In this document: in pieces, positions 1 to 64,000 of the stretch
How positions within the stretch are numbered: the stretch's first letter is position 1
Layout of the letters: each line of letters begins with the position of its first letter
Source: an uncultured Paraprevotella sp.
GTDB lineage: Bacteria; Bacteroidota; Bacteroidia; Bacteroidales; Bacteroidaceae
Assembly (NCBI GenBank): GCA_947177395.1
Contig: CAMWUI010000006.1
Location: forward strand, 1-64,000
Reading direction: 5' to 3'
DNA length: 64,000 nt
Notes under the pieces: generated by a model
The model's input: the letters and a program-made list of their open reading frames with translations, nothing else
The model's database searches: none
What the model was told of the DNA's origin: nothing
Program-made: the position numbers and the translations under genes

Positions 1-21
1 TCCTAGGTTTTACACAAAAAC

Positions 22-55
22 AGAGACTGCCTAACTTCAGTTGTTAGACAGCCTC
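22..55 (-). terminator. Rho-independent terminator downstream of the DUF4831-like gene
   Basis: GAGACTGCCTAAC / GTTAGACAGCCTC stem (G-U tolerant); on the minus strand followed by CTGTTTTTGTG. Confidence 0.6.
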
Positions 56-152
56 ATTATAATATCCTTAAGATGCTCATTCACGTCTGTCGCGGTAAAT
101 ATGGCAAACTGTCGGGAAGGACTTCCGCCGTGTATCGGACGGAGCGGACTTC

Positions 153-1223
153 CTATTTCATCTTAATCTGTTCTATGCCTCCGTTGTTCTGGAAAAAAGT
201 TACTTCCGTAGCGGCATTCTTGTCAAACAGGACATTGCTTAGTATCTCCGTATTGCCGAATTGTCCTATGTTGATGTCTTTTTTGCAATACGTCTGTTTA
301 TGGTCAAAAATCCGGATGGATGCGCGGCTCGGCACGTTGTAATACACCCCCGTTTCCATTTTCTGTTTCTTTTTCTGAGTCTTCTCATCCTCCACAGGGG
401 CCGGTGCCGTGTGCAGGTCCTTTACGCTGATATAAACGGGCTCGCCGGCCAAGTCGTCGCTGTCCACCAGTCCCAGTTTCTGTGAGAAACGGAAAAGGAC
501 GGTTTTGTCCGTCTCCTCGTCCGGAACGAATGTCAGGGTAAAAACCTCCGTACTCTGGTCGACCGTACCTTTGAACAATTGGGTGAGAGCCGTTTCCTGT
601 AACTGCAACTGATCGAGCATCAGTTTCAGTTGGGCACCGTCTTTAGGCGTGTTGTCCGCCTCTCCCCGTATCAATGCGTTCCGGCTTTCGCGTATATCGT
701 AAATCTCTTGTGCGGTCAGTTCCGCCATTTTGATGGTACTGCCGGCGGTCAGTATTTCCTGACTCATATAATCGCGCGGATTCGGATGTCCTGTGGCGGG
801 AACACGTGCCGGTACGGGAGGTAATGTTTCTTCGTTGCCCTCGGTGTTGATGGCCAACAGCAAACCGTCCTCCGACAGCGTTACGTTGGGGGCTACGGTG
901 CGTTTGGCCAGTTTGATTGAATAGGCTTTTTGGGGGTCGGGCACACCGTAGGGTTCCATTGTGATGTTCTTGATGGTCCAGTGCGTATGACCTTCGGATT
1001 CCACCGATTTCAGACGTAGGAAACGGTCGGCATACTTGTTGAAATCTCCCGGAGTGTATACGCTCTTTTCAGCTGTTGCAACAATCCGGAAGGCTGTGCG
1101 CGGCATGAAGTACGTCACCCCGTCCAGTGTCACCCCCGGTCTGTAGGTCGAAACCTCTGTCTGGGCTGTTGCCGCAAGAGCCAGCAGGGCGAGTCCGCCC
1201 GTCAGTATCGTTTTCTTTATCAT
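153..1223 (-). CDS. DUF4831 family protein, secreted
   Basis: 356-aa ORF with signal peptide (MIKKTILTGGLALLALAATAQ); overall pattern resembles the Bacteroidales DUF4831 family. Confidence 0.7.
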   Translation of the reverse strand: MIKKTILTGGLALLALAATAQTEVSTYRPGVTLDGVTYFMPRTAFRIVATAEKSVYTPGDFNKYADRFLRLKSVESEGHTHWTIKNITMEPYGVPDPQKAYSIKLAKRTVAPNVTLSEDGLLLAINTEGNEETLPPVPARVPATGHPNPRDYMSQEILTAGSTIKMAELTAQEIYDIRESRNALIRGEADNTPKDGAQLKLMLDQLQLQETALTQLFKGTVDQSTEVFTLTFVPDEETDKTVLFRFSQKLGLVDSDDLAGEPVYISVKDLHTAPAPVEDEKTQKKKQKMETGVYYNVPSRASIRIFDHKQTYCKKDINIGQFGNTEILSNVLFDKNAATEVTFFQNNGGIEQIKMK

Positions 1224-1250
1224 AATATTCCTGTTATTCTGCTTACAGTG

Positions 1251-2765
1251 TCAGTTGCTTTGTATGTCCTTGAATGCAAACGGGATGGCGTCGATAATGT
1301 CTCCGGCCGTCAAGCTTTCTTCTCCGATGCGTCCGGCTGCGATGTCTCCGGCCAGGCCGTGCAGGTATACTCCGAATTGTGCGGCTTGTTCCGATGTGTA
1401 GCCCCGGGCGAGCAGTCCCAGTAAGATACCGGTCAGGACATCCCCGCTGCCGGCCGTGGCCATGCCGGCATTGCCGGTAGGATTGCAGACGATATGCCCG
1501 TCGGGCATACATATCAGTGTGTTACGACCTTTCACAATCACGTATAACTGAAACAGGGTGGCCATTTCGCGGGCCTTTTCCATGCGTTCATACCCGTTGG
1601 TGCATTGTCCCGTCAGCCGTTCCAGTTCTTTGGGGTGGGGAGTCAGAATGCTGCCGGCCGGAATGTCCTGAATCCATTCGCGATAGAGACCCAGCAGGTT
1701 CAGTGCGTCCGCATCGAGAATCAGGGGGCATTGTACCTGCATGAGATATTCGTGAAAGGCATCGGCTGTTTCCTCGTCCGTTCCTAATCCCGGGCCTATC
1801 GCGATGGCCTTGTAGGGGCGCAAATCGGTGGCTTGGGTGATGATCTCACTGTCCGGATCCGTATGCACGATGGCTTCCGGGACAGCCGTCTGGAGGATGG
1901 GGAGATTGAACCTCGGCGTATGTACGGTCAGTTTGCCCGCTCCGCTCCGCAGGCATGCGCGTGCTGCCAGGATGGCTGCGCCCGCCATACCGTATTGTCC
2001 GCTCACCAGCAGTCCGTGCCCCATCGTGCCTTTGTGGGCAAACGGATCGCGCGGGAGAAGCATACGCCGGATTTCCTCGTGCTCCGTTATGTGTATGTAA
2101 GTGTCTTCCGGGTTCAGTCCTTTTTCCATCAGTCCGATATCCAGTATTTTGATTTCGCCGAGGTAGCGCTGGTTTTCGGCAAACAGGAACGCCGGCTTCA
2201 AGACATGCAGGGTCAGGGTGAGGCTGGCTTTTACCACATGGCTCATGTAGTTGTATGTGTTGTCCTCACACATGAGGCCGGACGGGATGTCGATGCTGAC
2301 GACTGGGGCTCCCGAGGCATTGATCTGTTGCGTCACGCTGGCGAACCCTCCATTGAGCGGTTTGTTGAGGCCGGTGCCGAAGAGGCCGTCGATCAGGACA
2401 TGTTCGGGGCGTATGAGAGGGAAACTGAACTGGGAGGTGACTTCGGTCAGGTGTACGTTGGGACAGTCGGCCAACCTTTCTTTATTGGCGAGACAGTCTG
2501 GGCTGAGTTTGTCGGTTACGTTGAACAGAAAAACCTGGGAACGGTAGCCTTCCTGTCCGAGCAGGCGTGCCACGGCCAGCGCGTCTCCGCCGTTGTTTCC
2601 CGGTCCGGCAAAGACAATCAGGGGATGGGATGGATCCCAGCGCATGCCGATTTCCCGGGCGATGGCAGCGGAGGCACGCTCCATCAGATCAAGGGATTCG
2701 ATGGGCTCATGCTCGATGGTGTATCGGTCGAGCGCTTTGCATTGTCCGGCAGTCAGTACTTTCAT
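1251..2765 (-). CDS. nnrD: Bifunctional NAD(P)H-hydrate epimerase / ADP-dependent NAD(P)H-hydrate dehydratase
   Basis: N-terminal YjeF_N (FAGPGNNGGDALAVARLL) and C-terminal carbohydrate-kinase-like domain (GNAGMATAGSGDVLTG); start refined to MKVLTAGQC. Confidence 0.92.
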   Translation of the reverse strand: MKVLTAGQCKALDRYTIEHEPIESLDLMERASAAIAREIGMRWDPSHPLIVFAGPGNNGGDALAVARLLGQEGYRSQVFLFNVTDKLSPDCLANKERLADCPNVHLTEVTSQFSFPLIRPEHVLIDGLFGTGLNKPLNGGFASVTQQINASGAPVVSIDIPSGLMCEDNTYNYMSHVVKASLTLTLHVLKPAFLFAENQRYLGEIKILDIGLMEKGLNPEDTYIHITEHEEIRRMLLPRDPFAHKGTMGHGLLVSGQYGMAGAAILAARACLRSGAGKLTVHTPRFNLPILQTAVPEAIVHTDPDSEIITQATDLRPYKAIAIGPGLGTDEETADAFHEYLMQVQCPLILDADALNLLGLYREWIQDIPAGSILTPHPKELERLTGQCTNGYERMEKAREMATLFQLYVIVKGRNTLICMPDGHIVCNPTGNAGMATAGSGDVLTGILLGLLARGYTSEQAAQFGVYLHGLAGDIAAGRIGEESLTAGDIIDAIPFAFKDIQSN

Positions 2766-2871
2766 ATTGCAAATATATGAAAATCTCCCGGTCGTACAAA
2801 ACAAATTGTTGAGTATCGGGGGAAAACTGCCGAAAACGTCTTGTTTATATTGTCCGTTTCCGAAAAAAACA

Positions 2872-2879
2872 TATCTTTG
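2872..2879 (+). promoter_or_regulatory. Bacteroidetes -7 box (TATCTTTG) upstream of hpt
   Basis: TAnnTTTG consensus 25 bp upstream of the hpt start. Confidence 0.5.
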
Positions 2880-2903
2880 CACAAGTTTTTGCAATATCAT
2901 GCC

Positions 2904-3443
2904 ATGAAGACAATCCAAATAAAGGATAAAACGTTTGCCGTGTCTTTGCCGGAGGCAGAGATACTGAAGCAGGTGAAGAGAGTCGCCGCCGAGATTAACC
3001 GCGACCTGGCGGGGGAAGAACCGATATTTCTGGCCGTTTTGAACGGCTCGTTTATTTTTGCGGCCGACTTATTGCGTGAAGTGACGCTCCCCTGCGAGAT
3101 ATCTTTCGTGAAGCTGGCTTCTTATGAAGGAGTATCGTCGACGGGAACCATTAAAGAAGTCATCGGACTGAACTGCGATATCACAGGCCGGCCGGTGGTG
3201 ATTGTCGAGGATATTGTGGATTCAGGACTGACGATGGTACACATGATAGAGACGCTGAAAGGACATAATCCCAAGTCGATAGACGTGTGCTCTCTGTTGG
3301 TGAAACCTGGTAATCTGAAGGTGAATCTTGACATCAAATACACTTGTCTGGAGATTCCCAACGATTTTATCGTAGGATATGGCCTGGATTACGACGGTTA
3401 TGGCCGCAATACGCGTGACATCTATACGGTGGTGGAAGAGTGA
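2904..3443 (+). CDS. hpt: Hypoxanthine phosphoribosyltransferase
   Basis: PRTase motif VVIVEDIVDSGLT and FIVGYGLDYDGYGRN; start refined to MKTIQIKDK. Confidence 0.93.
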   Translation: MKTIQIKDKTFAVSLPEAEILKQVKRVAAEINRDLAGEEPIFLAVLNGSFIFAADLLREVTLPCEISFVKLASYEGVSSTGTIKEVIGLNCDITGRPVVIVEDIVDSGLTMVHMIETLKGHNPKSIDVCSLLVKPGNLKVNLDIKYTCLEIPNDFIVGYGLDYDGYGRNTRDIYTVVEE

Positions 3444-3516
3444 TTGGCGGCAGGGAATCTGGAAAAGATAAAGAATAACGGATATAACATAAACAGGATA
3501 AATATACGGCAAGACA

Positions 3517-4095
3517 ATGAAAAACATTGTGATTTTTGGTGCCCCCGGTTCGGGAAAAGGCACTTACAGCGATGAGATTGTAGCGAAATACGGCATGGGG
3601 CATATCTCTACCGGTGATGTGTTGCGTGCGGAAATCAAAAACGGGACGGAACTGGGCAAGATAGCTCAGGGGTATATTGACAACGGACAGTTGATTCCGG
3701 ATGAGCTGATGATCGACATTCTGGCCAAGACGTATGATGCGCAGCCGAAGGGTGTCGGCGTGATATTCGACGGTTTCCCCCGTACGATTGCCCAGGCCGG
3801 AGCGCTGAAAGCCATGTTGGCGGCGCGCGGGCATGACATGGGTATGATGATCGAACTGGTGGTGGATGAAGAAACGCTGATGGCCCGTCTGTTGAACCGT
3901 GCCATAGAGCAGGGGCGTGCCGATGACAATGAAGAGACGATCAAGAAGCGTTTTGCGGTGTATCACAATCAGACCGCGCCTTTGGCGGAATGGTTCGAGC
4001 AGGAAGGACTGCGTCATACGTTTGTCTGGAAAGGCTCCAAAGAACAGATGCTGGCTGATATATTTGCTGCCATAGAGGCGGAAAACAAACAATAA
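3517..4095 (+). CDS. adk: Adenylate kinase
   Basis: FGAPGSGKGTYSDEI P-loop; HISTGDVLRAEI; FDGFPRTIAQA. Confidence 0.97.
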   Translation: MKNIVIFGAPGSGKGTYSDEIVAKYGMGHISTGDVLRAEIKNGTELGKIAQGYIDNGQLIPDELMIDILAKTYDAQPKGVGVIFDGFPRTIAQAGALKAMLAARGHDMGMMIELVVDEETLMARLLNRAIEQGRADDNEETIKKRFAVYHNQTAPLAEWFEQEGLRHTFVWKGSKEQMLADIFAAIEAENKQ

Positions 4096-4111
4096 ATTAT
4101 AATCATTCACT

Positions 4112-5278
4112 ATGGCTGAATCGAACTTTGTCGACTATGTGAAGATTTATTGCCGTTCCGGTAAGGGGGGGCGTGGCTCCATGCATATGCGTCGTGCCAA
4201 ATATGTGCCGAACGGAGGTCCGGACGGTGGAGACGGAGGAAGAGGAGGACATGTGTATCTGCGGGGAAACCGCAATTATTGGACGTTGCTTCACCTGCGT
4301 TATGACAGGCATGTGTTTGCCGGGCATGGAGGCAATGGATCCAAAAGCCGTTCTTCCGGCAAGGATGGGGAGGACAAATATATAGATGTACCTTGCGGAA
4401 CGGTTGTCTATAACGCGGAAACCGGAGAATATCTGTGCGACGTGACGGATGACGGTCAGGTGGTGATGCTGCTTAAAGGAGGGCGTGGCGGACTGGGAAA
4501 CTGGAATTTCCGGACAGCTACCAATCAGGCGCCCCGATATGCACAGCCGGGAGAGCCTATGCGTGAACTGACGGTCATCATGGAGTTGAAATTATTGGCG
4601 GATGTCGGATTGGTGGGATTCCCCAATGCCGGAAAGTCCACATTGCTAAGCGCTTTGTCTTCGGCTCGCCCCAAGATTGCCAATTATCCTTTTACAACGC
4701 TGGAACCTAGCTTGGGTATTGTGCCTTATCGTGACAATCAGTCGTTTGTGATGGCGGATATACCCGGTATAATCGAAGGAGCCAGCGAAGGCCGAGGGTT
4801 GGGATTGCGCTTTCTGCGTCACATCGAGCGCAATTCCCTGTTGCTTTTCATGGTACCGGGGGACACGGACGATATACGGCACGAATATGAGATATTGCTT
4901 CGCGAGGTGTCTACGTTTAATCCCGAACTAATGGATAAGCAACGGGTGCTTGCCATTACGAAGTGCGATTTGCTGGACGGGGAACTGATGGAGATGCTGG
5001 CATCGGATTTGCCGGATGTGCCTCACGTGTTTATCTCTGCTGTGGCGGGAATCGGGATAGCGCAGTTGAAAGACATTCTATGGAAAGAACTGAACAGCGA
5101 AAGCAATAAATTGCAGGCTATTACAGACCAAAGCAAGATTGTGCATAAAAACAAAGATGTGGCGCTTCTGAAGTCCGAACTTCAGGCAATGGGCGAGGAT
5201 GAGGACTTCGATTATGTGGATGTGGAGGATATAGAGGATATTGAAGACCTGGAGGATTTTGAGTACGAGGAAGATTGA
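4112..5278 (+). CDS. obgE: GTPase ObgE/CgtA
   Basis: Glycine-rich Obg domain ([14 protein letters not shown]), [31 protein letters not shown], acidic C-terminus. Confidence 0.97.
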
Positions 5279-5299
5279 TCCGTCTTTAGTCGCCTGGCT

Positions 5300-6097
5300 A
5301 TGAAGTTTCTGAATTATGAAATGGGAACGGGTGTATGCGCTTTCAGTACGTTGCGTGCAGGAGGGTGTAGCAGAGGGGCGTATGCATCTTTCAACGTCAA
5401 TGCCTGGTGTGGAGATGACGAGGGTTGTGTGGCACGAAATCGCAAACTCCTGTGTGGGTGTCTGGGGATGCCCGAAGAGCGTCTGGTGATTCCTCATCAG
5501 GTGCATCAGGCCCGTGTGGCGTGTATAGATGAACTGTTCTTGGACGGCGATGAAGCGATGCGGAGAGAACGGTTGGAAGGTGTGGATGCTGTGGCGACGG
5601 ATTGTCCCCGTGTTTGTGTGGGAGTATCCACGGCTGACTGTATCCCGGTCTTGTTGTATGACAAAAGGCATCATGCGGTGGCGGCTGTCCATGCCGGTTG
5701 GCGCGGGACAGTGCTTCGTATAGCGGAGGTGACTCTCGCAACGATGTGTGAAGCGTATGGGACAGAGCCTGCGGAGGTGCGTGCGGTGATAGGTCCCGGC
5801 ATTTCGCTTGATGCATTCGAGGTCGGGGATGAAGTATATGATGTATTTGCCGGGGCCGGCTTCCCGATGGATCGAATCGCACGTCGTTTTCCGGTGGCGG
5901 GTATGCCGGAAACGGAAAAATGGCATATCGATTTATGGGAGGCAAATCGTTGGACATTGATGCAGGCCGGCTTGTCGGGGGAGTATATACATGTCAGTGG
6001 TGTCTGTACTTATGATAAATGGAGTGATTTTTTTTCTGCCCGCAGGCTGGGGCTTCATTCCGGTCGTATTTTAACGGGTATTTTTCTTGATCGGTAA
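5300..6097 (+). CDS. pgeF: Peptidoglycan editing factor / purine nucleoside phosphorylase, laccase-domain (YfiH/PgeF)
   Basis: STADCIPVLLYD and VAAVHAGWRGTVLRIAE motifs. Confidence 0.9.
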   Translation: MKFLNYEMGTGVCAFSTLRAGGCSRGAYASFNVNAWCGDDEGCVARNRKLLCGCLGMPEERLVIPHQVHQARVACIDELFLDGDEAMRRERLEGVDAVATDCPRVCVGVSTADCIPVLLYDKRHHAVAAVHAGWRGTVLRIAEVTLATMCEAYGTEPAEVRAVIGPGISLDAFEVGDEVYDVFAGAGFPMDRIARRFPVAGMPETEKWHIDLWEANRWTLMQAGLSGEYIHVSGVCTYDKWSDFFSARRLGLHSGRILTGIFLDR

Positions 6098-6322
6098 GAA
6101 AGAGTGTCGTTTTGTCGAAAAATCCGGTGCTATTTTGTTTATTTAATATGTTCGGATGCGGGGTTCTTTTCTTCCGAATGAGATTCCTTTTCTTGTGATA
6201 CTCTTTTACTTGTTTGTTGATATCGTGAATGTTTGGGAGCGTGACCGTTTGTTGCCTGCATTTTTTTAAAGTGAGTTGACTTTTTATTAGTGTATTTTTA
6301 CCCTTCGTTTTTTGAAAATTTG

Positions 6323-6330
6323 TATCTTTG
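6323..6330 (+). promoter_or_regulatory. -7 box TATCTTTG upstream of fimbrial operon A
   Basis: TAnnTTTG consensus about 95 bp before the first ORF of operon A. Confidence 0.5.
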
Positions 6331-6423
6331 CACCGTTAAAGTTTACGCTTGTATCCGGAATGCGGATTTTGCGGAGAATAAATGATGACAAAACAGGCAA
6401 AGCTTTAAATACTTTTGATGTGA

Positions 6424-7587
6424 ATGAACGATAAGAATATGAAGGCGGTAGTAAACAGTATTTTATTATTGTTGTGTTTGCTGGCTGTGCCGGTTTGGGG
6501 CCAGCGTAAGGAGCGGAATATGAATGAAAAGTTGGATACACTTACTCCGGGACAGTGCTTCTCTTTTCATACAAACATGATTGACTGGTTGGCGGGTACG
6601 GCCAATGCGACGATAGAAGTGGATTTGGCGAGAGAACCGTATCATCGTTGGACGTTGCTCGGTAATTTGAAGTACAACTGGAATACCCATCATACCATTA
6701 ATCCCCGCAATATATATAATCTGTTTGAATTGTGTGTCGAGGGACGATATTATTGGCATACCCGTTCGGAAGGGTTCGTTTGGAAATCAGACCCGAATGC
6801 GTCTTCGATAAAGAATGCATTCCATCGCGCACGAACACGGGCGGCGGTGAAAAAGAACCCTCGGTCATACCGGGCTTATTATTTGGGATTGTACGGTGAA
6901 TACGACGATCATACCTTTTTGTGTGGAAACGGTATACAAGGTTTTGGTCTGGGAGTTGGTGTGGCCGGCGGTTTTACGCAGCCTCTGCATCAGTTGAGAC
7001 ACGGCTGTCTTGAATTGGAAGTCGGTGGTCGTGCCGGTTTTCGCTATACCCAATTCGAAAAAATTCATCATGAGTCGGTAGGGGACGCTTGGTTTACGTC
7101 TGATGGAGTGAAAAAGAAGTGCGCGGTTCCTTTCCCGGTGATACAGGATATTCATGTGTCTTTGGTTTACCGTCTGGTTTCGTCGAAGGATAAATATAAG
7201 TGGGACAGGAATCGTGCGGACCGTTGGGATCATGATTGGGCTGTGTCTATAAAAGAAAATGCAGAGCGGATTGATTCCCGGAATTTGTTAAGGGAAGAAA
7301 AAGATGCCCGCCGCAAAGCCGCGGCAGATTCCTTGAAGACGGTTAAGGAGGCAAAGGCTGTAGCCAAACAGATGAAGAAGGAGGCTAAACGCATGAGGAA
7401 AGACTCTATCGAAGCAGCGAAAGACTCTTTAAAGAAAATGAAGAATGCCGGATTGTCTATGGTGGAAATGCCCATAGATACGGTTGCGCACATAGAGGAA
7501 GTTCCGTTCCCGGATTCACAGGAGTTGCCGTTGCCAAAAGAAAATATGACGGCGATGGAGAATACTTCCGGACGGAGAGACTTCTGA
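6424..7587 (+). CDS. DUF3575-like outer-membrane protein, long form (operon A)
   Basis: Signal peptide; FHTNMIDWLAGTANATIEVDLAREPYHRWTLLGNLKYNW; paralogous to 13519..14973; Lys/Ala/Asp-Ser-rich C-terminal helix. Confidence 0.7.
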   Translation: MNDKNMKAVVNSILLLLCLLAVPVWGQRKERNMNEKLDTLTPGQCFSFHTNMIDWLAGTANATIEVDLAREPYHRWTLLGNLKYNWNTHHTINPRNIYNLFELCVEGRYYWHTRSEGFVWKSDPNASSIKNAFHRARTRAAVKKNPRSYRAYYLGLYGEYDDHTFLCGNGIQGFGLGVGVAGGFTQPLHQLRHGCLELEVGGRAGFRYTQFEKIHHESVGDAWFTSDGVKKKCAVPFPVIQDIHVSLVYRLVSSKDKYKWDRNRADRWDHDWAVSIKENAERIDSRNLLREEKDARRKAAADSLKTVKEAKAVAKQMKKEAKRMRKDSIEAAKDSLKKMKNAGLSMVEMPIDTVAHIEEVPFPDSQELPLPKENMTAMENTSGRRDF

Positions 7588-7721
7588 TTATTCCGGAAGA
7601 TGATAATGCATTGAACCAAAGTTTGTATAAGCAGGTGGATACCCTTTTCAAGCGGAGTGCGTTATGTTTAGTCTGCGGGTGTATTAAAAAAGAAAAGAAT
7701 AAGATAGATAAAGATTAATAA

Positions 7722-8267
7722 ATGAAACGTTCTTTATTTCTGGTAATAGCAATGTTGTGTCTTGGCACTACGGCCGTTCAGGCCCAGTTGCTGGCAGTGA
7801 AGACAGATGTTTTGATGGATGCATTGATGGTTCCCAACTTAAATGCTGAACTCGTGGTTGGCGAACGGAGCAGTATTAATGCTTCAGCGTTCTGTTCCAA
7901 AAAGATTTACAATAAAGACATAAGGATGGTCGGATTGATGCCGGAGTATCGTTTCTGGATGAGCGGACGTCCGATGTCGCGTGAATTTATAGGACTGGCG
8001 GTCATGGGTGTGAGGTACAATCTTACGTGGGATAAGAAAATATACAATGGCAATGCGATTGGTGCCGGTGTGACATTCGGTTATTCGTTCAATCTGTCCA
8101 GTCACTGGGATTTGGAATGCTACGGAAGTGTAGGAGCCGTGTATTACGATCAGAAGTATGATAGAGTGGATAACAAAGAAGAGAAACTGAGTAATAGGCA
8201 CAATTCCTATGGTTACTCTGTTATCCCGTTTAAGTTGGGTATTTCATTCTCATATATTATAAAATAA
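7722..8267 (+). CDS. DUF3575-like outer-membrane protein, short form (operon A)
   Basis: AVKTDVLMDALMVPNLNAELVVGERSSINAS; paralogous to 20171..20716. Confidence 0.75.
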   Translation: MKRSLFLVIAMLCLGTTAVQAQLLAVKTDVLMDALMVPNLNAELVVGERSSINASAFCSKKIYNKDIRMVGLMPEYRFWMSGRPMSREFIGLAVMGVRYNLTWDKKIYNGNAIGAGVTFGYSFNLSSHWDLECYGSVGAVYYDQKYDRVDNKEEKLSNRHNSYGYSVIPFKLGISFSYIIK

Positions 8268-8285
8268 GGTTAGGAGGAACGAGAT

Positions 8286-10571
8286 ATGATGAGAAAAAAG
8301 ATTGTTTGGCTGCTGTTGTTGCTGTTTGTCGGCATGGATGTCTGTCAGGGACAAATCTTTGGAAGTGCTGATAAAGTGGTTACGATAAAACTGCTTAATA
8401 AAGACGAAGGGAATACTCTTTTGCTGGAGCCTTTGAATGTATTCGTTTTTAATACTCCGAGCCAGGCGTACGAGGCTGCGCATTTATATGATAAGACGGG
8501 AGAAACTCCCCGTTTTGCAAAGAATCACGCCGTGTCTCAGGACGGTGTGTGTGCTTTGGCTGCTCCTTTGGACGGCGGTATCATGATAACAGGTCTGAGT
8601 ATGGAGAAAGCTTACTATGGACGTATTAACGGACAGATGGAGCTGACGGTCTCTTTGCCGGGCATGGGACGGACCCTTCGTCAGGTTGATGTAACGGCTA
8701 AGGCTAAATTGCGTCCTCGTCCGAAACCGGGAAAAAGATTCGGTAATAAATTAAAGTTTGAAAATGATTTTCAGATTTTACCTCAGTATGCAAAAGCAAA
8801 TGCCCGTTTGGTTTTGGTTCCCATCGTTGTGGAATGCCAGGAAGGAGATACTGTTGCAGTTCAACACCCGTGGGTAGTGGATGGTACTCTGTTTGAGATG
8901 ACCCAGAAACGTCGTATGGGATATGATGAAAGTCATGATCCTTTGATTGCCTATCGGGTGGATAAGAATATGGAGACAAGGCAGGGGATGTCTGTCCATA
9001 TAGAGGACTCTCTTACAAATCTGGTTGCAGGAAAAAGTTACCGATGCGACATCAAATATTGGTATGAGGATTATGGCAGGGTTTATTTCCGTGATTCTTT
9101 CAATTGCGTGCCTTGCGAATCGAGAAATCCTTTGCGCTTTCTGGAATATAAAGTAGATTCCAAGGAGATTAATCCGGAAGATTACCGGAAGTTACCACGA
9201 CCGGAACTCCATAGTCAGCCCGGTAGTTTGTCGTTGACGTTTGTAGTTGGTAAGGCTGTCTTGGATCCGGCTGATTCTACGAACTTCACCCAGTTGAATG
9301 ATCTGAAATCCGAATTGTCCGCGATTCTTAACAGCACGGACGGAACTGTTCAGCAGTTTGATATTCTCGGACAGTCTTCGCCGGACGGCCGTTATGCTGT
9401 CAATGAACGTCTGGGATACGACCGTATGATGTTTGCTTTTAATGAAATCGCATCCATTCCGGGCATGGATCGCCGGAACATGACGAAAGAAAGTCGTGTG
9501 GCGGATTGGGAACAGGTGGCTGATTCTTTGTTTGCCGATTCGCTTAAGGAATGTGCAGAGCAGGTGAGAGCTATTATCCGGAGTACTTCCAATAAGGATG
9601 CTCAGTTCCTGCGTATTGCCAAGCTGCCTTGTTACGAGAAGGAAATCAAGAAGATATTGCCTCGTCTCCGTACGGTATATTATCAATACCAGTATGAGAT
9701 CAACCGTGCCTTTTCTCCGATAGAAGTGTTGGAACGTTGGCAAACGGATAAAGATTTCCGTAGCGGAAAGAGAGAGTTTGCCTTGTATGAGTTCGGCTAT
9801 CTGTTCGATCAGGTAAAGGACCCGAAAGAGTTGGAGATATTGGCCCGCCGTGCATACCGGGTATCTAAGAATATGGGCAATCCGTGGCCTTTGGCTGCTT
9901 ATCATTTGGCACAGTGTTATCTCAAGCGCGATACTTGTGATACGACGTTGTTGTCCCCTTTTATTCGCTTTGACCGTATTCCTAATTTTAAGAGATATGG
10001 TGCGCAAAGGCCGGACGGGACAAGACCAGTGGAACAGATTATCAATGACGAAGCCATTGTTTCTACGCAGATAGTGATGATGGTGAAGATGGGTAATTTT
10101 GAAGAGGGATACGGCTTGACTGGATTGTTGCCCAAGACGGAAGAAAGCGAAAAGTTGCGTAAGTTCCTGGATTGTTTGAATGGCGGGTATGAAGACAGCG
10201 AACAAATCCGTAACTATGTAGCTTCCACATCTCCGATGAATTGTGCTGTCATTTATTCGGCAATGAATAACAGGATGTTCGACGAGATGGCGATGGAAGT
10301 TCTGGATGATACGATGTTATTTCCGAATCAGAATGACCCGAAGATACTTTATTTGAAAGCCATCGTGTCGGGACGCTCTCTGGACTTTGTGGATGAATAT
10401 GTTCTTAGCGAAGATAATACTTATCTTTTGGAATGTTGTAAGCAGGACGAGAAGTATTACAGGATGGCACGCAATGATGGCGATTTTACGGAGGACTATC
10501 GCAAGGCTTTTGAAAAGGTGTGGAAAATGTATAAAAACGGAGAACTTAATCTTAATGATATTAAGTTTTAA
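8286..10571 (+). CDS. OmpA-like / DUF3868-like fimbrial assembly protein (operon A)
   Basis: 761 aa, signal peptide, OmpA-like region LSLTFVVGKAVLDPADS...ILGQSSPDGRYAVNERLGYDR; paralogous to 20730..23009. Confidence 0.65.
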   Translation: MMRKKIVWLLLLLFVGMDVCQGQIFGSADKVVTIKLLNKDEGNTLLLEPLNVFVFNTPSQAYEAAHLYDKTGETPRFAKNHAVSQDGVCALAAPLDGGIMITGLSMEKAYYGRINGQMELTVSLPGMGRTLRQVDVTAKAKLRPRPKPGKRFGNKLKFENDFQILPQYAKANARLVLVPIVVECQEGDTVAVQHPWVVDGTLFEMTQKRRMGYDESHDPLIAYRVDKNMETRQGMSVHIEDSLTNLVAGKSYRCDIKYWYEDYGRVYFRDSFNCVPCESRNPLRFLEYKVDSKEINPEDYRKLPRPELHSQPGSLSLTFVVGKAVLDPADSTNFTQLNDLKSELSAILNSTDGTVQQFDILGQSSPDGRYAVNERLGYDRMMFAFNEIASIPGMDRRNMTKESRVADWEQVADSLFADSLKECAEQVRAIIRSTSNKDAQFLRIAKLPCYEKEIKKILPRLRTVYYQYQYEINRAFSPIEVLERWQTDKDFRSGKREFALYEFGYLFDQVKDPKELEILARRAYRVSKNMGNPWPLAAYHLAQCYLKRDTCDTTLLSPFIRFDRIPNFKRYGAQRPDGTRPVEQIINDEAIVSTQIVMMVKMGNFEEGYGLTGLLPKTEESEKLRKFLDCLNGGYEDSEQIRNYVASTSPMNCAVIYSAMNNRMFDEMAMEVLDDTMLFPNQNDPKILYLKAIVSGRSLDFVDEYVLSEDNTYLLECCKQDEKYYRMARNDGDFTEDYRKAFEKVWKMYKNGELNLNDIKF
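9339..10402 (+). repeat. 1064-bp segment identical to 21783..22846
   Basis: Constant offset 12444; compared by eye; first flanking mismatch at 10403 (T) vs 22847 (C); ORF-track ORFs in the segment are identical on both strands. Confidence 0.9.
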
Positions 10572-10587
10572 TAGGAGATAATAGAGG

Positions 10588-12582
10588 ATGGACGCGAAGA
10601 ATAGAATAGTTGTATATTGGGTTTTAGTCGGCATGTTGATGTTCATGCCTCAGAATGGTGTGGCGCGGCATTCATTGCATGTGGAACAAGACGATGTATT
10701 AGTATCCGGCGAGTCTTTGGAAGGTGAGGCATCGGTTCAGACTGTAAAATCTGATTCGGTCATATTTGCGGCGGATAATGTGGATATGAGAAATCCGGAG
10801 CAGTATATTCATCAGAGACGTTATCTTGAAAAAGGTTCGAAGTTCCGGAATTATTTCTATGAACATGTTTTTGTTGGTGCTAACATCGGTGCGTCTAAAA
10901 TTTATTCGTCTGGCGGACGGAGTCTGGAGCCCGGTATCCCTTTAACTCTGTTTATTGGTAATCAGTTCAATCGTTTGCATGGTCTCCGGTTGTCTGCCAC
11001 TTATCAGCGTTACAGTCTTTCAGGACGTAGTAATAAGTATATTAAGCAGGCGGGAATGGATTTGGACTATATGTTCAATCTCACTTCTTATCTGAATGGC
11101 TACAATCCCTCTCGGGTATTCAGTTTGTCCGGTACGTTAGGTGTCGGTGCCCTTTCTTCTCACCTGACAGAACAGGGGGGGGCTTGGGTTTATAAGGGAC
11201 AGGTCGGTTTGCATGCCGCGTTCCATGTAAGACGGGTTGCTGAGGTTTTTGTCGAGCCTTTCTTGGCTTTTGCAACCGATCAATTGGACCGTGCCGGAAA
11301 TCCTTCACATTATGATTTGCAGTACGGCGTAAAGGCTGGTGTGAGTGTACGTTTCGGACGGGAGAAAGAATATCTCAGACGTACGACATATAATGGAAAT
11401 CTTTTCTTTGAGGCAACGGAAGGCCTGATGTTCTACAACAGTGCCACATTGTCTGTGAAGGAGACGATGGGAACAAGTTGCGCCTTGTCTGTGGGAAAAT
11501 GGTTTGATCCTTTGTTAGGTGTGCGTATTACGGGGCACGCCTCCGATTATCTGTGGGAAAGTATGTCTGTTGCATCCAAACAGACGCGGCCGGCTTATGT
11601 GGCACATCGTCGGGCGGCATTGTTTGGGGGAAGGGCCGAAGTCTTGATTAATCCCATTCACTTTTCAAAGAGAGCCAGGGAGGTACATCGTCCGTTCGAT
11701 TTGAATATTGCGTTGGGTGGTGAAATGGGAAATGCGGTTAAATCTGTTTATGATGGTCGTACCGCAAAGAATTATTATGCGGGATTCACAGCAGCTTTGC
11801 AGGCTTTGTATAATATGAACACCAGTACTTCGCTTTTTGTAGAACCTCGTCTGTTGATGACCCAGACTTTTAGTAGCACGGAACTTGATCGTATCTTTGC
11901 GGTAAATGCTGGTGTACGTTTTATCCGTCCCACGAAAGAGGAGCGCAAGGTGCGTGGAAAGCATGAGTTCGAACCTGGTTGCTTTGCCAGTGCTCAACTT
12001 GGCGGTTTGAAACAGATGTTGAACATGAAGCGGATGGGGGATCGTCAGTTGAATTATTCCGGTGGTTTGGCTCTCGGTTACGAACCTTTTGCTTTCGGTG
12101 GAGTAAAACTTGGAGTAGAGTGTCTGGCACTGAATCGCGATGCCAATACACAATATGCATTGGAGGGTTCTAAAGATAAATACGACTTGCAATGGCATCA
12201 CACTTACGGACTGTTGAATACAAAGATGCAGTTGATGTTCAACTTGCTCAACATTTATCAGGGATATGATGCAGACCGTAAGTTGACGGTATATTTGAAC
12301 TTCGGACCGGCCTATTCTCTTTGTGTCGCTCAACGGAATAAATTGTATGGATCAGGATTGCCAAATGGTACGAGTCCTATTGTAAAGAACATAAAAGGCG
12401 ATGGAGCATGGGCACTTGACGGTAGCATAGCGTTGGACTATCGTTTGACATCCCGTTGGAGCCTGTATGTCGAGCCGGAATTGCAATATTATCTGAAAGA
12501 CAGCTTTATCGGTAAAAGTGAATTGCTGGATATGAAATCATTGTTAGTTAAATTCAATATCGGAACTTCATTCCGCTTTTGA
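10588..12582 (+). CDS. Outer-membrane beta-barrel protein, fimbrial operon A
   Basis: 664 aa, signal peptide, alternating aromatic C-terminal strands (LLVKFNIGTSFRF); paralogous to 23020..25056. Confidence 0.7.
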   Translation: MDAKNRIVVYWVLVGMLMFMPQNGVARHSLHVEQDDVLVSGESLEGEASVQTVKSDSVIFAADNVDMRNPEQYIHQRRYLEKGSKFRNYFYEHVFVGANIGASKIYSSGGRSLEPGIPLTLFIGNQFNRLHGLRLSATYQRYSLSGRSNKYIKQAGMDLDYMFNLTSYLNGYNPSRVFSLSGTLGVGALSSHLTEQGGAWVYKGQVGLHAAFHVRRVAEVFVEPFLAFATDQLDRAGNPSHYDLQYGVKAGVSVRFGREKEYLRRTTYNGNLFFEATEGLMFYNSATLSVKETMGTSCALSVGKWFDPLLGVRITGHASDYLWESMSVASKQTRPAYVAHRRAALFGGRAEVLINPIHFSKRAREVHRPFDLNIALGGEMGNAVKSVYDGRTAKNYYAGFTAALQALYNMNTSTSLFVEPRLLMTQTFSSTELDRIFAVNAGVRFIRPTKEERKVRGKHEFEPGCFASAQLGGLKQMLNMKRMGDRQLNYSGGLALGYEPFAFGGVKLGVECLALNRDANTQYALEGSKDKYDLQWHHTYGLLNTKMQLMFNLLNIYQGYDADRKLTVYLNFGPAYSLCVAQRNKLYGSGLPNGTSPIVKNIKGDGAWALDGSIALDYRLTSRWSLYVEPELQYYLKDSFIGKSELLDMKSLLVKFNIGTSFRF

Positions 12583-12637
12583 AATATGATGTATAAGGTT
12601 TAATGGAATTTGCATTGACATCCAAATAGACTTATGA

Positions 12638-12679
12638 GCCCCTGCTGTAATTGAGATTTACAGCAGGGGCTTTTATTTT
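12638..12679 (+). terminator. Strong Rho-independent terminator after operon A
   Basis: Perfect 13-bp stem GCCCCTGCTGTAA / TTACAGCAGGGGC followed by TTTTATTTT. Confidence 0.9.
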
Positions 12680-12829
12680 GTGGAATCTCCTCGGGATTCT
12701 ATATAATCCGGTATCTGAGGCGCAATATGATATCCGACTGAATCCGTGTGAGTACTCTTTCTTGTCTCGTATGGGGCATTTTCATCTTGTATTGGATGAG
12801 ACCCTGAAAAAAATAGTTTCAACTCTTCA

Positions 12830-12890
12830 ACACTTTTCGACATTCATCGACAGATATCATTGGACGAATGTTGTATCTTGAGATATGGAG
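12830..12890 (+). repeat. Copy 1 of a dispersed ~61-bp intergenic repeat (partner 28331..28391)
   Basis: About 45/61 identical without gaps, including CGACA-TCATCGACAG and GTTGTATCTTG cores. Confidence 0.65.
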
Positions 12891-13518
12891 TAATCTGTTC
12901 TTATTAACTACAGGTGAATCGTTATGAATCTATAATCGATATTTATAAAGATGTGTATATTTATATTATTCGAAGTCAAATTGGCAGAATGTATTTGATG
13001 CGAAAAAAGTCTTTCTTCTATTTTATTTCTGTTGGATTTTGAATCATAGTGTTTTCTGTTTTTATTTAAAATCCAATAAGGTATTAGAGGTGTAGGTTTT
13101 TCAAGTAAAATGATTTTTTGAAGGACCTTCTTGTTCGTGTGATTGCTTTGTTAGTTTATAGGTGTATTGTAATTATGTATTTTTATACCTTGTTATAAGG
13201 CACTGTATAATAATTTATTGTGATTTTATTATGAATTTTAGCAAATATTTTATTGGCTGTATTAAAGAAAAACTATATATTTACGCAGTGAAAAAATTAT
13301 TCCAATATTCGAATAAGAACTTTATTAGAGAGAAATGATGATAAAAAAGGTGGGGTAAGTATAAAAAGTTCCACGCGGATATTGGAGGACAAAGATAGAA
13401 TATATATATCGATACGGAAATGTTATCGGATTTAATCTCAGGTAAAAGGATATGTCAGACAACAGACAGGATGATGCTTATGGAAACTAAGTGAAAGTTC
13501 TTAGAGGTCTTGACGTAG

Positions 13519-14973
13519 TTGAATGATAAAAATATGAAGGCGATAATAAATAGTATCTTATTGTTGTTATGCTTGCTGGTAATTCCGGCTTCGGCTCAGC
13601 GAAGAGGAGGTAATTCCGGTACCAAGTTGGACACTCTTGCATTTGGTAAGCGTCTTTCTTTTCATTCGAATATGATCGACTGGCTGATGGGCACGCCTAA
13701 TGTTGCAGTGGAATTGGATTTGACGGGGGAACCTTATAACCGTCTGGCAGTGCTTGGCAATATTAAATATAATTGGAATCCGCATCATACTACAAATCCT
13801 CGTATTGTGTATAATGTATTCGAATTGTGCGTCGAAGGACGGTATTATTGGCATACTCGTTCGGACGGGAATGCGTGGCAGTCTGATACGACTGTGTTCT
13901 TTATGAAGAATGTATGGCATCGTTTTCGTACACGGGCTGCCGTGAAGAAAAAACCTCGTACATATCGGGCGTATTATGTGGGATTGTATGGCGAGTATGA
14001 CAAATATACTCTTTTGTTTGGCCATGGCGTACAGGGAAAAGGTGTGGGAGTGGGTGTGTCCGTCGGTTTTACACAGCCTTTGTATCAGATGAGGCACGGG
14101 AGCATAGAACTGGAAATCGGCGGTCGTGCCGGTCTCCGTTATACCCGTTTTGATAAATTCGGTTATGAGGAAGAGAGTGCTTGTTACGATTACAGAGGGA
14201 CGAAACGGAAACATTTAGTGCCGTTTCCCGTTGTGCAGGATATTCATGTATCTCTGGTTTATCGTCTGGTATCGTCGAAAAATAAATATAAATGGAACAA
14301 GGAACGTGCGTCCCAGTGGGATAATGATTGGGCCGAGTCCATAAAGGAACATTCGGATCGGGCAGATTCGTTGAAGCAGGTGAGGGAGGTAAGGAATGCT
14401 CGCAAGAAATTTGTGGCTGATTCCGTGGCTTCGGTGAAGCGTGAAAAACAGATGGCGGATTCTGTGCTGGATATTCGGAAGAAATTTGTGGCGGATTCAG
14501 CCAAGATGACCAAACGCATGAACGACTCCATTGCCCGGGAAGCAAAGATCGTGGCTAAACAAATGAAGAAACAGGCCGAACGGATGAGGAAAGATTCCAT
14601 TGCAACTGCAAAAGATTCTTTGGAAAGAATGAAAAACGTTGCGCCGTCAGTACCTGAAGTTCCGATAGATTCTGTTGCACAGATAAAAGAAACGCCATTA
14701 CCGGAGCCGATGGAGATTCCGTTACCGGAAGTAGACCCGGAGGAACCGGAAACACCTCCGTCGGAAGTTGACGGAGAGAACGAAGAAAAGCCAGTTCCGG
14801 ATGAGCCGTTGAAAGATGGAGAAGAGGAAAATCCCGTACCGGAGGAGGAACCGGCAGAGTCGGAAAACGAACAAAGTCAAGACGAAGATATACAAACTCT
14901 GAATATGCGATTGGACCGACATGGAATGCAGTATGAAATTTCCGAATGGGAGGAAGGAGGACAAAGGTCATGA
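13519..14973 (+). CDS. DUF3575-like outer-membrane protein, long form with acidic Pro/Glu tail (operon B)
   Basis: Paralogous to 6424..7587; repeated RKKFVADS segments and Pro/Glu-rich C-terminal extension. Confidence 0.7.
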   Translation: MNDKNMKAIINSILLLLCLLVIPASAQRRGGNSGTKLDTLAFGKRLSFHSNMIDWLMGTPNVAVELDLTGEPYNRLAVLGNIKYNWNPHHTTNPRIVYNVFELCVEGRYYWHTRSDGNAWQSDTTVFFMKNVWHRFRTRAAVKKKPRTYRAYYVGLYGEYDKYTLLFGHGVQGKGVGVGVSVGFTQPLYQMRHGSIELEIGGRAGLRYTRFDKFGYEEESACYDYRGTKRKHLVPFPVVQDIHVSLVYRLVSSKNKYKWNKERASQWDNDWAESIKEHSDRADSLKQVREVRNARKKFVADSVASVKREKQMADSVLDIRKKFVADSAKMTKRMNDSIAREAKIVAKQMKKQAERMRKDSIATAKDSLERMKNVAPSVPEVPIDSVAQIKETPLPEPMEIPLPEVDPEEPETPPSEVDGENEEKPVPDEPLKDGEEENPVPEEEPAESENEQSQDEDIQTLNMRLDRHGMQYEISEWEEGGQRS

Positions 14974-16322
14974 GACGATTATTGGAGACATGTTTCTTTG
15001 TACTCGTGTCGATAGTGCTTCTGCAATCTTGTAATACGGAAGTTGAACTCTGTTATTACAGCGAGCATCCCCATCGGGCGGCGTTGGACGTGCGTTACGA
15101 TTGGGGATCTTGGAAAGGGACTGGGCAACATCCGGAGCGTATGTATGTGCTGGCGCATCGTATTGTGAACACATATAAATATGTGTTTTCTACAGAGACT
15201 AAAACGTCCGGGAATCGTGCCACAATGTTGTTCCCTGTCGAAGAGCAGATACCGCTTTGTCCGTCACTAGAGGAAATCTCGAATGAAGGAGACACTCCGT
15301 CGGAGAGTAACGGGGAAGGGGACACTTCGGATGACGATGTATCTGCTGGCATGGAGGTGGTGCCAGATGATGAGGAAGAGGTTTCTGAAGAACCTGTTGA
15401 AGGAGATGTCCCTTTAGATAGTGATGAGGAGAACGAAACGGACGAAGAATTGCCTGAGGATCCCAAAGAGGTATGGCACAAAATGAGACTCAAAAACGGC
15501 AGATACCGTTTCCTGACGTTCAATTGCGACACAACGGCTTTTGGCATAAAAGGGTTGGAGGAATTTCAGAAAGATCCCTCATACAATATGGAGAATCTTT
15601 ACCTGAGATATAAAACCGTTTCTCAGGCAGAGAAAGAAGGTGCCCAGGCTTGGAAGGACTATAACCTCTATGCCGATTTTGTGGAAAGCGAAAACATGCC
15701 GATTTTTTATACGGTGCAGAATGGGGTAAATGTCAATCTGAATGAGCGGGTGGTAGTGAATTTTACTCCGCGACCGGTCACACAGAAGGTGACGGTGAAA
15801 TTTATAATAGACAAGGAAAAAGGAGTTAGGATAGACAGCCTTTTGGCTGATATGAGCGGTATTCCTTCCGGAATGCAGTTGGCTACGGGGTATCTAGAAA
15901 CGGATAGGACATATAAGATGCTTTTTAAACCGACATGTGGTAAAAACAATGAAAATGCTACGATTGTGAATTGTACGGGAGTGTTGAACGTTACGGGCAT
16001 TGTGCGTAGCCATGACGCATCATTGATTACAGGGCCGGGAATCATGCAGCTGGTGATATATACCTCTGCCACTGATCCGGATACGAAACTCCGGAAACGA
16101 AAGGTGATACAGTGTATCATTAATCTGCGTAATACGCTGACAAAAGCCAATCTAATACGTTGGGCTGCCGATGATGAGCATATCATACAAACGAAAAAAA
16201 CAGGCACGCTGGATATTCGCAGCATATTGAAGATAGAGAAAGGAATGGTGGTTGAGGACAGTGATAATGAAACCGGATTGGACCGATGGGGGCAAGGTGG
16301 TCAGATAGATATCGATGCGTAA
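14970..16322 (+). CDS. DUF5119-like lipoprotein (possible pilus anchor/assembly lipoprotein)
   Basis: Lipobox VLLQSC; CNTEVELCYYSEHPHRAALDVRYDW; ATGA overlap with the upstream ORF. Confidence 0.6.
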   Translation: MRRLLETCFFVLVSIVLLQSCNTEVELCYYSEHPHRAALDVRYDWGSWKGTGQHPERMYVLAHRIVNTYKYVFSTETKTSGNRATMLFPVEEQIPLCPSLEEISNEGDTPSESNGEGDTSDDDVSAGMEVVPDDEEEVSEEPVEGDVPLDSDEENETDEELPEDPKEVWHKMRLKNGRYRFLTFNCDTTAFGIKGLEEFQKDPSYNMENLYLRYKTVSQAEKEGAQAWKDYNLYADFVESENMPIFYTVQNGVNVNLNERVVVNFTPRPVTQKVTVKFIIDKEKGVRIDSLLADMSGIPSGMQLATGYLETDRTYKMLFKPTCGKNNENATIVNCTGVLNVTGIVRSHDASLITGPGIMQLVIYTSATDPDTKLRKRKVIQCIINLRNTLTKANLIRWAADDEHIIQTKKTGTLDIRSILKIEKGMVVEDSDNETGLDRWGQGGQIDIDA

Positions 16323-17718
16323 TATGGAAAAAAGAATATTGAGAAGTATGAAAAAATATATGTATCCGGCTATGATCGGTCTATGTATAGCAGCATGTAG
16401 CGAGACCTTTCCGGGCATTGAGGCGGAAGTGGTGGAAAAAGATTATAACTCATCGGAAATTACTGGAGACAGGCTTCCGATTCTTGTTTCATATACCGAT
16501 CCAAATTATGTGATATTGACAAGGGGAAGCGGACCGTTTGAAAATTATATCGAAGATCAGGACCATTGGAAGAGTGCCGAGTTTCATGTGTTTGCCTACA
16601 AGGTGTCTAACGATGTCGATCCGAAGTGTGATTTCAGTCGCGGAAGTGACGGTCAGGATAGAATAGGAGAGCAGAAAGAAAATGAAGATTTGAATTATTG
16701 TCTGTTGTTCGATAGAATTGCCAAATTAAAATCTGTGCCGCAAAGTGATTCGCACGAAGATGACTACGTGGCGTTGACATGGAAGGATGATGGGCGTTTC
16801 TTTTACAATTCCGATCATCAGGATTATAAGTACAATTTTTATCTGGTGCATGTGGATGATGCGTTGCAGGGAGACTGGATTACGACTTCGGACAGAGTGT
16901 ATGGCGATTTACGACTGGACGGAACGCAAGATGTCATTACCAGTGTGGCCCGGCCGAGCGAAAAGAAAAAGGAAAGCCTAAAGGGGGAGCAATATAAGTC
17001 ATTGCTGGAAAATTGGGACAATCTGATATATAGCACTTATGCAGCTCATCGCGGTATACAGCCGCAGTTTGATGTCAGACATAATCTGGTGCGTTTGAGT
17101 TTCTCTGTCCTGCTTGGCGACCCGAAAGCGGATGGCGTGATACTGAAAGACATTGCTTTGTTGAGGCCTCGTACCCGTGCCCAGTTGACGGTGGCGGCGT
17201 TGGATGTGACGCAGGTGGGGCTGGTTGCTTTGGAAAATGAACGCGATGATCTTTCTGCCTGGCATTTGCAGGAAGCTAAAAATATCAGAGAAAGCGAAGA
17301 TTATGTAATCCGTGGGGATACCTTGCTGAAACCATTGCAATTGCAATGGGACGGGGATGAGAATACCGTGCAACAGGAACAAAAGGTCGGAACTTCTTTT
17401 CTGGCCATACCGGATGTTTCCTATACAATACAGCTGACTTGTATTCAGGAGATAGAGGACAGAAACGGGAATCCGAAAGCAGTACTTACGCGTCCCACTT
17501 ATGAAATCCGGCTGAAAGGAGAAAACAATGCTTTTGCTGCAGGACAGGAGTATAAAATATGTGTCAAAGTATATGGTATTCAGGATATAGAGTTGTTTTT
17601 AGGGGCAAACGGATGGAATCATAATGAGAATGATGATGTTCTGATAGATCCAGATCAATTGAATGGAAATAACACGTATGACATTGTGGAACCAGAGGAT
17701 TATGAAAAACAAAAATGA
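16315..17718 (+). CDS. Fimbrillin family lipoprotein
   Basis: Lipobox LCIAAC; ILTRG putative maturation site; HNLVRLSFSVLLGDPKADGVILKDIALL and C-terminal AGQEYKICVKVYGIQDIEL pattern typical of the Mfa/FimA fimbrillin superfamily. Confidence 0.7.
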   Translation: MRNMEKRILRSMKKYMYPAMIGLCIAACSETFPGIEAEVVEKDYNSSEITGDRLPILVSYTDPNYVILTRGSGPFENYIEDQDHWKSAEFHVFAYKVSNDVDPKCDFSRGSDGQDRIGEQKENEDLNYCLLFDRIAKLKSVPQSDSHEDDYVALTWKDDGRFFYNSDHQDYKYNFYLVHVDDALQGDWITTSDRVYGDLRLDGTQDVITSVARPSEKKKESLKGEQYKSLLENWDNLIYSTYAAHRGIQPQFDVRHNLVRLSFSVLLGDPKADGVILKDIALLRPRTRAQLTVAALDVTQVGLVALENERDDLSAWHLQEAKNIRESEDYVIRGDTLLKPLQLQWDGDENTVQQEQKVGTSFLAIPDVSYTIQLTCIQEIEDRNGNPKAVLTRPTYEIRLKGENNAFAAGQEYKICVKVYGIQDIELFLGANGWNHNENDDVLIDPDQLNGNNTYDIVEPEDYEKQK

Positions 17719-17761
17719 TTTTATACAACTAATTATTGTTTAATTAATTAAATGTGTTTTT

Positions 17762-18943
17762 ATGAAAAAGAGTTATTTATTTGCTGCTCTTCTTGCGATG
17801 GGTGCATTGAGCAGTTGTTCTAATGGAACGGAGAATGTAGTTCCGGAGCAGTCTCAGAACGTTGAAGGTCGCCAGCCAATTCTTTTGGGCGTAGGCAATC
17901 CGAATCCTGTTGCCGTAACCCGTGGTACGGGTACCGTCGGTGACGTGGGAGAAGAACTTAGTGTATGGAATGGAGAGGAACTCTATATGCTGATGGTGAA
18001 GAAGACGGATACTTCGGATTTGGACTATGCAAAGGAAAGTGGGGAGTATATTTTTGGTAATGAGGCCATGAACGCACCAGTGGGCGTCAATGCCGGTTAT
18101 ATGACTTTGAAGCCTGGTGTGGTTACGAAGTACTATCCTATTTCCGGATTCTTTGATTTCTTCGCTTATCATGTAGATGACGCCAAAGCCGGTGAAATCG
18201 ATGAAACGGATACTCAGAAATGGATGCTTCCTTTCGTTATTGACGGTAGTCAGGATTTGATGGTCGGTAAGGCTGAGTTGACGGAGGAACAGAAAGAACT
18301 GATGGCTGCACATGGTTTGAGCGAAGAAGAGTCTTATGGTGCCAAGTCTGCCCGTCACGGTATTGTGCCCAGCATTACTTTCAAACATTTGCTAACCCGT
18401 CTGAATTTTACAGTAAAGGCTGGTGACCCTGAGGCAAGAGGCAACGGTGTTGCGGAGAATGCGGTACGCGTGGCAAGCATTGATATCGAATCTAAGACGA
18501 CTGGTAAGATGGTGGTTGCCTATAAAGGTACGGTGGCCGAAGAAAACCTGATTGAATGGGCAAACGAGGATAAATCCCGTTTGACTTTGAAATCACGTGT
18601 AGGTGCCACTTTGGCTGATTTGGTTGACATGGAGGAAGTAAACTTGTTCGATGCTACCGAAGAGGGAATCTCTGCCGGTGAGGCTCTGCTGGTGGCTCCG
18701 GAGGAGGAGTACATGATGAATGTAGTCCTGAAACAGATGGCTGTCGGAGCGGATACGGAAACCACATTGACTTTCAAGGTGCCCGTGAAGACAACTTCCG
18801 GTCGCGGGTTCCAAGCCGGTCACTCTTATAATGTAAGTGTTACTTTGTATGGCATGCGGCGTATCGACGTGCATGCAGTGTTGACAGCATGGGAGAAAGG
18901 CGAAGACATTTCTGTATTTCCGGAAGATGAAGGTGTAAACTAA
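17762..18943 (+). CDS. Fimbrillin family lipoprotein
   Basis: Lipobox ALSSC; VTRG; FKHLLTRLNFTVKAG; AGHSYNVSVTLYGMRRIDVHAVLTAWEKGED. Confidence 0.85.
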   Translation: MKKSYLFAALLAMGALSSCSNGTENVVPEQSQNVEGRQPILLGVGNPNPVAVTRGTGTVGDVGEELSVWNGEELYMLMVKKTDTSDLDYAKESGEYIFGNEAMNAPVGVNAGYMTLKPGVVTKYYPISGFFDFFAYHVDDAKAGEIDETDTQKWMLPFVIDGSQDLMVGKAELTEEQKELMAAHGLSEEESYGAKSARHGIVPSITFKHLLTRLNFTVKAGDPEARGNGVAENAVRVASIDIESKTTGKMVVAYKGTVAEENLIEWANEDKSRLTLKSRVGATLADLVDMEEVNLFDATEEGISAGEALLVAPEEEYMMNVVLKQMAVGADTETTLTFKVPVKTTSGRGFQAGHSYNVSVTLYGMRRIDVHAVLTAWEKGEDISVFPEDEGVN

Positions 18944-18958
18944 TTAACAACGGAAAGA

Positions 18959-20056
18959 ATGAATAAATATATGTATATGGCCTTGGCAGCATCGGTAACG
19001 ATGCTGTCGGCCTGCTCAAATGATGATGATCTGGCGGGTGGCTCAAACGGCGGCAATGTGGATATAGACAACACTCCCGTGGAAATCGTTTTGGGAGATG
19101 CCGGTCTGACTCGTGCAGCCATTCACGGTGACGGAAATCTGGAAAAGATGGGAATTTTCTGTCTGGCTAAGGTCAAACAGGAAATCAACAGCGGTGCCGC
19201 GGACATCAATTGGTTTGACGGTAATCCCACTCATTGGTCGGCTTGCATTATGAACAATGTTGCTGCCACGAAACAAGGTGGAAAGATTTCTTGGTTGGAA
19301 GCGGACAAGCATTATTTCTATCCCATTAGTCAGTTTTATAGCTATAATTTTTATGGGTATTATCCTTATGATGAACAGATTGATACAACGACTGTAAACC
19401 GTGCGGTGGTAAATTATACCATCGATGGTTCACAGGATATTATCTGGGGTAAGGCTACCAGCAGTGAACCGTATGCTTATAGTGCCAAGTATTTTCGTGA
19501 AAATGCCGGCGCGGCTAAGCCTAAGTTGAGTCTGGAGCATTTGTTGACGCGTCTTACCTTCACGATTCTGCCGGATGAGACTGGAGCGGACAATGGGGTG
19601 TCGGCAGCCGGTATGACGGTGCAGAAGGTTTATGTCAAGGATGTACCTGCCAATTTGGCTCTGATTGTTGCCAGTCGTGATGAAGAGGGTATCTTGTCGG
19701 CAGAGGAAGGCGTGTTGATTCCGTGTGAACTCAATCTGACAGATTTGTATCTGAAGGATGCAGACGGGACAGAACTGAATCCGGTTTCGTTGGTCGAAGG
19801 TGAAGCTGCTGTAGGCGAGAGCCTCTTGCTTTATCCGGCTGAAAAATATCTGTTGGCTGTAGACTTTACGCATGCGAATTTCCCTGGCGAGATTCTAAAG
19901 ACTGAGTGCTGGTTGGAACTGAAAGATGCAGCCGGTGCGTTTGAGAAGGGTAAGTCTTACAATGTGAAACTTACCGTTCATGGTCCTAAGGAAATCACGA
20001 TGGAAGCCGAATTGCAAGACTGGGTGGAAGGTGATGGCATAGACATCGAACTTTAA
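18959..20056 (+). CDS. Fimbrillin family lipoprotein
   Basis: Lipobox MLSAC; LTRA; LEHLLTRLTFTILPD; KGKSYNVKLTVHGPKEITMEAELQDW. Confidence 0.85.
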   Translation: MNKYMYMALAASVTMLSACSNDDDLAGGSNGGNVDIDNTPVEIVLGDAGLTRAAIHGDGNLEKMGIFCLAKVKQEINSGAADINWFDGNPTHWSACIMNNVAATKQGGKISWLEADKHYFYPISQFYSYNFYGYYPYDEQIDTTTVNRAVVNYTIDGSQDIIWGKATSSEPYAYSAKYFRENAGAAKPKLSLEHLLTRLTFTILPDETGADNGVSAAGMTVQKVYVKDVPANLALIVASRDEEGILSAEEGVLIPCELNLTDLYLKDADGTELNPVSLVEGEAAVGESLLLYPAEKYLLAVDFTHANFPGEILKTECWLELKDAAGAFEKGKSYNVKLTVHGPKEITMEAELQDWVEGDGIDIEL

Positions 20057-20100
20057 GTAATTCCCCTTTCTTAAAAAGTATCGATGTTCAGTATCTGCCG

Positions 20101-20124
20101 CTGCGCGTGTTGCGTAGCGCGCAG
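20101..20124 (+). other. Intercistronic GC-rich hairpin between pilin and assembly genes of operon B
   Basis: CTGCGCG / CGCGCAG 7-bp perfect stem with 10-nt loop, no downstream T-tract. Confidence 0.5.
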
Positions 20125-20170
20125 GTACGTTCTAAAACAAACTGAAGAAAAGAATAAGATAGAAAAATAA

Positions 20171-20716
20171 ATGAGACGTTCATTATTCCTGATGATAACG
20201 ATGTTGTGTCTTGGCAGTACGGCCGTTCGGGCCCAGTTGCTGGCTGTGAAGACAGATGCTTTGATGGATGTGTTGATGGTTCCCAACCTGAATGCCGAGC
20301 TGGTGGTTGGCGAACGGAGCAGTATCAATGCTTCTGTACTCTTTTCTCATAAAATCTATGGGAAGGACATGAAATTGATGGCGCTGATGCCGGAGTATCG
20401 TTTCTGGTTCAATGGGCGTCCGATGACGCGTGAATTTGTTGGATTGGCCGTAATTGGTGCGGAGTACGATCTGACGTGGGGCAAGGAGGTGTACAACGGT
20501 AATGCGTTGGGTGCCGGCCTGACGTTCGGTTATTCGTTCAACCTTTCTAACCGTTGGAATTTGGAATGTTATGGAAGTGTTGGAGCCATATATTACGACC
20601 AAAAGCATTATTATACGGGTGATCATGAAGAATATCTGGATAATAGAAATAATTCCCGCGGTTATGCAGTCATCCCGTTTAAGCTGGGTGTTTCATTCTC
20701 ATATATTATAAGGTAA
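20171..20716 (+). CDS. DUF3575-like outer-membrane protein, short form (operon B)
   Basis: Paralogous to 7722..8267; AVKTDALMDVLMVPNLNAELVVGERSSINAS. Confidence 0.75.
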   Translation: MRRSLFLMITMLCLGSTAVRAQLLAVKTDALMDVLMVPNLNAELVVGERSSINASVLFSHKIYGKDMKLMALMPEYRFWFNGRPMTREFVGLAVIGAEYDLTWGKEVYNGNALGAGLTFGYSFNLSNRWNLECYGSVGAIYYDQKHYYTGDHEEYLDNRNNSRGYAVIPFKLGVSFSYIIR

Positions 20717-20729
20717 GGAGGAACGTGGC

Positions 20730-23009
20730 ATGGTTGGGAAAAAGATTGTTTGGCTTCTATTGCTGCTGTTTGTTGGCAAGGACTTCTGCCAGGGGCAGAT
20801 TTTTGGAGGCAGTGATAAACTTATTACGGTAAAACTGCTTAATAAAGATGAGGGGAATACACCTTTGCTGGAATCTTTGAATGTATTCGTTTTTAATACC
20901 CCGAGCCAGGCGTATGAGGCTGCACAATTATATGATGAGACTAGTGAATGGCCTAAATCTGCAAAGAATTACGCCGTATCTCAGGATGGAGTGTGCTCTT
21001 TGACTGCGCCTTTGAAAGGTGGTATTATGATAGCGGGGCTGAGTATGGAAAAAGCCTACTATGGGCGTATTAACGGACAGATGGAGCTGGCGGTCTCTTT
21101 GTCTGGTATGGGGCGGACCGTTCGTCAGGTTGATATAACGGCTAAGGCGAAGTTGGGGCCTCGTCCGCAACCGGGAAAAAGATTCGGTAATAAATTAAAG
21201 TTTGAAAATGATTTTCCTGTTCTTCCCCAATATGCTCAAACAAATGCACGTGTCGTCTTGGCTCCTGTTGCACTTGATTGTCAGGAAGGAGACACTTTTT
21301 CTATTCCACATCCTTGGGTGATGGACGGTGGGCAATACAAGACTACTCAGAGGCGGCGTATGGGGTATGATGAAGAGAACGATTCCTTGATTGTTTATCG
21401 GGTGGACGAAACAATGGAAACGAGGCAAAGGGCGTCCATTCATGTTGCAGATTCGCTTGAAAAATTAGACATGGATAAGAGTTATAGATGTGATATAAAA
21501 TACTGGTATGAAGATTACAATATAGTATATTTCCAGGATTCTTTTAATTGCGTACCTTGTGAGGCAAGAATACCGTTACGTTTTTTGGAGTTTAAGGTAG
21601 ACTCCAAGGAAATTAATCCGGAAGATTACCGAAAGAATCCACAACCGGAGCGTCATAATCAGCCCGGCAGTTTGTCGTTGACGTTTGTTGTGGGTAAAGC
21701 AGAGTTGGATTCGAATGATTCCACGAACTTCATTCAGCTGGATAAACTGAAGTCGGAGTTGTCTTCGATTCTTAATAGTGAAGACGGAACTGTTCAGCAG
21801 TTTGATATTCTCGGACAGTCTTCGCCGGACGGCCGTTATGCTGTCAATGAACGTCTGGGATACGACCGTATGATGTTTGCTTTTAATGAAATCGCATCCA
21901 TTCCGGGCATGGATCGCCGGAACATGACGAAAGAAAGTCGTGTGGCGGATTGGGAACAGGTGGCTGATTCTTTGTTTGCCGATTCGCTTAAGGAATGTGC
22001 AGAGCAGGTGAGAGCTATTATCCGGAGTACTTCCAATAAGGATGCTCAGTTCCTGCGTATTGCCAAGCTGCCTTGTTACGAGAAGGAAATCAAGAAGATA
22101 TTGCCTCGTCTCCGTACGGTATATTATCAATACCAGTATGAGATCAACCGTGCCTTTTCTCCGATAGAAGTGTTGGAACGTTGGCAAACGGATAAAGATT
22201 TCCGTAGCGGAAAGAGAGAGTTTGCCTTGTATGAGTTCGGCTATCTGTTCGATCAGGTAAAGGACCCGAAAGAGTTGGAGATATTGGCCCGCCGTGCATA
22301 CCGGGTATCTAAGAATATGGGCAATCCGTGGCCTTTGGCTGCTTATCATTTGGCACAGTGTTATCTCAAGCGCGATACTTGTGATACGACGTTGTTGTCC
22401 CCTTTTATTCGCTTTGACCGTATTCCTAATTTTAAGAGATATGGTGCGCAAAGGCCGGACGGGACAAGACCAGTGGAACAGATTATCAATGACGAAGCCA
22501 TTGTTTCTACGCAGATAGTGATGATGGTGAAGATGGGTAATTTTGAAGAGGGATACGGCTTGACTGGATTGTTGCCCAAGACGGAAGAAAGCGAAAAGTT
22601 GCGTAAGTTCCTGGATTGTTTGAATGGCGGGTATGAAGACAGCGAACAAATCCGTAACTATGTAGCTTCCACATCTCCGATGAATTGTGCTGTCATTTAT
22701 TCGGCAATGAATAACAGGATGTTCGACGAGATGGCGATGGAAGTTCTGGATGATACGATGTTATTTCCGAATCAGAATGACCCGAAGATACTTTATTTGA
22801 AAGCCATCGTGTCGGGACGCTCTCTGGACTTTGTGGATGAATATGTCCTTAGCGAAGATAATACTTATCTTTTGGAATGTTGTAAGCAGGACGAGAGGTA
22901 TTACAGGATGGCACGCAATGATGGCGATTTTACGGAGGACTATCGCAAGGCCTTTGATAAAGTATGGGAAATGTATAAAAACGGAGAATTGGATGCCCCC
23001 GGGTTCTAA
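20730..23009 (+). CDS. OmpA-like / DUF3868-like fimbrial assembly protein (operon B)
   Basis: 759 aa; C-terminal half nearly identical to 8286..10571. Confidence 0.65.
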   Translation: MVGKKIVWLLLLLFVGKDFCQGQIFGGSDKLITVKLLNKDEGNTPLLESLNVFVFNTPSQAYEAAQLYDETSEWPKSAKNYAVSQDGVCSLTAPLKGGIMIAGLSMEKAYYGRINGQMELAVSLSGMGRTVRQVDITAKAKLGPRPQPGKRFGNKLKFENDFPVLPQYAQTNARVVLAPVALDCQEGDTFSIPHPWVMDGGQYKTTQRRRMGYDEENDSLIVYRVDETMETRQRASIHVADSLEKLDMDKSYRCDIKYWYEDYNIVYFQDSFNCVPCEARIPLRFLEFKVDSKEINPEDYRKNPQPERHNQPGSLSLTFVVGKAELDSNDSTNFIQLDKLKSELSSILNSEDGTVQQFDILGQSSPDGRYAVNERLGYDRMMFAFNEIASIPGMDRRNMTKESRVADWEQVADSLFADSLKECAEQVRAIIRSTSNKDAQFLRIAKLPCYEKEIKKILPRLRTVYYQYQYEINRAFSPIEVLERWQTDKDFRSGKREFALYEFGYLFDQVKDPKELEILARRAYRVSKNMGNPWPLAAYHLAQCYLKRDTCDTTLLSPFIRFDRIPNFKRYGAQRPDGTRPVEQIINDEAIVSTQIVMMVKMGNFEEGYGLTGLLPKTEESEKLRKFLDCLNGGYEDSEQIRNYVASTSPMNCAVIYSAMNNRMFDEMAMEVLDDTMLFPNQNDPKILYLKAIVSGRSLDFVDEYVLSEDNTYLLECCKQDERYYRMARNDGDFTEDYRKAFDKVWEMYKNGELDAPGF
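21783..22846 (+). repeat. 1064-bp segment identical to 9339..10402
   Basis: See partner; direct orientation, offset 12444. Confidence 0.9.
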
Positions 23010-23019
23010 TGAAATAAAA

Positions 23020-25056
23020 ATGGTAGTGAATTATAAGGCAATTATATATTGGGTTTTAGTCGGCATGCTGATGTTCATGCCTCAGAATAGCATGGCGTGG
23101 TATTTGCCATATGTGGAACAAGATTCAGTGTTGTCATCCAATGATTCATTGAAGAATGTTGAATCTATTGATGGTAAACCGGAAACAAATGTAACTACAG
23201 CGAAAGGCAATATGAGTATGATACGTCCGGAACGATATATTCTCCAACCCCGCCATCTTGAAAAAGGTTCGAAATTCCGGAACTATCTTTATGAGCATAT
23301 ATTTATGGGAGCTAATGTCGGTGTGTCTAAGGTCGACCCGCGCGGAGGGCGAAATCTGGCGCCAGGCATACCTTTAAGTCTGTTCGTAGGTAATTATTTC
23401 AATCGTTTGCACGGTGTCCGGCTCACTGCTACTTTTCAGCGTTATGGTGTGTCCGAAAATAGCCGGGACATCAAGCAGGCCGGGGCTGATCTGGATTATA
23501 TGTTCAACCTAACTTCCTACCTGGACGGATACAACCCCGCACGAGTGTTCAGTTTGTCCGGTACGATAGGTATCGGCGTCATATCCTCTCATTTGATGGG
23601 GTGGAAAGCCCCGGTATATAAAGGACAAGCCGGCGTGCACGCTGCCTTTCATATCAGGCGGACCGCGGAGATGTTTGTCGAACCTTTTTTTGCTTTTACC
23701 ACAGATCAGCTGGACCATTCCGGAGCAAGAGGAAATGCTGAAAACTACGATTTGCAGTATGGTGTGAAAGCGGGTTTGAGTGTGCGTTTCGGACAGGAGA
23801 AAGAATTCCTCAAAGGCACGACACACAACGGAAACCTGTTCTTTGAGGCTACGCAGGGATTGACGTTCTACAACAGCAATACACTGGCCGTGCGCAAGAC
23901 AACGGGAACAGGATATGCTTTGTCTGTAGGAAAGTGGTTCGATCCTTTGGTCGGTTTACGTATCACGGGGCATGCCTCCGACTATCTGTGGGGAAGTCTG
24001 TTTATTGCTCCCACGGAATCACGTCCTACTTACGAAGAACATCGTCGGGCGGCCTTGTTTGCCGGAAGGGGAGAGGTGCTGATAAATCCCATGCACTTTG
24101 CGAAGAGAGCCCGGGAAGTGCATCGTCCGTTCGATTTGAATATCGCTGTGGGAGGTGAAGTCGGACGTATCGTCAAATACATCAGTGGCTACGAACACGG
24201 AATGAAATGTAACTATGTGGGGTTCACTGCGGCTTTACAAGGTCTGTACAATCTGAATACCAACACCTCGCTGTTCATTGAGCCTCGTTTTCTGACAGCC
24301 CAATACGTGATACCTTATTCTAATATTCCGGCAGAGAAAGCATATAACGACCAGGTCTTTTTGTTGAATGCCGGTGTTCGTTTTATCCGTCCTACGAAAG
24401 AAGAACGCAAGATACGAGGGCTGCATGATTTTGAGCCCGGTTGTTTTGCCAATATTCAACTGGGAGGTTTGAAGCAAGTGATGAATGTGAAACGAATTGG
24501 GGAACGGAGCCTAAACTATTCCGGCAGTTTGCAGTTTGGTTACGAACCTTTCGCTTTTGGCGGTGTGAAAATCGGGGTGGAATATATGGCGCTCAACCGC
24601 CATGCCGATACGCAATATGAAGTGGATTGGGAAGGTTTCAAGCGTCAGTACGAGTCGCAATGGCATTACACCTACGGGTTGTTGAACACGAAAATGCAGC
24701 TGATGTTGAATCTGCTCAATATTTATCAGGGATATGATCCGGAACGTAAGCTGGCGGTTTACTTGAATTTTGGACCGGCGTATTCTCTCTGTCTCAATCA
24801 GCAAAACGAATTGTATGAAAGAGAATTGCAAGTGGGTACGAATCCTATTTCGTTTGCCAAGAACATAGAAGGTGACGGTGCGTGGGCGCTGAATGGCAGT
24901 ATGGTGGTGGATTATCGTCTGGCACCCCGTTGGAGTCTGTATGTCGAGCCTGAGATACAATACTTTTTGAAGGATAATTTTATTGGTCGTGGTGTATTTG
25001 CGGATATGAAATCATTGTTGGTCAAATTTAATATAGGAGCTTCGTTCCATTTTTAA
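23020..25056 (+). CDS. Outer-membrane beta-barrel protein, fimbrial operon B
   Basis: Paralogous to 10588..12582; start refined to MVVNYKAIIYWVLVGMLMFMPQN, after the stop of the upstream gene. Confidence 0.7.
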   Translation: MVVNYKAIIYWVLVGMLMFMPQNSMAWYLPYVEQDSVLSSNDSLKNVESIDGKPETNVTTAKGNMSMIRPERYILQPRHLEKGSKFRNYLYEHIFMGANVGVSKVDPRGGRNLAPGIPLSLFVGNYFNRLHGVRLTATFQRYGVSENSRDIKQAGADLDYMFNLTSYLDGYNPARVFSLSGTIGIGVISSHLMGWKAPVYKGQAGVHAAFHIRRTAEMFVEPFFAFTTDQLDHSGARGNAENYDLQYGVKAGLSVRFGQEKEFLKGTTHNGNLFFEATQGLTFYNSNTLAVRKTTGTGYALSVGKWFDPLVGLRITGHASDYLWGSLFIAPTESRPTYEEHRRAALFAGRGEVLINPMHFAKRAREVHRPFDLNIAVGGEVGRIVKYISGYEHGMKCNYVGFTAALQGLYNLNTNTSLFIEPRFLTAQYVIPYSNIPAEKAYNDQVFLLNAGVRFIRPTKEERKIRGLHDFEPGCFANIQLGGLKQVMNVKRIGERSLNYSGSLQFGYEPFAFGGVKIGVEYMALNRHADTQYEVDWEGFKRQYESQWHYTYGLLNTKMQLMLNLLNIYQGYDPERKLAVYLNFGPAYSLCLNQQNELYERELQVGTNPISFAKNIEGDGAWALNGSMVVDYRLAPRWSLYVEPEIQYFLKDNFIGRGVFADMKSLLVKFNIGASFHF

Positions 25057-25080
25057 AATATGAATACTGGATATAAAGAA

Positions 25081-26562
25081 ATGAAATACGTTTTTGGAAG
25101 TCTGTGCATATGGTTGGTCGGGAGCCTTCTGCTTGCATCGTGCAACGTGGGGGATATGACGGAGGATGACGAACGGACAGAGAATGTTGCTGGTCGGCAG
25201 GCCATCCGTTTTTCATATGTTACTCCGACGGTTACCCGAGGGGTGAGTTTGGACATACAAGGCTGTACATTGTCTGCTGGATTGGAGACTGGCATTTATG
25301 TTCGTGCGGAACAACTGGACGAATGTTTTCATAACGTAAGAGCCGAGGTGAATGGAACGGGGGGATTGCGTATGTTGACGACCGTATACTATCCGCAAAA
25401 GACGGATGAGCAGGTGAGAGCGTATGCCTATGCGCCTTATCAGAAAGCGTGGGGAACGTCGGACAAAGTTGCCGGTGACTGGAATATGAAAACATTTACA
25501 GTGCAGACGGACCAAAGTGTGGATGCGGCCGTGATTGCCAGTGATCTGTTATGGGCAGAGCCGGCGGGAGAAACGGTCAATCCATTCCGGACGGAACAAG
25601 TTGTTCAGTTCGCTTTCCGGCATTTGCTGACAAAGATTGTCGTGACACTGGATATAGAGAAAGAACTTATTACGCGTTTCGGTACCATAAAAGTGGAAAT
25701 GTTGGATGTAAACACTTCTTGTGTATTGGATCTGTTATCCGGAAATGTCGGAGAGGTTTCTTTGCCTCAGACGGTATTGATGGCTGAGCTGGATTTGTCT
25801 CCCTCCGACTTCTTGTCTACGGAAAGCAGAAAAATAACAAAGACCTGTTGCGCTATCGTAGTGCCCCAGTTAGTAACGCCTGGAACGGCTTTATTCCGGA
25901 TTACGTTGCCGGACGGGACTGTACGCATCGCTTATCAGCCGGAGGGACTCAAAACGGAATACGAGGGTGGTAAAACATTCAACTATGGTTTGTCTCTTTC
26001 GGACATGGTCATATTGGAGGATATCACAGGCGGTGAGGAAATTGACTTGGGACTGAGCGTAAACTGGGCAAGTCGCAATGTGGGAGCAGAAAATCCGGAA
26101 GATTACGGCGGACTATATGGTTGGGCCGATCCGACAGGAGTCCTGGTCTCGACGAACAACGACAGCTATCCCTCCGCCAATCCTCCGCTGGAAATAAGCG
26201 GAATGGATTATGACATAGCCCGTGCAAAATGGGGAGGATCATGGCGCATGCCTACTTTGGTGCATTTTGATGAATTGATAGCTCGTTGCATTTGGACGTG
26301 GGGAACCTATAAAGGAGTCTGGGGGTGTAAGATCACAGGACCTAATGGGAATAGTATATTTTTACCGGCAGGGGGACTTCGTCTTGGGTATGAAACCCAG
26401 TTGACCGGCGTGGGCGGTTGTTATTGGTCGAGTACGCTTGATACAAAAAGTTCTACGGGTATGAAAGCCGTCCGGATGGCTTTTACGAAAGGGGATCGAC
26501 TTGTATTTAGTTATGAACGGTATTATGGGCATTCAGTGCGTCCGGTGAAAGATAAAGAATAA
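25081..26562 (+). CDS. Fimbrillin-family lipoprotein with C-terminal FISUMP-like domain (candidate tip adhesin)
   Basis: Lipobox LLLASC; VTRG; FRHLLTKIVVTL; C-terminal DLGLSVNWASRNVGAENPEDYGGLYGWADPTG...CYWSSTLD...GHSVRPVKD. Confidence 0.75.
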   Translation: MKYVFGSLCIWLVGSLLLASCNVGDMTEDDERTENVAGRQAIRFSYVTPTVTRGVSLDIQGCTLSAGLETGIYVRAEQLDECFHNVRAEVNGTGGLRMLTTVYYPQKTDEQVRAYAYAPYQKAWGTSDKVAGDWNMKTFTVQTDQSVDAAVIASDLLWAEPAGETVNPFRTEQVVQFAFRHLLTKIVVTLDIEKELITRFGTIKVEMLDVNTSCVLDLLSGNVGEVSLPQTVLMAELDLSPSDFLSTESRKITKTCCAIVVPQLVTPGTALFRITLPDGTVRIAYQPEGLKTEYEGGKTFNYGLSLSDMVILEDITGGEEIDLGLSVNWASRNVGAENPEDYGGLYGWADPTGVLVSTNNDSYPSANPPLEISGMDYDIARAKWGGSWRMPTLVHFDELIARCIWTWGTYKGVWGCKITGPNGNSIFLPAGGLRLGYETQLTGVGGCYWSSTLDTKSSTGMKAVRMAFTKGDRLVFSYERYYGHSVRPVKDKE

Positions 26563-26578
26563 TCGCGCATCTATCGGA

Positions 26579-26627
26579 GGAGGTACGAAGTTTCAGAACA
26601 AAGAAGATTCGTACCTCCTTTGTTTTT
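26579..26627 (+). terminator. Rho-independent terminator after operon B
   Basis: GGAGGTACGAA / TTCGTACCTCC perfect stem followed by TTTGTTTTT. Confidence 0.85.
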
Positions 26628-26646
26628 CTGTATGGTGGAATAATCG

Positions 26647-26654
26647 TATCTTTG
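26647..26654 (+). promoter_or_regulatory. -7 box TATCTTTG upstream of the AICAR formyltransferase gene
   Basis: TAnnTTTG consensus about 60 bp before the start codon. Confidence 0.5.
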
Positions 26655-26713
26655 CATGCAAATCGCCGGAAAAGGCTTGTTTCATACAAATATAATCTAA
26701 ATAAAGGCAGGAT

Positions 26714-27895
26714 ATGAAGGAATTGTCATTGAAGTACGGATGCAACCCGAACCAGAAACCTTCGCGCATATACATGACGGAGGGCGAACTACCTATTGAA
26801 GTGTTGAACGGACGTCCCGGATATATCAATTTTCTGGATGCGCTCAATAGCTGGCAGTTGGTGAAAGAACTGAAAGCAGCTACGGGATTGCCTTCGGCCG
26901 CTTCTTTCAAACATGTGTCTCCGGCCGGTGCTGCTGTAGGACTTCCGTTGAGCGATACGTTGAAGAAAATTTATTTTGTGGATGATGTGAAACTTCCTTT
27001 GACTCCCATAGCTTGTGCATATGCCCGGGCACGTGGCGCCGACCGAATGTCAAGCTATGGAGATTTCATAGCGTTGAGTGATACATGCGACGAAGCGACA
27101 GCCACTCTTATCAAACGGGAGGTTTCCGACGGTGTGATTGCCCCGGATTATACGGAGGGTGCTTTGCAGATATTGAGAGAGAAGCGGAACGGAACGTATA
27201 ATGTGATCCGTATCAATCCGGATTATGTCCCCGAACCGATAGAGAGAAAGCAAGTGTTCGGCATTACTTTTGAACAGGGCCGTAACGAGGTGAATCTCAA
27301 CGACCCGTCTTTGTTCGAGAATATTCCTACAGAGAACAAAAACTTTCCGGAAGCAGCGCGTCGTGATCTGATTATTGCGCTGATTACACTGAAATATACT
27401 CAAAGTAATTCCGTTTGTTATGTAAAAGACGGACAAGCCATCGGTATCGGTGCGGGGCAGCAGAGCCGTATCCATTGTACCCGTCTGGCCGGAAACAAGG
27501 CAGATATCTGGTATCTGCGTCAGCATCCAAAAGTAATGAACCTGCCGTTTGTAGAGAAAATACGTCGTGCGGATCGTGACAATACTATCGATATTTATAT
27601 CAGTGATGATTATATGGATGTATTGGCAGACGGTGAATGGCAGAAATTCTTCACGGAGAAGCCGGAGCCGCTTACTCGTGAGGAGAAAAAAGAATGGCTT
27701 GCCGGTAATACGGGAGTGGCTTTGGGGTCGGATGCTTTTTTCCCCTTTGGCGACAATATCGAACGGGCTCACAAGAGCGGTGTGCAGTATGTAGCTCAAG
27801 CGGGTGGTAGCGTGCGCGATGATCATGTGATTTCCACATGTGATAAGTATGGAATCGCAATGGCTTTTACCGGTGTGCGTTTGTTCCATCATTAA
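26714..27895 (+). CDS. Phosphoribosylaminoimidazolecarboxamide formyltransferase (stand-alone AICARFT domain)
   Basis: 393 aa; ASFKHVSPAGAAVG, SNSVCYVKDGQAIGIGAGQQSRIHCTRLAG, AQAGGSVRDDHVISTCDKYGIAMAFTGVRLFHH. Confidence 0.93.
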   Translation: MKELSLKYGCNPNQKPSRIYMTEGELPIEVLNGRPGYINFLDALNSWQLVKELKAATGLPSAASFKHVSPAGAAVGLPLSDTLKKIYFVDDVKLPLTPIACAYARARGADRMSSYGDFIALSDTCDEATATLIKREVSDGVIAPDYTEGALQILREKRNGTYNVIRINPDYVPEPIERKQVFGITFEQGRNEVNLNDPSLFENIPTENKNFPEAARRDLIIALITLKYTQSNSVCYVKDGQAIGIGAGQQSRIHCTRLAGNKADIWYLRQHPKVMNLPFVEKIRRADRDNTIDIYISDDYMDVLADGEWQKFFTEKPEPLTREEKKEWLAGNTGVALGSDAFFPFGDNIERAHKSGVQYVAQAGGSVRDDHVISTCDKYGIAMAFTGVRLFHH

Positions 27896-27914
27896 TAAAG
27901 ACTGCATAGAAAAT

Positions 27915-28124
27915 ATGGCTAATTTCGGAGGGGACGATATAGACAAGGTAATTACCGGCGGTATTGTTTTTCGCGGAAGTTCCAAGAAAGAGCGACCGGT
28001 GGAAAATAAGGTGAAGACCAAGGCCAAGAAGAAAGCCTATATTACCGGTTCTCACGGTTCCGGCTCTGCCAGAATGAAAGCGGATATACGCCGAAAAAGG
28101 GCCAACCGGCATAAGAACGGATGA
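27915..28124 (+). CDS. Small basic hypothetical protein (69 aa)
   Basis: In-frame ATG 20 bp after the AICARFT stop; Lys/Arg-rich; followed by a hairpin terminator. Confidence 0.55.
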   Translation: MANFGGDDIDKVITGGIVFRGSSKKERPVENKVKTKAKKKAYITGSHGSGSARMKADIRRKRANRHKNG

Positions 28125-28132
28125 TTTTCCAG

Positions 28133-28178
28133 AAAGCACTGATACATTACTGTGTATTGGTGCTTTTTGAATATACAC
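28133..28178 (+). terminator. Imperfect terminator hairpin
   Basis: AAAGCACTGATACA...TGTGTATTGGTGCTTTTT stem with T-run. Confidence 0.5.
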
Positions 28179-28187
28179 TTTCTTAGG

Positions 28188-28300
28188 GTGTAACGAAGCA
28201 CTTTTTCAGGGGTTGAAACAGTGCTTCGTTAGTTGTTCAATCAGTGCTTCATTACACTCTCAAACAGTGCTCCGTTAAGGTGTAACAAAGCACTGATTGA
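28188..28300. repeat. Cluster of five GTGTAACGAAGCACT-type motifs in both orientations
   Basis: AACGAAGCACT (28192-28202) / AGTGCTTCGTT (28220-28230) perfect 11-bp IR; 28237-28257 / 28280-28300 19-of-21-bp IR; a further AGTGCTCCGTTA at 28266. Confidence 0.8.
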
Positions 28301-28330
28301 AGGTCCGAAAAAGTGAGTCGGAAAACATCG

Positions 28331-28391
28331 ACATTTCTCGACACTCATCGACAGTTGGCATTTCCGTTGTGTTGTATCTTGCAAAATGGAG
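28331..28391 (+). repeat. Copy 2 of the dispersed ~61-bp intergenic repeat (partner 12830..12890)
   Basis: Gapless alignment with shared CGACA-TCATCGACAG and GTTGTATCTTG cores. Confidence 0.65.
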
Positions 28392-28412
28392 GTAAAATAT
28401 ATTCCTTAACCA

Positions 28413-28457
28413 ATCATCCGATTTCTACGTCCGTGTAGGGCGTAAAAATCGGATGAT
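28413..28457 (-). terminator. Terminator-like hairpin downstream of tmRNA
   Basis: ATCATCCGATTTCTACG / CGTAAAAATCGGATGAT stem (one mismatch). Confidence 0.6.
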
Positions 28458-28462
28458 ATTTG

Positions 28463-28858
28463 TGGAGCTGGAGGGAATCGAACCCTCGTCCAAACAGGGA
28501 AATCATATGCTTTCTACACGCTTATCCCGGCCTTCGGTTTTCGAACGCAAACAAGACCCGGGCCACCCGTTTACGCCTTATCCTCTAAATTTTCACCGAT
28601 AGCGCGAGGCCGCTATCGGCTATCCCCGATTTGGCTGCACCACTGATCCGGAATGCTTCGGAGCAACAGCTTCCGAGTGATGTCTCGTTTCAGCACCTTG
28701 TGCCGAAATAAAGGTAATCTACTATACTTCGATTACGCAGCGAGAGCGTAGTTATTTTCGCCAGATAAATTTTTGGTAACTGAGATTCAAGAGGAAATCA
28801 CCGACCCTCTGCGTGCTTACATACCATTCCTTCCTGCTGTCAAATCCATGTCAACCCC
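28463..28858 (-). ncRNA. ssrA: Transfer-messenger RNA (tmRNA)
   Basis: Minus strand: 5' GGGGTTGACATGGATTTGACAG, tag reading frame GGC GAA AAT AAC TAC GCT CTC GCT GCG TAA (GENNYALAA*), 3' GTTTGGACGAGGGTTCGATTCCCTCCAGCTCCA; CCA not encoded. Confidence 0.95.
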
Positions 28859-29087
28859 GAGTACTGCTATGTATAATACAATCCCAAATCGTATTTTTCG
28901 GAAGCAAAGATACATATAAAAAATGAGAAAAAGGCAGGGATTAGGCTCTTTTTTAGATAAAGGAAGCGATAACACGCTTTTGTGATTATTTTTTTGCAGA
29001 GGAGAAAAAAAAGTACTTCCTTTGCAATAATTTGGATTTATAATAGTTTCTTTTATATAAAGTAAAAGCGCACGTTTCAATATAATA

Positions 29088-29720
29088 ATGAATCAAGTAG
29101 CTGTGGGTATGGAAATTTGCGATGGAATGAATGGCTTGGAACGGGGCATAAAGCGAATGTTCGATTTGCTATGCTCGATGGTCGGGCTTGTTTGTTTGTC
29201 ACCGGTGTTTTTATATGTGTATATAAAATTGCGTCGTCAGGGAGATGGGCCTGTGATTTATCGTCAGGAGCGTATCGGTTATAAGGGAAAACCTTTTGAT
29301 ATTCTTAAATTTCGGACAATGAAAATAGATTCCGAGATTGAAGGAGTGCCTCAATTGGCTCAAAAGAGCGATGACAGGCTGACCCCGGTTGGATGTTGGC
29401 TGCGTGCCCATCATCTGGATGAATTGCCACAGTTGTGGAACGTGTTTCGCGGTGAGATGTCTTTTGTCGGTCCTCGGCCGGAACGGCTTTTCTTTATCAG
29501 GCAGATAATGGAACAAGATCCCAATTATGAATATATCTACCTGATGCGTCCGGGGCTGACTTCCATGGCCACTTTATATAACGGTTATACGGATACGATG
29601 GAGAAAATGCTGATTCGTTTACGTATGGATCTGGATTATTTGCAGAAAAGAACGTTGTGGGAAGATTTGAAGATAATTCTTGTTACAGTGCAGTTTATTC
29701 TGAAAGGAAAGAAATTCTAA
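29088..29720 (+). CDS. Bacterial sugar transferase (initiating undecaprenyl-phosphate glycosylphosphotransferase, WcaJ/WbaP C-terminal type)
   Basis: KRMFDLLCSMVGLVCLSPVF, DILKFRTMKIDSE, LDELPQLWNVFRGEMSFVGPRPE. Confidence 0.9.
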   Translation: MNQVAVGMEICDGMNGLERGIKRMFDLLCSMVGLVCLSPVFLYVYIKLRRQGDGPVIYRQERIGYKGKPFDILKFRTMKIDSEIEGVPQLAQKSDDRLTPVGCWLRAHHLDELPQLWNVFRGEMSFVGPRPERLFFIRQIMEQDPNYEYIYLMRPGLTSMATLYNGYTDTMEKMLIRLRMDLDYLQKRTLWEDLKIILVTVQFILKGKKF

Positions 29721-29731
29721 GTTTTTGAATA

Positions 29732-32266
29732 ATGAATAAGCGATATATATTTCTGTTTCTGTTTCTGTTGTGCACGTGGACGGTAGGTTTTGCTCAGTCT
29801 TCGATGACGGACGAACAGATTATGCAGTATGTCCTGAAAGCTCACGAGGCCGGTAAAAGTAATAGTGAGATTGCTGCGGAACTGATGAAAAAAGGTATTA
29901 ATATCAGTCGTTTACAGCAAATAAGACATAAGTATGAAAAGCAGCAGAAGGGAAATATTCCAGGTGCGAAAGATGTTCTTGGTACGGATGATGGTGGAGT
30001 GGAATCGGGTAAGCGTCTGCGTGAAGCGAACACGAACGAGGAAAGGTTGAGAGGGGTTCATCAGCGTCGCAATACTCCGGTCAATCGTTCAAAACTGACG
30101 GAAAAGCAGCGTCAGTTGTATGACAGCAATTTGCAGAACGGCATGACGGATGAACTGAGTTTTTTACCGGATTCCATGATGCTGATGACAGAAGACATGT
30201 ACCGGATGTATGACATGCGGGAAGACGGTCGGCGGAAGGTGTTCGGACGGGATATTTTTAATCTTGACATGTTGTCCTTCGAGCCTAATATGAATGTAGC
30301 CACGCCGGCAAATTATCGTTTGGGAGCCGGGGATGATATATATATAGATGTATGGGGAGCTTCGGAGAAAAGCATCCAGGCTACAATCTCACCGGACGGG
30401 ACTATTCAGGTAGAAGGATTGGGGCCGGTTAATGTGGCCGGAATGACGGTGGCTTCGGCTAATGCCTATTTGCAGACCGAGTTGAAAAAGATCTATGCTT
30501 CTTCCAATATCCGCGTGACAGTGGGACAGACAAAAACCATAACGGTCAATGTGATGGGAGAGGTTGTGGCGCCAGGTACTTATACGTTGTCGGCTTTTGC
30601 CACCGCTTTTCATGCTCTGTATGTATCCGGAGGCGTGAATGATATAGGTACGTTGCGCGATATTAAAGTATACAGAAACAGCAGACTTGTGAGGACGGTC
30701 GATGTGTACGATTATATCCTGAACGGACGGATGGGAGATAATATCCGTTTGGAAGACAATGATATGATATATGTGGGTACGTACAACAGTCTGGTGGATA
30801 TAACAGGTAAGGTGAAGCGCCCTATGTATTATGAGATGAAGGGCAACGAGACCCTTGCAACGTTATTGGATTTCTCTGGGGGATTTAGCAGTGATGCATA
30901 TAAAAACAGTGTGCGGCTGATCCGGAAGACCGGGCGTGATTATTCCATTCATACGGTAGACGAGTTTGATCTGGCTTCTTTTCAGTTGATGGACGGGGAT
31001 TCGGTGACTGTAGATTCTATCATCCCGCGTTTTTCTAATATGGTTGAGGTAAAGGGAGCCGTTTATCGTCCCGGTATGTATCAGATGGATGGTAAGATAA
31101 AGACGGTACGTGAGTTGATGAATCATATAGACGGAGTGACGGAAGAAGCATTTCTGGGGCGTGCCTTATTGCATCGCAGGCGTGCAGACCGTTCGCTGGA
31201 AGTGTTGGCTCTGAATCTGGGAGGAGTTATAGACGGAACGATGCCCGATGTGCCCTTGCGCAACGAAGACGTGCTCTATGTGTTCAGCAACGAGGAGGCG
31301 CAGAATGAACAGACGATGACCGTGTACGGTGAGGTTCGTTATCCCGGTGTGTATCATTATGCACGCAACACTTCGTTGGAAGACTTTATCCTGCAGGCTG
31401 GCGGACTTACGGATGCCGCGTCTACGGTGAAAGTGGATGTGGCACGCCGTATCGTAAACAGGAGTGCCTTGAACAGCGGGCGGGCCATATCCAAGACCTA
31501 TACGTTTGCGTTGAAGGACGGTCTTGTGGTGGATGGAGATCCGGGCTTCACTTTGGAACCCTTTGATGAAGTGTATGTCCGCAAGAGTCCCGAATACCAT
31601 GTACAGCAGAATGTAAAAATCGAAGGTGAGGTCGCTTTTGAAGGTGAATACGTTTTGTCGCAGAAAAACGAACGTCTTACTGATTTGATAAAAAGAGCCG
31701 GTGGTTTTACGGATGACGCTTATATCCGTGGTGCCCGTCTGGAACGTAATATGACAGGGGAAGAGTTGGTACGGAAGCAGGCGACTTTGAAACTGACGGC
31801 CTCCGGAGATTCCATCGATATGTCGACATTGGATTTGGCAACCACATATTCCGTAGGTATCGAACTTGAGAAAGCAATGGCCAATCCCGGAGGAGACTAT
31901 GATGTCGTGTTGCGGGATGGAGACCGCCTGGTGGTGCCTGGTATGCAGAATACGATAAAGATAAATGGAGCCGTGATGTTCCCCAATACGGTTGCCTATA
32001 GGAGCGGTGCCAAACTTTCCTATTATATAAATCAGGCCGGCGGATATAATTCCAAAGCCAAGCGACGTCATGCTTTTGTCGTGAATATCAATGGAACGGT
32101 GGCACGTGCCAGCAAGGTGAAGGATATCCAGCCGGGTAGTGAGATTATTGTGCCGACGAAGGAAGAACGCCGCAAGCTGACACCTTCGGAGATGGTGACT
32201 ATCGGTACGTCCACGGCATCGTTGGCGACCATGGTGGCCACAATCGTGACATTGTTCAGGAAATAA
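29732..32266 (+). CDS. Polysaccharide export outer-membrane protein, Wza-like with about six SLBB domains
   Basis: YRLGAGDDIYIDVWGASEKSIQATISPDGTIQVEGLGPVNVAGMT (Poly_export) followed by repeated SLBB units (VxGxVxxPGxY...AGG). Confidence 0.92.
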   Translation: MNKRYIFLFLFLLCTWTVGFAQSSMTDEQIMQYVLKAHEAGKSNSEIAAELMKKGINISRLQQIRHKYEKQQKGNIPGAKDVLGTDDGGVESGKRLREANTNEERLRGVHQRRNTPVNRSKLTEKQRQLYDSNLQNGMTDELSFLPDSMMLMTEDMYRMYDMREDGRRKVFGRDIFNLDMLSFEPNMNVATPANYRLGAGDDIYIDVWGASEKSIQATISPDGTIQVEGLGPVNVAGMTVASANAYLQTELKKIYASSNIRVTVGQTKTITVNVMGEVVAPGTYTLSAFATAFHALYVSGGVNDIGTLRDIKVYRNSRLVRTVDVYDYILNGRMGDNIRLEDNDMIYVGTYNSLVDITGKVKRPMYYEMKGNETLATLLDFSGGFSSDAYKNSVRLIRKTGRDYSIHTVDEFDLASFQLMDGDSVTVDSIIPRFSNMVEVKGAVYRPGMYQMDGKIKTVRELMNHIDGVTEEAFLGRALLHRRRADRSLEVLALNLGGVIDGTMPDVPLRNEDVLYVFSNEEAQNEQTMTVYGEVRYPGVYHYARNTSLEDFILQAGGLTDAASTVKVDVARRIVNRSALNSGRAISKTYTFALKDGLVVDGDPGFTLEPFDEVYVRKSPEYHVQQNVKIEGEVAFEGEYVLSQKNERLTDLIKRAGGFTDDAYIRGARLERNMTGEELVRKQATLKLTASGDSIDMSTLDLATTYSVGIELEKAMANPGGDYDVVLRDGDRLVVPGMQNTIKINGAVMFPNTVAYRSGAKLSYYINQAGGYNSKAKRRHAFVVNINGTVARASKVKDIQPGSEIIVPTKEERRKLTPSEMVTIGTSTASLATMVATIVTLFRK

Positions 32267-32272
32267 AATGTT

Positions 32273-33352
32273 ATGGAGAAGCAGGAAGGACGCATATCGG
32301 AGTTACGGGAAGATTGGGGAAAACTTCGCACGTTTGTGACTGTATTGTGGAGCGAACGGCGTATATATATAAAGTATGCCCTTGTCGCTTTTGTCGTAGC
32401 GGTGGTGATCGTTTTCAGTATACCGAAGACTTATTCCACATCAGTCATGTTGGCTCCCGAGTCTCAGAAATCAGTTTTGAGCGGAAGCATGTCTTCTTTG
32501 GCCAGTATGGCCGGATTGAATCTGGGTGGAATGTCGGAAGATGCTTTCGGTGTGGACCTGTACCCGACGATAGTAGCTTCGAAAGACTTCCTGACCCAGT
32601 TGTTTGACGTGCGGGTGCGGTCTCGTGAACGGGATATAGACACGACCTATGCTGCTTATCTGACAAATTACCAGCGAACGGCTTGGTGGGGGTATCCGGC
32701 CAAATGGATCGGCGGCCTTGTAAAAGCCCTGTTGCCGGATGACGGTTCGTTGGAAGATGCGCAAAAAGGCGGGCCGAAGAAACTTTCTAAGGATGAGACG
32801 GCGCTTTATAAGGCCATGCAGGGATGTGTTCTTTGTTCTGTGGACGAATATACGGGCATATTGACCATAACGGTGTTTGATCAGGATCCTGAAATCTGTA
32901 CGATAATGGCGGATACTGTGGTGCACAGGCTGAGTGATTTTATTCTGGACTACCGCACCCATAAGGCACGGACAGATTATGAGTACACTTATAATTTGTG
33001 TGAGGATGCCCGTCGGAGCTATTTGCAGGCTCAAGGGCGGTATGCTGAATTTGTGGCTTCGCATTCCGATATTTATTCTCCGGTGGTGAAAGCCCGGGCT
33101 GAGTTTCTGGAGAATGAGTCGCAACTGGCGTATACGGCCTATAGCCAGCTGATGGCACAGGTGCAGTTGGCACAGACAAAGTTGCGTGAGAGCACTCCGG
33201 TTTATACATTCATTGAGTCGGCTTACATGCCGGAACGGGCTTCTTCCCCGAAGAAGGTGCTGACGGTGCTGGCTTTTCTGTTCTTGTCCTGTGTGGCGGC
33301 ATCGGCAAAGCTGTTCTATAAGTATTTCATAGCGGAAGATGGATCTAAGTAG
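32273..33352 (+). CDS. Chain-length determinant / Wzz-like protein
   Basis: Two terminal TM segments, STSVMLAPE, C-terminal AYMPERASSPKKVLTVLAFLFLS; no Walker/Tyr-kinase domain. Confidence 0.85.
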   Translation: MEKQEGRISELREDWGKLRTFVTVLWSERRIYIKYALVAFVVAVVIVFSIPKTYSTSVMLAPESQKSVLSGSMSSLASMAGLNLGGMSEDAFGVDLYPTIVASKDFLTQLFDVRVRSRERDIDTTYAAYLTNYQRTAWWGYPAKWIGGLVKALLPDDGSLEDAQKGGPKKLSKDETALYKAMQGCVLCSVDEYTGILTITVFDQDPEICTIMADTVVHRLSDFILDYRTHKARTDYEYTYNLCEDARRSYLQAQGRYAEFVASHSDIYSPVVKARAEFLENESQLAYTAYSQLMAQVQLAQTKLRESTPVYTFIESAYMPERASSPKKVLTVLAFLFLSCVAASAKLFYKYFIAEDGSK

Positions 33353-34514
33353 CCTGAAGCAGAAAGGTGGCAATTATTTGTTCGCGTTTCTTATCTTTCT
33401 GTTTGCGATAGATCCGACCAATACGATCTTTCATCTGAAGGATGTTGCGTTTGTGTTGCTGATGGCTTATAATGTGGTTTTCTTTAAACCTGATTACCGT
33501 AAATTTCTCTATTTTGCAGTCGGATGCCTGGCCATAACGTTGGGCTGGTTGTTTGCTACAATGCGGGGCATGGTGACAGACGGGGATTTCTGTTTTATCC
33601 TGTATAAATCCCTGGCTCCTTTGCTGTTGTTGCCTTGGATTCATCATTATGATGTATTGCGGCTGTCCCGTTGGCCGGTGTTCTGTACAGGATTTCTGAT
33701 AATCATGTTGTTCTGGATTATTGTGTTTATACCTCAGACAGAGACGGCCATATATCTGTTTATGCGTAAATCCGATGATACGATTATGATGTCGTGGCGT
33801 GCTTTCCTCGGGATACGTGTATTCTGTATGTATCACAAATCCACCGTAAGTTTCTTATTGGTGTTCGCTATTGCATTTTACCAGACCATTCATAAAGAGC
33901 GGCGGACGTTCCAGGCGGTAATGGTTGCTTTGGTATTGATTCATACGTTTGTCATTAGCGGTACGCGCAGCACGATGTTGTTGCCGTTTCTGCTGATGGG
34001 GCTTATCATATTCAAGTTCTATCATGATAAGCGATATTATAATTATGTGTTGTATCCTGTATTGGGCTTGGCAGCAGTGGCATTCTTTCTCCTGCTGTAT
34101 AAATTGTTGTCCGAGACAACAGAGCCGTCCAATATGGTAAAGTATGCCCATCTTACATCGTATGGAGAATTGTTCGAGGAAAATCCGTTGTATTTTCTGT
34201 GGGGAGAAGGTCCCGGTACGCGGTTCTATAGTGCGGGATTCCATAAAATGAGTTTACAGACCGAATGGACTTATGTCGAATTGATTCGTTATATGGGTGT
34301 TTTTTGTGTACTGGTTCTGTTTTTATTCCTTTATCCGTTGGTGAAAATATGGAAATTGCGACACCGTGATGACAGTTGCTATGTAATCGCTTTCGCTTTC
34401 TTTATTTATATGATTATAGCCGGTACGAATCCCCTGTTGCTTTCGTCCACCGGAATGTTTACCTTGCTTACCGTCTACAGTTTTCTGGATCGGATAGAGA
34501 CCCAGAGGGAATGA
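33339..34514 (+). CDS. O-antigen polymerase/ligase-like membrane protein (Wzy-like)
   Basis: Polytopic, TFVISGTRSTMLLPFLLMGL motif typical of O-antigen ligase/polymerases; position in cluster. Confidence 0.7.
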   Translation: MDLSSLKQKGGNYLFAFLIFLFAIDPTNTIFHLKDVAFVLLMAYNVVFFKPDYRKFLYFAVGCLAITLGWLFATMRGMVTDGDFCFILYKSLAPLLLLPWIHHYDVLRLSRWPVFCTGFLIIMLFWIIVFIPQTETAIYLFMRKSDDTIMMSWRAFLGIRVFCMYHKSTVSFLLVFAIAFYQTIHKERRTFQAVMVALVLIHTFVISGTRSTMLLPFLLMGLIIFKFYHDKRYYNYVLYPVLGLAAVAFFLLLYKLLSETTEPSNMVKYAHLTSYGELFEENPLYFLWGEGPGTRFYSAGFHKMSLQTEWTYVELIRYMGVFCVLVLFLFLYPLVKIWKLRHRDDSCYVIAFAFFIYMIIAGTNPLLLSSTGMFTLLTVYSFLDRIETQRE

Positions 34515-36001
34515 ATCTTTTCTTTTTCCCAGTTTGTAAGGCAGCCGTAATAGGCACAGATGCCAAGCAGTAAACAGCAGGCAGAAGTCGTACCGATCAT
34601 TTTAAACCAAGGATTTTCGACGTATGTAGATAGATAATGCGTGGAAATGAAACAGGCAAGGGTATAAACAGTGCACGGGATAAGCAGTTTTGTATAATAA
34701 GCTCTGAGCGGGACAGAGGCGTCTTTGCGGGCAATCAGGGTGCGAAGGACTAAGGCGACACACTCTTCCGCAATGATGCAATACATGATGCTATAGGCGG
34801 AATATCCTAACCGGAATAAAAAATATCCGCAGGGCAGGGCTATGATATGTAGGCTGCCTACGAGCAGTTGCAGATGGCGTATGCGTCCCACACTTTCTAG
34901 GGCAATTTGCAATCCAATGGTCAATTGACCGATAAGGGTAATCAGGAGAAATGCACGGCAGAAAGCGAGGGTTCCTTCCGGAGTCTCTTTTAACCAAATT
35001 CCTAGGATGTGAGGCATATTGATGTAGAGAGGAATGATGAGCATGGCTAACATCAGAAAGGTGAGACGGCTGGCGGAGAATGAAAGTTGTATCATTTGCG
35101 TGTGATTACCGGCTCCTTCGCTTTTTATAATCTGCGGTCTTAAAGGCCGCACGGTGGAATTTGCAAAGAACAAGAGGAAACCGTTGACTTGCTGTGCAAT
35201 TCCGTAAGCTGCATTGATGATAATGCCGAAGAAAATATTCAAAAGAACGGCCGTTCCCTGATAACGGGCAATGGAACAGCCTGCTCCGATAAGATTCCAA
35301 CCGGCGAATCCTGTCATTTCTTTAATAAGTCGGAAATCTTTGGGCAGATGCCAACGATAGTGACTTTCCCGGTAATGCAGTCGGCTGTATATGCGTTTGC
35401 ATAAAAAAGAAATTCCGGATACTCCCATGATGAGAAACGAATATACAATCAGCCGATGTACGTCTATATATAAAATGGAGACAGATATGATAAATTTAAG
35501 GATTGCTTCAGCCATGTTAATGCCGGCAATGACAAATATGTCTTCATGGGCATTCATTTCTGCTTCATAAGGAACTCCTGTAATCGTGAAAACAATACCG
35601 GTCAGCATGCATAGCAATACGACGCGTGCCCGTCCGATGGCCTCCGATGGAATGTCCAGTATGTGATTGATGAACAGGAGGCCGAAAGAAGATAGCAATA
35701 CCGCAAGGCAAAGCGCAATACACAAATGAATAATCATGCTACTGTAAAACGTTTCTTTGATCCTTTCAGAATTATTCTCTCCGATAGCATAAGACAGGTA
35801 GCGTTGACTAGCCGCAGCCATAGCGACATTCAAAAAGGAAAACATGGCTACGATGTTGGCGATCAAAGCATATATCCCATAGTCCGTTTGTCCGAGAGCA
35901 TCTAATACAAAACGTGTGGTATACAGGGAAACTCCCATGCTTACCACCATGTTTGTATACAGCGCGATACTGTTGAATGCGACTTTATTGGCGGCTTTCA
36001 T
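34475..36001 (-). CDS. Oligosaccharide flippase (Wzx/MOP family)
   Basis: 508-aa polytopic protein; YTTRFVLDALGQTDYGIYALIANIVAMFSFLNVAMAAASQRYLSYAIGE. Confidence 0.85.
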   Translation of the reverse strand: MKAANKVAFNSIALYTNMVVSMGVSLYTTRFVLDALGQTDYGIYALIANIVAMFSFLNVAMAAASQRYLSYAIGENNSERIKETFYSSMIIHLCIALCLAVLLSSFGLLFINHILDIPSEAIGRARVVLLCMLTGIVFTITGVPYEAEMNAHEDIFVIAGINMAEAILKFIISVSILYIDVHRLIVYSFLIMGVSGISFLCKRIYSRLHYRESHYRWHLPKDFRLIKEMTGFAGWNLIGAGCSIARYQGTAVLLNIFFGIIINAAYGIAQQVNGFLLFFANSTVRPLRPQIIKSEGAGNHTQMIQLSFSASRLTFLMLAMLIIPLYINMPHILGIWLKETPEGTLAFCRAFLLITLIGQLTIGLQIALESVGRIRHLQLLVGSLHIIALPCGYFLFRLGYSAYSIMYCIIAEECVALVLRTLIARKDASVPLRAYYTKLLIPCTVYTLACFISTHYLSTYVENPWFKMIGTTSACCLLLGICAYYGCLTNWEKEKIHSLWVSIRSRKL

Positions 36002-36698
36002 AATTAGGTATTCCTATTTCCTTTTTTGTCAAGGTAAGTTTCTTTGCGTCTTCAGATGATATTTCCGATGTCCCGATGGTGCGCATGCCTTGATAGTGGC
36101 TGGCAAACAGTTCCTCCAGATATTCTCTTTTCAATCGTTCTTCGGGGGGATAGAGAATAGCTTCATGCTGTAGGATTTGTTCTATGGAAAAACGGACAGC
36201 AATCGTTTTGCAGGGAGAACCGGCCACAACCGCATAGGGGAGTACTTCCTTGGTGACGGTACTTCCGGCTGCAACGACTGCTCCCCGGCCGATATGGCAA
36301 TGAGAAAGAAGAATACACCGGGCTCCCACCCACGCGTCTTCTTCTACGATGATTTCGGTTGCCGTATCATTAATGTGCAGGGAACTCAGATATTGCGGTA
36401 ATCCTACGGTCGGGATGTGGTTGCCCGGTATGATCGTACAGCTGGCTCCGATGGCGGAGTATTTTCTGACTTTAAAGGTTCCTCCTGCCGTAATTACCTG
36501 AATGTTGGGCTGCAACCGCGTGTATTCTTCCAGAGTGACATGGTGAGGATCCAGAGTGAGCGGACCGTATAAATCCGTGTGCGTGCCGCATTGCCTGTAT
36601 GATTTTTTGCGGGTGTTTCTGATGAATATGAAGTAAGGCGTGAAATATCGGGCACGCCATTGATTTGAAAAAATCTTATGTATTATACTTTTTATCAT
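35985..36698 (-). CDS. Hexapeptide-repeat acyltransferase
   Basis: Left-handed beta-helix pattern EDAWVGARCILLSHCHIGRGAVVAAGSTVTKEVLPYAVVAGSPCKTIAVRF; start refined to MIKSIIHKIF. Confidence 0.82.
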   Translation of the reverse strand: MIKSIIHKIFSNQWRARYFTPYFIFIRNTRKKSYRQCGTHTDLYGPLTLDPHHVTLEEYTRLQPNIQVITAGGTFKVRKYSAIGASCTIIPGNHIPTVGLPQYLSSLHINDTATEIIVEEDAWVGARCILLSHCHIGRGAVVAAGSTVTKEVLPYAVVAGSPCKTIAVRFSIEQILQHEAILYPPEERLKREYLEELFASHYQGMRTIGTSEISSEDAKKLTLTKKEIGIPNYESRQ

Positions 36699-36885
36699 AA
36701 TGTCGTTTGGGTGATTATGGTAAACAGATAAAAAACGGTTGGATGGGAATAATATTGTTTGGTATGCCGAATAAATGGATTGTTTGTCTCCGTTCTTCGT
36801 TGCCCGAAAAAGTTTTTGGGTAACAATCATGCATAAGTCGGGAAAATGACTTATTTTTGCAGCCTGAATAATACGTATTATACTT

Positions 36886-38232
36886 ATGGAATTGGATTTG
36901 TTGACGGCCATATCGCCCATCGATGGCCGTTATAGAGGTAAGACAGAGGCGTTGGCTGCCTATTTCTCGGAATATGCTTTGATTCGTTATCGGGTACGGG
37001 TGGAAATAGAGTACTTTATTACACTCTGCGAGTTGCCTTTGCCGCAATTGGCCTCATTCGACAAAACATTGTTTGAGCCCCTGCGTGATATCTACCGCTC
37101 TTTCTCGGAATCTGATGCACAGCGGGTTAAAGATATAGAGAAAGTGACCAATCACGACGTGAAGGCCGTGGAATATTTTATAAAGGAAGAATTCGATAAG
37201 CTCGGAGGACTGGATGCCTATAAGGAATTCATTCATTTCGGTCTGACTTCTCAGGATATCAATAACACCTCCGTTCCGTTGTCTGTCAAGGAGGCTTTGG
37301 ACGAATGCTATTACCCGCAGATGGATGAGTTGCTTTCACAGTTGAAGGCGTATGCGGAAGAATGGAAAGACGTGCCGATGCTGGCCAAGACACACGGACA
37401 GCCGGCGTCACCGACTCGTTTGGGCAAAGAGGTGCAGGTTTTTGTATACCGTCTGGAACAGCAATTGAAGCAGCTCAAGGCATGCCCTGTCACGGCCAAA
37501 TTCGGCGGTGCGACAGGTAACTATAACGCTCATCATGTAGCCTATCCGGCATACGACTGGCGTAGCTTCGGTTCTCGCTTCGTTTCAGAAAAACTGGGAC
37601 TTGAAAGAGAGGAATACACCACTCAGATTTCCAACTACGACAATCTGGGGGCTATCTTCGATGCCATGAAGCGTATCAATACCATCCTGATAGACCTGGA
37701 CCGTGATTTCTGGCAATATGTGTCCATGGAATACTTCAAGCAGAAGATCAAGGCCGGCGAGGTCGGCTCCAGTGCCATGCCGCATAAGGTGAATCCGATA
37801 GATTTCGAGAATTCGGAGGGAAATCTGGGCGTCGCCAATGCCTTATTGGCCCATCTCAGTCAGAAATTGCCGGTGTCGCGCTTGCAGCGTGACCTTACGG
37901 ATTCGACTGTATTGCGCAATGTCGGTGTTCCCATGGGGCACATGGTGATAGCTATTCAGAGTACGCTGAAAGGCTTGCGTAAACTGTTGCTCAACGAAAA
38001 AGCGATTCATGCCGATCTTGACGGCTGTTGGGCAGTGGTGGCCGAGGCCATCCAGACCATCTTGCGCCGCGAGGCTTATCCCCATCCGTATGAGGCGCTA
38101 AAGGCTCTGACACGTACCAACCAAGCCATTACGGAAGAATCCATCAAGTCTTTCATTGAAGGGCTGGAAGTGAATGAAAGCGTAAAAGAAGAGTTGCGTG
38201 CCATCACGCCGCATACCTATACCGGAATTTGA
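36886..38232 (+). CDS. purB: Adenylosuccinate lyase
   Basis: AISPIDGRYRGKT, GSSAMPHKVNPIDFENSEGN, TNHDVKAVEYF. Confidence 0.97.
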   Translation: MELDLLTAISPIDGRYRGKTEALAAYFSEYALIRYRVRVEIEYFITLCELPLPQLASFDKTLFEPLRDIYRSFSESDAQRVKDIEKVTNHDVKAVEYFIKEEFDKLGGLDAYKEFIHFGLTSQDINNTSVPLSVKEALDECYYPQMDELLSQLKAYAEEWKDVPMLAKTHGQPASPTRLGKEVQVFVYRLEQQLKQLKACPVTAKFGGATGNYNAHHVAYPAYDWRSFGSRFVSEKLGLEREEYTTQISNYDNLGAIFDAMKRINTILIDLDRDFWQYVSMEYFKQKIKAGEVGSSAMPHKVNPIDFENSEGNLGVANALLAHLSQKLPVSRLQRDLTDSTVLRNVGVPMGHMVIAIQSTLKGLRKLLLNEKAIHADLDGCWAVVAEAIQTILRREAYPHPYEALKALTRTNQAITEESIKSFIEGLEVNESVKEELRAITPHTYTGI

Positions 38233-38312
38233 TTGGAATTATCAGCAGGGGCGCGGAACCGCGAGGCTCTGTCGTGTCTTGCTTCAGTTTATTAATATTA
38301 TAAAGAAAAGAA

Positions 38313-39746
38313 ATGATTACAGAAGACGAAAAATGGAGGGAGCAGTTTGCTGCCGATGGCGAACAGGAAAGTAACCGTGAGGGTTACAAGCCGTATAACA
38401 GAGAGTACAATCGTTCTTATTCGCGTGGCGAGTATGCGGGTGGAGGTGAAAGAAGCGGTTATGACCGTCAGAACCGGCCGATGCGTCCACGTATCCAACG
38501 TGCTGACAGAGCCTATTCGACAAACGGAACGGGAGAGGCACGTCCTTATCGTCCCCGTATAAACCGGGATGAAATGGCGGGAGGATATCCGACTCGTCCG
38601 CACTACAATAATAATAACGAAGGGGGAGAAACCTCTTCCTATAATCGTCCGCACCGGACCTATGAGTCGGTGAACTACAATCGTGAAGGTGGTTTCCGCC
38701 GCGAAAACAGTTACCAGCCCCGTGAGAACGGTTATCGTCGTGAAGGCGGTTACCAACCACGTGAGGGAGGGTACCGCCGTGAAGGAGGCTATCAGCCGCG
38801 TGAGAATAACTTCCGCCGTGAAGGTGGTTACCAGTCGCGCGAAGGTGGCGGTTATCAGAGCGGAGGCTATCGTCCCCGTTATAATCGTGAAGGCGGCTAC
38901 AACACCCAGGGCGGCTACAATCGATATAACAACGGACGTCCGCAACGGCGTTCGGGCGATTACGATCCCAATGCCAAGTACAGTCATAAGAAACAGATTG
39001 AGTATAAAGAACTGAATCTAGATCCGGACGCTCCGATACGTTTGAACAAATTCCTGGCGAATGCCGGTGTCTGCTCGCGTCGCGAGGCTGATGAGTTTAT
39101 CACAGCCGGAGTCGTGGCGGTAAACGGAGAAGTGGCGACAGAGTTGGGAACCAAAATCAAGCGTTCCGATGAAGTGAAATTTCACGATCAACTGGTAAGC
39201 ATTGAAAAGAAGGTATACGTGTTGCTTAATAAGCCGAAAGACTACGTTACTACAAGTGAGGACCCCCAGAACCGTAAGACTGTGATGGACTTGGTACGCA
39301 ACGCATGCCGCGAGCGTATTTATCCTGTCGGCCGTCTGGACCGTAATACGACGGGTGTGTTGCTGCTTACCAACGACGGTGAACTGGCGTCCAAACTGAC
39401 ACATCCGAAATTCCTCAAGAAGAAAATCTATCACGTTTACACCGATAAGAATGTGACGGCAGCCGACATGCGGCAGATGGCCGAAGGTATCAAACTGGAA
39501 GACGGTGAGATACGGGCTGATGCGGTGGAATATGCCAGTGAGACGGATAAAAAGCAGGTGGGCATTGAGATTCACTCCGGTAAGAACCGTATCGTGCGCC
39601 GTATTTTTGAATCGTTGGGATATCGGGTCATCAAGCTGGACCGCGTGTTCTTTGCCGGATTGACGAAAAAGAACCTGCGCCGGGGCGACTGGCGTTTCCT
39701 GACAGAAAGGGAAGTGAATATGTTGCGCATGGGAGCCTTTGAATAA
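38313..39746 (+). CDS. RluB/RsuA-family pseudouridine synthase with Arg/Gly/Tyr-rich N-terminal repeat region
   Basis: S4 domain (IRLNKFLANAGVCSRREADEFI), VGRLDRNTTGVLLLTNDGELASKLTHP; N-terminus RREGGYQPRE repeats. Confidence 0.93.
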   Translation: MITEDEKWREQFAADGEQESNREGYKPYNREYNRSYSRGEYAGGGERSGYDRQNRPMRPRIQRADRAYSTNGTGEARPYRPRINRDEMAGGYPTRPHYNNNNEGGETSSYNRPHRTYESVNYNREGGFRRENSYQPRENGYRREGGYQPREGGYRREGGYQPRENNFRREGGYQSREGGGYQSGGYRPRYNREGGYNTQGGYNRYNNGRPQRRSGDYDPNAKYSHKKQIEYKELNLDPDAPIRLNKFLANAGVCSRREADEFITAGVVAVNGEVATELGTKIKRSDEVKFHDQLVSIEKKVYVLLNKPKDYVTTSEDPQNRKTVMDLVRNACRERIYPVGRLDRNTTGVLLLTNDGELASKLTHPKFLKKKIYHVYTDKNVTAADMRQMAEGIKLEDGEIRADAVEYASETDKKQVGIEIHSGKNRIVRRIFESLGYRVIKLDRVFFAGLTKKNLRRGDWRFLTEREVNMLRMGAFE

Positions 39747-39775
39747 TAACGTTTTTAATGGAATAATATATTGTA

Positions 39776-41179
39776 ATGGAACAGATTCGTAGAACAAAAG
39801 TTATAGACGTATTGAAACGGGAAGACTATGGTTCAATCGTCAACGTGAAAGGATGGGTGCGGACCCGCCGCGGGAGTAAGGCTGTGAACTTTATTGCCCT
39901 GAACGACGGTTCTACAATAAATAATGTGCAGGTCGTGGCCGATGTGGAGCGTTTCGACGAGGAACTTATCAAGCAGATTACGACGGGAGCCTGCCTGAGC
40001 GTGACCGGCGAACTGGTGCAGAGCGTCGGTTCGGGACAGAACGTGGAAATCCAGGCGCACGAGATAGAAGTATTGGGTGTGTGCGGATCGGACTATCCGA
40101 TGCAGAAGAAGGGGCAGACGATGGAGTATATGCGTCAGCATGCACACATGCGCTTGCGCACCAATACTTTCGGCGCCGTCTTCCGGATTCGCCACAACAT
40201 GGCAATGGCCGTACACCGGTATTTCCATGAACACGGGTTCGTATATTTCCATACCCCCATTATCACGGCAAGCGATTGTGAGGGAGCCGGTCAGATGTTT
40301 CAGGTGACAACCAAGAACCTTTATGACCTGAAGAAGACGGAAGACGGAAAGATTGACTATAGCGACGATTTCTTTGGAAAAACCACTTCGCTCACCGTGT
40401 CCGGACAGTTGGAAGGCGAATTGGCCGCAACGGCATTGGGAGCCATTTACACATTCGGTCCGACCTTCCGTGCGGAGAACTCCAACACCCCGCGCCATCT
40501 GGCCGAGTTCTGGATGATTGAGCCCGAGGTTGCTTTCAATGACATCACGGACAACATGGATCTGGCCGAGGATTTCATCAAATACTGTGTGCGCTGGGCA
40601 TTGGAAAACTGTCAGGATGATTTGGCTTTCTTGAACAAGATGATCGACAAGACATTGCTGGAGCGTCTGAACTTCGTGGTTGCGAATGACTTTGTCCGTC
40701 TGACCTATACCGAGGGAATCGAAATTCTGGAGGAAGCGGTGAAGAATGGGCGCAAGTTCGAGTTCCCGGTATATTGGGGAGTGGACTTGGCCAGCGAGCA
40801 TGAGCGCTTTTTGGTGGAAGAACATTTCAAGCGCCCGGTTATCCTGACCGACTATCCGAAGGAGATAAAGGCGTTTTACATGAAGCTCAACGAGGACGGA
40901 AAGACAGTTCGTGCCATGGATGTCCTTTTCCCGCAGATCGGTGAGATTATCGGCGGTTCGGAACGTGAGGCGGACTACGACAAACTGCTGGGACGTATCA
41001 ACGAACTGGGCATCCCCATGAAGGATATGTGGTGGTATCTTGATACGCGCAAGTACGGAAGTTGCCCGCATAGCGGTTTCGGGCTCGGTTTCGAGCGCCT
41101 GATACTATTCGTCACCGGCATGCAGAATATCCGCGACGTGATACCGTTCCCGCGGACGCCGAAGAACGCCGAGTTCTGA
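39776..41179 (+). CDS. asnS: Asparaginyl-tRNA synthetase
   Basis: Class II aaRS motifs ([54 protein letters not shown]). Confidence 0.97.
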
Positions 41180-41320
41180 TACCGTTTGTGGCCGGAACAG
41201 AAATAACAGCCGACTTCCGCCCTTTCCTGCTGACAGCTGGAAAGGGCGGAAGCTTTTTGGGGGAGGTTGCGGTCGCGTTCGGTCTTCCGTCCCGCAGGCT
41301 GTCCGCTTGCTGAGCCGTAC

Positions 41321-41450
41321 GCTGTTCACTATGGATAGTGGAGTGCTGTTCACTTAGGGTAGTGGAGCGCTGTTCACTTAGGGTAGTGGAGCGCTGTTCA
41401 CTTAGGATAGTGGAGTGCTGCTCACTAAGGGTAGTGAAGCACTGTCACTT
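41321..41450 (+). repeat. 24-bp tandem repeat array, ~5 units
   Basis: TAGTGGAG(T/C)GCTGTTCACTTAGGG repeated from 41336 with degenerate flanking units. Confidence 0.9.
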
Positions 41451-41484
41451 GCCAATCCGTAAGTTGTCGCGGCGGAACATGTTT

Positions 41485-41528
41485 CTTGCAATCTTGCATC
41501 TTGCACCGGCCCCTCACACCCACACACG
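41485..41528 (+). repeat. Left arm of 44-bp perfect inverted repeat
   Basis: CTTGCAATCTTGCATCTTGCACCGGCCCCTCACACCCACACACG; reverse complement at 41780..41823. Confidence 0.95.
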
Positions 41529-41779
41529 TGCGCGCGTATTATAATAGGTAAATTCTCCCTCTTCCTGCTCCTCGCATTCATGGAAAAGGCATGATTCCTC
41601 TCGTTTTCTCCGTCCGGTTCTGCTTGTTCAAACATGCCGGTTCCTGCCGATTGTTGTGCTTTTTTAGGGAATCATCGTCTGCGGTGTTTTTCGGGATGTG
41701 ACGGCGGGCTTCCGTGAAAAGCCTGAAACTTTCGTTTTCCAGCCCCCTCTTTTCTTTTGTCCTCTCGCGTACGCGTACG

Positions 41780-41823
41780 CGTGTGTGGGTGTGAGGGGCC
41801 GGTGCAAGATGCAAGATTGCAAG
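41780..41823 (-). repeat. Right arm of 44-bp perfect inverted repeat
   Basis: CGTGTGTGGGTGTGAGGGGCCGGTGCAAGATGCAAGATTGCAAG. Confidence 0.95.
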
Positions 41824-41958
41824 ATCCTTTTAAATCAGACCCCATAATTTGCAATGCTTTCGTGCCGCATTTGCAGGCGAAGCGGGGCCTCTCGCGGCTT
41901 TGCCGAAGAAGGGGAAAAATAATTGGCTGTGATTCATTGTGGTTTGCGGGAAAAATCG

Positions 41959-41966
41959 TACCTTTG
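41959..41966 (+). promoter_or_regulatory. -7 box TACCTTTG, rplM operon
   Basis: TAnnTTTG consensus about 137 bp before rplM. Confidence 0.55.
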
Positions 41967-42102
41967 CAAGCCGATTATTATCAAAAAGACTATAATAGTC
42001 TAAAAATCCGTGCATTAATAGTCTTGCCTTTGGCCGGGCGGACGGTTAGCAAGCATGGAAGAAGAAAAAAGTTTTTTAGTAGTAATAATTAAAAGAAACA
42101 AA

Positions 42103-42564
42103 ATGGACACTTTAAGTTACAAGACCATTTCTGCGAACAAGGAGACCGTAAAGAAAGAATGGGTTGTGGTAGACGCAACCGATCAGGTTCTCGGTCGTCT
42201 GGGTTCCAAGGTGGCTAAGTTGTTGAGAGGTAAGTACAAGCCGAATTTTACCCCTCACGTAGATTGCGGTGATAACGTGATTATCATCAACGCCGACAAG
42301 GTGAAGCTGACTGGTAACAAATGGACGGATCGCGTTTATTTGAGCTATACGGGTTATCCCGGCGGTCAGCGTGAAATGACCCCCGCCCGTTTGATGGCAA
42401 AGCCCAACGGTGCGAACAAGCTGGTCAAGAAAGTGGTAAAAGGCATGTTGCCCAAGAACCGTCTGGCTGCCAAACTTCTGAACAACCTGTATGTTTACGA
42501 AGGCAGCGAGCACAACCATGCCGCACAGAGTCCGAAAGCAATCGATATTAACTTGTATAAATAA
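42103..42564 (+). CDS. rplM: 50S ribosomal protein L13
   Basis: VDATDQVLGRLGSKVAKLLRGKYKPNFTPHVDCGDNVIIINADKVKLTG; start refined to MDTLSYKT. Confidence 0.97.
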   Translation: MDTLSYKTISANKETVKKEWVVVDATDQVLGRLGSKVAKLLRGKYKPNFTPHVDCGDNVIIINADKVKLTGNKWTDRVYLSYTGYPGGQREMTPARLMAKPNGANKLVKKVVKGMLPKNRLAAKLLNNLYVYEGSEHNHAAQSPKAIDINLYK

Positions 42565-42571
42565 GTAAGAA

Positions 42572-42958
42572 ATGGAAGTAATTAATGCATTAGGCAGACG
42601 CAAGAGCGCCATTGCTCGTGTTTATGTAAGCGAAGGTAGCGGAAAGATTACTATCAACAAGAGAGACCTTACAGAGTACTTTCCATCAACGATTCTTCAG
42701 TATGTGGTAAAGCAGCCTTTGAACACACTGGGTGTGGCTGAAAAATATGACATCAAGGCCAATCTCTGCGGTGGCGGTTTCACCGGCCAGTCTCAGGCTT
42801 TGCGCCTGGCAATCGCCCGCGCACTGGTGAAAATCAATGCTGACGACAAGAAGGCTTTGCGTGCCGAAGGCTTCATGACGCGCGATCCGCGTGCTGTTGA
42901 ACGTAAGAAACCGGGACGTCCGAAAGCACGTCGCAGATTCCAGTTCAGTAAACGTTAA
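42572..42958 (+). CDS. rpsI: 30S ribosomal protein S9
   Basis: ALGRRKSAIARVYVSEGSGKITIN; C-terminal KKPGRPKARRRFQFSKR. Confidence 0.98.
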   Translation: MEVINALGRRKSAIARVYVSEGSGKITINKRDLTEYFPSTILQYVVKQPLNTLGVAEKYDIKANLCGGGFTGQSQALRLAIARALVKINADDKKALRAEGFMTRDPRAVERKKPGRPKARRRFQFSKR

Positions 42959-43081
42959 TATTCGGCCGTTTATCGAGCTGCGTAATATACGTTTAGTATC
43001 TAAACCGTGTGGATTCCGGAAGGACTACTTCGCGGTTGGTTGAAAAACAAAAAAGAAAGTAAACGATTAAAAACAAAAACA

Positions 43082-43909
43082 ATGTCAAGAACTAATTTTG
43101 ATACATTATTGGAAGCTGGTTGCCACTTTGGCCACCTGAAGAGAAAGTGGAATCCGGCAATGGCTCCTTACATCTTTATGGAGCGCAATGGTATTCATAT
43201 CATCGACCTGCACAAGACGGTTGCTAAAATCGACGAGGCTGCCGATGCTTTGAAGCAAATTGCAAAGTCAGGAAAGAAAATCCTGTTTGTTGCTACTAAA
43301 AAACAAGCCAAGCAAGTTGTAGCCGAGAAGGCTGCTTCTATAAACATGCCCTATGTCATTGAACGCTGGCCGGGCGGTATGCTGACGAACTTCCCCACCA
43401 TCCGCAAGGCTGTGAAGAAGATGGCCAACATCGACAAACTGACGGCTGACGGTACGTATGCCAACCTGTCAAAGCGCGAGGTGTTGCAGATTTCCCGTCA
43501 GCGTGCCAAGCTGGAGAAGAACCTCGGTTCTATCGCCGACCTGACCCGTCTGCCGTCTGCCTTGTTCGTAGTGGATGTGATGAAAGAGCACATTGCCGTT
43601 CGCGAGGCAAACCGCCTGGGTATCCCCGTATTCGCTATCGTAGATACGAACTCCAATCCGAACGATATTGATTTCGTTATTCCGGCAAACGACGACGCAA
43701 ACAAGAGCGTGGAAGTAATCCTCGAGGCTTGCTGTGCCGCCATCGCTGAAGGTCTGGAAGAGCGTAAGGCTGAGAAAGTGGATACGGAAGCTGCCGGTGA
43801 AGGCGAAGCTCCTAAAGGCGGCCGCAAGCGTTCCGCCAAGGCTCGTGTTGAGAAGAATGACGAAGCAGAGGGTGCAGTAGAAGTAACTGAAACCGCTGAG
43901 GAGGCATAA
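43082..43909 (+). CDS. rpsB: 30S ribosomal protein S2
   Basis: LLEAGCHFGHLKRKWNPAMAPYIFMERNGIHIIDL; start refined to MSRTNFDTL. Confidence 0.98.
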   Translation: MSRTNFDTLLEAGCHFGHLKRKWNPAMAPYIFMERNGIHIIDLHKTVAKIDEAADALKQIAKSGKKILFVATKKQAKQVVAEKAASINMPYVIERWPGGMLTNFPTIRKAVKKMANIDKLTADGTYANLSKREVLQISRQRAKLEKNLGSIADLTRLPSALFVVDVMKEHIAVREANRLGIPVFAIVDTNSNPNDIDFVIPANDDANKSVEVILEACCAAIAEGLEERKAEKVDTEAAGEGEAPKGGRKRSAKARVEKNDEAEGAVEVTETAEEA

Positions 43910-43944
43910 TTTAGAATGTTAATTCAATTAAAGAAAGAAATACA

Positions 43945-44769
43945 ATGGCTGTAACAATGGCTGAAATTACCCAGCTCCGCAAATTGTCGGGTGCGGGTAT
44001 GATGGACTGCAAAAAAGCTCTCGAAGAGGCTGGCAACGATATAGAGAAGGCAATGGAGATTATTCGTAAGAAGGGTCAGGCTGTTGCTGCCAAGCGTTCG
44101 GACCGTGAGGCTGCTGAAGGTTGTGTTCTGGTGAAGGCAGAGAACGGTTTCGGTGCTATCATCGCGCTGAAGTGTGAGACAGACTTTGTTGCCAAGAACG
44201 AGGACTTTGTAAAGCTGGCTCAGGAAATCCTGGATCTGGCTGTAGCGAACAAATGCCAGACTTTGGACGAAGTGAAGGCTTTGCCGATGGGTGCTGCCAC
44301 CGTGGCTGACGCTGTGGTAGACCGTAGTGGTATCACGGGTGAGAAAATGGAACTGGACGGTTATGCCGTAGTGGAAGGTGAGAATATCTCCGTATACAAC
44401 CACCAGGGTAAGAATCAGCTCTGTACGATGGTCGCTCTGAACAAGAATGTGGATGAGAAGTACGGCCATGCTGTGGCTATGCAGATTGCCGCAATGAATC
44501 CCCGTTCCATCAACGAGCAGGATTATCCCGCTGACGTGTTGGCACGCGAAAGGGAAATCGCAGCAGACAAGGCCCGTGAGGAGGGTAAGCCCGAGAATAT
44601 GATTGAGCGTATCGCTATGGGACGTATCAACAAGCTGTACAAGGAAGAATGTCTGTTGATGCAGGAATTCATCCAGGACGGCAAGTTGAGCGTGGCTCAG
44701 TTCTTGCAGCAGGCTGACAAGGAGTGCACGGTAACGGCATTCAAGCGTTTTACGTTGCGCGCAGAATAA
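43945..44769 (+). CDS. tsf: Elongation factor Ts
   Basis: LRKLSGAGMMDCKKALEEAGNDIEKAMEIIRKKG. Confidence 0.98.
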   Translation: MAVTMAEITQLRKLSGAGMMDCKKALEEAGNDIEKAMEIIRKKGQAVAAKRSDREAAEGCVLVKAENGFGAIIALKCETDFVAKNEDFVKLAQEILDLAVANKCQTLDEVKALPMGAATVADAVVDRSGITGEKMELDGYAVVEGENISVYNHQGKNQLCTMVALNKNVDEKYGHAVAMQIAAMNPRSINEQDYPADVLAREREIAADKAREEGKPENMIERIAMGRINKLYKEECLLMQEFIQDGKLSVAQFLQQADKECTVTAFKRFTLRAE

Positions 44770-44792
44770 TCAGAAGCAACAACATACATGCG

Positions 44793-44828
44793 GGGCGTTT
44801 TCATCGGAAGATGGAAGCGCCCGTTTTT
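44793..44828 (+). terminator. Rho-independent terminator after tsf
   Basis: GGGCGTTTTCATC / GATGGAAGCGCCC stem followed by GTTTTTT. Confidence 0.85.
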
Positions 44829-44901
44829 TATGTCCGTACGCCTCAATCTGTTTTTGCCGCATATTGTGACCGGAGTATGATGGGTTTTGCATGAATTTTG
44901 T

Positions 44902-44909
44902 TATCTTTG
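44902..44909 (+). promoter_or_regulatory. -7 box TATCTTTG upstream of the FAH-family gene
   Basis: TAnnTTTG consensus. Confidence 0.45.
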
Positions 44910-44934
44910 TTTTGTAACGAATAATAGAACGTAT

Positions 44935-45552
44935 ATGAAGATAATAGCCGTAGGCATGAACTATGCCGCACACAATAAAGAACTGGACGGAACGTTATTA
45001 TTACCGGAGGAGCCTGTTATTTTCAGCAAGGCTGATTCGGCGTTGCTGAAAGACGGAAAACCGTTTTTCATACCGGATTTCACGGAGCAGTGCGACTATG
45101 AAACGGAACTGGTGGTGCGGATTTGTCGGCTGGGAAAGAATATCGCTCCCCGTTTTGCCCGTCGTTATTACGATGCCGTGACCGTGGGCATAGATTTTAC
45201 GGCACGTGACATGCAGCGGCGTTTTCGGGAGGAAGGCAGGCCCTGGGAACTGTGCAAGGGATTCGACGGTTCGGCGGCGGTGGGTACTTTCGTTTCGGTG
45301 GACGAACAGACGGACATACAGCGGTTGCATTTCCGGTTGGACATCAACGGACAGACCGTACAGAGAGGCTTCTCCGGCGATATGATATTCGCGGTGGATG
45401 AACTGATAGCCTACGTCAGCCGGTTCTATACGCTCAAGATGGGCGACCTGCTTTATACGGGAACTCCGGTCGGCGTGGGACCTGTACACATCGGTGACCA
45501 TCTGGAGGGGTATATCGAAGAACGGAAAGTTTTGGATTTTAATGTAAGATAA
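44935..45552 (+). CDS. Fumarylacetoacetate hydrolase family protein
   Basis: VGMNYAAHNKEL, GIDFTARDMQRRFREEGRPWELCKGFDGSAAVG, GDLLYTGTPVGVGPV. Confidence 0.9.
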   Translation: MKIIAVGMNYAAHNKELDGTLLLPEEPVIFSKADSALLKDGKPFFIPDFTEQCDYETELVVRICRLGKNIAPRFARRYYDAVTVGIDFTARDMQRRFREEGRPWELCKGFDGSAAVGTFVSVDEQTDIQRLHFRLDINGQTVQRGFSGDMIFAVDELIAYVSRFYTLKMGDLLYTGTPVGVGPVHIGDHLEGYIEERKVLDFNVR

Positions 45553-45561
45553 AGATTTCTC

Positions 45562-48500
45562 ATGAGAATGCTACGCATCATATTGGTTGTTCTGCTGGCG
45601 GTCGGCGCAGGCCGGTTGTCGTCCCAGTCTATCACCCGGCTGGACTGGGATGTGCTGCGGATAGACTCGGCTGTGCCTTGTTACACGGAAGTGGTTCCTT
45701 TGGGAGAACGGTCCGGAGATTATGAGTATGAGGTGCGGATAGAGTATCCGGAATACACGCCGGTGAGTGTAGCGGAACGTGATGTGCTGAAGCGGTTGGC
45801 ACCGGCATTGCCGGAATCGCCGGAAATCCGTTCCGCAGTAGGCGTGTCGAGGAAAGAAGGCTTTATTGATTTGTCTTTCATTCCGGTCGTATTGCGGAAA
45901 GGCGTGTATTATAAGCTGCTCAGCTGTAAAATAACGATTCATCGCACGCTCCGTCCCCGTCCCCGTGCCGCATCGGTGCTGGAAGCCAGGGAGGCTTATG
46001 CGGCGGAGTCCGTTCTGAAGAGCGGCCGCTGGGTGAAAATAAAGGTAACCGGCGAGGGGGTCCACATGCTCACCCGGACCGCTTTGCAGAAGATGGGGTT
46101 CTCCAATCCCGACAGAGTGAAACTGTATGGCTATGGCGGGCATGTCCAGGACGAAGTCCTGTATGCAGGGCAGGGGCGTGATGATCTGGAAGAAGTCCCC
46201 CTCTATCATGGCGGACAGGGACTCCTGTTTTATGCCCGTGGTCTGGTGTCATGGACGCGCCCGGCATATAATGCCGCTTCGCGGACGTATATCTCGTCGC
46301 ATCTCCGGAATACGTATGCCCGTTATGCTACGTATTTCCTGACGGAAGGAGATTCGCCCCTGGCCTTTCCGAAAGAGGCGTCTTCCTCGTCTGTCGTGCG
46401 GAATGAACTGGCTTCTTTTCCTGAGCATGTATTGTATGAGCGCGACGAAGTGGCCTGGTTCAGCGGCGGCCGCCGGCTGTATGACGGGCATAATTATGCG
46501 GACGGCAATAACCAGAGCTATCGTCTGGAGGTGAAGAATCCCGTGGCGTCGGAGGGCGGAGCGCTGAAGGTCGATTTCTCCGTTTCCTATGCCGGTGGAA
46601 CGACACAGGTGGCGGTAAAAGCAGACGGCGTGTCGCTCGGTTCGTTGTCGGTGAACAAACTGGCGGATTATTACAGGGCGCAAAGCACTTCTCAAGTATT
46701 CCGGTTGTCGTCCGTCAGTGCGGCCGCCGGCGGGGTATCCGTTACGATTACCACTCCGCAAGGTAGGAACGCCCGTCTGGACTATTTGGAACTTTCGTAC
46801 ACCCGCGAATTGGTGATGGCCGGTTCGCAGCTGGCTTTCACGCACTATAAGACAGGTACGAGCCGGTATACTGTCCGTGCCGCTTCCGGCCAGAAACTCA
46901 GCATCTGGCGGCTTGACGGGCCCGGGCGTCCGGTAACGGAAATATCATCGGTCCGCGACGGCAATGACTATTCCGTGGTGGTGGACGACCCGACCGACAA
47001 TTACGTGGCGGTGGATGTCAATGCCGCTTATCCCGAACCGGAGTTTGTGGCCGATGTTGCCAATCAAAACCTGCACGCCGTGCAACCGGTGGATATGGTC
47101 ATCATCGTTCCTTCGTCCAATGTCTTCCGGGGGCAGGCGGAACGTCTGGCACAGGCTCATCGCGACTGTGACGGCATGACGGTGCAGGTGGTCAGAGCCG
47201 AGGAGATATACAATGAGTTCTCGTCCGGAACGCCGGATGCCACGGCCTACCGCCGCTTCATGAAGATGCTTTATGACCGGGCAGCTTCGGCTGACGAGGC
47301 TCCCCGCTACCTGCTCCTTTTCGGCGATGCGGCCTGGGACAACCGGATGCTGTCGCCTGCGTGGAGAGGAGTGAACCCCGACAACTTCCTGCTCTGCTAC
47401 GAGTCGGACCATTCGCTGAGCGACATACGGACGTATGTCATGGAGGATTATTTCGGTCTGTTGGACGACGGGGAAGGGCATAGCTTGTTGACCGGCAAAG
47501 TGGACATCGGGGTCGGCCGTATCCCGGTACAGTCGGAATTTGAGGCCAAGGGGGTCGTGGATAAAATAATCAACTATATGACCAACGTGCATGCCGGCAA
47601 ATGGAGGAATACGGTGTGCGTGATGGGCGACGATGCCGATGGGAACAGCCACATGAAGTATGCGGCTGCGGTGGCCGATGAGATAGAAGCCGGTTATCCC
47701 GATCTGAATGTGCAGCGGGTGATGTGGGATGCCTATCCGCGTGTGTCCGGTATTACGGGCAACAGTTATCCTATGGCCCGTGCCAGAGTGCTGGCCCAGA
47801 TGAACGAAGGAGCGCTGATGATGAACTATACCGGGCATGCGGGCCCCACCAGCCTTTCGCATGAAAAGGTGGTAGTGCTGAATGACTTCCTGAACTTCAC
47901 CTCGCCCAATGTGCCTCTGTGGGTGACGGCGGCTTGCGATGTGATGCCGTTTGATTCTAAGGAAAACAGTATCGGAGAGTCGGCCTTGCTCAACGCCAAC
48001 GGGGCGGCTGTCGCATTTCTGGGTACTACCCGTACGGTTTATGCCAACAGCAACGACCGCATGAACAGGGCTTTCTGCCGCTTTGTGTTCGGTAAGGATG
48101 ACAAGGGACGTCCCTATCGACTGGGAGATGCCTTGCGTATGGCAAAGGTGACGTTGGTAAGTACGGTCGCAGAATTGGGACTGGATCCGAATATATATAT
48201 ATCGAATCCGTTGGAAGACCTCTCGGAAAACAAACTGCAGTATGCGCTGTTGGGCGATCCGGCTCTGCGGCTGGGAACTCCGCGCTATAAAGTTGTGTTG
48301 GACAATGTCAACGGCACGGATATGAACAGCGGCGCCGTCGTAACCTTATCGGCCGGAAGTTTGGCGCGGTTCAGCGGTCACATCGAGGATGAGGCCGGCA
48401 ATGAAGTGCCTGCCTTCCGGGGAGTCCTGTCTACGACGGTTTATGACAGCAAGACGACCGTGGTCTGTCTGAACAACGAGAAAAAGGGTGCTGTGGAACC

Positions 48501-49383
48501 TTATACCTATGAGGCACGTGAGAAGGTGCTTTATTCGGGCAGTGATTCTGTGCGGGGCGGGCGCTTTGAGATAGAATTTTCCGTTCCGGTGGATATCAAT
48601 TATTCCGACAGGAGCGGGCGGGCGGTCTTTTATGCCATCAATGCGGAACGCACTTTTGAGGCTAACGGGCATAGCGAAGATTTCCTGGTAGGGGGCGTGG
48701 GTACGGAGCTGGCCGCAGACAAGGAAGGCCCGCGGGTGTATGCCTATCTGAATACGGAGGATTTCCAGAACGGCGATGTGGTGAACGCAACGCCCTATTT
48801 TGTTGCGTTCCTGGAGGACGAAAGCGGAATCAATGTGTCCGGCAACGGTATCGGACACAATCTGGAACTGATGATCGACGGAGCCGGCGGGAAACTCTAT
48901 GATTTGAGCGAATACTACCGGAGTGAGTTCGGAGACTATAGGAAAGGTAGCGTGGCTTTCAGCATTCCGCAACTGGAAGCCGGTACTCACAGGCTGAAAT
49001 TCCGTGTCTGGGATGTCATGAACAATTCTTCCTCTGTGGAAATGGACTTTGTGGTGGAGCCCGGCAGGAGTCCTTCTCTGATAAACCTGATATGTTCAGC
49101 CAATCCGGCCCGGACGGAGACTTCGTTCAGTTTCCATTACGACCGTCCCGGCAGCACGTGCGATTTCCGTATCGAAGTGTTCGACTTTTCGGGACGCGTG
49201 TTGTGGAACCATGCGGAGAGCGGTGTGAGCACCGACGGATATTACACCGTGCCGTGGGGACTGACGACCGGAGGCGGCATGCCTTTGCAGACAGGAGTGT
49301 ATCTCTATCGTGCCGCAGTGTCATGTGGCGGAAGCGAGGAAACATCGGAAGTCAAGAAAATAGTTGTATTGCGCAATAAATAG
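45562..49383 (+). CDS. porU: Type IX secretion system sortase PorU (C25-like peptidase with C-terminal domain)
   Basis: 1273 aa; LLFGDAAWDNRM, MMNYTGHAGPTSLSHEKVV, VTAACDVMPFDSKENSIGESALLN; C-terminal T9SS-type domain; directly upstream of porV. Confidence 0.9.
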   Translation: MRMLRIILVVLLAVGAGRLSSQSITRLDWDVLRIDSAVPCYTEVVPLGERSGDYEYEVRIEYPEYTPVSVAERDVLKRLAPALPESPEIRSAVGVSRKEGFIDLSFIPVVLRKGVYYKLLSCKITIHRTLRPRPRAASVLEAREAYAAESVLKSGRWVKIKVTGEGVHMLTRTALQKMGFSNPDRVKLYGYGGHVQDEVLYAGQGRDDLEEVPLYHGGQGLLFYARGLVSWTRPAYNAASRTYISSHLRNTYARYATYFLTEGDSPLAFPKEASSSSVVRNELASFPEHVLYERDEVAWFSGGRRLYDGHNYADGNNQSYRLEVKNPVASEGGALKVDFSVSYAGGTTQVAVKADGVSLGSLSVNKLADYYRAQSTSQVFRLSSVSAAAGGVSVTITTPQGRNARLDYLELSYTRELVMAGSQLAFTHYKTGTSRYTVRAASGQKLSIWRLDGPGRPVTEISSVRDGNDYSVVVDDPTDNYVAVDVNAAYPEPEFVADVANQNLHAVQPVDMVIIVPSSNVFRGQAERLAQAHRDCDGMTVQVVRAEEIYNEFSSGTPDATAYRRFMKMLYDRAASADEAPRYLLLFGDAAWDNRMLSPAWRGVNPDNFLLCYESDHSLSDIRTYVMEDYFGLLDDGEGHSLLTGKVDIGVGRIPVQSEFEAKGVVDKIINYMTNVHAGKWRNTVCVMGDDADGNSHMKYAAAVADEIEAGYPDLNVQRVMWDAYPRVSGITGNSYPMARARVLAQMNEGALMMNYTGHAGPTSLSHEKVVVLNDFLNFTSPNVPLWVTAACDVMPFDSKENSIGESALLNANGAAVAFLGTTRTVYANSNDRMNRAFCRFVFGKDDKGRPYRLGDALRMAKVTLVSTVAELGLDPNIYISNPLEDLSENKLQYALLGDPALRLGTPRYKVVLDNVNGTDMNSGAVVTLSAGSLARFSGHIEDEAGNEVPAFRGVLSTTVYDSKTTVVCLNNEKKGAVEPYTYEAREKVLYSGSDSVRGGRFEIEFSVPVDINYSDRSGRAVFYAINAERTFEANGHSEDFLVGGVGTELAADKEGPRVYAYLNTEDFQNGDVVNATPYFVAFLEDESGINVSGNGIGHNLELMIDGAGGKLYDLSEYYRSEFGDYRKGSVAFSIPQLEAGTHRLKFRVWDVMNNSSSVEMDFVVEPGRSPSLINLICSANPARTETSFSFHYDRPGSTCDFRIEVFDFSGRVLWNHAESGVSTDGYYTVPWGLTTGGGMPLQTGVYLYRAAVSCGGSEETSEVKKIVVLRNK

Positions 49384-49424
49384 TTGCCTTTTCAGTTTAA
49401 ACAATAGAAAAACATAATAGGAAG

Positions 49425-50618
49425 ATGACAAGAAAGATTGCGATAAGTCTGGCGGTTCTTTTGCTGGTTTCCGTACAGAAAGCATGGACGCAGGACAAAC
49501 GGAATATGTTCAATCCCGTAACTACGGCGGTGACGTCTCAGCATATAGCGCCCGATGCCCGTGCTGGCGGTATGGGTGATGTGGGAGCGGCCACGGAGCC
49601 CGATGCCAGTTCACAGTATTGGAATCCGGCGAAATATCCCTTTTGCATAGCCCGTGCCGGTGTGGCACTCAACTATACGCCGTGGTTGCGCCAGTTGGTG
49701 AATGACATCGATCTGGCGTATGTGAGCGGCTTCTACCGTATCGGTGACTATCAGGCCCTGAGCGCCTCCCTGCGCTTTTTCTCTTTGGGCGAAGTGTCTA
49801 CCGGCAGTGGTAGCGACGGTCAGGGAGCAGATATGACCATTCGTCCGTATGAAATGTCCATGGATGTGGGGTATTCCCGTATGTTGAGTGAGAATTTCTC
49901 GGCAGCAGTGGCCTTGCGTTTCATTTACTCGGATATCACATACGACTATACGGAGGAAACATCACCGGGAAAAGCCTTTGCCGCGGACATAGCCCTGTAT
50001 TACAACCGCTATTTTATGGCGGGAAGCCGGGAGTGTAACTTTGGTTTGGGATTGAACATCAGTAATATCGGTAGCAAGATAACTTATGGAGGGGATGACA
50101 ATTCGGAATTCATACCTACCAACATGCGTCTGGGGCTCAATTTCCTGATTCCTCTCAATGAGTATAACAAAGTGTCTTTCTCTGCCGATGCCAACAAATT
50201 GCTGGTTCCTACGTTCCCGAAGCAGAACACCGAGACGGGTGAGACGACGGAAGAATACCAAAACCGTATACAGAAGGACTATTACGACGTGTCGCCCATT
50301 GCCGGTATCTTCAAAAGTTTCGGGGATGCGCCCAACGGTTTCAAGGAAGAGATGCAGGAGATACAGTGGAGCCTGGGTATGGAGTATTCCTACAATGACC
50401 GCTTCATCATTCGCGGCGGTTATCATCACGAAAGTGCCAATAAAGGTAACCGTAAGTACTTCACCGTGGGTGCTGGTTTCCGTATGAGCGTGTTCGCGCT
50501 GGACTGCGGTTATGTGATATCCACGGCGCAGAGCAATCCGTTGGACCAGACGATGCGATTTTCGCTAGGTTTCGATCTAGACGGTATCAAGGACCTTTTC
50601 GGCAGACGCCGTCGTTGA
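49425..50618 (+). CDS. porV: Type IX secretion outer-membrane shuttle PorV
   Basis: NPVTTAVTSQHIAPDARAGGMGDVGAATEPDASSQYWNPAKYPF; porU-porV order. Confidence 0.92.
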   Translation: MTRKIAISLAVLLLVSVQKAWTQDKRNMFNPVTTAVTSQHIAPDARAGGMGDVGAATEPDASSQYWNPAKYPFCIARAGVALNYTPWLRQLVNDIDLAYVSGFYRIGDYQALSASLRFFSLGEVSTGSGSDGQGADMTIRPYEMSMDVGYSRMLSENFSAAVALRFIYSDITYDYTEETSPGKAFAADIALYYNRYFMAGSRECNFGLGLNISNIGSKITYGGDDNSEFIPTNMRLGLNFLIPLNEYNKVSFSADANKLLVPTFPKQNTETGETTEEYQNRIQKDYYDVSPIAGIFKSFGDAPNGFKEEMQEIQWSLGMEYSYNDRFIIRGGYHHESANKGNRKYFTVGAGFRMSVFALDCGYVISTAQSNPLDQTMRFSLGFDLDGIKDLFGRRRR

Positions 50619-50651
50619 TGGCATATATATAATTAAGGTACACAGAGACGT

Positions 50652-51134
50652 ATGGCTAGGATAAGGGTAGGATTCGGGTTTGATGTCCATCGGCTTGTGG
50701 AAGGCCGGGAGTTATGGCTGGGAGGCATCCGGTTGGAACACGAACAGGGTTTGCTGGGGCATAGCGATGCCGATGTGCTGATACATGCTTTGTGCGACGC
50801 TTTGCTCGGAGCGGCCAATATGCGCGACATCGGTTATCATTTTCCCGACACGGCAGAGGAATACCACAATGTGGACAGCAAGATTCTTTTGGCGCGGACG
50901 GTAGAATTGATTGCCGGAAAGGGCTATTCCGTAGGCAATGCGGATATTACGGTCTGTGCCGAACGTCCTAAGTTGAAAAAACACATACCAGCCATGCAGG
51001 AATGCCTGGCCCGGGTGATGGGAGTGGATGAAGATTGTGTTTCGGTGAAAGCCACCACTACGGAGAAATTAGGGTTTACGGGGCGTGAGGAAGGCATTGC
51101 GGCTTATGCCACCGTCTTGATAGAACATACATAA
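50652..51134 (+). CDS. ispF: 2-C-methyl-D-erythritol 2,4-cyclodiphosphate synthase
   Basis: RVGFGFDVHRLVEGRELWLGG, LLGHSDADVLIHALCDALLGAA, TTTEKLGFTGREEGIA. Confidence 0.97.
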   Translation: MARIRVGFGFDVHRLVEGRELWLGGIRLEHEQGLLGHSDADVLIHALCDALLGAANMRDIGYHFPDTAEEYHNVDSKILLARTVELIAGKGYSVGNADITVCAERPKLKKHIPAMQECLARVMGVDEDCVSVKATTTEKLGFTGREEGIAAYATVLIEHT

Positions 51135-51135
51135 A

Positions 51136-51174
51136 AACAAATGTCTTGGCGAAGAACCAAGACAATTTGTTTTC
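51136..51174. terminator. Bidirectional terminator between ispF and the MORN gene
   Basis: AACAAATGTCTTGG ... CCAAGACAATTTGTTTT stem. Confidence 0.75.
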
Positions 51175-51221
51175 TAACAATACAATATGAGCCGACATTC
51201 CGACGGTCGGTACAGTTAATT

Positions 51222-51923
51222 CTATTCGTTGTCTTTGAGCATGAACCGAAACAGCGGAACGGACGGTTTGTCGCGGTTGTTCACCTTGACGAGGCGCGGA
51301 GTGTCTTCAATCTTCCAGTATCCGATCTGCATGTCATTGTCCATGGAAAACAAGGCTCCGAAACCGAATCTCACACCGTCCCTATACTGTCCATACCAGT
51401 AGCTCCCGTTTGCATAGTAATAGATACCGTAGCCGTGGCGTTTCCCTTTATAGGTTTCGCCGACATAGCGGTCGCCGTTTTGATAGGAAATGGAATTGAA
51501 CGCGTAGTCGCTCAGTCCGTCGGCGTCTATCAGTTGCTTTTCTTCACTTTTGAACACATAGAGTAACAGACCTGTGGTGAGACTGTATACCGCATAGAAA
51601 TTATTGCCGCCCACGATGGCATTGTCGTTATTCAGCGTGATACCGAACATGAATTCATCCTTGCGGAACTGTCCTATGCGCTGATTCCCGTCGTTACTGA
51701 TAAACGAACCATAGCCGTAGATGTGGTTGTCGCGGTCCACTTGTCCGATATACTGTCCGTTTTCGGCGTTGAGCAGGGCGGCGTCGAAATACTCCACATG
51801 GTCCAGATACACATGCTCGTATTCGGCCGGAGGAATTTCATATTTTTGCAGGGGAGTCTGTTGTGCCCTCATGTACAAGGCTGACAGACAAAGGAGGATT
51901 GTGACAAAAAGCTTTTTCTTCAT
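51222..51923 (-). CDS. MORN-repeat-like secreted protein
   Basis: Signal peptide; GDRYVGETYKGKRHGYGIYYYANGSYWYGQYRDGVRFGFG. Confidence 0.75.
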   Translation of the reverse strand: MKKKLFVTILLCLSALYMRAQQTPLQKYEIPPAEYEHVYLDHVEYFDAALLNAENGQYIGQVDRDNHIYGYGSFISNDGNQRIGQFRKDEFMFGITLNNDNAIVGGNNFYAVYSLTTGLLLYVFKSEEKQLIDADGLSDYAFNSISYQNGDRYVGETYKGKRHGYGIYYYANGSYWYGQYRDGVRFGFGALFSMDNDMQIGYWKIEDTPRLVKVNNRDKPSVPLFRFMLKDNE

Positions 51924-52543
51924 ATTTCTTTTTTCATATAGCGGACCATATCGGGAATGGCCTGTTGTTGATAATATCCTTTTTCTTTAATTTCCTTCCA
52001 TACGGCTGGAGGCAGGTCGGACGATACATCCTCGCCCTTCCGTATCTTCTCCCGTATTCCGGTGGAACTAATGTCTATCAGCGGAGTGTCCGCCAGCCGG
52101 GCGTAGGGAGGAAGCTCTTCGGCGCGGAGCGGGTATCCGGGACGGGGATATATGACGAGCCGATGGTGACGCACGATTTCCTTCCCCTGATACCATCGGT
52201 CGAATGCCAGCCAGTTGTCAGCTCCTATGACGAGTGAGAAACATCGGTCGGGGTGTGCGTTGCGCAGGTATTCCAGCGTATGCACCGTGTAGGAAGGGCG
52301 GGGCAGGCGGAATTCGGCATCGCAGATGGTCAGTTTCGGTTTGTCTTTTACAGCCAGTCGTGCCAGCTCCAGTCTTGTCCGGTCGTCCAGTAAGTCGTCG
52401 CTTTGCTGTTTCAACGGATTCATGGGGGAGACCAACAGCCACATTTCGTTCACGATTCCCTGTCGGCACAATGTTTCGGACAACCGGATGTGGCCGTTGT
52501 GAATGGGATTGAACGACCCCCCGTAGATTCCGGTTTCAGTCAT
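51920..52543 (-). CDS. nadD: Nicotinate-nucleotide adenylyltransferase
   Basis: GIYGGSFNPIHNGHIRLSE, VIGADNWLAFDRWYQG, DISSTGIREKIRKGE; start refined to MTETGIYGG. Confidence 0.95.
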   Translation of the reverse strand: MTETGIYGGSFNPIHNGHIRLSETLCRQGIVNEMWLLVSPMNPLKQQSDDLLDDRTRLELARLAVKDKPKLTICDAEFRLPRPSYTVHTLEYLRNAHPDRCFSLVIGADNWLAFDRWYQGKEIVRHHRLVIYPRPGYPLRAEELPPYARLADTPLIDISSTGIREKIRKGEDVSSDLPPAVWKEIKEKGYYQQQAIPDMVRYMKKEI

Positions 52544-52758
52544 GGCTTCCGATGGGGAACGTCGGTGGAACCACTGTTCCGGAGCCGGTGTAGTAGCCAT
52601 CCGACGAACATGGGGATGGTGTTCAGCAACAACAGTATGCCGATGATGGCGGCTTCGCTGTACAACTCCAGCCAAAGGCACACGGTCAGTATCAGCAGGC
52701 CGGCTCCCCAAAGGATGAGGCTTGCTTTGAAGTTTTTCTTCTTACGGGATGTTATCAT
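52540..52758 (-). CDS. Small two-TM hypothetical membrane protein
   Basis: MITSRKKKNFKASLILWGAGLLILTVCLWLELYSEAAIIGILLLLNTIPMFVGWLLHRL; ATGA overlap with nadD. Confidence 0.6.
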   Translation of the reverse strand: MITSRKKKNFKASLILWGAGLLILTVCLWLELYSEAAIIGILLLLNTIPMFVGWLLHRLRNSGSTDVPHRKP

Positions 52759-52772
52759 ATTCCGATGGTTTG

Positions 52773-53339
52773 TTATTTGCCAAGGAAAGCCCGCAGGCGT
52801 TCCAGTGCCTGACATTGCGCGATTTGCAGATCGTCGTTCACAATCACGATGTCGAATTTCGGAGCGAATCCCAATTCATATTCGGCCCGGTCGATGCGTT
52901 GCTCAATAACTTCCGGACTGTCCATACCCCGGTGGTGCAACCGTTGTCGCAATGCTTCCACCGACGGCGGCTGGATGAAGACGCTGAGCGCACGGTCGCC
53001 GTAAAACTCCTTGATGCGGCATCCGCCGTGTACGTCGATGTCCAGAATGACGTTCTGTCCTGCTTCCAACTGTCTCTCTACCTGTGCTTTCAGAGTACCG
53101 TAGTAACGTCCTTCGTATACTTCCTCGTATTCGAGAAACTCGTCGTTGTCTATACGTTTGCGGAAATCTTCGGGCGAGAGGAAGAAATATTCCACCCCGT
53201 CCTGTTCCGTTCCGCGGGGCGGACGGCTGGTGGCGCTGATGCTGAATGCCAGATTCAGGCCCTGTTGCATCAGGTATTTGATGATGGTACTTTTCCCGCT
53301 TCCGCTGGGTGCAGAGAATATGATGACTTTTCCTTTCAT
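52773..53339 (-). CDS. gmk: Guanylate kinase
   Basis: IFSAPSGSGKSTIIKYL, SISATSRPPRGTEQDGVEYFFLS. Confidence 0.97.
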   Translation of the reverse strand: MKGKVIIFSAPSGSGKSTIIKYLMQQGLNLAFSISATSRPPRGTEQDGVEYFFLSPEDFRKRIDNDEFLEYEEVYEGRYYGTLKAQVERQLEAGQNVILDIDVHGGCRIKEFYGDRALSVFIQPPSVEALRQRLHHRGMDSPEVIEQRIDRAEYELGFAPKFDIVIVNDDLQIAQCQALERLRAFLGK

Positions 53340-53344
53340 ATCGG

Positions 53345-54220
53345 TTACATTACGTTGAGCACCTGTTCTTTGATTTGTTCCAACTCGTCCTTCATCCTGA
53401 CCACGATGTTCTGCATCTCAGCCAGGTTGCTCTTGCTGCCCGTCGTGTTGATTTCCCTGCCCATCTCCTGTGCGATGAATCCCAGTTTCTTGCCTTGCCC
53501 TTGTCCGTTTTCCATGGTTTCACGGAAATATTTCAGGTGGTTGGCCAGTCGCTGTTTTTCTTCGTTGATGTCCAGTTTCTCGATATAATATATCATTTCC
53601 TGTTCCAGACGGTTCTTGTCGTATTCCACTTCGGGGATAGCTTTCAGTGCATCCACCAGACGCTGGCGTATCTTCTCCGTCCGCATCTTTTCGTACGGTT
53701 CTATGTTGTGCATCAAGGCTTCTATGTTGTCCAGTTTCTCACAGAACTTGTTATGAAGCGCCATGCCTTCCTGCCGGCGGAATTCGGTCAGTCTGTTTAC
53801 CGATTCCTCGATGGTCTCCTTCACTGCTTTCCATTCCTCTTCGCTCAGTTCTTCCGTTTCAGTCCGGGTCATTACGTCCGGCAACCGGAGTAGCGTGGAA
53901 AACCAGTCGGCAGGCAACGGAATGTTCATCTCCCGGCTGATGCTTTCTATCTGACGGTAATATCCGGTCAGTATGGCAGCGTTTATCGGAGTCGCGCTTT
54001 GTCCCTCTTCCTTTTCTATCCATAGATTGAAGTCCACCTTTCCCCGCTCCAGCCGGGTGGCGATCAGTGTCCGGATTTCTATTTCCTTCTCTCTGTAGAG
54101 AGGGGCGATGCGGGTAGACAGGTCAAGTGCTTTGCTGTTGAGTGACTTTATTTCCGCATGGATTTTTTTTCCTGCAAATACGGCTACGGCTTTTCCATAA
54201 CCAGTCATGGATTGTATCAT
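53345..54220 (-). CDS. yicC: YicC family protein (endoribonuclease family)
   Basis: MIQSMTGYGKA, C-terminal KKLGFIAQEMGREINTTGSKSNLAEMQNIVVRMKDELEQIKEQVLNV. Confidence 0.95.
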   Translation of the reverse strand: MIQSMTGYGKAVAVFAGKKIHAEIKSLNSKALDLSTRIAPLYREKEIEIRTLIATRLERGKVDFNLWIEKEEGQSATPINAAILTGYYRQIESISREMNIPLPADWFSTLLRLPDVMTRTETEELSEEEWKAVKETIEESVNRLTEFRRQEGMALHNKFCEKLDNIEALMHNIEPYEKMRTEKIRQRLVDALKAIPEVEYDKNRLEQEMIYYIEKLDINEEKQRLANHLKYFRETMENGQGQGKKLGFIAQEMGREINTTGSKSNLAEMQNIVVRMKDELEQIKEQVLNVM

Positions 54221-54307
54221 AGATTACAGCTATTTTTTGCAAAAGTAGCAAATTAATGGCAGAAATATAGTATTTTTGCATGAATAAAAACGAGAAGACA
54301 GGGAGGT

Positions 54308-54700
54308 ATGGAGATAGTAAGGCTGGAGGGAACGGATAAGAAACTGTATGAATGGGTGGCTCCCTTGGTGATGAATCCCGCTATATTGAGGCAAAACAAT
54401 AATTATCCTTTTAAGACTTCACACCGCCATGTCTGGTATATTGCAGTTGAAGAAGATTGCGTCATGGGATTCATGCCGTTGAAAGTGACGGTTTCGGAAC
54501 TTTGTATAGATAATTATTATATAAGCGGAGATTCGTCCCGGACGATAGCGGTGCTGCTGGACCGGATAACAGAGGAAGAGGGTAGTGGTGTCCTGACGGC
54601 ACTGGTGCACAAACGCCATGTGGAGGCTTTCAGAGAAGGAGGATTCCGAACGGTGAAGGAATGGAAGAACTACGACAAGATGAAGTATAAAGGTCTCTGA
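54308..54700 (+). CDS. GNAT-like acetyltransferase-fold protein
   Basis: 130 aa; YIAVEEDCVMGFMPLK ... LTALVHKRHVEAFREGGFRTVKEWKNYDKMKYK resembles the GNAT C-terminal pattern; 5 bp upstream of the PAPS-reductase-like gene. Confidence 0.55.
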   Translation: MEIVRLEGTDKKLYEWVAPLVMNPAILRQNNNYPFKTSHRHVWYIAVEEDCVMGFMPLKVTVSELCIDNYYISGDSSRTIAVLLDRITEEEGSGVLTALVHKRHVEAFREGGFRTVKEWKNYDKMKYKGL

Positions 54701-54705
54701 AATTC

Positions 54706-56004
54706 ATGGTGCGTCAGTTAAATGTATATGAAGCCGTCAGACGGAGACTGAAAGTCGTATTCGATTCGTTTGATTATGTTTATGTTTCTTTTTCAGGCGG
54801 TAAGGATAGCGGTGTCCTGCTGAATCTTTGTATAGAATACCTGCGTGAATATGCACCGGAACGAAAACTCGGTGTGTTTCACATGGACTACGAAGTGCAG
54901 TACGGCTATACGACCGATTATGTGGAACGGACGCTGCGGGAGAATTCGGACATACTGGAGGTGTATCACTGTTGCGTTCCTTTCAAAGTGTCCACTTGCA
55001 CGTCCATGTATCAGTCTTACTGGCGCCCCTGGAATGAAGCGGAGCGCGATATCTGGGTGAGACCGATGCCCGGACGTTGCTATACGGCTGAGGATTTCGA
55101 TTTCTATCACGAAGATCTTTGGGATTACGACTTTCAGTTTTTGTTTGCTCCCTGGCTTCGTGCGCGGAAGAAGTGCCGGCGTATCTGCTGTCTGGTGGGC
55201 ATTCGCACGCAGGAGAGTTTCAACCGTTGGCGTGTCATACACAGCAACAAGAATTACAAGCACTACCAGCAATATAAATGGACCCACCGCATGGACGGCG
55301 GGGTGTACAATGCTTACCCTATTTATGACTGGGACGTGACGGACGTATGGACGGCGAACGGGAAATTCGGTTGGGAATACAATCGTCTGTACGATCTCTA
55401 TCACCAAGCCGGAGTTCCGGTGTCCCGTCAACGGGTGGCCAGTCCTTTCATATCTCAGGCCATTCCAACTCTGAAGGTCTACCGTGCCGTTGATCCGGAT
55501 ACATGGGGGCGGATGATAGGTCGTGTCAATGGAGTGAACTTTGCGGCTATCTATGGGGATACCAAGGCTATGGGATGGAGGGATGTCAAGTGTCCGAGAG
55601 GATTTTCGTGGAAGGATTTCATGTACTTCCTCCTGAATACCCTGCCGGAGGAGACCCGCAAAGGGTATCTGGACAAGTTGGGCGTGAGCATCCGTTTCTG
55701 GCGAGAAAGAGGAGGCTGTCTGAGCGAAGAGACTATCCGGAAACTGAAGAAGGCGGGCGTGCTTTTTACCGTAGGTCCGAAGAATGCTTACCACACGGAC
55801 AAGATGCCTGTCCGGATGGAATATATAGACGATATCGACATTGCGGAGTTTCGTGAGATACCTACTTACAAACGGATGTGTATCTGTATCATGAAAAACG
55901 ATCATGTGTGCCGTTATATGGGTTTTTCATTGACAAAGAGCGAAAAGGAACGGCGTGAGCGGGTGATGGAAAAATATAAAATGCTGAAGAATGGAAAACT
56001 ATAA
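54706..56004 (+). CDS. DUF3440 / phosphoadenosine phosphosulfate reductase-family protein (IbrA-like)
   Basis: PP-loop SFSGGKDSGVLLNL; CCLVGIRTQESFNRW; YPIYDWDVTDVWTANG. Confidence 0.88.
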   Translation: MVRQLNVYEAVRRRLKVVFDSFDYVYVSFSGGKDSGVLLNLCIEYLREYAPERKLGVFHMDYEVQYGYTTDYVERTLRENSDILEVYHCCVPFKVSTCTSMYQSYWRPWNEAERDIWVRPMPGRCYTAEDFDFYHEDLWDYDFQFLFAPWLRARKKCRRICCLVGIRTQESFNRWRVIHSNKNYKHYQQYKWTHRMDGGVYNAYPIYDWDVTDVWTANGKFGWEYNRLYDLYHQAGVPVSRQRVASPFISQAIPTLKVYRAVDPDTWGRMIGRVNGVNFAAIYGDTKAMGWRDVKCPRGFSWKDFMYFLLNTLPEETRKGYLDKLGVSIRFWRERGGCLSEETIRKLKKAGVLFTVGPKNAYHTDKMPVRMEYIDDIDIAEFREIPTYKRMCICIMKNDHVCRYMGFSLTKSEKERRERVMEKYKMLKNGKL

Positions 56005-56512
56005 AAGTCCTGTATACAATGTGATAGCTGTACCGGTGGAGAAGGTGTGGGCCAATGACTATAATCCGAATGTAGTGGCTCCTCCGGAGATGAAGTTACT
56101 GGAACTGTCTATCTGGGAAGACGGATATACGATGCCCTGCGTCTGTTATTATGTGAAAGAGGAAGACCGTTATGAGATTGTGGACGGTTTCCATCGCTAC
56201 ATGGTCATGAAGACATCTCGGCGTATTTACGAACGGGAGCACGGTCTGTTGCCCGTAGCGGTGATAGACAAGGATATATCCAACCGTATGGCGTCGACCA
56301 TCCGTCACAACCGGGCGCGCGGCATACATTCGGTGGAACTGATGAGCAATATTGTGGCCGAGTTGGTAAAGGCCGGCATGACAGACAGTTGGATCATGCA
56401 GAACATCGGTATGGACAAGGATGAATTGCTTAGGTTGAAACAAGTGTCCGGGCTGGCAGCCCTGTTTGCTGACCGGGAGTTCGGGAAGTCGGAGGACTGG
56501 GTGGAAGAGTAG
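55991..56512 (+). CDS. ParB-like nuclease/CTPase-fold protein (IbrB-like)
   Basis: VPVEKVWANDYNPNVVAPPEMKLLELSIWEDGYTMPCVCY...EIVDGFHRYMVMK; overlaps the upstream gene by 14 bp. Confidence 0.85.
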   Translation: MENYKSPVYNVIAVPVEKVWANDYNPNVVAPPEMKLLELSIWEDGYTMPCVCYYVKEEDRYEIVDGFHRYMVMKTSRRIYEREHGLLPVAVIDKDISNRMASTIRHNRARGIHSVELMSNIVAELVKAGMTDSWIMQNIGMDKDELLRLKQVSGLAALFADREFGKSEDWVEE

Positions 56513-56652
56513 ATTGGGGATATTTATAGAAAAGATATTAAGAAATCATGTGGTGACATGGCCGGTACCGGCGAGGTAGAGAAGTCTTTTTCATTGCGAG
56601 TTATTATAATCCGCCGATTCTTTTTATAACTTGTATTTCGTGCAAAATAAAA

Positions 56653-56693
56653 CGGCGGAACACATATGCCTTTCGGGGTGTTGTGTTCCGCCG
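56653..56693 (-). terminator. Terminator downstream of purA
   Basis: CGGCGGAACAC / GTGTTCCGCCG stem; minus strand continues TTTTATTTT. Confidence 0.8.
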
Positions 56694-56796
56694 CTGTTAG
56701 GAAAAGGGTAATCTCAAGAAACGTTGTTTGCTTGGTACTTCACTTTTTCAAACCTTCTACACGATCTCGGTTGTTCACGCATATTGCGGGTTAAGA

Positions 56797-58080
56797 CTAT
56801 TTGCGCAGGATGGTCTGTGCGCGGTCGGGACCTACGGACACGATGGTAATCGGGGTCTCCAGCTCAGTTTCGAGGAATTGGATGTAGTCCTTGAAGGCCT
56901 GGGGAAACTGTGATTCGTCTGTGAGGGACGTAAGGTCGCACTTCCATCCTGGAAGTTCCTTGTAAACGGCCTCGCAGCCTTCAGTCTCGAAAGGAACGTG
57001 GCCCACCACTTCGCCGTCTTTCCTGTAGGCGACACAAGCCTTGACGGTATCGAACGTATCCAGTACGTCGCTCTTCATCATGACGAGCTGAGTGACTCCG
57101 TTTATCATGATGGCATATTTCAGAGCTACCAGATCCACCCAGCCGCAACGGCGGTTCCGGCCCGTTACGGCTCCGTATTCATGGCCTATTTCACGGAGTT
57201 TGTCTCCTGTTTCGTCAAACAGTTCCACCGGGAACGGACCCGAGCCGACGCGTGTGCTGTATGCTTTGAAAATACCGAACACCTCACCTATGCTGCCAGG
57301 ACCTACGCCCAATCCGGTGCATACGCCGCCACTGGTGGTGCTGGACGAACTGACGAAAGGATAAGTGCCGTGGTCGATGTCAAGCATCGTGCCCTGTGCG
57401 CCTTCCGCCAATACGCTCTTGCCCTCCTTCAGGTATCGGTTGATTTCGATTTCCGTATCCGAAAGGGTGAATCCCTTCATGTACTCTACGCCTTCCAGCC
57501 ATTTCTTTTCCTCTTCGGCGATATCGTAGTCCGTGTAGTGCATGTCCTTCAGAATCTGTTCGTGGCGGGCCTTCAGGGCTGTGTATTTTTCCTGGAAGTT
57601 GTCTTCCATGTCTCCCACGCGCAATCCCGTGCGGCTGGCCTTCTCGCTGTATGTGGGGCCGATGCCTTTGCCGGTGGTTCCCACCTTGTTTTTTCCTTTG
57701 GCCGCTTCGTAGGCCCGGTCGAGCACACGGTGGGTGGGGAGAATCAGATGGGCGCGTTTGCTGATGTGCAACCGGCTTTTCAGGTCATATCCGGCCGCTT
57801 CCAGTTCCTGTGCCTCCTGCATGAACAAGTCGGGGGCGATGACACAGCCGTTGCCGATGATGTTGATCTTGCCCTCGTCGAAGATACCCGACGGGATGGA
57901 ACGCAATACGAACTTTTTACCTTCGAAGATAATCGTGTGTCCGGCATTGGGACCTCCGGCAAAACGGGCTACCACGTCATAACGGGGGGTGAATACGTCC
58001 ACTACTTTTCCTTTGCCTTCGTCGCCAAATACAATGCCCAACAGGGCGTCTACCTTTCCTTTTTTCATGAGGATATTCAT
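56797..58080 (-). CDS. purA: Adenylosuccinate synthetase
   Basis: GIVFGDEGKGKVVDVFTPRYDVVARFAGGPNAGHTI, VGTTGKGIGPTYSEKASR; start refined to MNILMKKGK. Confidence 0.97.
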   Translation of the reverse strand: MNILMKKGKVDALLGIVFGDEGKGKVVDVFTPRYDVVARFAGGPNAGHTIIFEGKKFVLRSIPSGIFDEGKINIIGNGCVIAPDLFMQEAQELEAAGYDLKSRLHISKRAHLILPTHRVLDRAYEAAKGKNKVGTTGKGIGPTYSEKASRTGLRVGDMEDNFQEKYTALKARHEQILKDMHYTDYDIAEEEKKWLEGVEYMKGFTLSDTEIEINRYLKEGKSVLAEGAQGTMLDIDHGTYPFVSSSSTTSGGVCTGLGVGPGSIGEVFGIFKAYSTRVGSGPFPVELFDETGDKLREIGHEYGAVTGRNRRCGWVDLVALKYAIMINGVTQLVMMKSDVLDTFDTVKACVAYRKDGEVVGHVPFETEGCEAVYKELPGWKCDLTSLTDESQFPQAFKDYIQFLETELETPITIVSVGPDRAQTILRK

Positions 58081-58553
58081 TTTTTTGTTTGTTTCTTTTC
58101 TTCTTTCTTTTTCGGCGAACGGCATCTGGTACATTCGCCAAACATGTATGCGACCCAGTGTGTGTCGAACAGCTTTTTCTTTCCAGTGGGCATGTCGACA
58201 TGAAGGCCGGTGCTGGGAATTTCCGTGCAGGAACCACATTTGGTGCAGACAACATGTACATGTTGCTCCTTGCCTACGACCGTTTCGTACGTACTTTCGC
58301 CCGAGAACTGATGTTTGACAAGCAGATTGGCTCTGATCAGGTGGTCGATCGTGTTGTAGATGGTGGCCCGGCTTACCCGGAATCTCTCCTTTTCTATCAT
58401 TTTCCGTTCGATCGTCCGGTAGTCGAAATGCCCCTTCAGCTCATAAACAACTTTCAGGATTTTCCACCGTTCCGGAGTCGTTCTCAGTCTGTTGGTCTGC
58501 AGATAACGTGAAAACCGATCCGTTATGATGCTGTTCACTTCTTCTGGGCTCAT
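58077..58553 (-). CDS. Fur-family transcriptional regulator
   Basis: TPERWKILKVVYELKGHFDYRTIERKM, VSRATIYNTIDHLIRANLLVKHQF, HVHVVCTKCGSCTEI with CxxC pairs. Confidence 0.9.
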   Translation of the reverse strand: MSPEEVNSIITDRFSRYLQTNRLRTTPERWKILKVVYELKGHFDYRTIERKMIEKERFRVSRATIYNTIDHLIRANLLVKHQFSGESTYETVVGKEQHVHVVCTKCGSCTEIPSTGLHVDMPTGKKKLFDTHWVAYMFGECTRCRSPKKKEEKKQTKK

Positions 58554-58636
58554 GTCGCTATTGTGCTAAGTGTGGACAAAGTTAATCCTTTTACGGGTAA
58601 AAGTGAAGCAAACGGTCGGTAAAAGTGATAATTTTT

Positions 58637-59236
58637 TTATTCCCGCAGCATTATTTTTTCTACCCGTTCTGCAGTTTCTCCGCTTTGCATTCCATATTTT
58701 TGCAACGCGCAGAGAGCAGCTTTGCGCACGGGCACCGATGTGTCGTGCAGGGCGGTTTCCGCCTGGTCCAGGAATTCAAGTTCGGCACGTTCGTTCATCA
58801 CGGCTCCGTTCATGAGCAGGCGTGCCAGAAGCAGAAAACCGGTATATCGGAACATGGGGCGTTCGTCCGCCATCCAGCAGAATGCCTTTTCCGAAGCGTA
58901 TGGTGTCCTGACAAGCAGGTTCATGACCAGTTGTTGGGAAAGTTCGGTCTGTCGTATGCTTTCGACCCAGATGTCGGCGATTTCCGGATAGAACGTCTCC
59001 GTAGGTTGAAGCATGGTGGCCAGAATCTTGCATTCGCGTATGTTCTCTTTCCAAAGTTCCTGTGCCAGCGTATGGTCTGGTGCAAACTGTCGTGCGATAT
59101 CCTGCAGGCGGGGAAGTTCCACGCCGAAGTTCAGTTTGTAGTCGATGCCTCTCTCTCTCATGAGAGTGGAAGCTACGCCGTTCATGGAAAGGCGTAGCTC
59201 TTTTTTGATGGTCCGTATGGTTTCCCGGGTATCCAT
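58637..59236 (-). CDS. DNA alkylation repair (AlkD/HEAT-like) protein
   Basis: NFGVELPRLQDIARQFAPDHTLAQELWKENIRECKILATML pattern of alkylation-repair HEAT proteins. Confidence 0.7.
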   Translation of the reverse strand: MDTRETIRTIKKELRLSMNGVASTLMRERGIDYKLNFGVELPRLQDIARQFAPDHTLAQELWKENIRECKILATMLQPTETFYPEIADIWVESIRQTELSQQLVMNLLVRTPYASEKAFCWMADERPMFRYTGFLLLARLLMNGAVMNERAELEFLDQAETALHDTSVPVRKAALCALQKYGMQSGETAERVEKIMLRE

Positions 59237-59249
59237 GGGTTCAGGGGAT

Positions 59250-61289
59250 TTATTCGTTGATGTAAGGCAGCGTCGCGTAGTCGCGGCTGTATCGGAGCAT
59301 CTGTTGGTCGTAGGGTTCTCCGTATCGTACCTGTATGTCCGTGATGTTCCCTTGTCCGTCGGTCACCGGCACGTATTCCGGATTGATGAATCCCTTGTAG
59401 GGAGCCAGATTCAGCCGGTTGTACCGTTGCAGTATTTCTTCGTGCAGCACGGGATCCACCTTGACGGCATACGCTTCCACCAGTCGGCGGGCGCCTTCGT
59501 AGTCGCCTTTACTCTTGATGCGCTGTATTTCGGCCAGCAGGCGTCCGAATAAGGTGCGCAGTCCGGTATAGTCGTTGATACGTACGTATGTCTTTCCGTC
59601 CACTTTGACAAGTTCCGTCACCCGGTTGTCGCGTCCCTGTTCCAACACCCAGCGTGCGATGAGGGCACGGTTACGCATGTGGGCTTCCTCGATGTTCTGT
59701 CCCGGTGTGATGCGCACCAACTGGGTCAGCAGACCGTTCATCATGTAGGTGTAATATTGCGCTTTGAAGGCTTCGCTGTCGGGAGTCAGTCCCAGCTCCG
59801 TGAGTTTCTCATCCGCCAGGTAGTACAGTCCGAACAGGTCGGCGCGGGCCTCTTCGATAGTGGAGCCGTATGCCTTCAGCGTATCGCCGTCCACGCCCGG
59901 CAACAGTTTTCCGCTGCCGTGTCCCAGACACTCATGCAGGTCCGTATGCAGGTCGTCGCAGGCATCGCCGTATTTGTCAATCATGTTCCGGGTCGCTTCG
60001 TCTATAACGAATTCCTCTGCGAATCCGTTGCCGTGTGCCGCCTTGTTGTACGCGTCCGTCAGATTACCGATGGTGACGCTCTTGCTGCCGTGTTCCGCAC
60101 GCACCCAGTTGGAGTTGGGCAGGTTGATGCCGATGGCCGTGGATGGATATAAATCCCCTCCCAGCATGGCGGCGGTGATTACCTTGGCCGATACGCCCTT
60201 GCACGCTTCCTTTTTGAAACGGTTGTCCACGGGAGAGTGGTCTTCGAACCATTGGGCGTTAGTGCTGAGCTTCTCCGTGCGGCGGGTGGCCTCCATGTCC
60301 TTGAAGTTGGCGAGTCCCTCCCAGCTGGCTTTCATGCCGAGCGGGTCTCCGTAGCTTTCCGTGAAGCCGTTCACGAAGTCTACTTGTCCGTTCAGCTCGT
60401 TGACCCACAGAATCGTGTAGTCGTCAAAGTCTTTTAGATCACCGGTGCGGTAGAAACTGATGAGTTTCTCGATGACGGTTCGTTGTTGTTCGTTTTCGGC
60501 CTCTTCGGCGGCCTTGTTCAGCCAGAAGATGATGCGGTCTATAGCCGCTCCGTACAATCCTCCCGATTTCCACACTCGTTCTGTCAGCTTCCCGTTCTTT
60601 TTCACCAGCCGGCTGTTCATGCCGTACATGACCGGTTGCGTATCGTCAGGCGATTTCATGGTATTATAGAATGTTTCGGCCTCAGTCTGTGTCACGCCTT
60701 CGCCATAATAGTTGCAGGCCGAAGTCTGTACCAAGTCTTCGCCGTCCGCCTGGTTGACCCGTTTGGGCATGACGGCGGGATCGAAGATGACAGGAAACAG
60801 TTCGTCGCAGAGTTGTTCTGCCGTTTGTCCGTCAGCCAGCGGCAGTTTCTCTGCCGGCAGATTGCTGATGGCCGCACGCAGGAACGATTCGCTGAATCCC
60901 GGAACGAACTTTTCGCAGCCGTAGTGGTGATGTATGCCGTTGGAGAACCACACCCGTTTCAGGTAGACGGCGAAAGCCTTGAAGTCATCCGTCAGGCGGT
61001 CGCCGGTGTAGTCCGTGTATACTGTTTCCAGCATTTTACGGATGCGAAGGTTGTATTTCCCGTTCTGGTCCCACAGAATGTCCCGCCCCGTCAGGGCTGC
61101 TTGTGAAAGATAGTACACCAGTTTTTTCTGTTGCAGACTGAGTTCGTCGAAGCCGTGCACCTGGTAGCGCAGCATCTGCAGGTCAGCGAACTTTTCATCG
61201 TTGTATTCAAACGTGTCTGCGGCGGCGGAAGACGAAAGGCTTGCCGCAGCGCCGATTAATAAGGTCTCAATCATAGAATGAATCTTCAT
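59250..61289 (-). CDS. Dipeptidyl-peptidase III family metallopeptidase (M49)
   Basis: LHECLGHGSGKLLPG zinc motif and EEARADLFGLYYL. Confidence 0.92.
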   Translation of the reverse strand: MKIHSMIETLLIGAAASLSSSAAADTFEYNDEKFADLQMLRYQVHGFDELSLQQKKLVYYLSQAALTGRDILWDQNGKYNLRIRKMLETVYTDYTGDRLTDDFKAFAVYLKRVWFSNGIHHHYGCEKFVPGFSESFLRAAISNLPAEKLPLADGQTAEQLCDELFPVIFDPAVMPKRVNQADGEDLVQTSACNYYGEGVTQTEAETFYNTMKSPDDTQPVMYGMNSRLVKKNGKLTERVWKSGGLYGAAIDRIIFWLNKAAEEAENEQQRTVIEKLISFYRTGDLKDFDDYTILWVNELNGQVDFVNGFTESYGDPLGMKASWEGLANFKDMEATRRTEKLSTNAQWFEDHSPVDNRFKKEACKGVSAKVITAAMLGGDLYPSTAIGINLPNSNWVRAEHGSKSVTIGNLTDAYNKAAHGNGFAEEFVIDEATRNMIDKYGDACDDLHTDLHECLGHGSGKLLPGVDGDTLKAYGSTIEEARADLFGLYYLADEKLTELGLTPDSEAFKAQYYTYMMNGLLTQLVRITPGQNIEEAHMRNRALIARWVLEQGRDNRVTELVKVDGKTYVRINDYTGLRTLFGRLLAEIQRIKSKGDYEGARRLVEAYAVKVDPVLHEEILQRYNRLNLAPYKGFINPEYVPVTDGQGNITDIQVRYGEPYDQQMLRYSRDYATLPYINE

Positions 61290-61307
61290 GGTTGGTTGGG
61301 ATAAATG

Positions 61308-61345
61308 AAAAAAGGGATAAATTCTTCACCGGAATCTATCCCTTC
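61308..61345 (-). terminator. Terminator downstream of the AraC-like gene
   Basis: GGGATAAATTC / GAATCTATCCC-type stem; minus strand ends CCCTTTTTTCA. Confidence 0.55.
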
Positions 61346-61364
61346 TTCTGATATTGCGGAATAT

Positions 61365-61796
61365 TTATTTTTGTTCTTTTTCTTTGGCAACGAATTTCAT
61401 TCGGTAGTTTCTCGGCGTCATACCCAGTATCTTGTAGAATGCGGCATAGAACGACTGGCGGTTGGCGAAGCCTACCATGGTGGAAATCTCTTCCATGGTC
61501 TTGCTCATGTAGCGTTTGTCCACCAGCAGGTACTGCGCGTCCTTGATTCTGTACTCGTTCACCAGACTTGAATAGTTTTGATTGAAACGGATATTGACAA
61601 CCGCGCTGATATAACGTGTGTTGGTGTTCAGTTCTTCAGCCAGTTTCTTTGCGGAATAGTCCGGGTCGCGGTATTTCTTCTGCACAACGAAGACGTTGAG
61701 AATCTTTTCGTAAAGTTCATCCACCAATTCGGCTCTGACCAATGAACGGTAAGCCGCGTTTTTCTCTTTTTTTTCTGTTAAATTATACTTTCCCAT
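61365..61796 (-). CDS. AraC-family helix-turn-helix regulator (DNA-binding domain only)
   Basis: SAKKLAEELNTNTRYISAVVNIRFNQNYSSLVNEYRIKDAQYLLVD...EEISTMVGFANRQSFYAAFYKILGMTPRNYR. Confidence 0.88.
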   Translation of the reverse strand: MGKYNLTEKKEKNAAYRSLVRAELVDELYEKILNVFVVQKKYRDPDYSAKKLAEELNTNTRYISAVVNIRFNQNYSSLVNEYRIKDAQYLLVDKRYMSKTMEEISTMVGFANRQSFYAAFYKILGMTPRNYRMKFVAKEKEQK

Positions 61797-61949
61797 ACTT
61801 TTTCGATTTTTGTAATATGCTGTTTCTTCCTTTCCCACGTAGGAATGGAATCCACGCACTATACTCCCCCTATTTTTGTTTGATAAGGCAAAATTAGTTT
61901 TTTTCTCGGTTAATACAAATATTTTGCCTGATAAAATAATTTAAAAAGC

Positions 61950-61957
61950 TAATTTTG
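61950..61957 (+). promoter_or_regulatory. -7 box TAATTTTG upstream of recQ
   Basis: TAnnTTTG consensus about 32 bp before the start codon. Confidence 0.5.
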
Positions 61958-61989
61958 CATCAATTAAACTCATTTCATACGGAAAACTT

Positions 61990-63819
61990 ATGTTTAAAAC
62001 GCTGAAACGCTATTTCGGTTATACGAGTTTTCGCCCTTTGCAGAAGGAAATTATCACACATGTGTCAGAGGGGAAAGATGCGCTTGTATTGATGCCTACC
62101 GGCGGAGGGAAAAGCCTTTGTTACCAGATACCGGCCCTGATGATGGAAGGGACGGCCGTGGTCGTATCGCCTTTGATTTCCCTTATGAGGGACCAGGTGG
62201 AGGCGTTGCGCGCGAACGGCGTGGAAGCCGTGGCGCTCAATTCCACGAATGATGATGCGGAAAATGTGGCCGTGCGGCGTGCCTGCCTGCAGGGAAGGGT
62301 GAAGTTGCTTTATATTTCGCCGGAGCGCTTGCAGAATGAACTTCCGTTTCTGCTGAAAGACATGAAGGTGTCTCTCTTCGCTATCGACGAGGCGCATTGT
62401 ATATCCCAGTGGGGGCATGATTTCCGTCCGGAATATGCACAGTTGAACGTTCTTAAACGGGAATTTCCCGGTGTGCCGGTCGTGGCGCTGACCGCAACGG
62501 CGGACAAAGTGACAAGGCAGGACATTCTCGACCAGCTGGGACTGGACAATCCCCGGGTGTTTATTTCTTCTTTCGACCGTCCGAATCTCAGCCTGGAAGT
62601 CCGCAGGGGGTACAGGCAGGATGAGAAACTGCGTGCCATTCAGGCTGTGTTGGCCCGCCACAAAGGTGAATGCGGTATTATATATTGTATGAGCCGCAAG
62701 ACGACGGAGAAGGTGGCGGAACTGCTGAGGAAGCGCGGCGTTCCGGTGGCGGTCTACCATGCGGGGCTGTCTGTGGAAGAGCGGGAGCGGGCGCAGGACG
62801 ATTTCATCAACGACCGTGTCCGGCTGGTGTGTGCGACGGTGGCTTTCGGAATGGGGATAGACAAGTCCAATGTACGCTTTGTCATCCATTATAATCTGCC
62901 GAAAAGTATCGAGTGTTTTTATCAGGAGATAGGGCGTGCCGGCCGGGACGGACTGCCGGCGGAGACACTGCTCTTTTATTCATACGGGGATATCATTCAA
63001 CTGGAGAGGTTTGCGGAAGACAGCGGGCAGCGGGACATCAATATGGAACGTCTCCACCGCATGCGGGAGTATGCGGAAGCGGACGTGTGCCGGCGCCGCA
63101 TACTGCTTAACTATTTCGGGGAGCCGGCCGGATGTGACTGCGGCAACTGTGATGTGTGCCGCAATCCGCCGCAGCGGTTCGACGGGACGGTGCTCGTGCA
63201 GAAAGCCCTGAGTGCCTTGGTGCGGACAGACGAGCAGGTCGGTATGTCCGTGCTGGTGGATATTCTGAGGGGAACGTATTCGCCCGAAGTGAAGCGCATG
63301 GGCTACGACCGGCTGAAGACGTTTGCCGCGGGGAGAGAGGTGCCCGGGCGTGACTGGCAGGATTATGTGTTGCAGATGATGCAGCTGGGCTTTGTGGAGA
63401 TAGCTTATGATCAGAACAACCATTTCCGGCTGACGGACAGCGGACGGGCTGTGCTGTACGGACACGGGCAGGCTATGCTGGCGCGCATCCGGCGTGAGGA
63501 ACGGCAACCGACACGGCAGGCGAAGAAAGCGGATCCTGTGTTGCGGCTTACAGTGCCGGAACAGCCCCGGCCTCATTCCGCCCTTGTCCGTCCGGAAGAT
63601 GACGGACTGTTCGAGGCTTTGCGGCAACTGCGCAGGCAATTGGCGGACGAACAGCAGTTGCCCCCTTATATCGTCATGTCGGACAAAGTGCTTCGTGCCT
63701 TGTGCGAGTTCCGGCCGCGCACGTTGGACGAATTCGGCCGGGTGCCCGGTATAGGCGAATACAAGAAAGAGAAATACGGCGCCCGTTTTCTCCGGTTACT
63801 GACGTCGTTCGGGGACTGA
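61990..63819 (+). CDS. recQ: ATP-dependent DNA helicase RecQ
   Basis: MPTGGGKSLCYQIPAL, IDEAHCISQWGHDFRPEY, QEIGRAGRDGLPAETLL, C-terminal HRDC. Confidence 0.97.
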   Translation: MFKTLKRYFGYTSFRPLQKEIITHVSEGKDALVLMPTGGGKSLCYQIPALMMEGTAVVVSPLISLMRDQVEALRANGVEAVALNSTNDDAENVAVRRACLQGRVKLLYISPERLQNELPFLLKDMKVSLFAIDEAHCISQWGHDFRPEYAQLNVLKREFPGVPVVALTATADKVTRQDILDQLGLDNPRVFISSFDRPNLSLEVRRGYRQDEKLRAIQAVLARHKGECGIIYCMSRKTTEKVAELLRKRGVPVAVYHAGLSVEERERAQDDFINDRVRLVCATVAFGMGIDKSNVRFVIHYNLPKSIECFYQEIGRAGRDGLPAETLLFYSYGDIIQLERFAEDSGQRDINMERLHRMREYAEADVCRRRILLNYFGEPAGCDCGNCDVCRNPPQRFDGTVLVQKALSALVRTDEQVGMSVLVDILRGTYSPEVKRMGYDRLKTFAAGREVPGRDWQDYVLQMMQLGFVEIAYDQNNHFRLTDSGRAVLYGHGQAMLARIRREERQPTRQAKKADPVLRLTVPEQPRPHSALVRPEDDGLFEALRQLRRQLADEQQLPPYIVMSDKVLRALCEFRPRTLDEFGRVPGIGEYKKEKYGARFLRLLTSFGD

Positions 63820-63838
63820 CGGGAGCGGGGCGACCGGT

Positions 63839-64000
63839 TTATTCATTTCGGGACGTGATATCCTGAATTTCCTGTGTGCATGCTTTTATTTGTTCCCCAC
63901 TTCGTTCGTGTGCAGACAGGCGCACGTCGTAAGAGGCTATCCGGGACAATATCTCGCGGCGTTTCAGTTCCAGCTGCAACTGCCTTTTCTTCAGGATCTC
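63839..64000 (-). CDS. C-terminal fragment of a coding sequence running off the window
   Basis: Open minus-strand frame ...EILKKRQLQLELKRREILSRIASYDVRLSAHERSGEQIKACTQEIQDITSRNE*; helical, charged. Confidence 0.4.
   Translation of the reverse strand, partial: EILKKRQLQLELKRREILSRIASYDVRLSAHERSGEQIKACTQEIQDITSRNE

Follow-up and report, generated by a model that had tools for sequence, protein, structure and literature searches.

The window analysed here, a 64,000-nucleotide stretch of the genome of an uncultured Paraprevotella sp., carries a gene cluster flanked by obg and a laccase-domain gene on one side and by a purH-like gene on the other (Table 1). Given that the neighbouring genes encode DUF3575, DUF5119 and Mfa-like fimbrillin proteins, the locus is a Bacteroidales fimbrial-type (Mfa-like/DUF3575) cluster. 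Within it, a module made up of a DUF3575 gene, a large OmpA-like gene and the gene that follows is found in two copies, here termed modules A and B, of which the large genes (genes A and B) are the subject of this work. In a sister species (G006), the same genes are present once, with their order kept and with the same obg and purH-like neighbours; relative to that species, the additional module spans approximately positions 6424–13518 of the window.

Table 1 Features of the fimbrial-type cluster (positions in the window)
Feature	Position	Strand	Remarks
DUF3575 gene	6424–7587	+	387 aa; paralogue of 13519–14973 (58% aa identity)
DUF3575 gene, module A	7722–8267	+	181 aa
Gene A	8286–10571	+	761 aa; signal peptide-like start, beta-rich N-terminal half, OmpA-like domain (~307–472), helical C-terminal region
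Exact identical tract, copy A	9339–10402	+	Codons 352–706 of gene A
Near-identical tail of tract, copy A	10403–10507	+	2 mismatches in 105 bp
Gene after gene A	10588–12582	+	664 aa; no Pfam family above cut-off
DUF3575 gene	13519–14973	+	484 aa
DUF5119 protein gene, fimbrial cluster	14946–16322	+	
Mfa-like fimbrillin gene	17762–18943	+	
Mfa-like fimbrillin gene	18959–20056	+	
DUF3575 gene, module B	20171–20716	+	181 aa; 73% aa identity with module A copy
Gene B	20730–23009	+	759 aa; paralogue of gene A (aa identity 88% overall, 76% before the tract)
Exact identical tract, copy B	21783–22846	+	
Near-identical tail of tract, copy B	22847–22951	+	
Gene after gene B	23020–25056	+	66% aa identity with 10588–12582; start inferred from sister-species alignment
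Mfa-like fimbrillin gene	25060–26562	+	

Even obg and purH show about 50% third-codon-position identity between the two species. Outside the identical tract described below, the third positions of modules A and B (module genes and the 5′ part) are 52–65% identical and thus somewhat closer than the species pair, so the duplication, or earlier exchanges between the copies, might be younger than the split of the two species. The junction of the modules (12583–13518) is a stretch of about 0.94 kb without a listed open reading frame of at least 100 aa, and it holds a 14-bp hairpin (12637–12671), the only inverted repeat found in the intergenic stretches. Inversion between the two tracts is not expected, as they are direct repeats. 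No site-specific recombinase was detected in Pfam scans covering the cluster and selected further genes of the window.

Several further features lie elsewhere in the window. A tmRNA gene with the tag peptide GENNYALAA occupies positions 28460–28858 on the minus strand, and a gene for a C25 peptidase (PorU-like) adjoins a PorV gene of the type IX secretion system at 45562–50618. A single intergenic region holds both a non-coding tandem array (41320–41450; 5.5 copies of a 24-bp unit), which lies between a gene ending at 41179 and the leader of the ribosomal protein L13 gene, and, upstream of the L13 gene, a 55-bp inverted repeat (41484–41538 and 41770–41824) whose arms are 94.5% identical and about 230 bp apart.

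An AlphaFold model of the gene A protein, built from 20 relatives, had a mean pLDDT of 82, and from its order of strands and helices we assigned an OmpA-like alpha/beta domain to residues ~307–472. Among solved structures, Foldseek matched it best to OmpA C-terminal domains (E = 1e-4), with the TM-score by target reaching 0.74, and an OmpA-like fold is supported by this predicted structure. Sequence searches of Pfam, NCBIfam and the PDB found no family for the protein: in Pfam, gene A gave none at E values up to 10 and gene B gave one unrelated match (E = 0.2). The OmpA-like label used in a preliminary description of this DNA therefore holds for the fold but has no credible Pfam match behind it. 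In the motif N-x2-L-x3-R (N373, L376 and R380), the arginine is invariant. At the position that we take to be that of the aspartate in the diaminopimelate-binding Asp/Arg pair, the residue looks like a serine, as read from the sequence without structural superposition.

Direct comparison of genes A and B showed that the exact tracts match over 1,064 bp with no mismatches, copy B lying 12,444 bp further along; the nearest mismatches on either side are at 9338 and 10403 (copy A coordinates). The endpoints given in the preliminary description are thus exact, as is its account of the right-hand side, where near-identity continues until divergence resumes at 10508. Over the whole near-identical stretch (9339–10507), 1,167 of 1,169 positions match. 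Both mismatches lie within the last 105 bp, an arrangement with a chance of about 0.8% if they were spread evenly. The difference at 10403 is synonymous (V) and A, B and the sister species all differ there, whereas that at 10453 exchanges K and R and B matches the sister species. This clustering suggests two nested events or patchy repair, not one clean tract, and the tail may be part of an older, longer exchange or a product of such repair.

On either side of the tract, identity between A and B returns to ~70–80%. The 5′ parts of the two genes, already described as diverged, are 77.6% identical (third positions 60.7%; dS ~1.0, NG86), and downstream, through the next gene, identity is ~56–82% per 100 bp. 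At that background, a 1,064-bp run would arise by chance with a probability of ~10^-117; counting only third positions gives ~10^-77. Outside the tract overall, identity is patchy (56–90% per 100 bp), as repeated exchange could produce, and the tract might on this basis be the last remnant of a recent module duplication, if diverged DNA had afterwards taken the place of everything else in one copy. However, such a history needs replacement of both sides across several genes, with all of the remaining sequence diverged, and we consider it very unlikely.

We propose instead that the tract arose by recent ectopic gene conversion of ~1.06–1.17 kb between paralogues A and B, a reading to which we assign a probability of about 85%. 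A-type sequence flanks copy A on both sides and B-type sequence flanks copy B on both sides; because both flanks are copy-specific, a non-reciprocal exchange is needed, as a single unequal crossover would alter one whole side. With the single orthologue of the sister species as third sequence and outgroup (record JAMPGY010000011.1, which is labelled Clostridium yet carries a Bacteroidales locus), each of the 239 informative tract sites grouped A with B, and none grouped B or A with the sister gene. Elsewhere in the module, the three site groupings occurred 624, 489 and 298 times. In a GENECONV-like permutation, the observed run of 239 polymorphic sites compares with a maximum of 21 in 10,000 permutations. 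Synonymous sites are saturated relative to the outgroup. The earlier suggestion of gene conversion is thus well supported by an internal identical tract, divergence on both of its sides and this saturation. No third or silent donor copy was found in the genome assembly. Among relatives, two other tandem pairs of the gene family (G106:C9 and G147:C45) showed no similar tract and are far more diverged. In the second of these relatives, an array of roughly 98-bp repeats (L051:7179–7913) lies immediately upstream of a gene A homologue.

The sister species also bears on whether strong DNA-level or protein-level selection could have preserved the identity of the tract since the duplication. In favour of such selection, protein change between the species is somewhat slower in the tract region (dN 0.09) than in the 5′ part (0.16–0.19). 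However, third-position identity to the sister orthologue is 0.50 in the tract and 0.46–0.51 in the 5′ part, and 14% of amino acids in the tract differ. Synonymous sites there are therefore not constrained and constraint does not explain the identity, in agreement with the earlier argument that identical synonymous sites speak against protein-level selection alone. The antisense open reading frames had been noted to match exactly between the copies. They do, because the DNA is identical, but this is no evidence for a gene: in the sister species the frame is interrupted, its longest open stretch being 147 codons compared with 374 and 394 here, which also speaks against selection on the tract. 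Preservation by selection is accordingly scarcely credible. As for its position in the protein, the tract, with its tail reaching to codon ~740 of 761, begins at residue 352, within the OmpA-like domain, as had been described, and runs on through the helical C-terminal region. It does not, as had also been stated, cover the remaining C terminus, as the last ~20 residues of A and B are diverged; nor is it supported that homogenization is bounded by, or for functional reasons confined to, a periplasmic half, given that the tract starts mid-domain and stops short of the C terminus. The endpoints of one event carry no information on selection.

Ectopic conversion within this genome was also weighed against two other sources of the identity. 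One and the same stretch of DNA, acquired from another strain, could have overwritten both copies, by allelic replacement at one and ectopic replacement at the other; the same pattern would be expected, and the GC content of the tract (0.457), near that of its flanks, is compatible with a close relative as donor. This scenario requires two replacements with identical endpoints rather than one and, being less parsimonious, seems highly improbable. Alternatively, the identity could be partly or wholly artificial, if a short-read assembler collapsed the copies or joined two co-occurring strains. The species is represented by one genome, a draft assembly that is 87.7% complete and fragmented into 72 contigs; a two-copy direct repeat could thread one collapsed graph segment, with both copies printed from one consensus, and a collapsed repeat could mask a few scattered differences. 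By contrast, the window contains no N, the isolated differences at 10403 and 10453 were retained, indicating that some paralogue variants survived assembly, and divergence of ~22% should leave no long shared words for collapse. We regard an artefact as unlikely; in our judgement, the copies would be far more alike in the tract than in the flanks even under collapse, and it is the perfect identity that is less secure.

In the gene conversion model, duplication of the module would have given two nearby copies, which then diverged to ~70–80% identity. Later homologous recombination between them, probably RecA-dependent, would have replaced ~1.06–1.17 kb of one OmpA-like gene with the corresponding sequence of the other and left the flanks unexchanged, as in ectopic gene conversion. 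The exchange appears to have taken place inside this genome, and recently.

Comparable patterns are known from other surface genes. In the Helicobacter pylori paralogues homA and homB, a divergent 5′ segment is joined to a 3′ segment homogenized within the strain by gene conversion (PMC2795765), and babA and babB likewise show partial conversion (as cited in PMC2795765). Genes A and B resemble both pairs in being surface-gene paralogues with divergent 5′ and homogenized 3′ parts. However, the homA/homB process is recurrent and seen in many strains, whereas here there is one event in one genome, between neighbouring modules of a Bacteroidales fimbrial cluster. Similarly, in a genome-wide analysis of concerted evolution of prokaryotic paralogues (26 genes; PMC6053082), as in the tract, paralogues are closer to each other within a genome than to the sister-species orthologue, but those cases are recurrent and long-lasting, and ours is a partial, single tract. 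In Porphyromonas gingivalis, which belongs to the same order as this bacterium, recombination and gene conversion have been proposed to diversify surface proteins (PMC5266723); there it is mostly allelic exchange between strains, unlike the homogenization of paralogues within one genome seen here. The event is thus a good illustration, though an ordinary one, of a well-known process, with nothing new in kind. By analogy with homA/homB, OmpA-like paralogues of Bacteroidales fimbrial clusters might undergo recurrent partial conversion, so that their C-terminal halves stay uniform as their N-terminal halves diversify, a generalization that we hold to be unlikely.

Genes A and B provide a clean case of partial homogenization between neighbouring surface-gene paralogues in the Bacteroidales, and they caution that trees of this family can combine different histories inside one gene. 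Should the process turn out to recur across strains, it would show that concerted evolution maintains the invariant half of a fimbrial-cluster protein and that the other half meanwhile diversifies.

Follow-up and report, generated by a model that had tools for sequence, protein, structure and literature searches.

What kind of system is encoded by three tightly packed genes of which two belong to a known pair and the first matches no described family with confidence? The question is raised by a locus on contig CAMWUI010000006.1 of an uncultured Paraprevotella sp., within a stretch of 64,000 nucleotides that was analysed as a whole (hereafter the window). All three genes lie on the plus strand with intact reading frames, ORF1 is separated from IbrA by a 5-bp gap, IbrA overlaps IbrB by 14 bp, and the trio is flanked by yicC-gmk-nadD upstream (divergent) and by purA downstream (convergent), which agrees in every coordinate with the initial annotation of this DNA. 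The genes and the signals around them are as follows.

54308..54700, plus strand: ORF1, predicted GNAT-fold protein of 130 aa (AlphaFold2 model, Foldseek and linkage to IbrA)
54706..56004, plus strand: ORF2, IbrA-like protein of 432 aa (PF11922 and PF01507)
55991..56512, plus strand: ORF3, IbrB-like protein of 173 aa (phrog_2159)
54271..54279, plus strand: Bacteroidetes -7-type promoter match TATTTTTGC to the pattern TANNTTTGY, ~28 bp before ORF1
54239-54247, minus strand: divergent -7-type promoter match TACTTTTGC to TANNTTTGY, on the yicC side
56653..56693, no strand assigned: strong hairpin between IbrB and purA, a possible terminator (MFE -29.6 kcal/mol, z -4.04)

A TANNTTTGY match alone is weak evidence for a promoter, since the window holds 29 of them against 17 expected by chance, and the hairpin at 56653..56693 is absent from the output of the T-tail terminator scan. 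Most genomes of the same genus lack the trio. Across most of the genus yicC has tsaB, which usually precedes it, and a DUF4290-type gene upstream, and purA is not found within 1.5 kb; this arrangement suggests that the site in the window was rearranged and did not simply receive an insertion. The explanation that we consider best, although in its full form, with a nucleic-acid-modifying mechanism included, it falls somewhat short of an even chance, is that the three genes constitute a single operon, and that this operon is the Bacteroidales branch, carried on the chromosome, of a modular IbrA-IbrB system derived from phages.

To what extent ORF1 belongs to the pair can be judged from its distribution. 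A scan of GTDB species genomes yielded 142 relatives of ORF1, from which 80 loci, all of Bacteroidales type, were retrieved; the trio is also present in Phocaeicola vulgatus ATCC 8482 (locus L034). IbrA is located directly downstream of ORF1 in all 80, and IbrB comes next after IbrA in 78, the contig ending first in the other 2. The commonest junctions are a 4-bp overlap between ORF1 and IbrA and a 14-bp or 4-bp overlap between IbrA and IbrB. Among 247 Bacteroidales genomes sampled evenly, 19 (~8%) have DUF3440 and 16 have ORF1, each of the 16 being one of those 19; the DUF3440 genomes without ORF1 are G053 and G132, which bear an SNF2-like helicase in the ORF1 position, and G088 shows a partial match only. 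Moreover, pairwise distances of ORF1 are correlated with those of IbrA (r=0.81, permutation p=0.001), suggesting that the genes travel as a unit. ORF1 is an obligate partner of IbrA in Bacteroidales, with a linkage far beyond chance, and the first gene, which the initial annotation took for an added third component, is indeed conserved beside the pair (80/80 loci, 16/16 genomes). The neighbors beyond the trio are not conserved across the Bacteroidales loci. By a raw tally, metabolic and envelope functions account for most of the 138 flanking genes scanned, next to a few Mrr-, AbiEii- or mads-like genes, and the Bacteroidales trio loci show no helicase and no constant restriction partner.

ORF1 gave no confident family match in Pfam or in other profile searches. 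Its AlphaFold2 model, built from 74 homologues, has a pLDDT of 94.8 and a pTM of 0.89, and all matches listed in a Foldseek search against the PDB are GNAT proteins with a probability of 1.00 (ElaA, GCN5, PCAF, RimI), the best among those listed being ElaA 5z6n (TM 0.74). The predicted structure indicates that ORF1 is a GNAT-fold protein, as had been proposed from its sequence. Canonical GNATs bind acetyl-CoA via an R/Q-x-x-G-x-G/A loop, and the alignments place the corresponding site of ORF1 as follows.

54518..54541, plus strand: residues 71-78 of ORF1, shortened, at the site of the acetyl-CoA pyrophosphate loop of canonical GNATs

The loop is missing in the ORF1 of the window and in 66-69 of the 74 Bacteroidales members, and the motif is found in 5-8 of the 74, the counts varying with its strictness. 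Several phage relatives have kept it (for example RNKGIG in L214, RKKGVC in L213 and RQQG in L162), and it is also lost in the phage GNATs L140, L142 and L149. ORF1 aligns as a homologue to a canonical phage GNAT over the full length (hhalign 98%, E 2e-13). The conserved residues of ORF1 include N30, Y33, P34, W43, G54, F55, P57, N69, Y70 and Y71, and conservation of this kind shows that the protein is under constraint. Because the loop is missing in most members, ordinary acetyltransferase activity is unlikely, and the acyltransferase role first suggested for this gene is doubtful; loss of the loop combined with conservation of other residues makes a role in binding or tailoring, other than ordinary acetylation, the better inference.

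The second and third genes are of the IbrA/IbrB type, as first supposed, by their matches to PF11922, phrog_2302 and phrog_2159. IbrA matches DUF3440 (PF11922, E 8.9e-90), PAPS_reduct (PF01507, E 2.1e-13) and phrog_2302 (E 1.6e-102); the PAPS_reduct/PP-loop domain is N-terminal and DUF3440 lies C-terminal to it, so that the earlier description of a PAPS-reductase-like protein with DUF3440 and an intact SGGKDS is borne out.

54793..54810, plus strand: PP-loop SGGKDS of IbrA, residues 30-35 (translation and conservation)
55198..55227, plus strand: GIRTQESFNR substrate motif of IbrA, residues 165-174 (conservation in 99 homologues)
55411..55950, plus strand: DUF3440 domain of IbrA, residues 236-415 (PF11922 match)

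Among 99 non-redundant homologues, R14, S30, G32, K33, D34, S35, D61, E63, R167, E170, S171, R174, D208, D213 and others are essentially invariant. None of the cysteines is invariant in these 99 proteins, the best being C402 (91/99) and C90 (84/99), and the PAPS-reductase motif ECGxH occurs in 0 of 98 homologues; both observations argue against PAPS reduction or a sulfur transfer of the DndC type. The wide conservation of C402 and C90 leaves a small probability to redox or metal chemistry in IbrA. The structure model of IbrA is moderate (pLDDT 80.6, pTM 0.64). Its nearest solved folds in Foldseek and profile searches are CysH (6vpu, Foldseek E 2.3e-7), the PAPS domain of FAD synthase and CysD, with TilS and NcsA also among the matches. 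CysD and FAD synthase adenylate their substrates and do not reduce them, and adenylation is therefore favored as the chemistry of IbrA. Motifs and fold together mark IbrA as a PP-loop protein of the ATP-pyrophosphatase type in which no catalytic cysteine is conserved.

IbrB matches the ParB-like family phrog_2159 (E 7.3e-77), its match to ParB_N falls below the Pfam cut-off, and its profile matches among solved structures include Noc and ParB as well as SerK, a free serine kinase, and SbnI. Three segments stand out in its alignment.

56183..56197, plus strand: DGFHR, counterpart of the ParB P-motif (D65, G66, H68 and R69 nearly or fully invariant)
56303..56329, plus strand: RHNRARGIH, counterpart of the second phosphate-binding motif (N107, R108, A109, G111 and H113 nearly or fully invariant)
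56342..56455, plus strand: HTH-like helical segment (conserved GMxxDELLRLKQ; matched to helical repeats by profile search)

The counterparts of both ParB/Srx phosphate-binding motifs, the GxxR type and the ENxxR type, are thus kept as DGFHR and HNRARG. IbrB is predicted to consist of a ParB/Srx-fold NTPase-type domain followed by an HTH-like helical tail, and the HTH resemblance earlier noted for its C-terminus is plausible. The ParB domain also matches the ParB part of phrog_498, a phage family annotated as "DNA methyltransferase". E. coli K-12 has homologues of IbrA and IbrB (ybdNM), as do Listeria, numerous phages and many plasmids of Klebsiella and E. coli (Klebsiella virulence plasmids are among the matches).

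The phage copies put the trio in a wider context. When viral contigs were scanned with the IbrA alignment, 80 loci were recovered, and IbrB is beside or close to IbrA in every one. An SNF2-like helicase, a gene seen directly beside IbrAB, is present in 25 of the 80 (the helicases of Streptococcus phages match SNF2-rel and Helicase_C in Pfam), a "WE" domain of ~125 aa with no match in Pfam or PHROG is present in 50, a cupin of the ectoine-synthase family in 22 (PF06339, E 1.8e-44 in L170), and GNATs related to ORF1 in 11. Fusions are also seen: nine loci, as well as Mycobacterium phage Nebkiss, have the cupin fused N-terminally to IbrB, and five loci have WE fused to its C-terminus. Among the 74 non-redundant loci, 24 have the helicase only, 45 have WE only and none has both (p 7e-15, Fisher's exact test, a statistic that ignores relatedness). 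In phages, the IbrA-IbrB core stays constant while the accessory genes around it are exchanged (helicase, WE, cupin or GNAT), and the neighbors of the viral pairs include helicases, DnaB, primase, RecE, exonucleases and a DNA methyltransferase. On the IbrA tree, a quick run in which the long branches L136 and L213 are to be read with caution, the helicase and WE labels each change several times, the loci with cupin and WE together form one clade, and the GNAT-type IbrA proteins of Bacteroidales form one clade (support 99) nested among the helicase-type viral modules. A possible intermediate form is seen in the Bacteroidales genome G168 (locus L127), where the GNAT directly precedes IbrA and a weak helicase match lies just upstream. 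Of the enrichment in defence islands or prophages raised by the initial annotation, nothing is evident at the Bacteroidales loci, and the phage connection stands in that the homologous viral modules are phage-borne. A pattern scan for ORF1 in 2.9 million IMG/VR contigs confirmed zero close relatives, the divergent phage GNATs being reached only via the IbrA search. Small ORFs upstream of the Streptococcus phage helicase were considered as counterparts of ORF1 and rejected, being similar in size but unrelated.

These modules probably act on nucleic acids, and we favor, by inference, an ATP-dependent nucleic-acid modification. The SNF2-like helicase partner, the DNA-metabolism genes near the phage modules and the similarity of IbrB to the ParB domains of phrog_498 make DNA a better candidate than RNA. 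IbrB would use NTP binding for loading on, or selecting, the nucleic acid, most likely DNA; IbrA would activate by adenylation a group carried by the nucleic acid or by a small donor, with release of pyrophosphate, giving a modification free of sulfur; and the accessory protein would tailor or recognize the modified group or, in the case of the helicase, make the substrate accessible. In Bacteroidales the helicase would have been lost, and the GNAT-fold protein would serve as a binding or tailoring subunit and not as an ordinary acetyltransferase. It counts against this model that a modified base or nucleotide is not reported for any IbrAB system in the literature found, and the lack of a helicase and of a constant restriction partner at the Bacteroidales loci weighs on the same side. 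In its boldest form, which we regard as rather unlikely, IbrA-IbrB would be the core of an unrecognized, widespread system of sulfur-free nucleic-acid hypermodification, with a PP-loop adenylating enzyme, a ParB-fold NTPase that steers it and swappable subunits, domesticated in gut Bacteroidales with a fixed GNAT-fold subunit.

The alternative that survives best makes the pair a regulator, with IbrB as an NTP-switched DNA-binding gene switch like ParB, Noc or VirB and IbrA as the enzyme that makes or consumes the nucleotide signal. Papers and phage annotations call IbrA and IbrB coactivators of prophage gene expression, the ParB motifs and HTH-like tail of IbrB would suit a switch, ParB-fold proteins bind CTP, ATP or GTP (PMC12704722), and VirB is presented as a gene-activating CTP switch that derives from ParB (PMC10770331). 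However, a regulator leaves unexplained both the constancy of an ATP-pyrophosphatase-type partner of IbrB and the exchange of helicase, cupin and GNAT around IbrAB; we regard it as unlikely.

A second possibility, to which we give a somewhat lower probability still, is a role in small-molecule or sulfur/amino-acid metabolism, with IbrB as a kinase like SerK or SbnI, IbrA as the enzyme that adenylates or ligates what IbrB makes, and the GNAT or cupin for the last step. The profile matches of IbrB to SerK (5x0b) and SbnI point this way, as does the ectoine-synthase-family cupin (PF06339) beside or fused to IbrB in phages. In E. coli K-12, ybdN and the cysteine regulon both go up when YbdO, the repressor of ybdNM, is lost (PMC9068703), a co-induction that a metabolic role would also fit. 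Yet the similarity to SerK is weak (E ~0.004) and not better than that to ParB or Noc, and the Bacteroidales neighbors contain no constant metabolic pathway. Moreover, most genomes of the same genus have a strong CysD-sized PAPS_reduct gene and lack IbrA, suggesting that IbrA is dispensable for sulfate assimilation there.

Modification of tRNA or another RNA in the manner of TilS or TmcA is improbable. The presence of TilS and NcsA among the fold matches of IbrA is in its favor, as is the fact that known systems include GNATs acting on RNA; but the helicase partner is of the SNF2 type and the phage neighbors are DNA replication and recombination genes, the cysteines of tRNA thiolases are missing from IbrA, and the sporadic spread (~8% of the sampled Bacteroidales) is unlike that of a core tRNA modification. 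A defence or toxin-antitoxin type module is less probable again: the Listeria homologues lmo1309/lmo1310 are a toxin-antitoxin pair predicted in TASmania by guilt-by-association, and Mrr, AbiEii or mads-like genes lie near a few loci, but no PADLOC family was matched beyond the weak matches of IbrA to DndC and BrxP, metabolic or envelope genes predominate around the trio, and phages carry IbrAB next to replication or packaging genes. Finally, DNA phosphorothioation or another sulfur transfer of the Dnd/BrxP type, the thiolating chemistry once proposed for this locus, is largely disfavored, because the similarity of IbrA to DndC and BrxP is weak and partial (that to DndC spans only ~75 residues), the cysteine dyad of DndC and the cysteine-rich region of BrxP have no invariant counterpart in ~99 IbrA homologues, 0 of 98 of which show ECGxH, and cysteine desulfurase, DndD and DndE are not among the recurrent neighbors, even though DndB is likewise a member of the ParB superfamily (PMC10853773).

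Nucleic-acid modification by an exchangeable module is the reading that we favor. The IbrAB pair itself is already known; the GNAT-fold third subunit, its lost CoA loop, the exchangeable partners and the domestication in Bacteroidales are new relative to the open-access literature searched, in which, as in a large 2025 survey of ParB folds, we found no description of the trio or of the modular family. Concrete and testable predictions on the substrate and on the composition of the complex follow from three features: a third partner that is always there in gut Bacteroides, which can be cultured; a defined set of interchangeable partners; and the direct fusion of IbrB to a cupin whose family has known chemistry (ectoine synthase). 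Should DNA or nucleotides prove to be modified by IbrAB, the system would stand apart from Dnd, Dpd, BREX and Mom as a new class.

The comparison with known systems places the trio as follows. The nearest solved folds of the N-terminal domain of IbrA belong to CysH, CysD and the PAPS domain of FAD synthase, from which IbrA differs by the added DUF3440 and by the lack of ECGxH. SerK and SbnI have in common with IbrB the ParB/Srx fold and a related phosphate-binding region, a weak similarity, whereas IbrB is shorter and has an HTH-like tail and a PP-loop partner. In DndB/DndC and in Dpd (DpdB), a ParB/Srx-type NTPase is likewise paired with an enzyme that modifies the nucleobase or backbone, and DndC belongs to the PP-loop superfamily; in contrast, IbrAB has no conserved catalytic cysteines and no DndA/D/E or DpdA/C partners, and IbrA scores 24.6 bits against the DndC model TIGR03183, for which the cut-off is 290.4, so that it lies outside that family. 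Mom of phage Mu is a GNAT fold adapted to DNA modification (PMC7824862); ORF1 was considered as a homologue of Mom and rejected, since no sequence relation is detectable (hhalign probability 0.1). IbrA/IbrB of E. coli K-12 (YbdN/YbdM) agree with the pair in the window in the identity of both proteins, in their order and in their domain architecture; the enterobacterial copies of IbrA are ~30% identical to the Bacteroidales IbrA, and the E. coli-type pairs examined have no GNAT, helicase or WE gene, whereas the Bacteroidales version always comes with ORF1. The closest named phage relatives of IbrA are those of Streptococcus phages such as CHPC1062 and Bsingle (53-54% identity), in which the gene order and overlaps are the same and an SNF2-like helicase stands where the Bacteroidales have ORF1.

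Between yicC and the trio lies an 87-bp intergenic region (window 54220-54308), in which two pattern matches to the TAnnTTTGY promoter are arranged back-to-back:

54239-54247, minus strand, TAnnTTTGY promoter match facing yicC
54271-54279, plus strand, TAnnTTTGY promoter match facing ORF1

Most relatives from the same genus carry tsaB and a DUF4290-type gene upstream of yicC, and purA is absent within 1.5 kb. The trio and purA occupy the place of these two genes in the window (53345-56800), and the site has therefore been rearranged.

Genome G000 bears a strong CysD-sized PAPS_reduct match (a 306-aa frame, G000:C37). No CysH-sized PAPS_reduct match other than IbrA was found in G000, although the absence of CysH is not proven because the draft is 87.7% complete.

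Bacteroidales-type ORF1 also occurs in three faecal 'Bacteriophage sp.' records labelled UNVERIFIED, MT839645, MT835983 and MT838936 (loci L026, L027 and L029), and adjoins IbrA in MT839645. These records are probably bacterial DNA and not true phages. In Arthrobacter phage Salgado (L135:226-6678) and Faecalibacterium phage Taranis (L134), terminase genes lie directly downstream of an IbrAB-like pair; the same region of Salgado carries three ParB-like genes and a methyltransferase.

The N-terminus of IbrB is fused to an ectoine-synthase-family cupin (PF06339) in Mycobacterium phage Nebkiss (L130:6290-7189) and in nine other viral loci (L157, L158, L163, L166, L169, L172, L177, L178 and L184). 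The cupin is a separate gene adjoining IbrB in 13 further viral loci. No pathway context for ectoine was noticed at the cupin/IbrB viral loci. Another partner, the helical WE domain (~125 aa, motif HPYWxWEE...AWIGHAA...PED..REAW), had no Pfam or PHROG match among the members tested, and never occurs together with the SNF2-like helicase in viral IbrAB loci. It is found at L185:1529-1930, L199:3866-4969 and ~48 more viral IbrAB loci, either adjoining IbrA/IbrB or joined to the C-terminus of IbrB.
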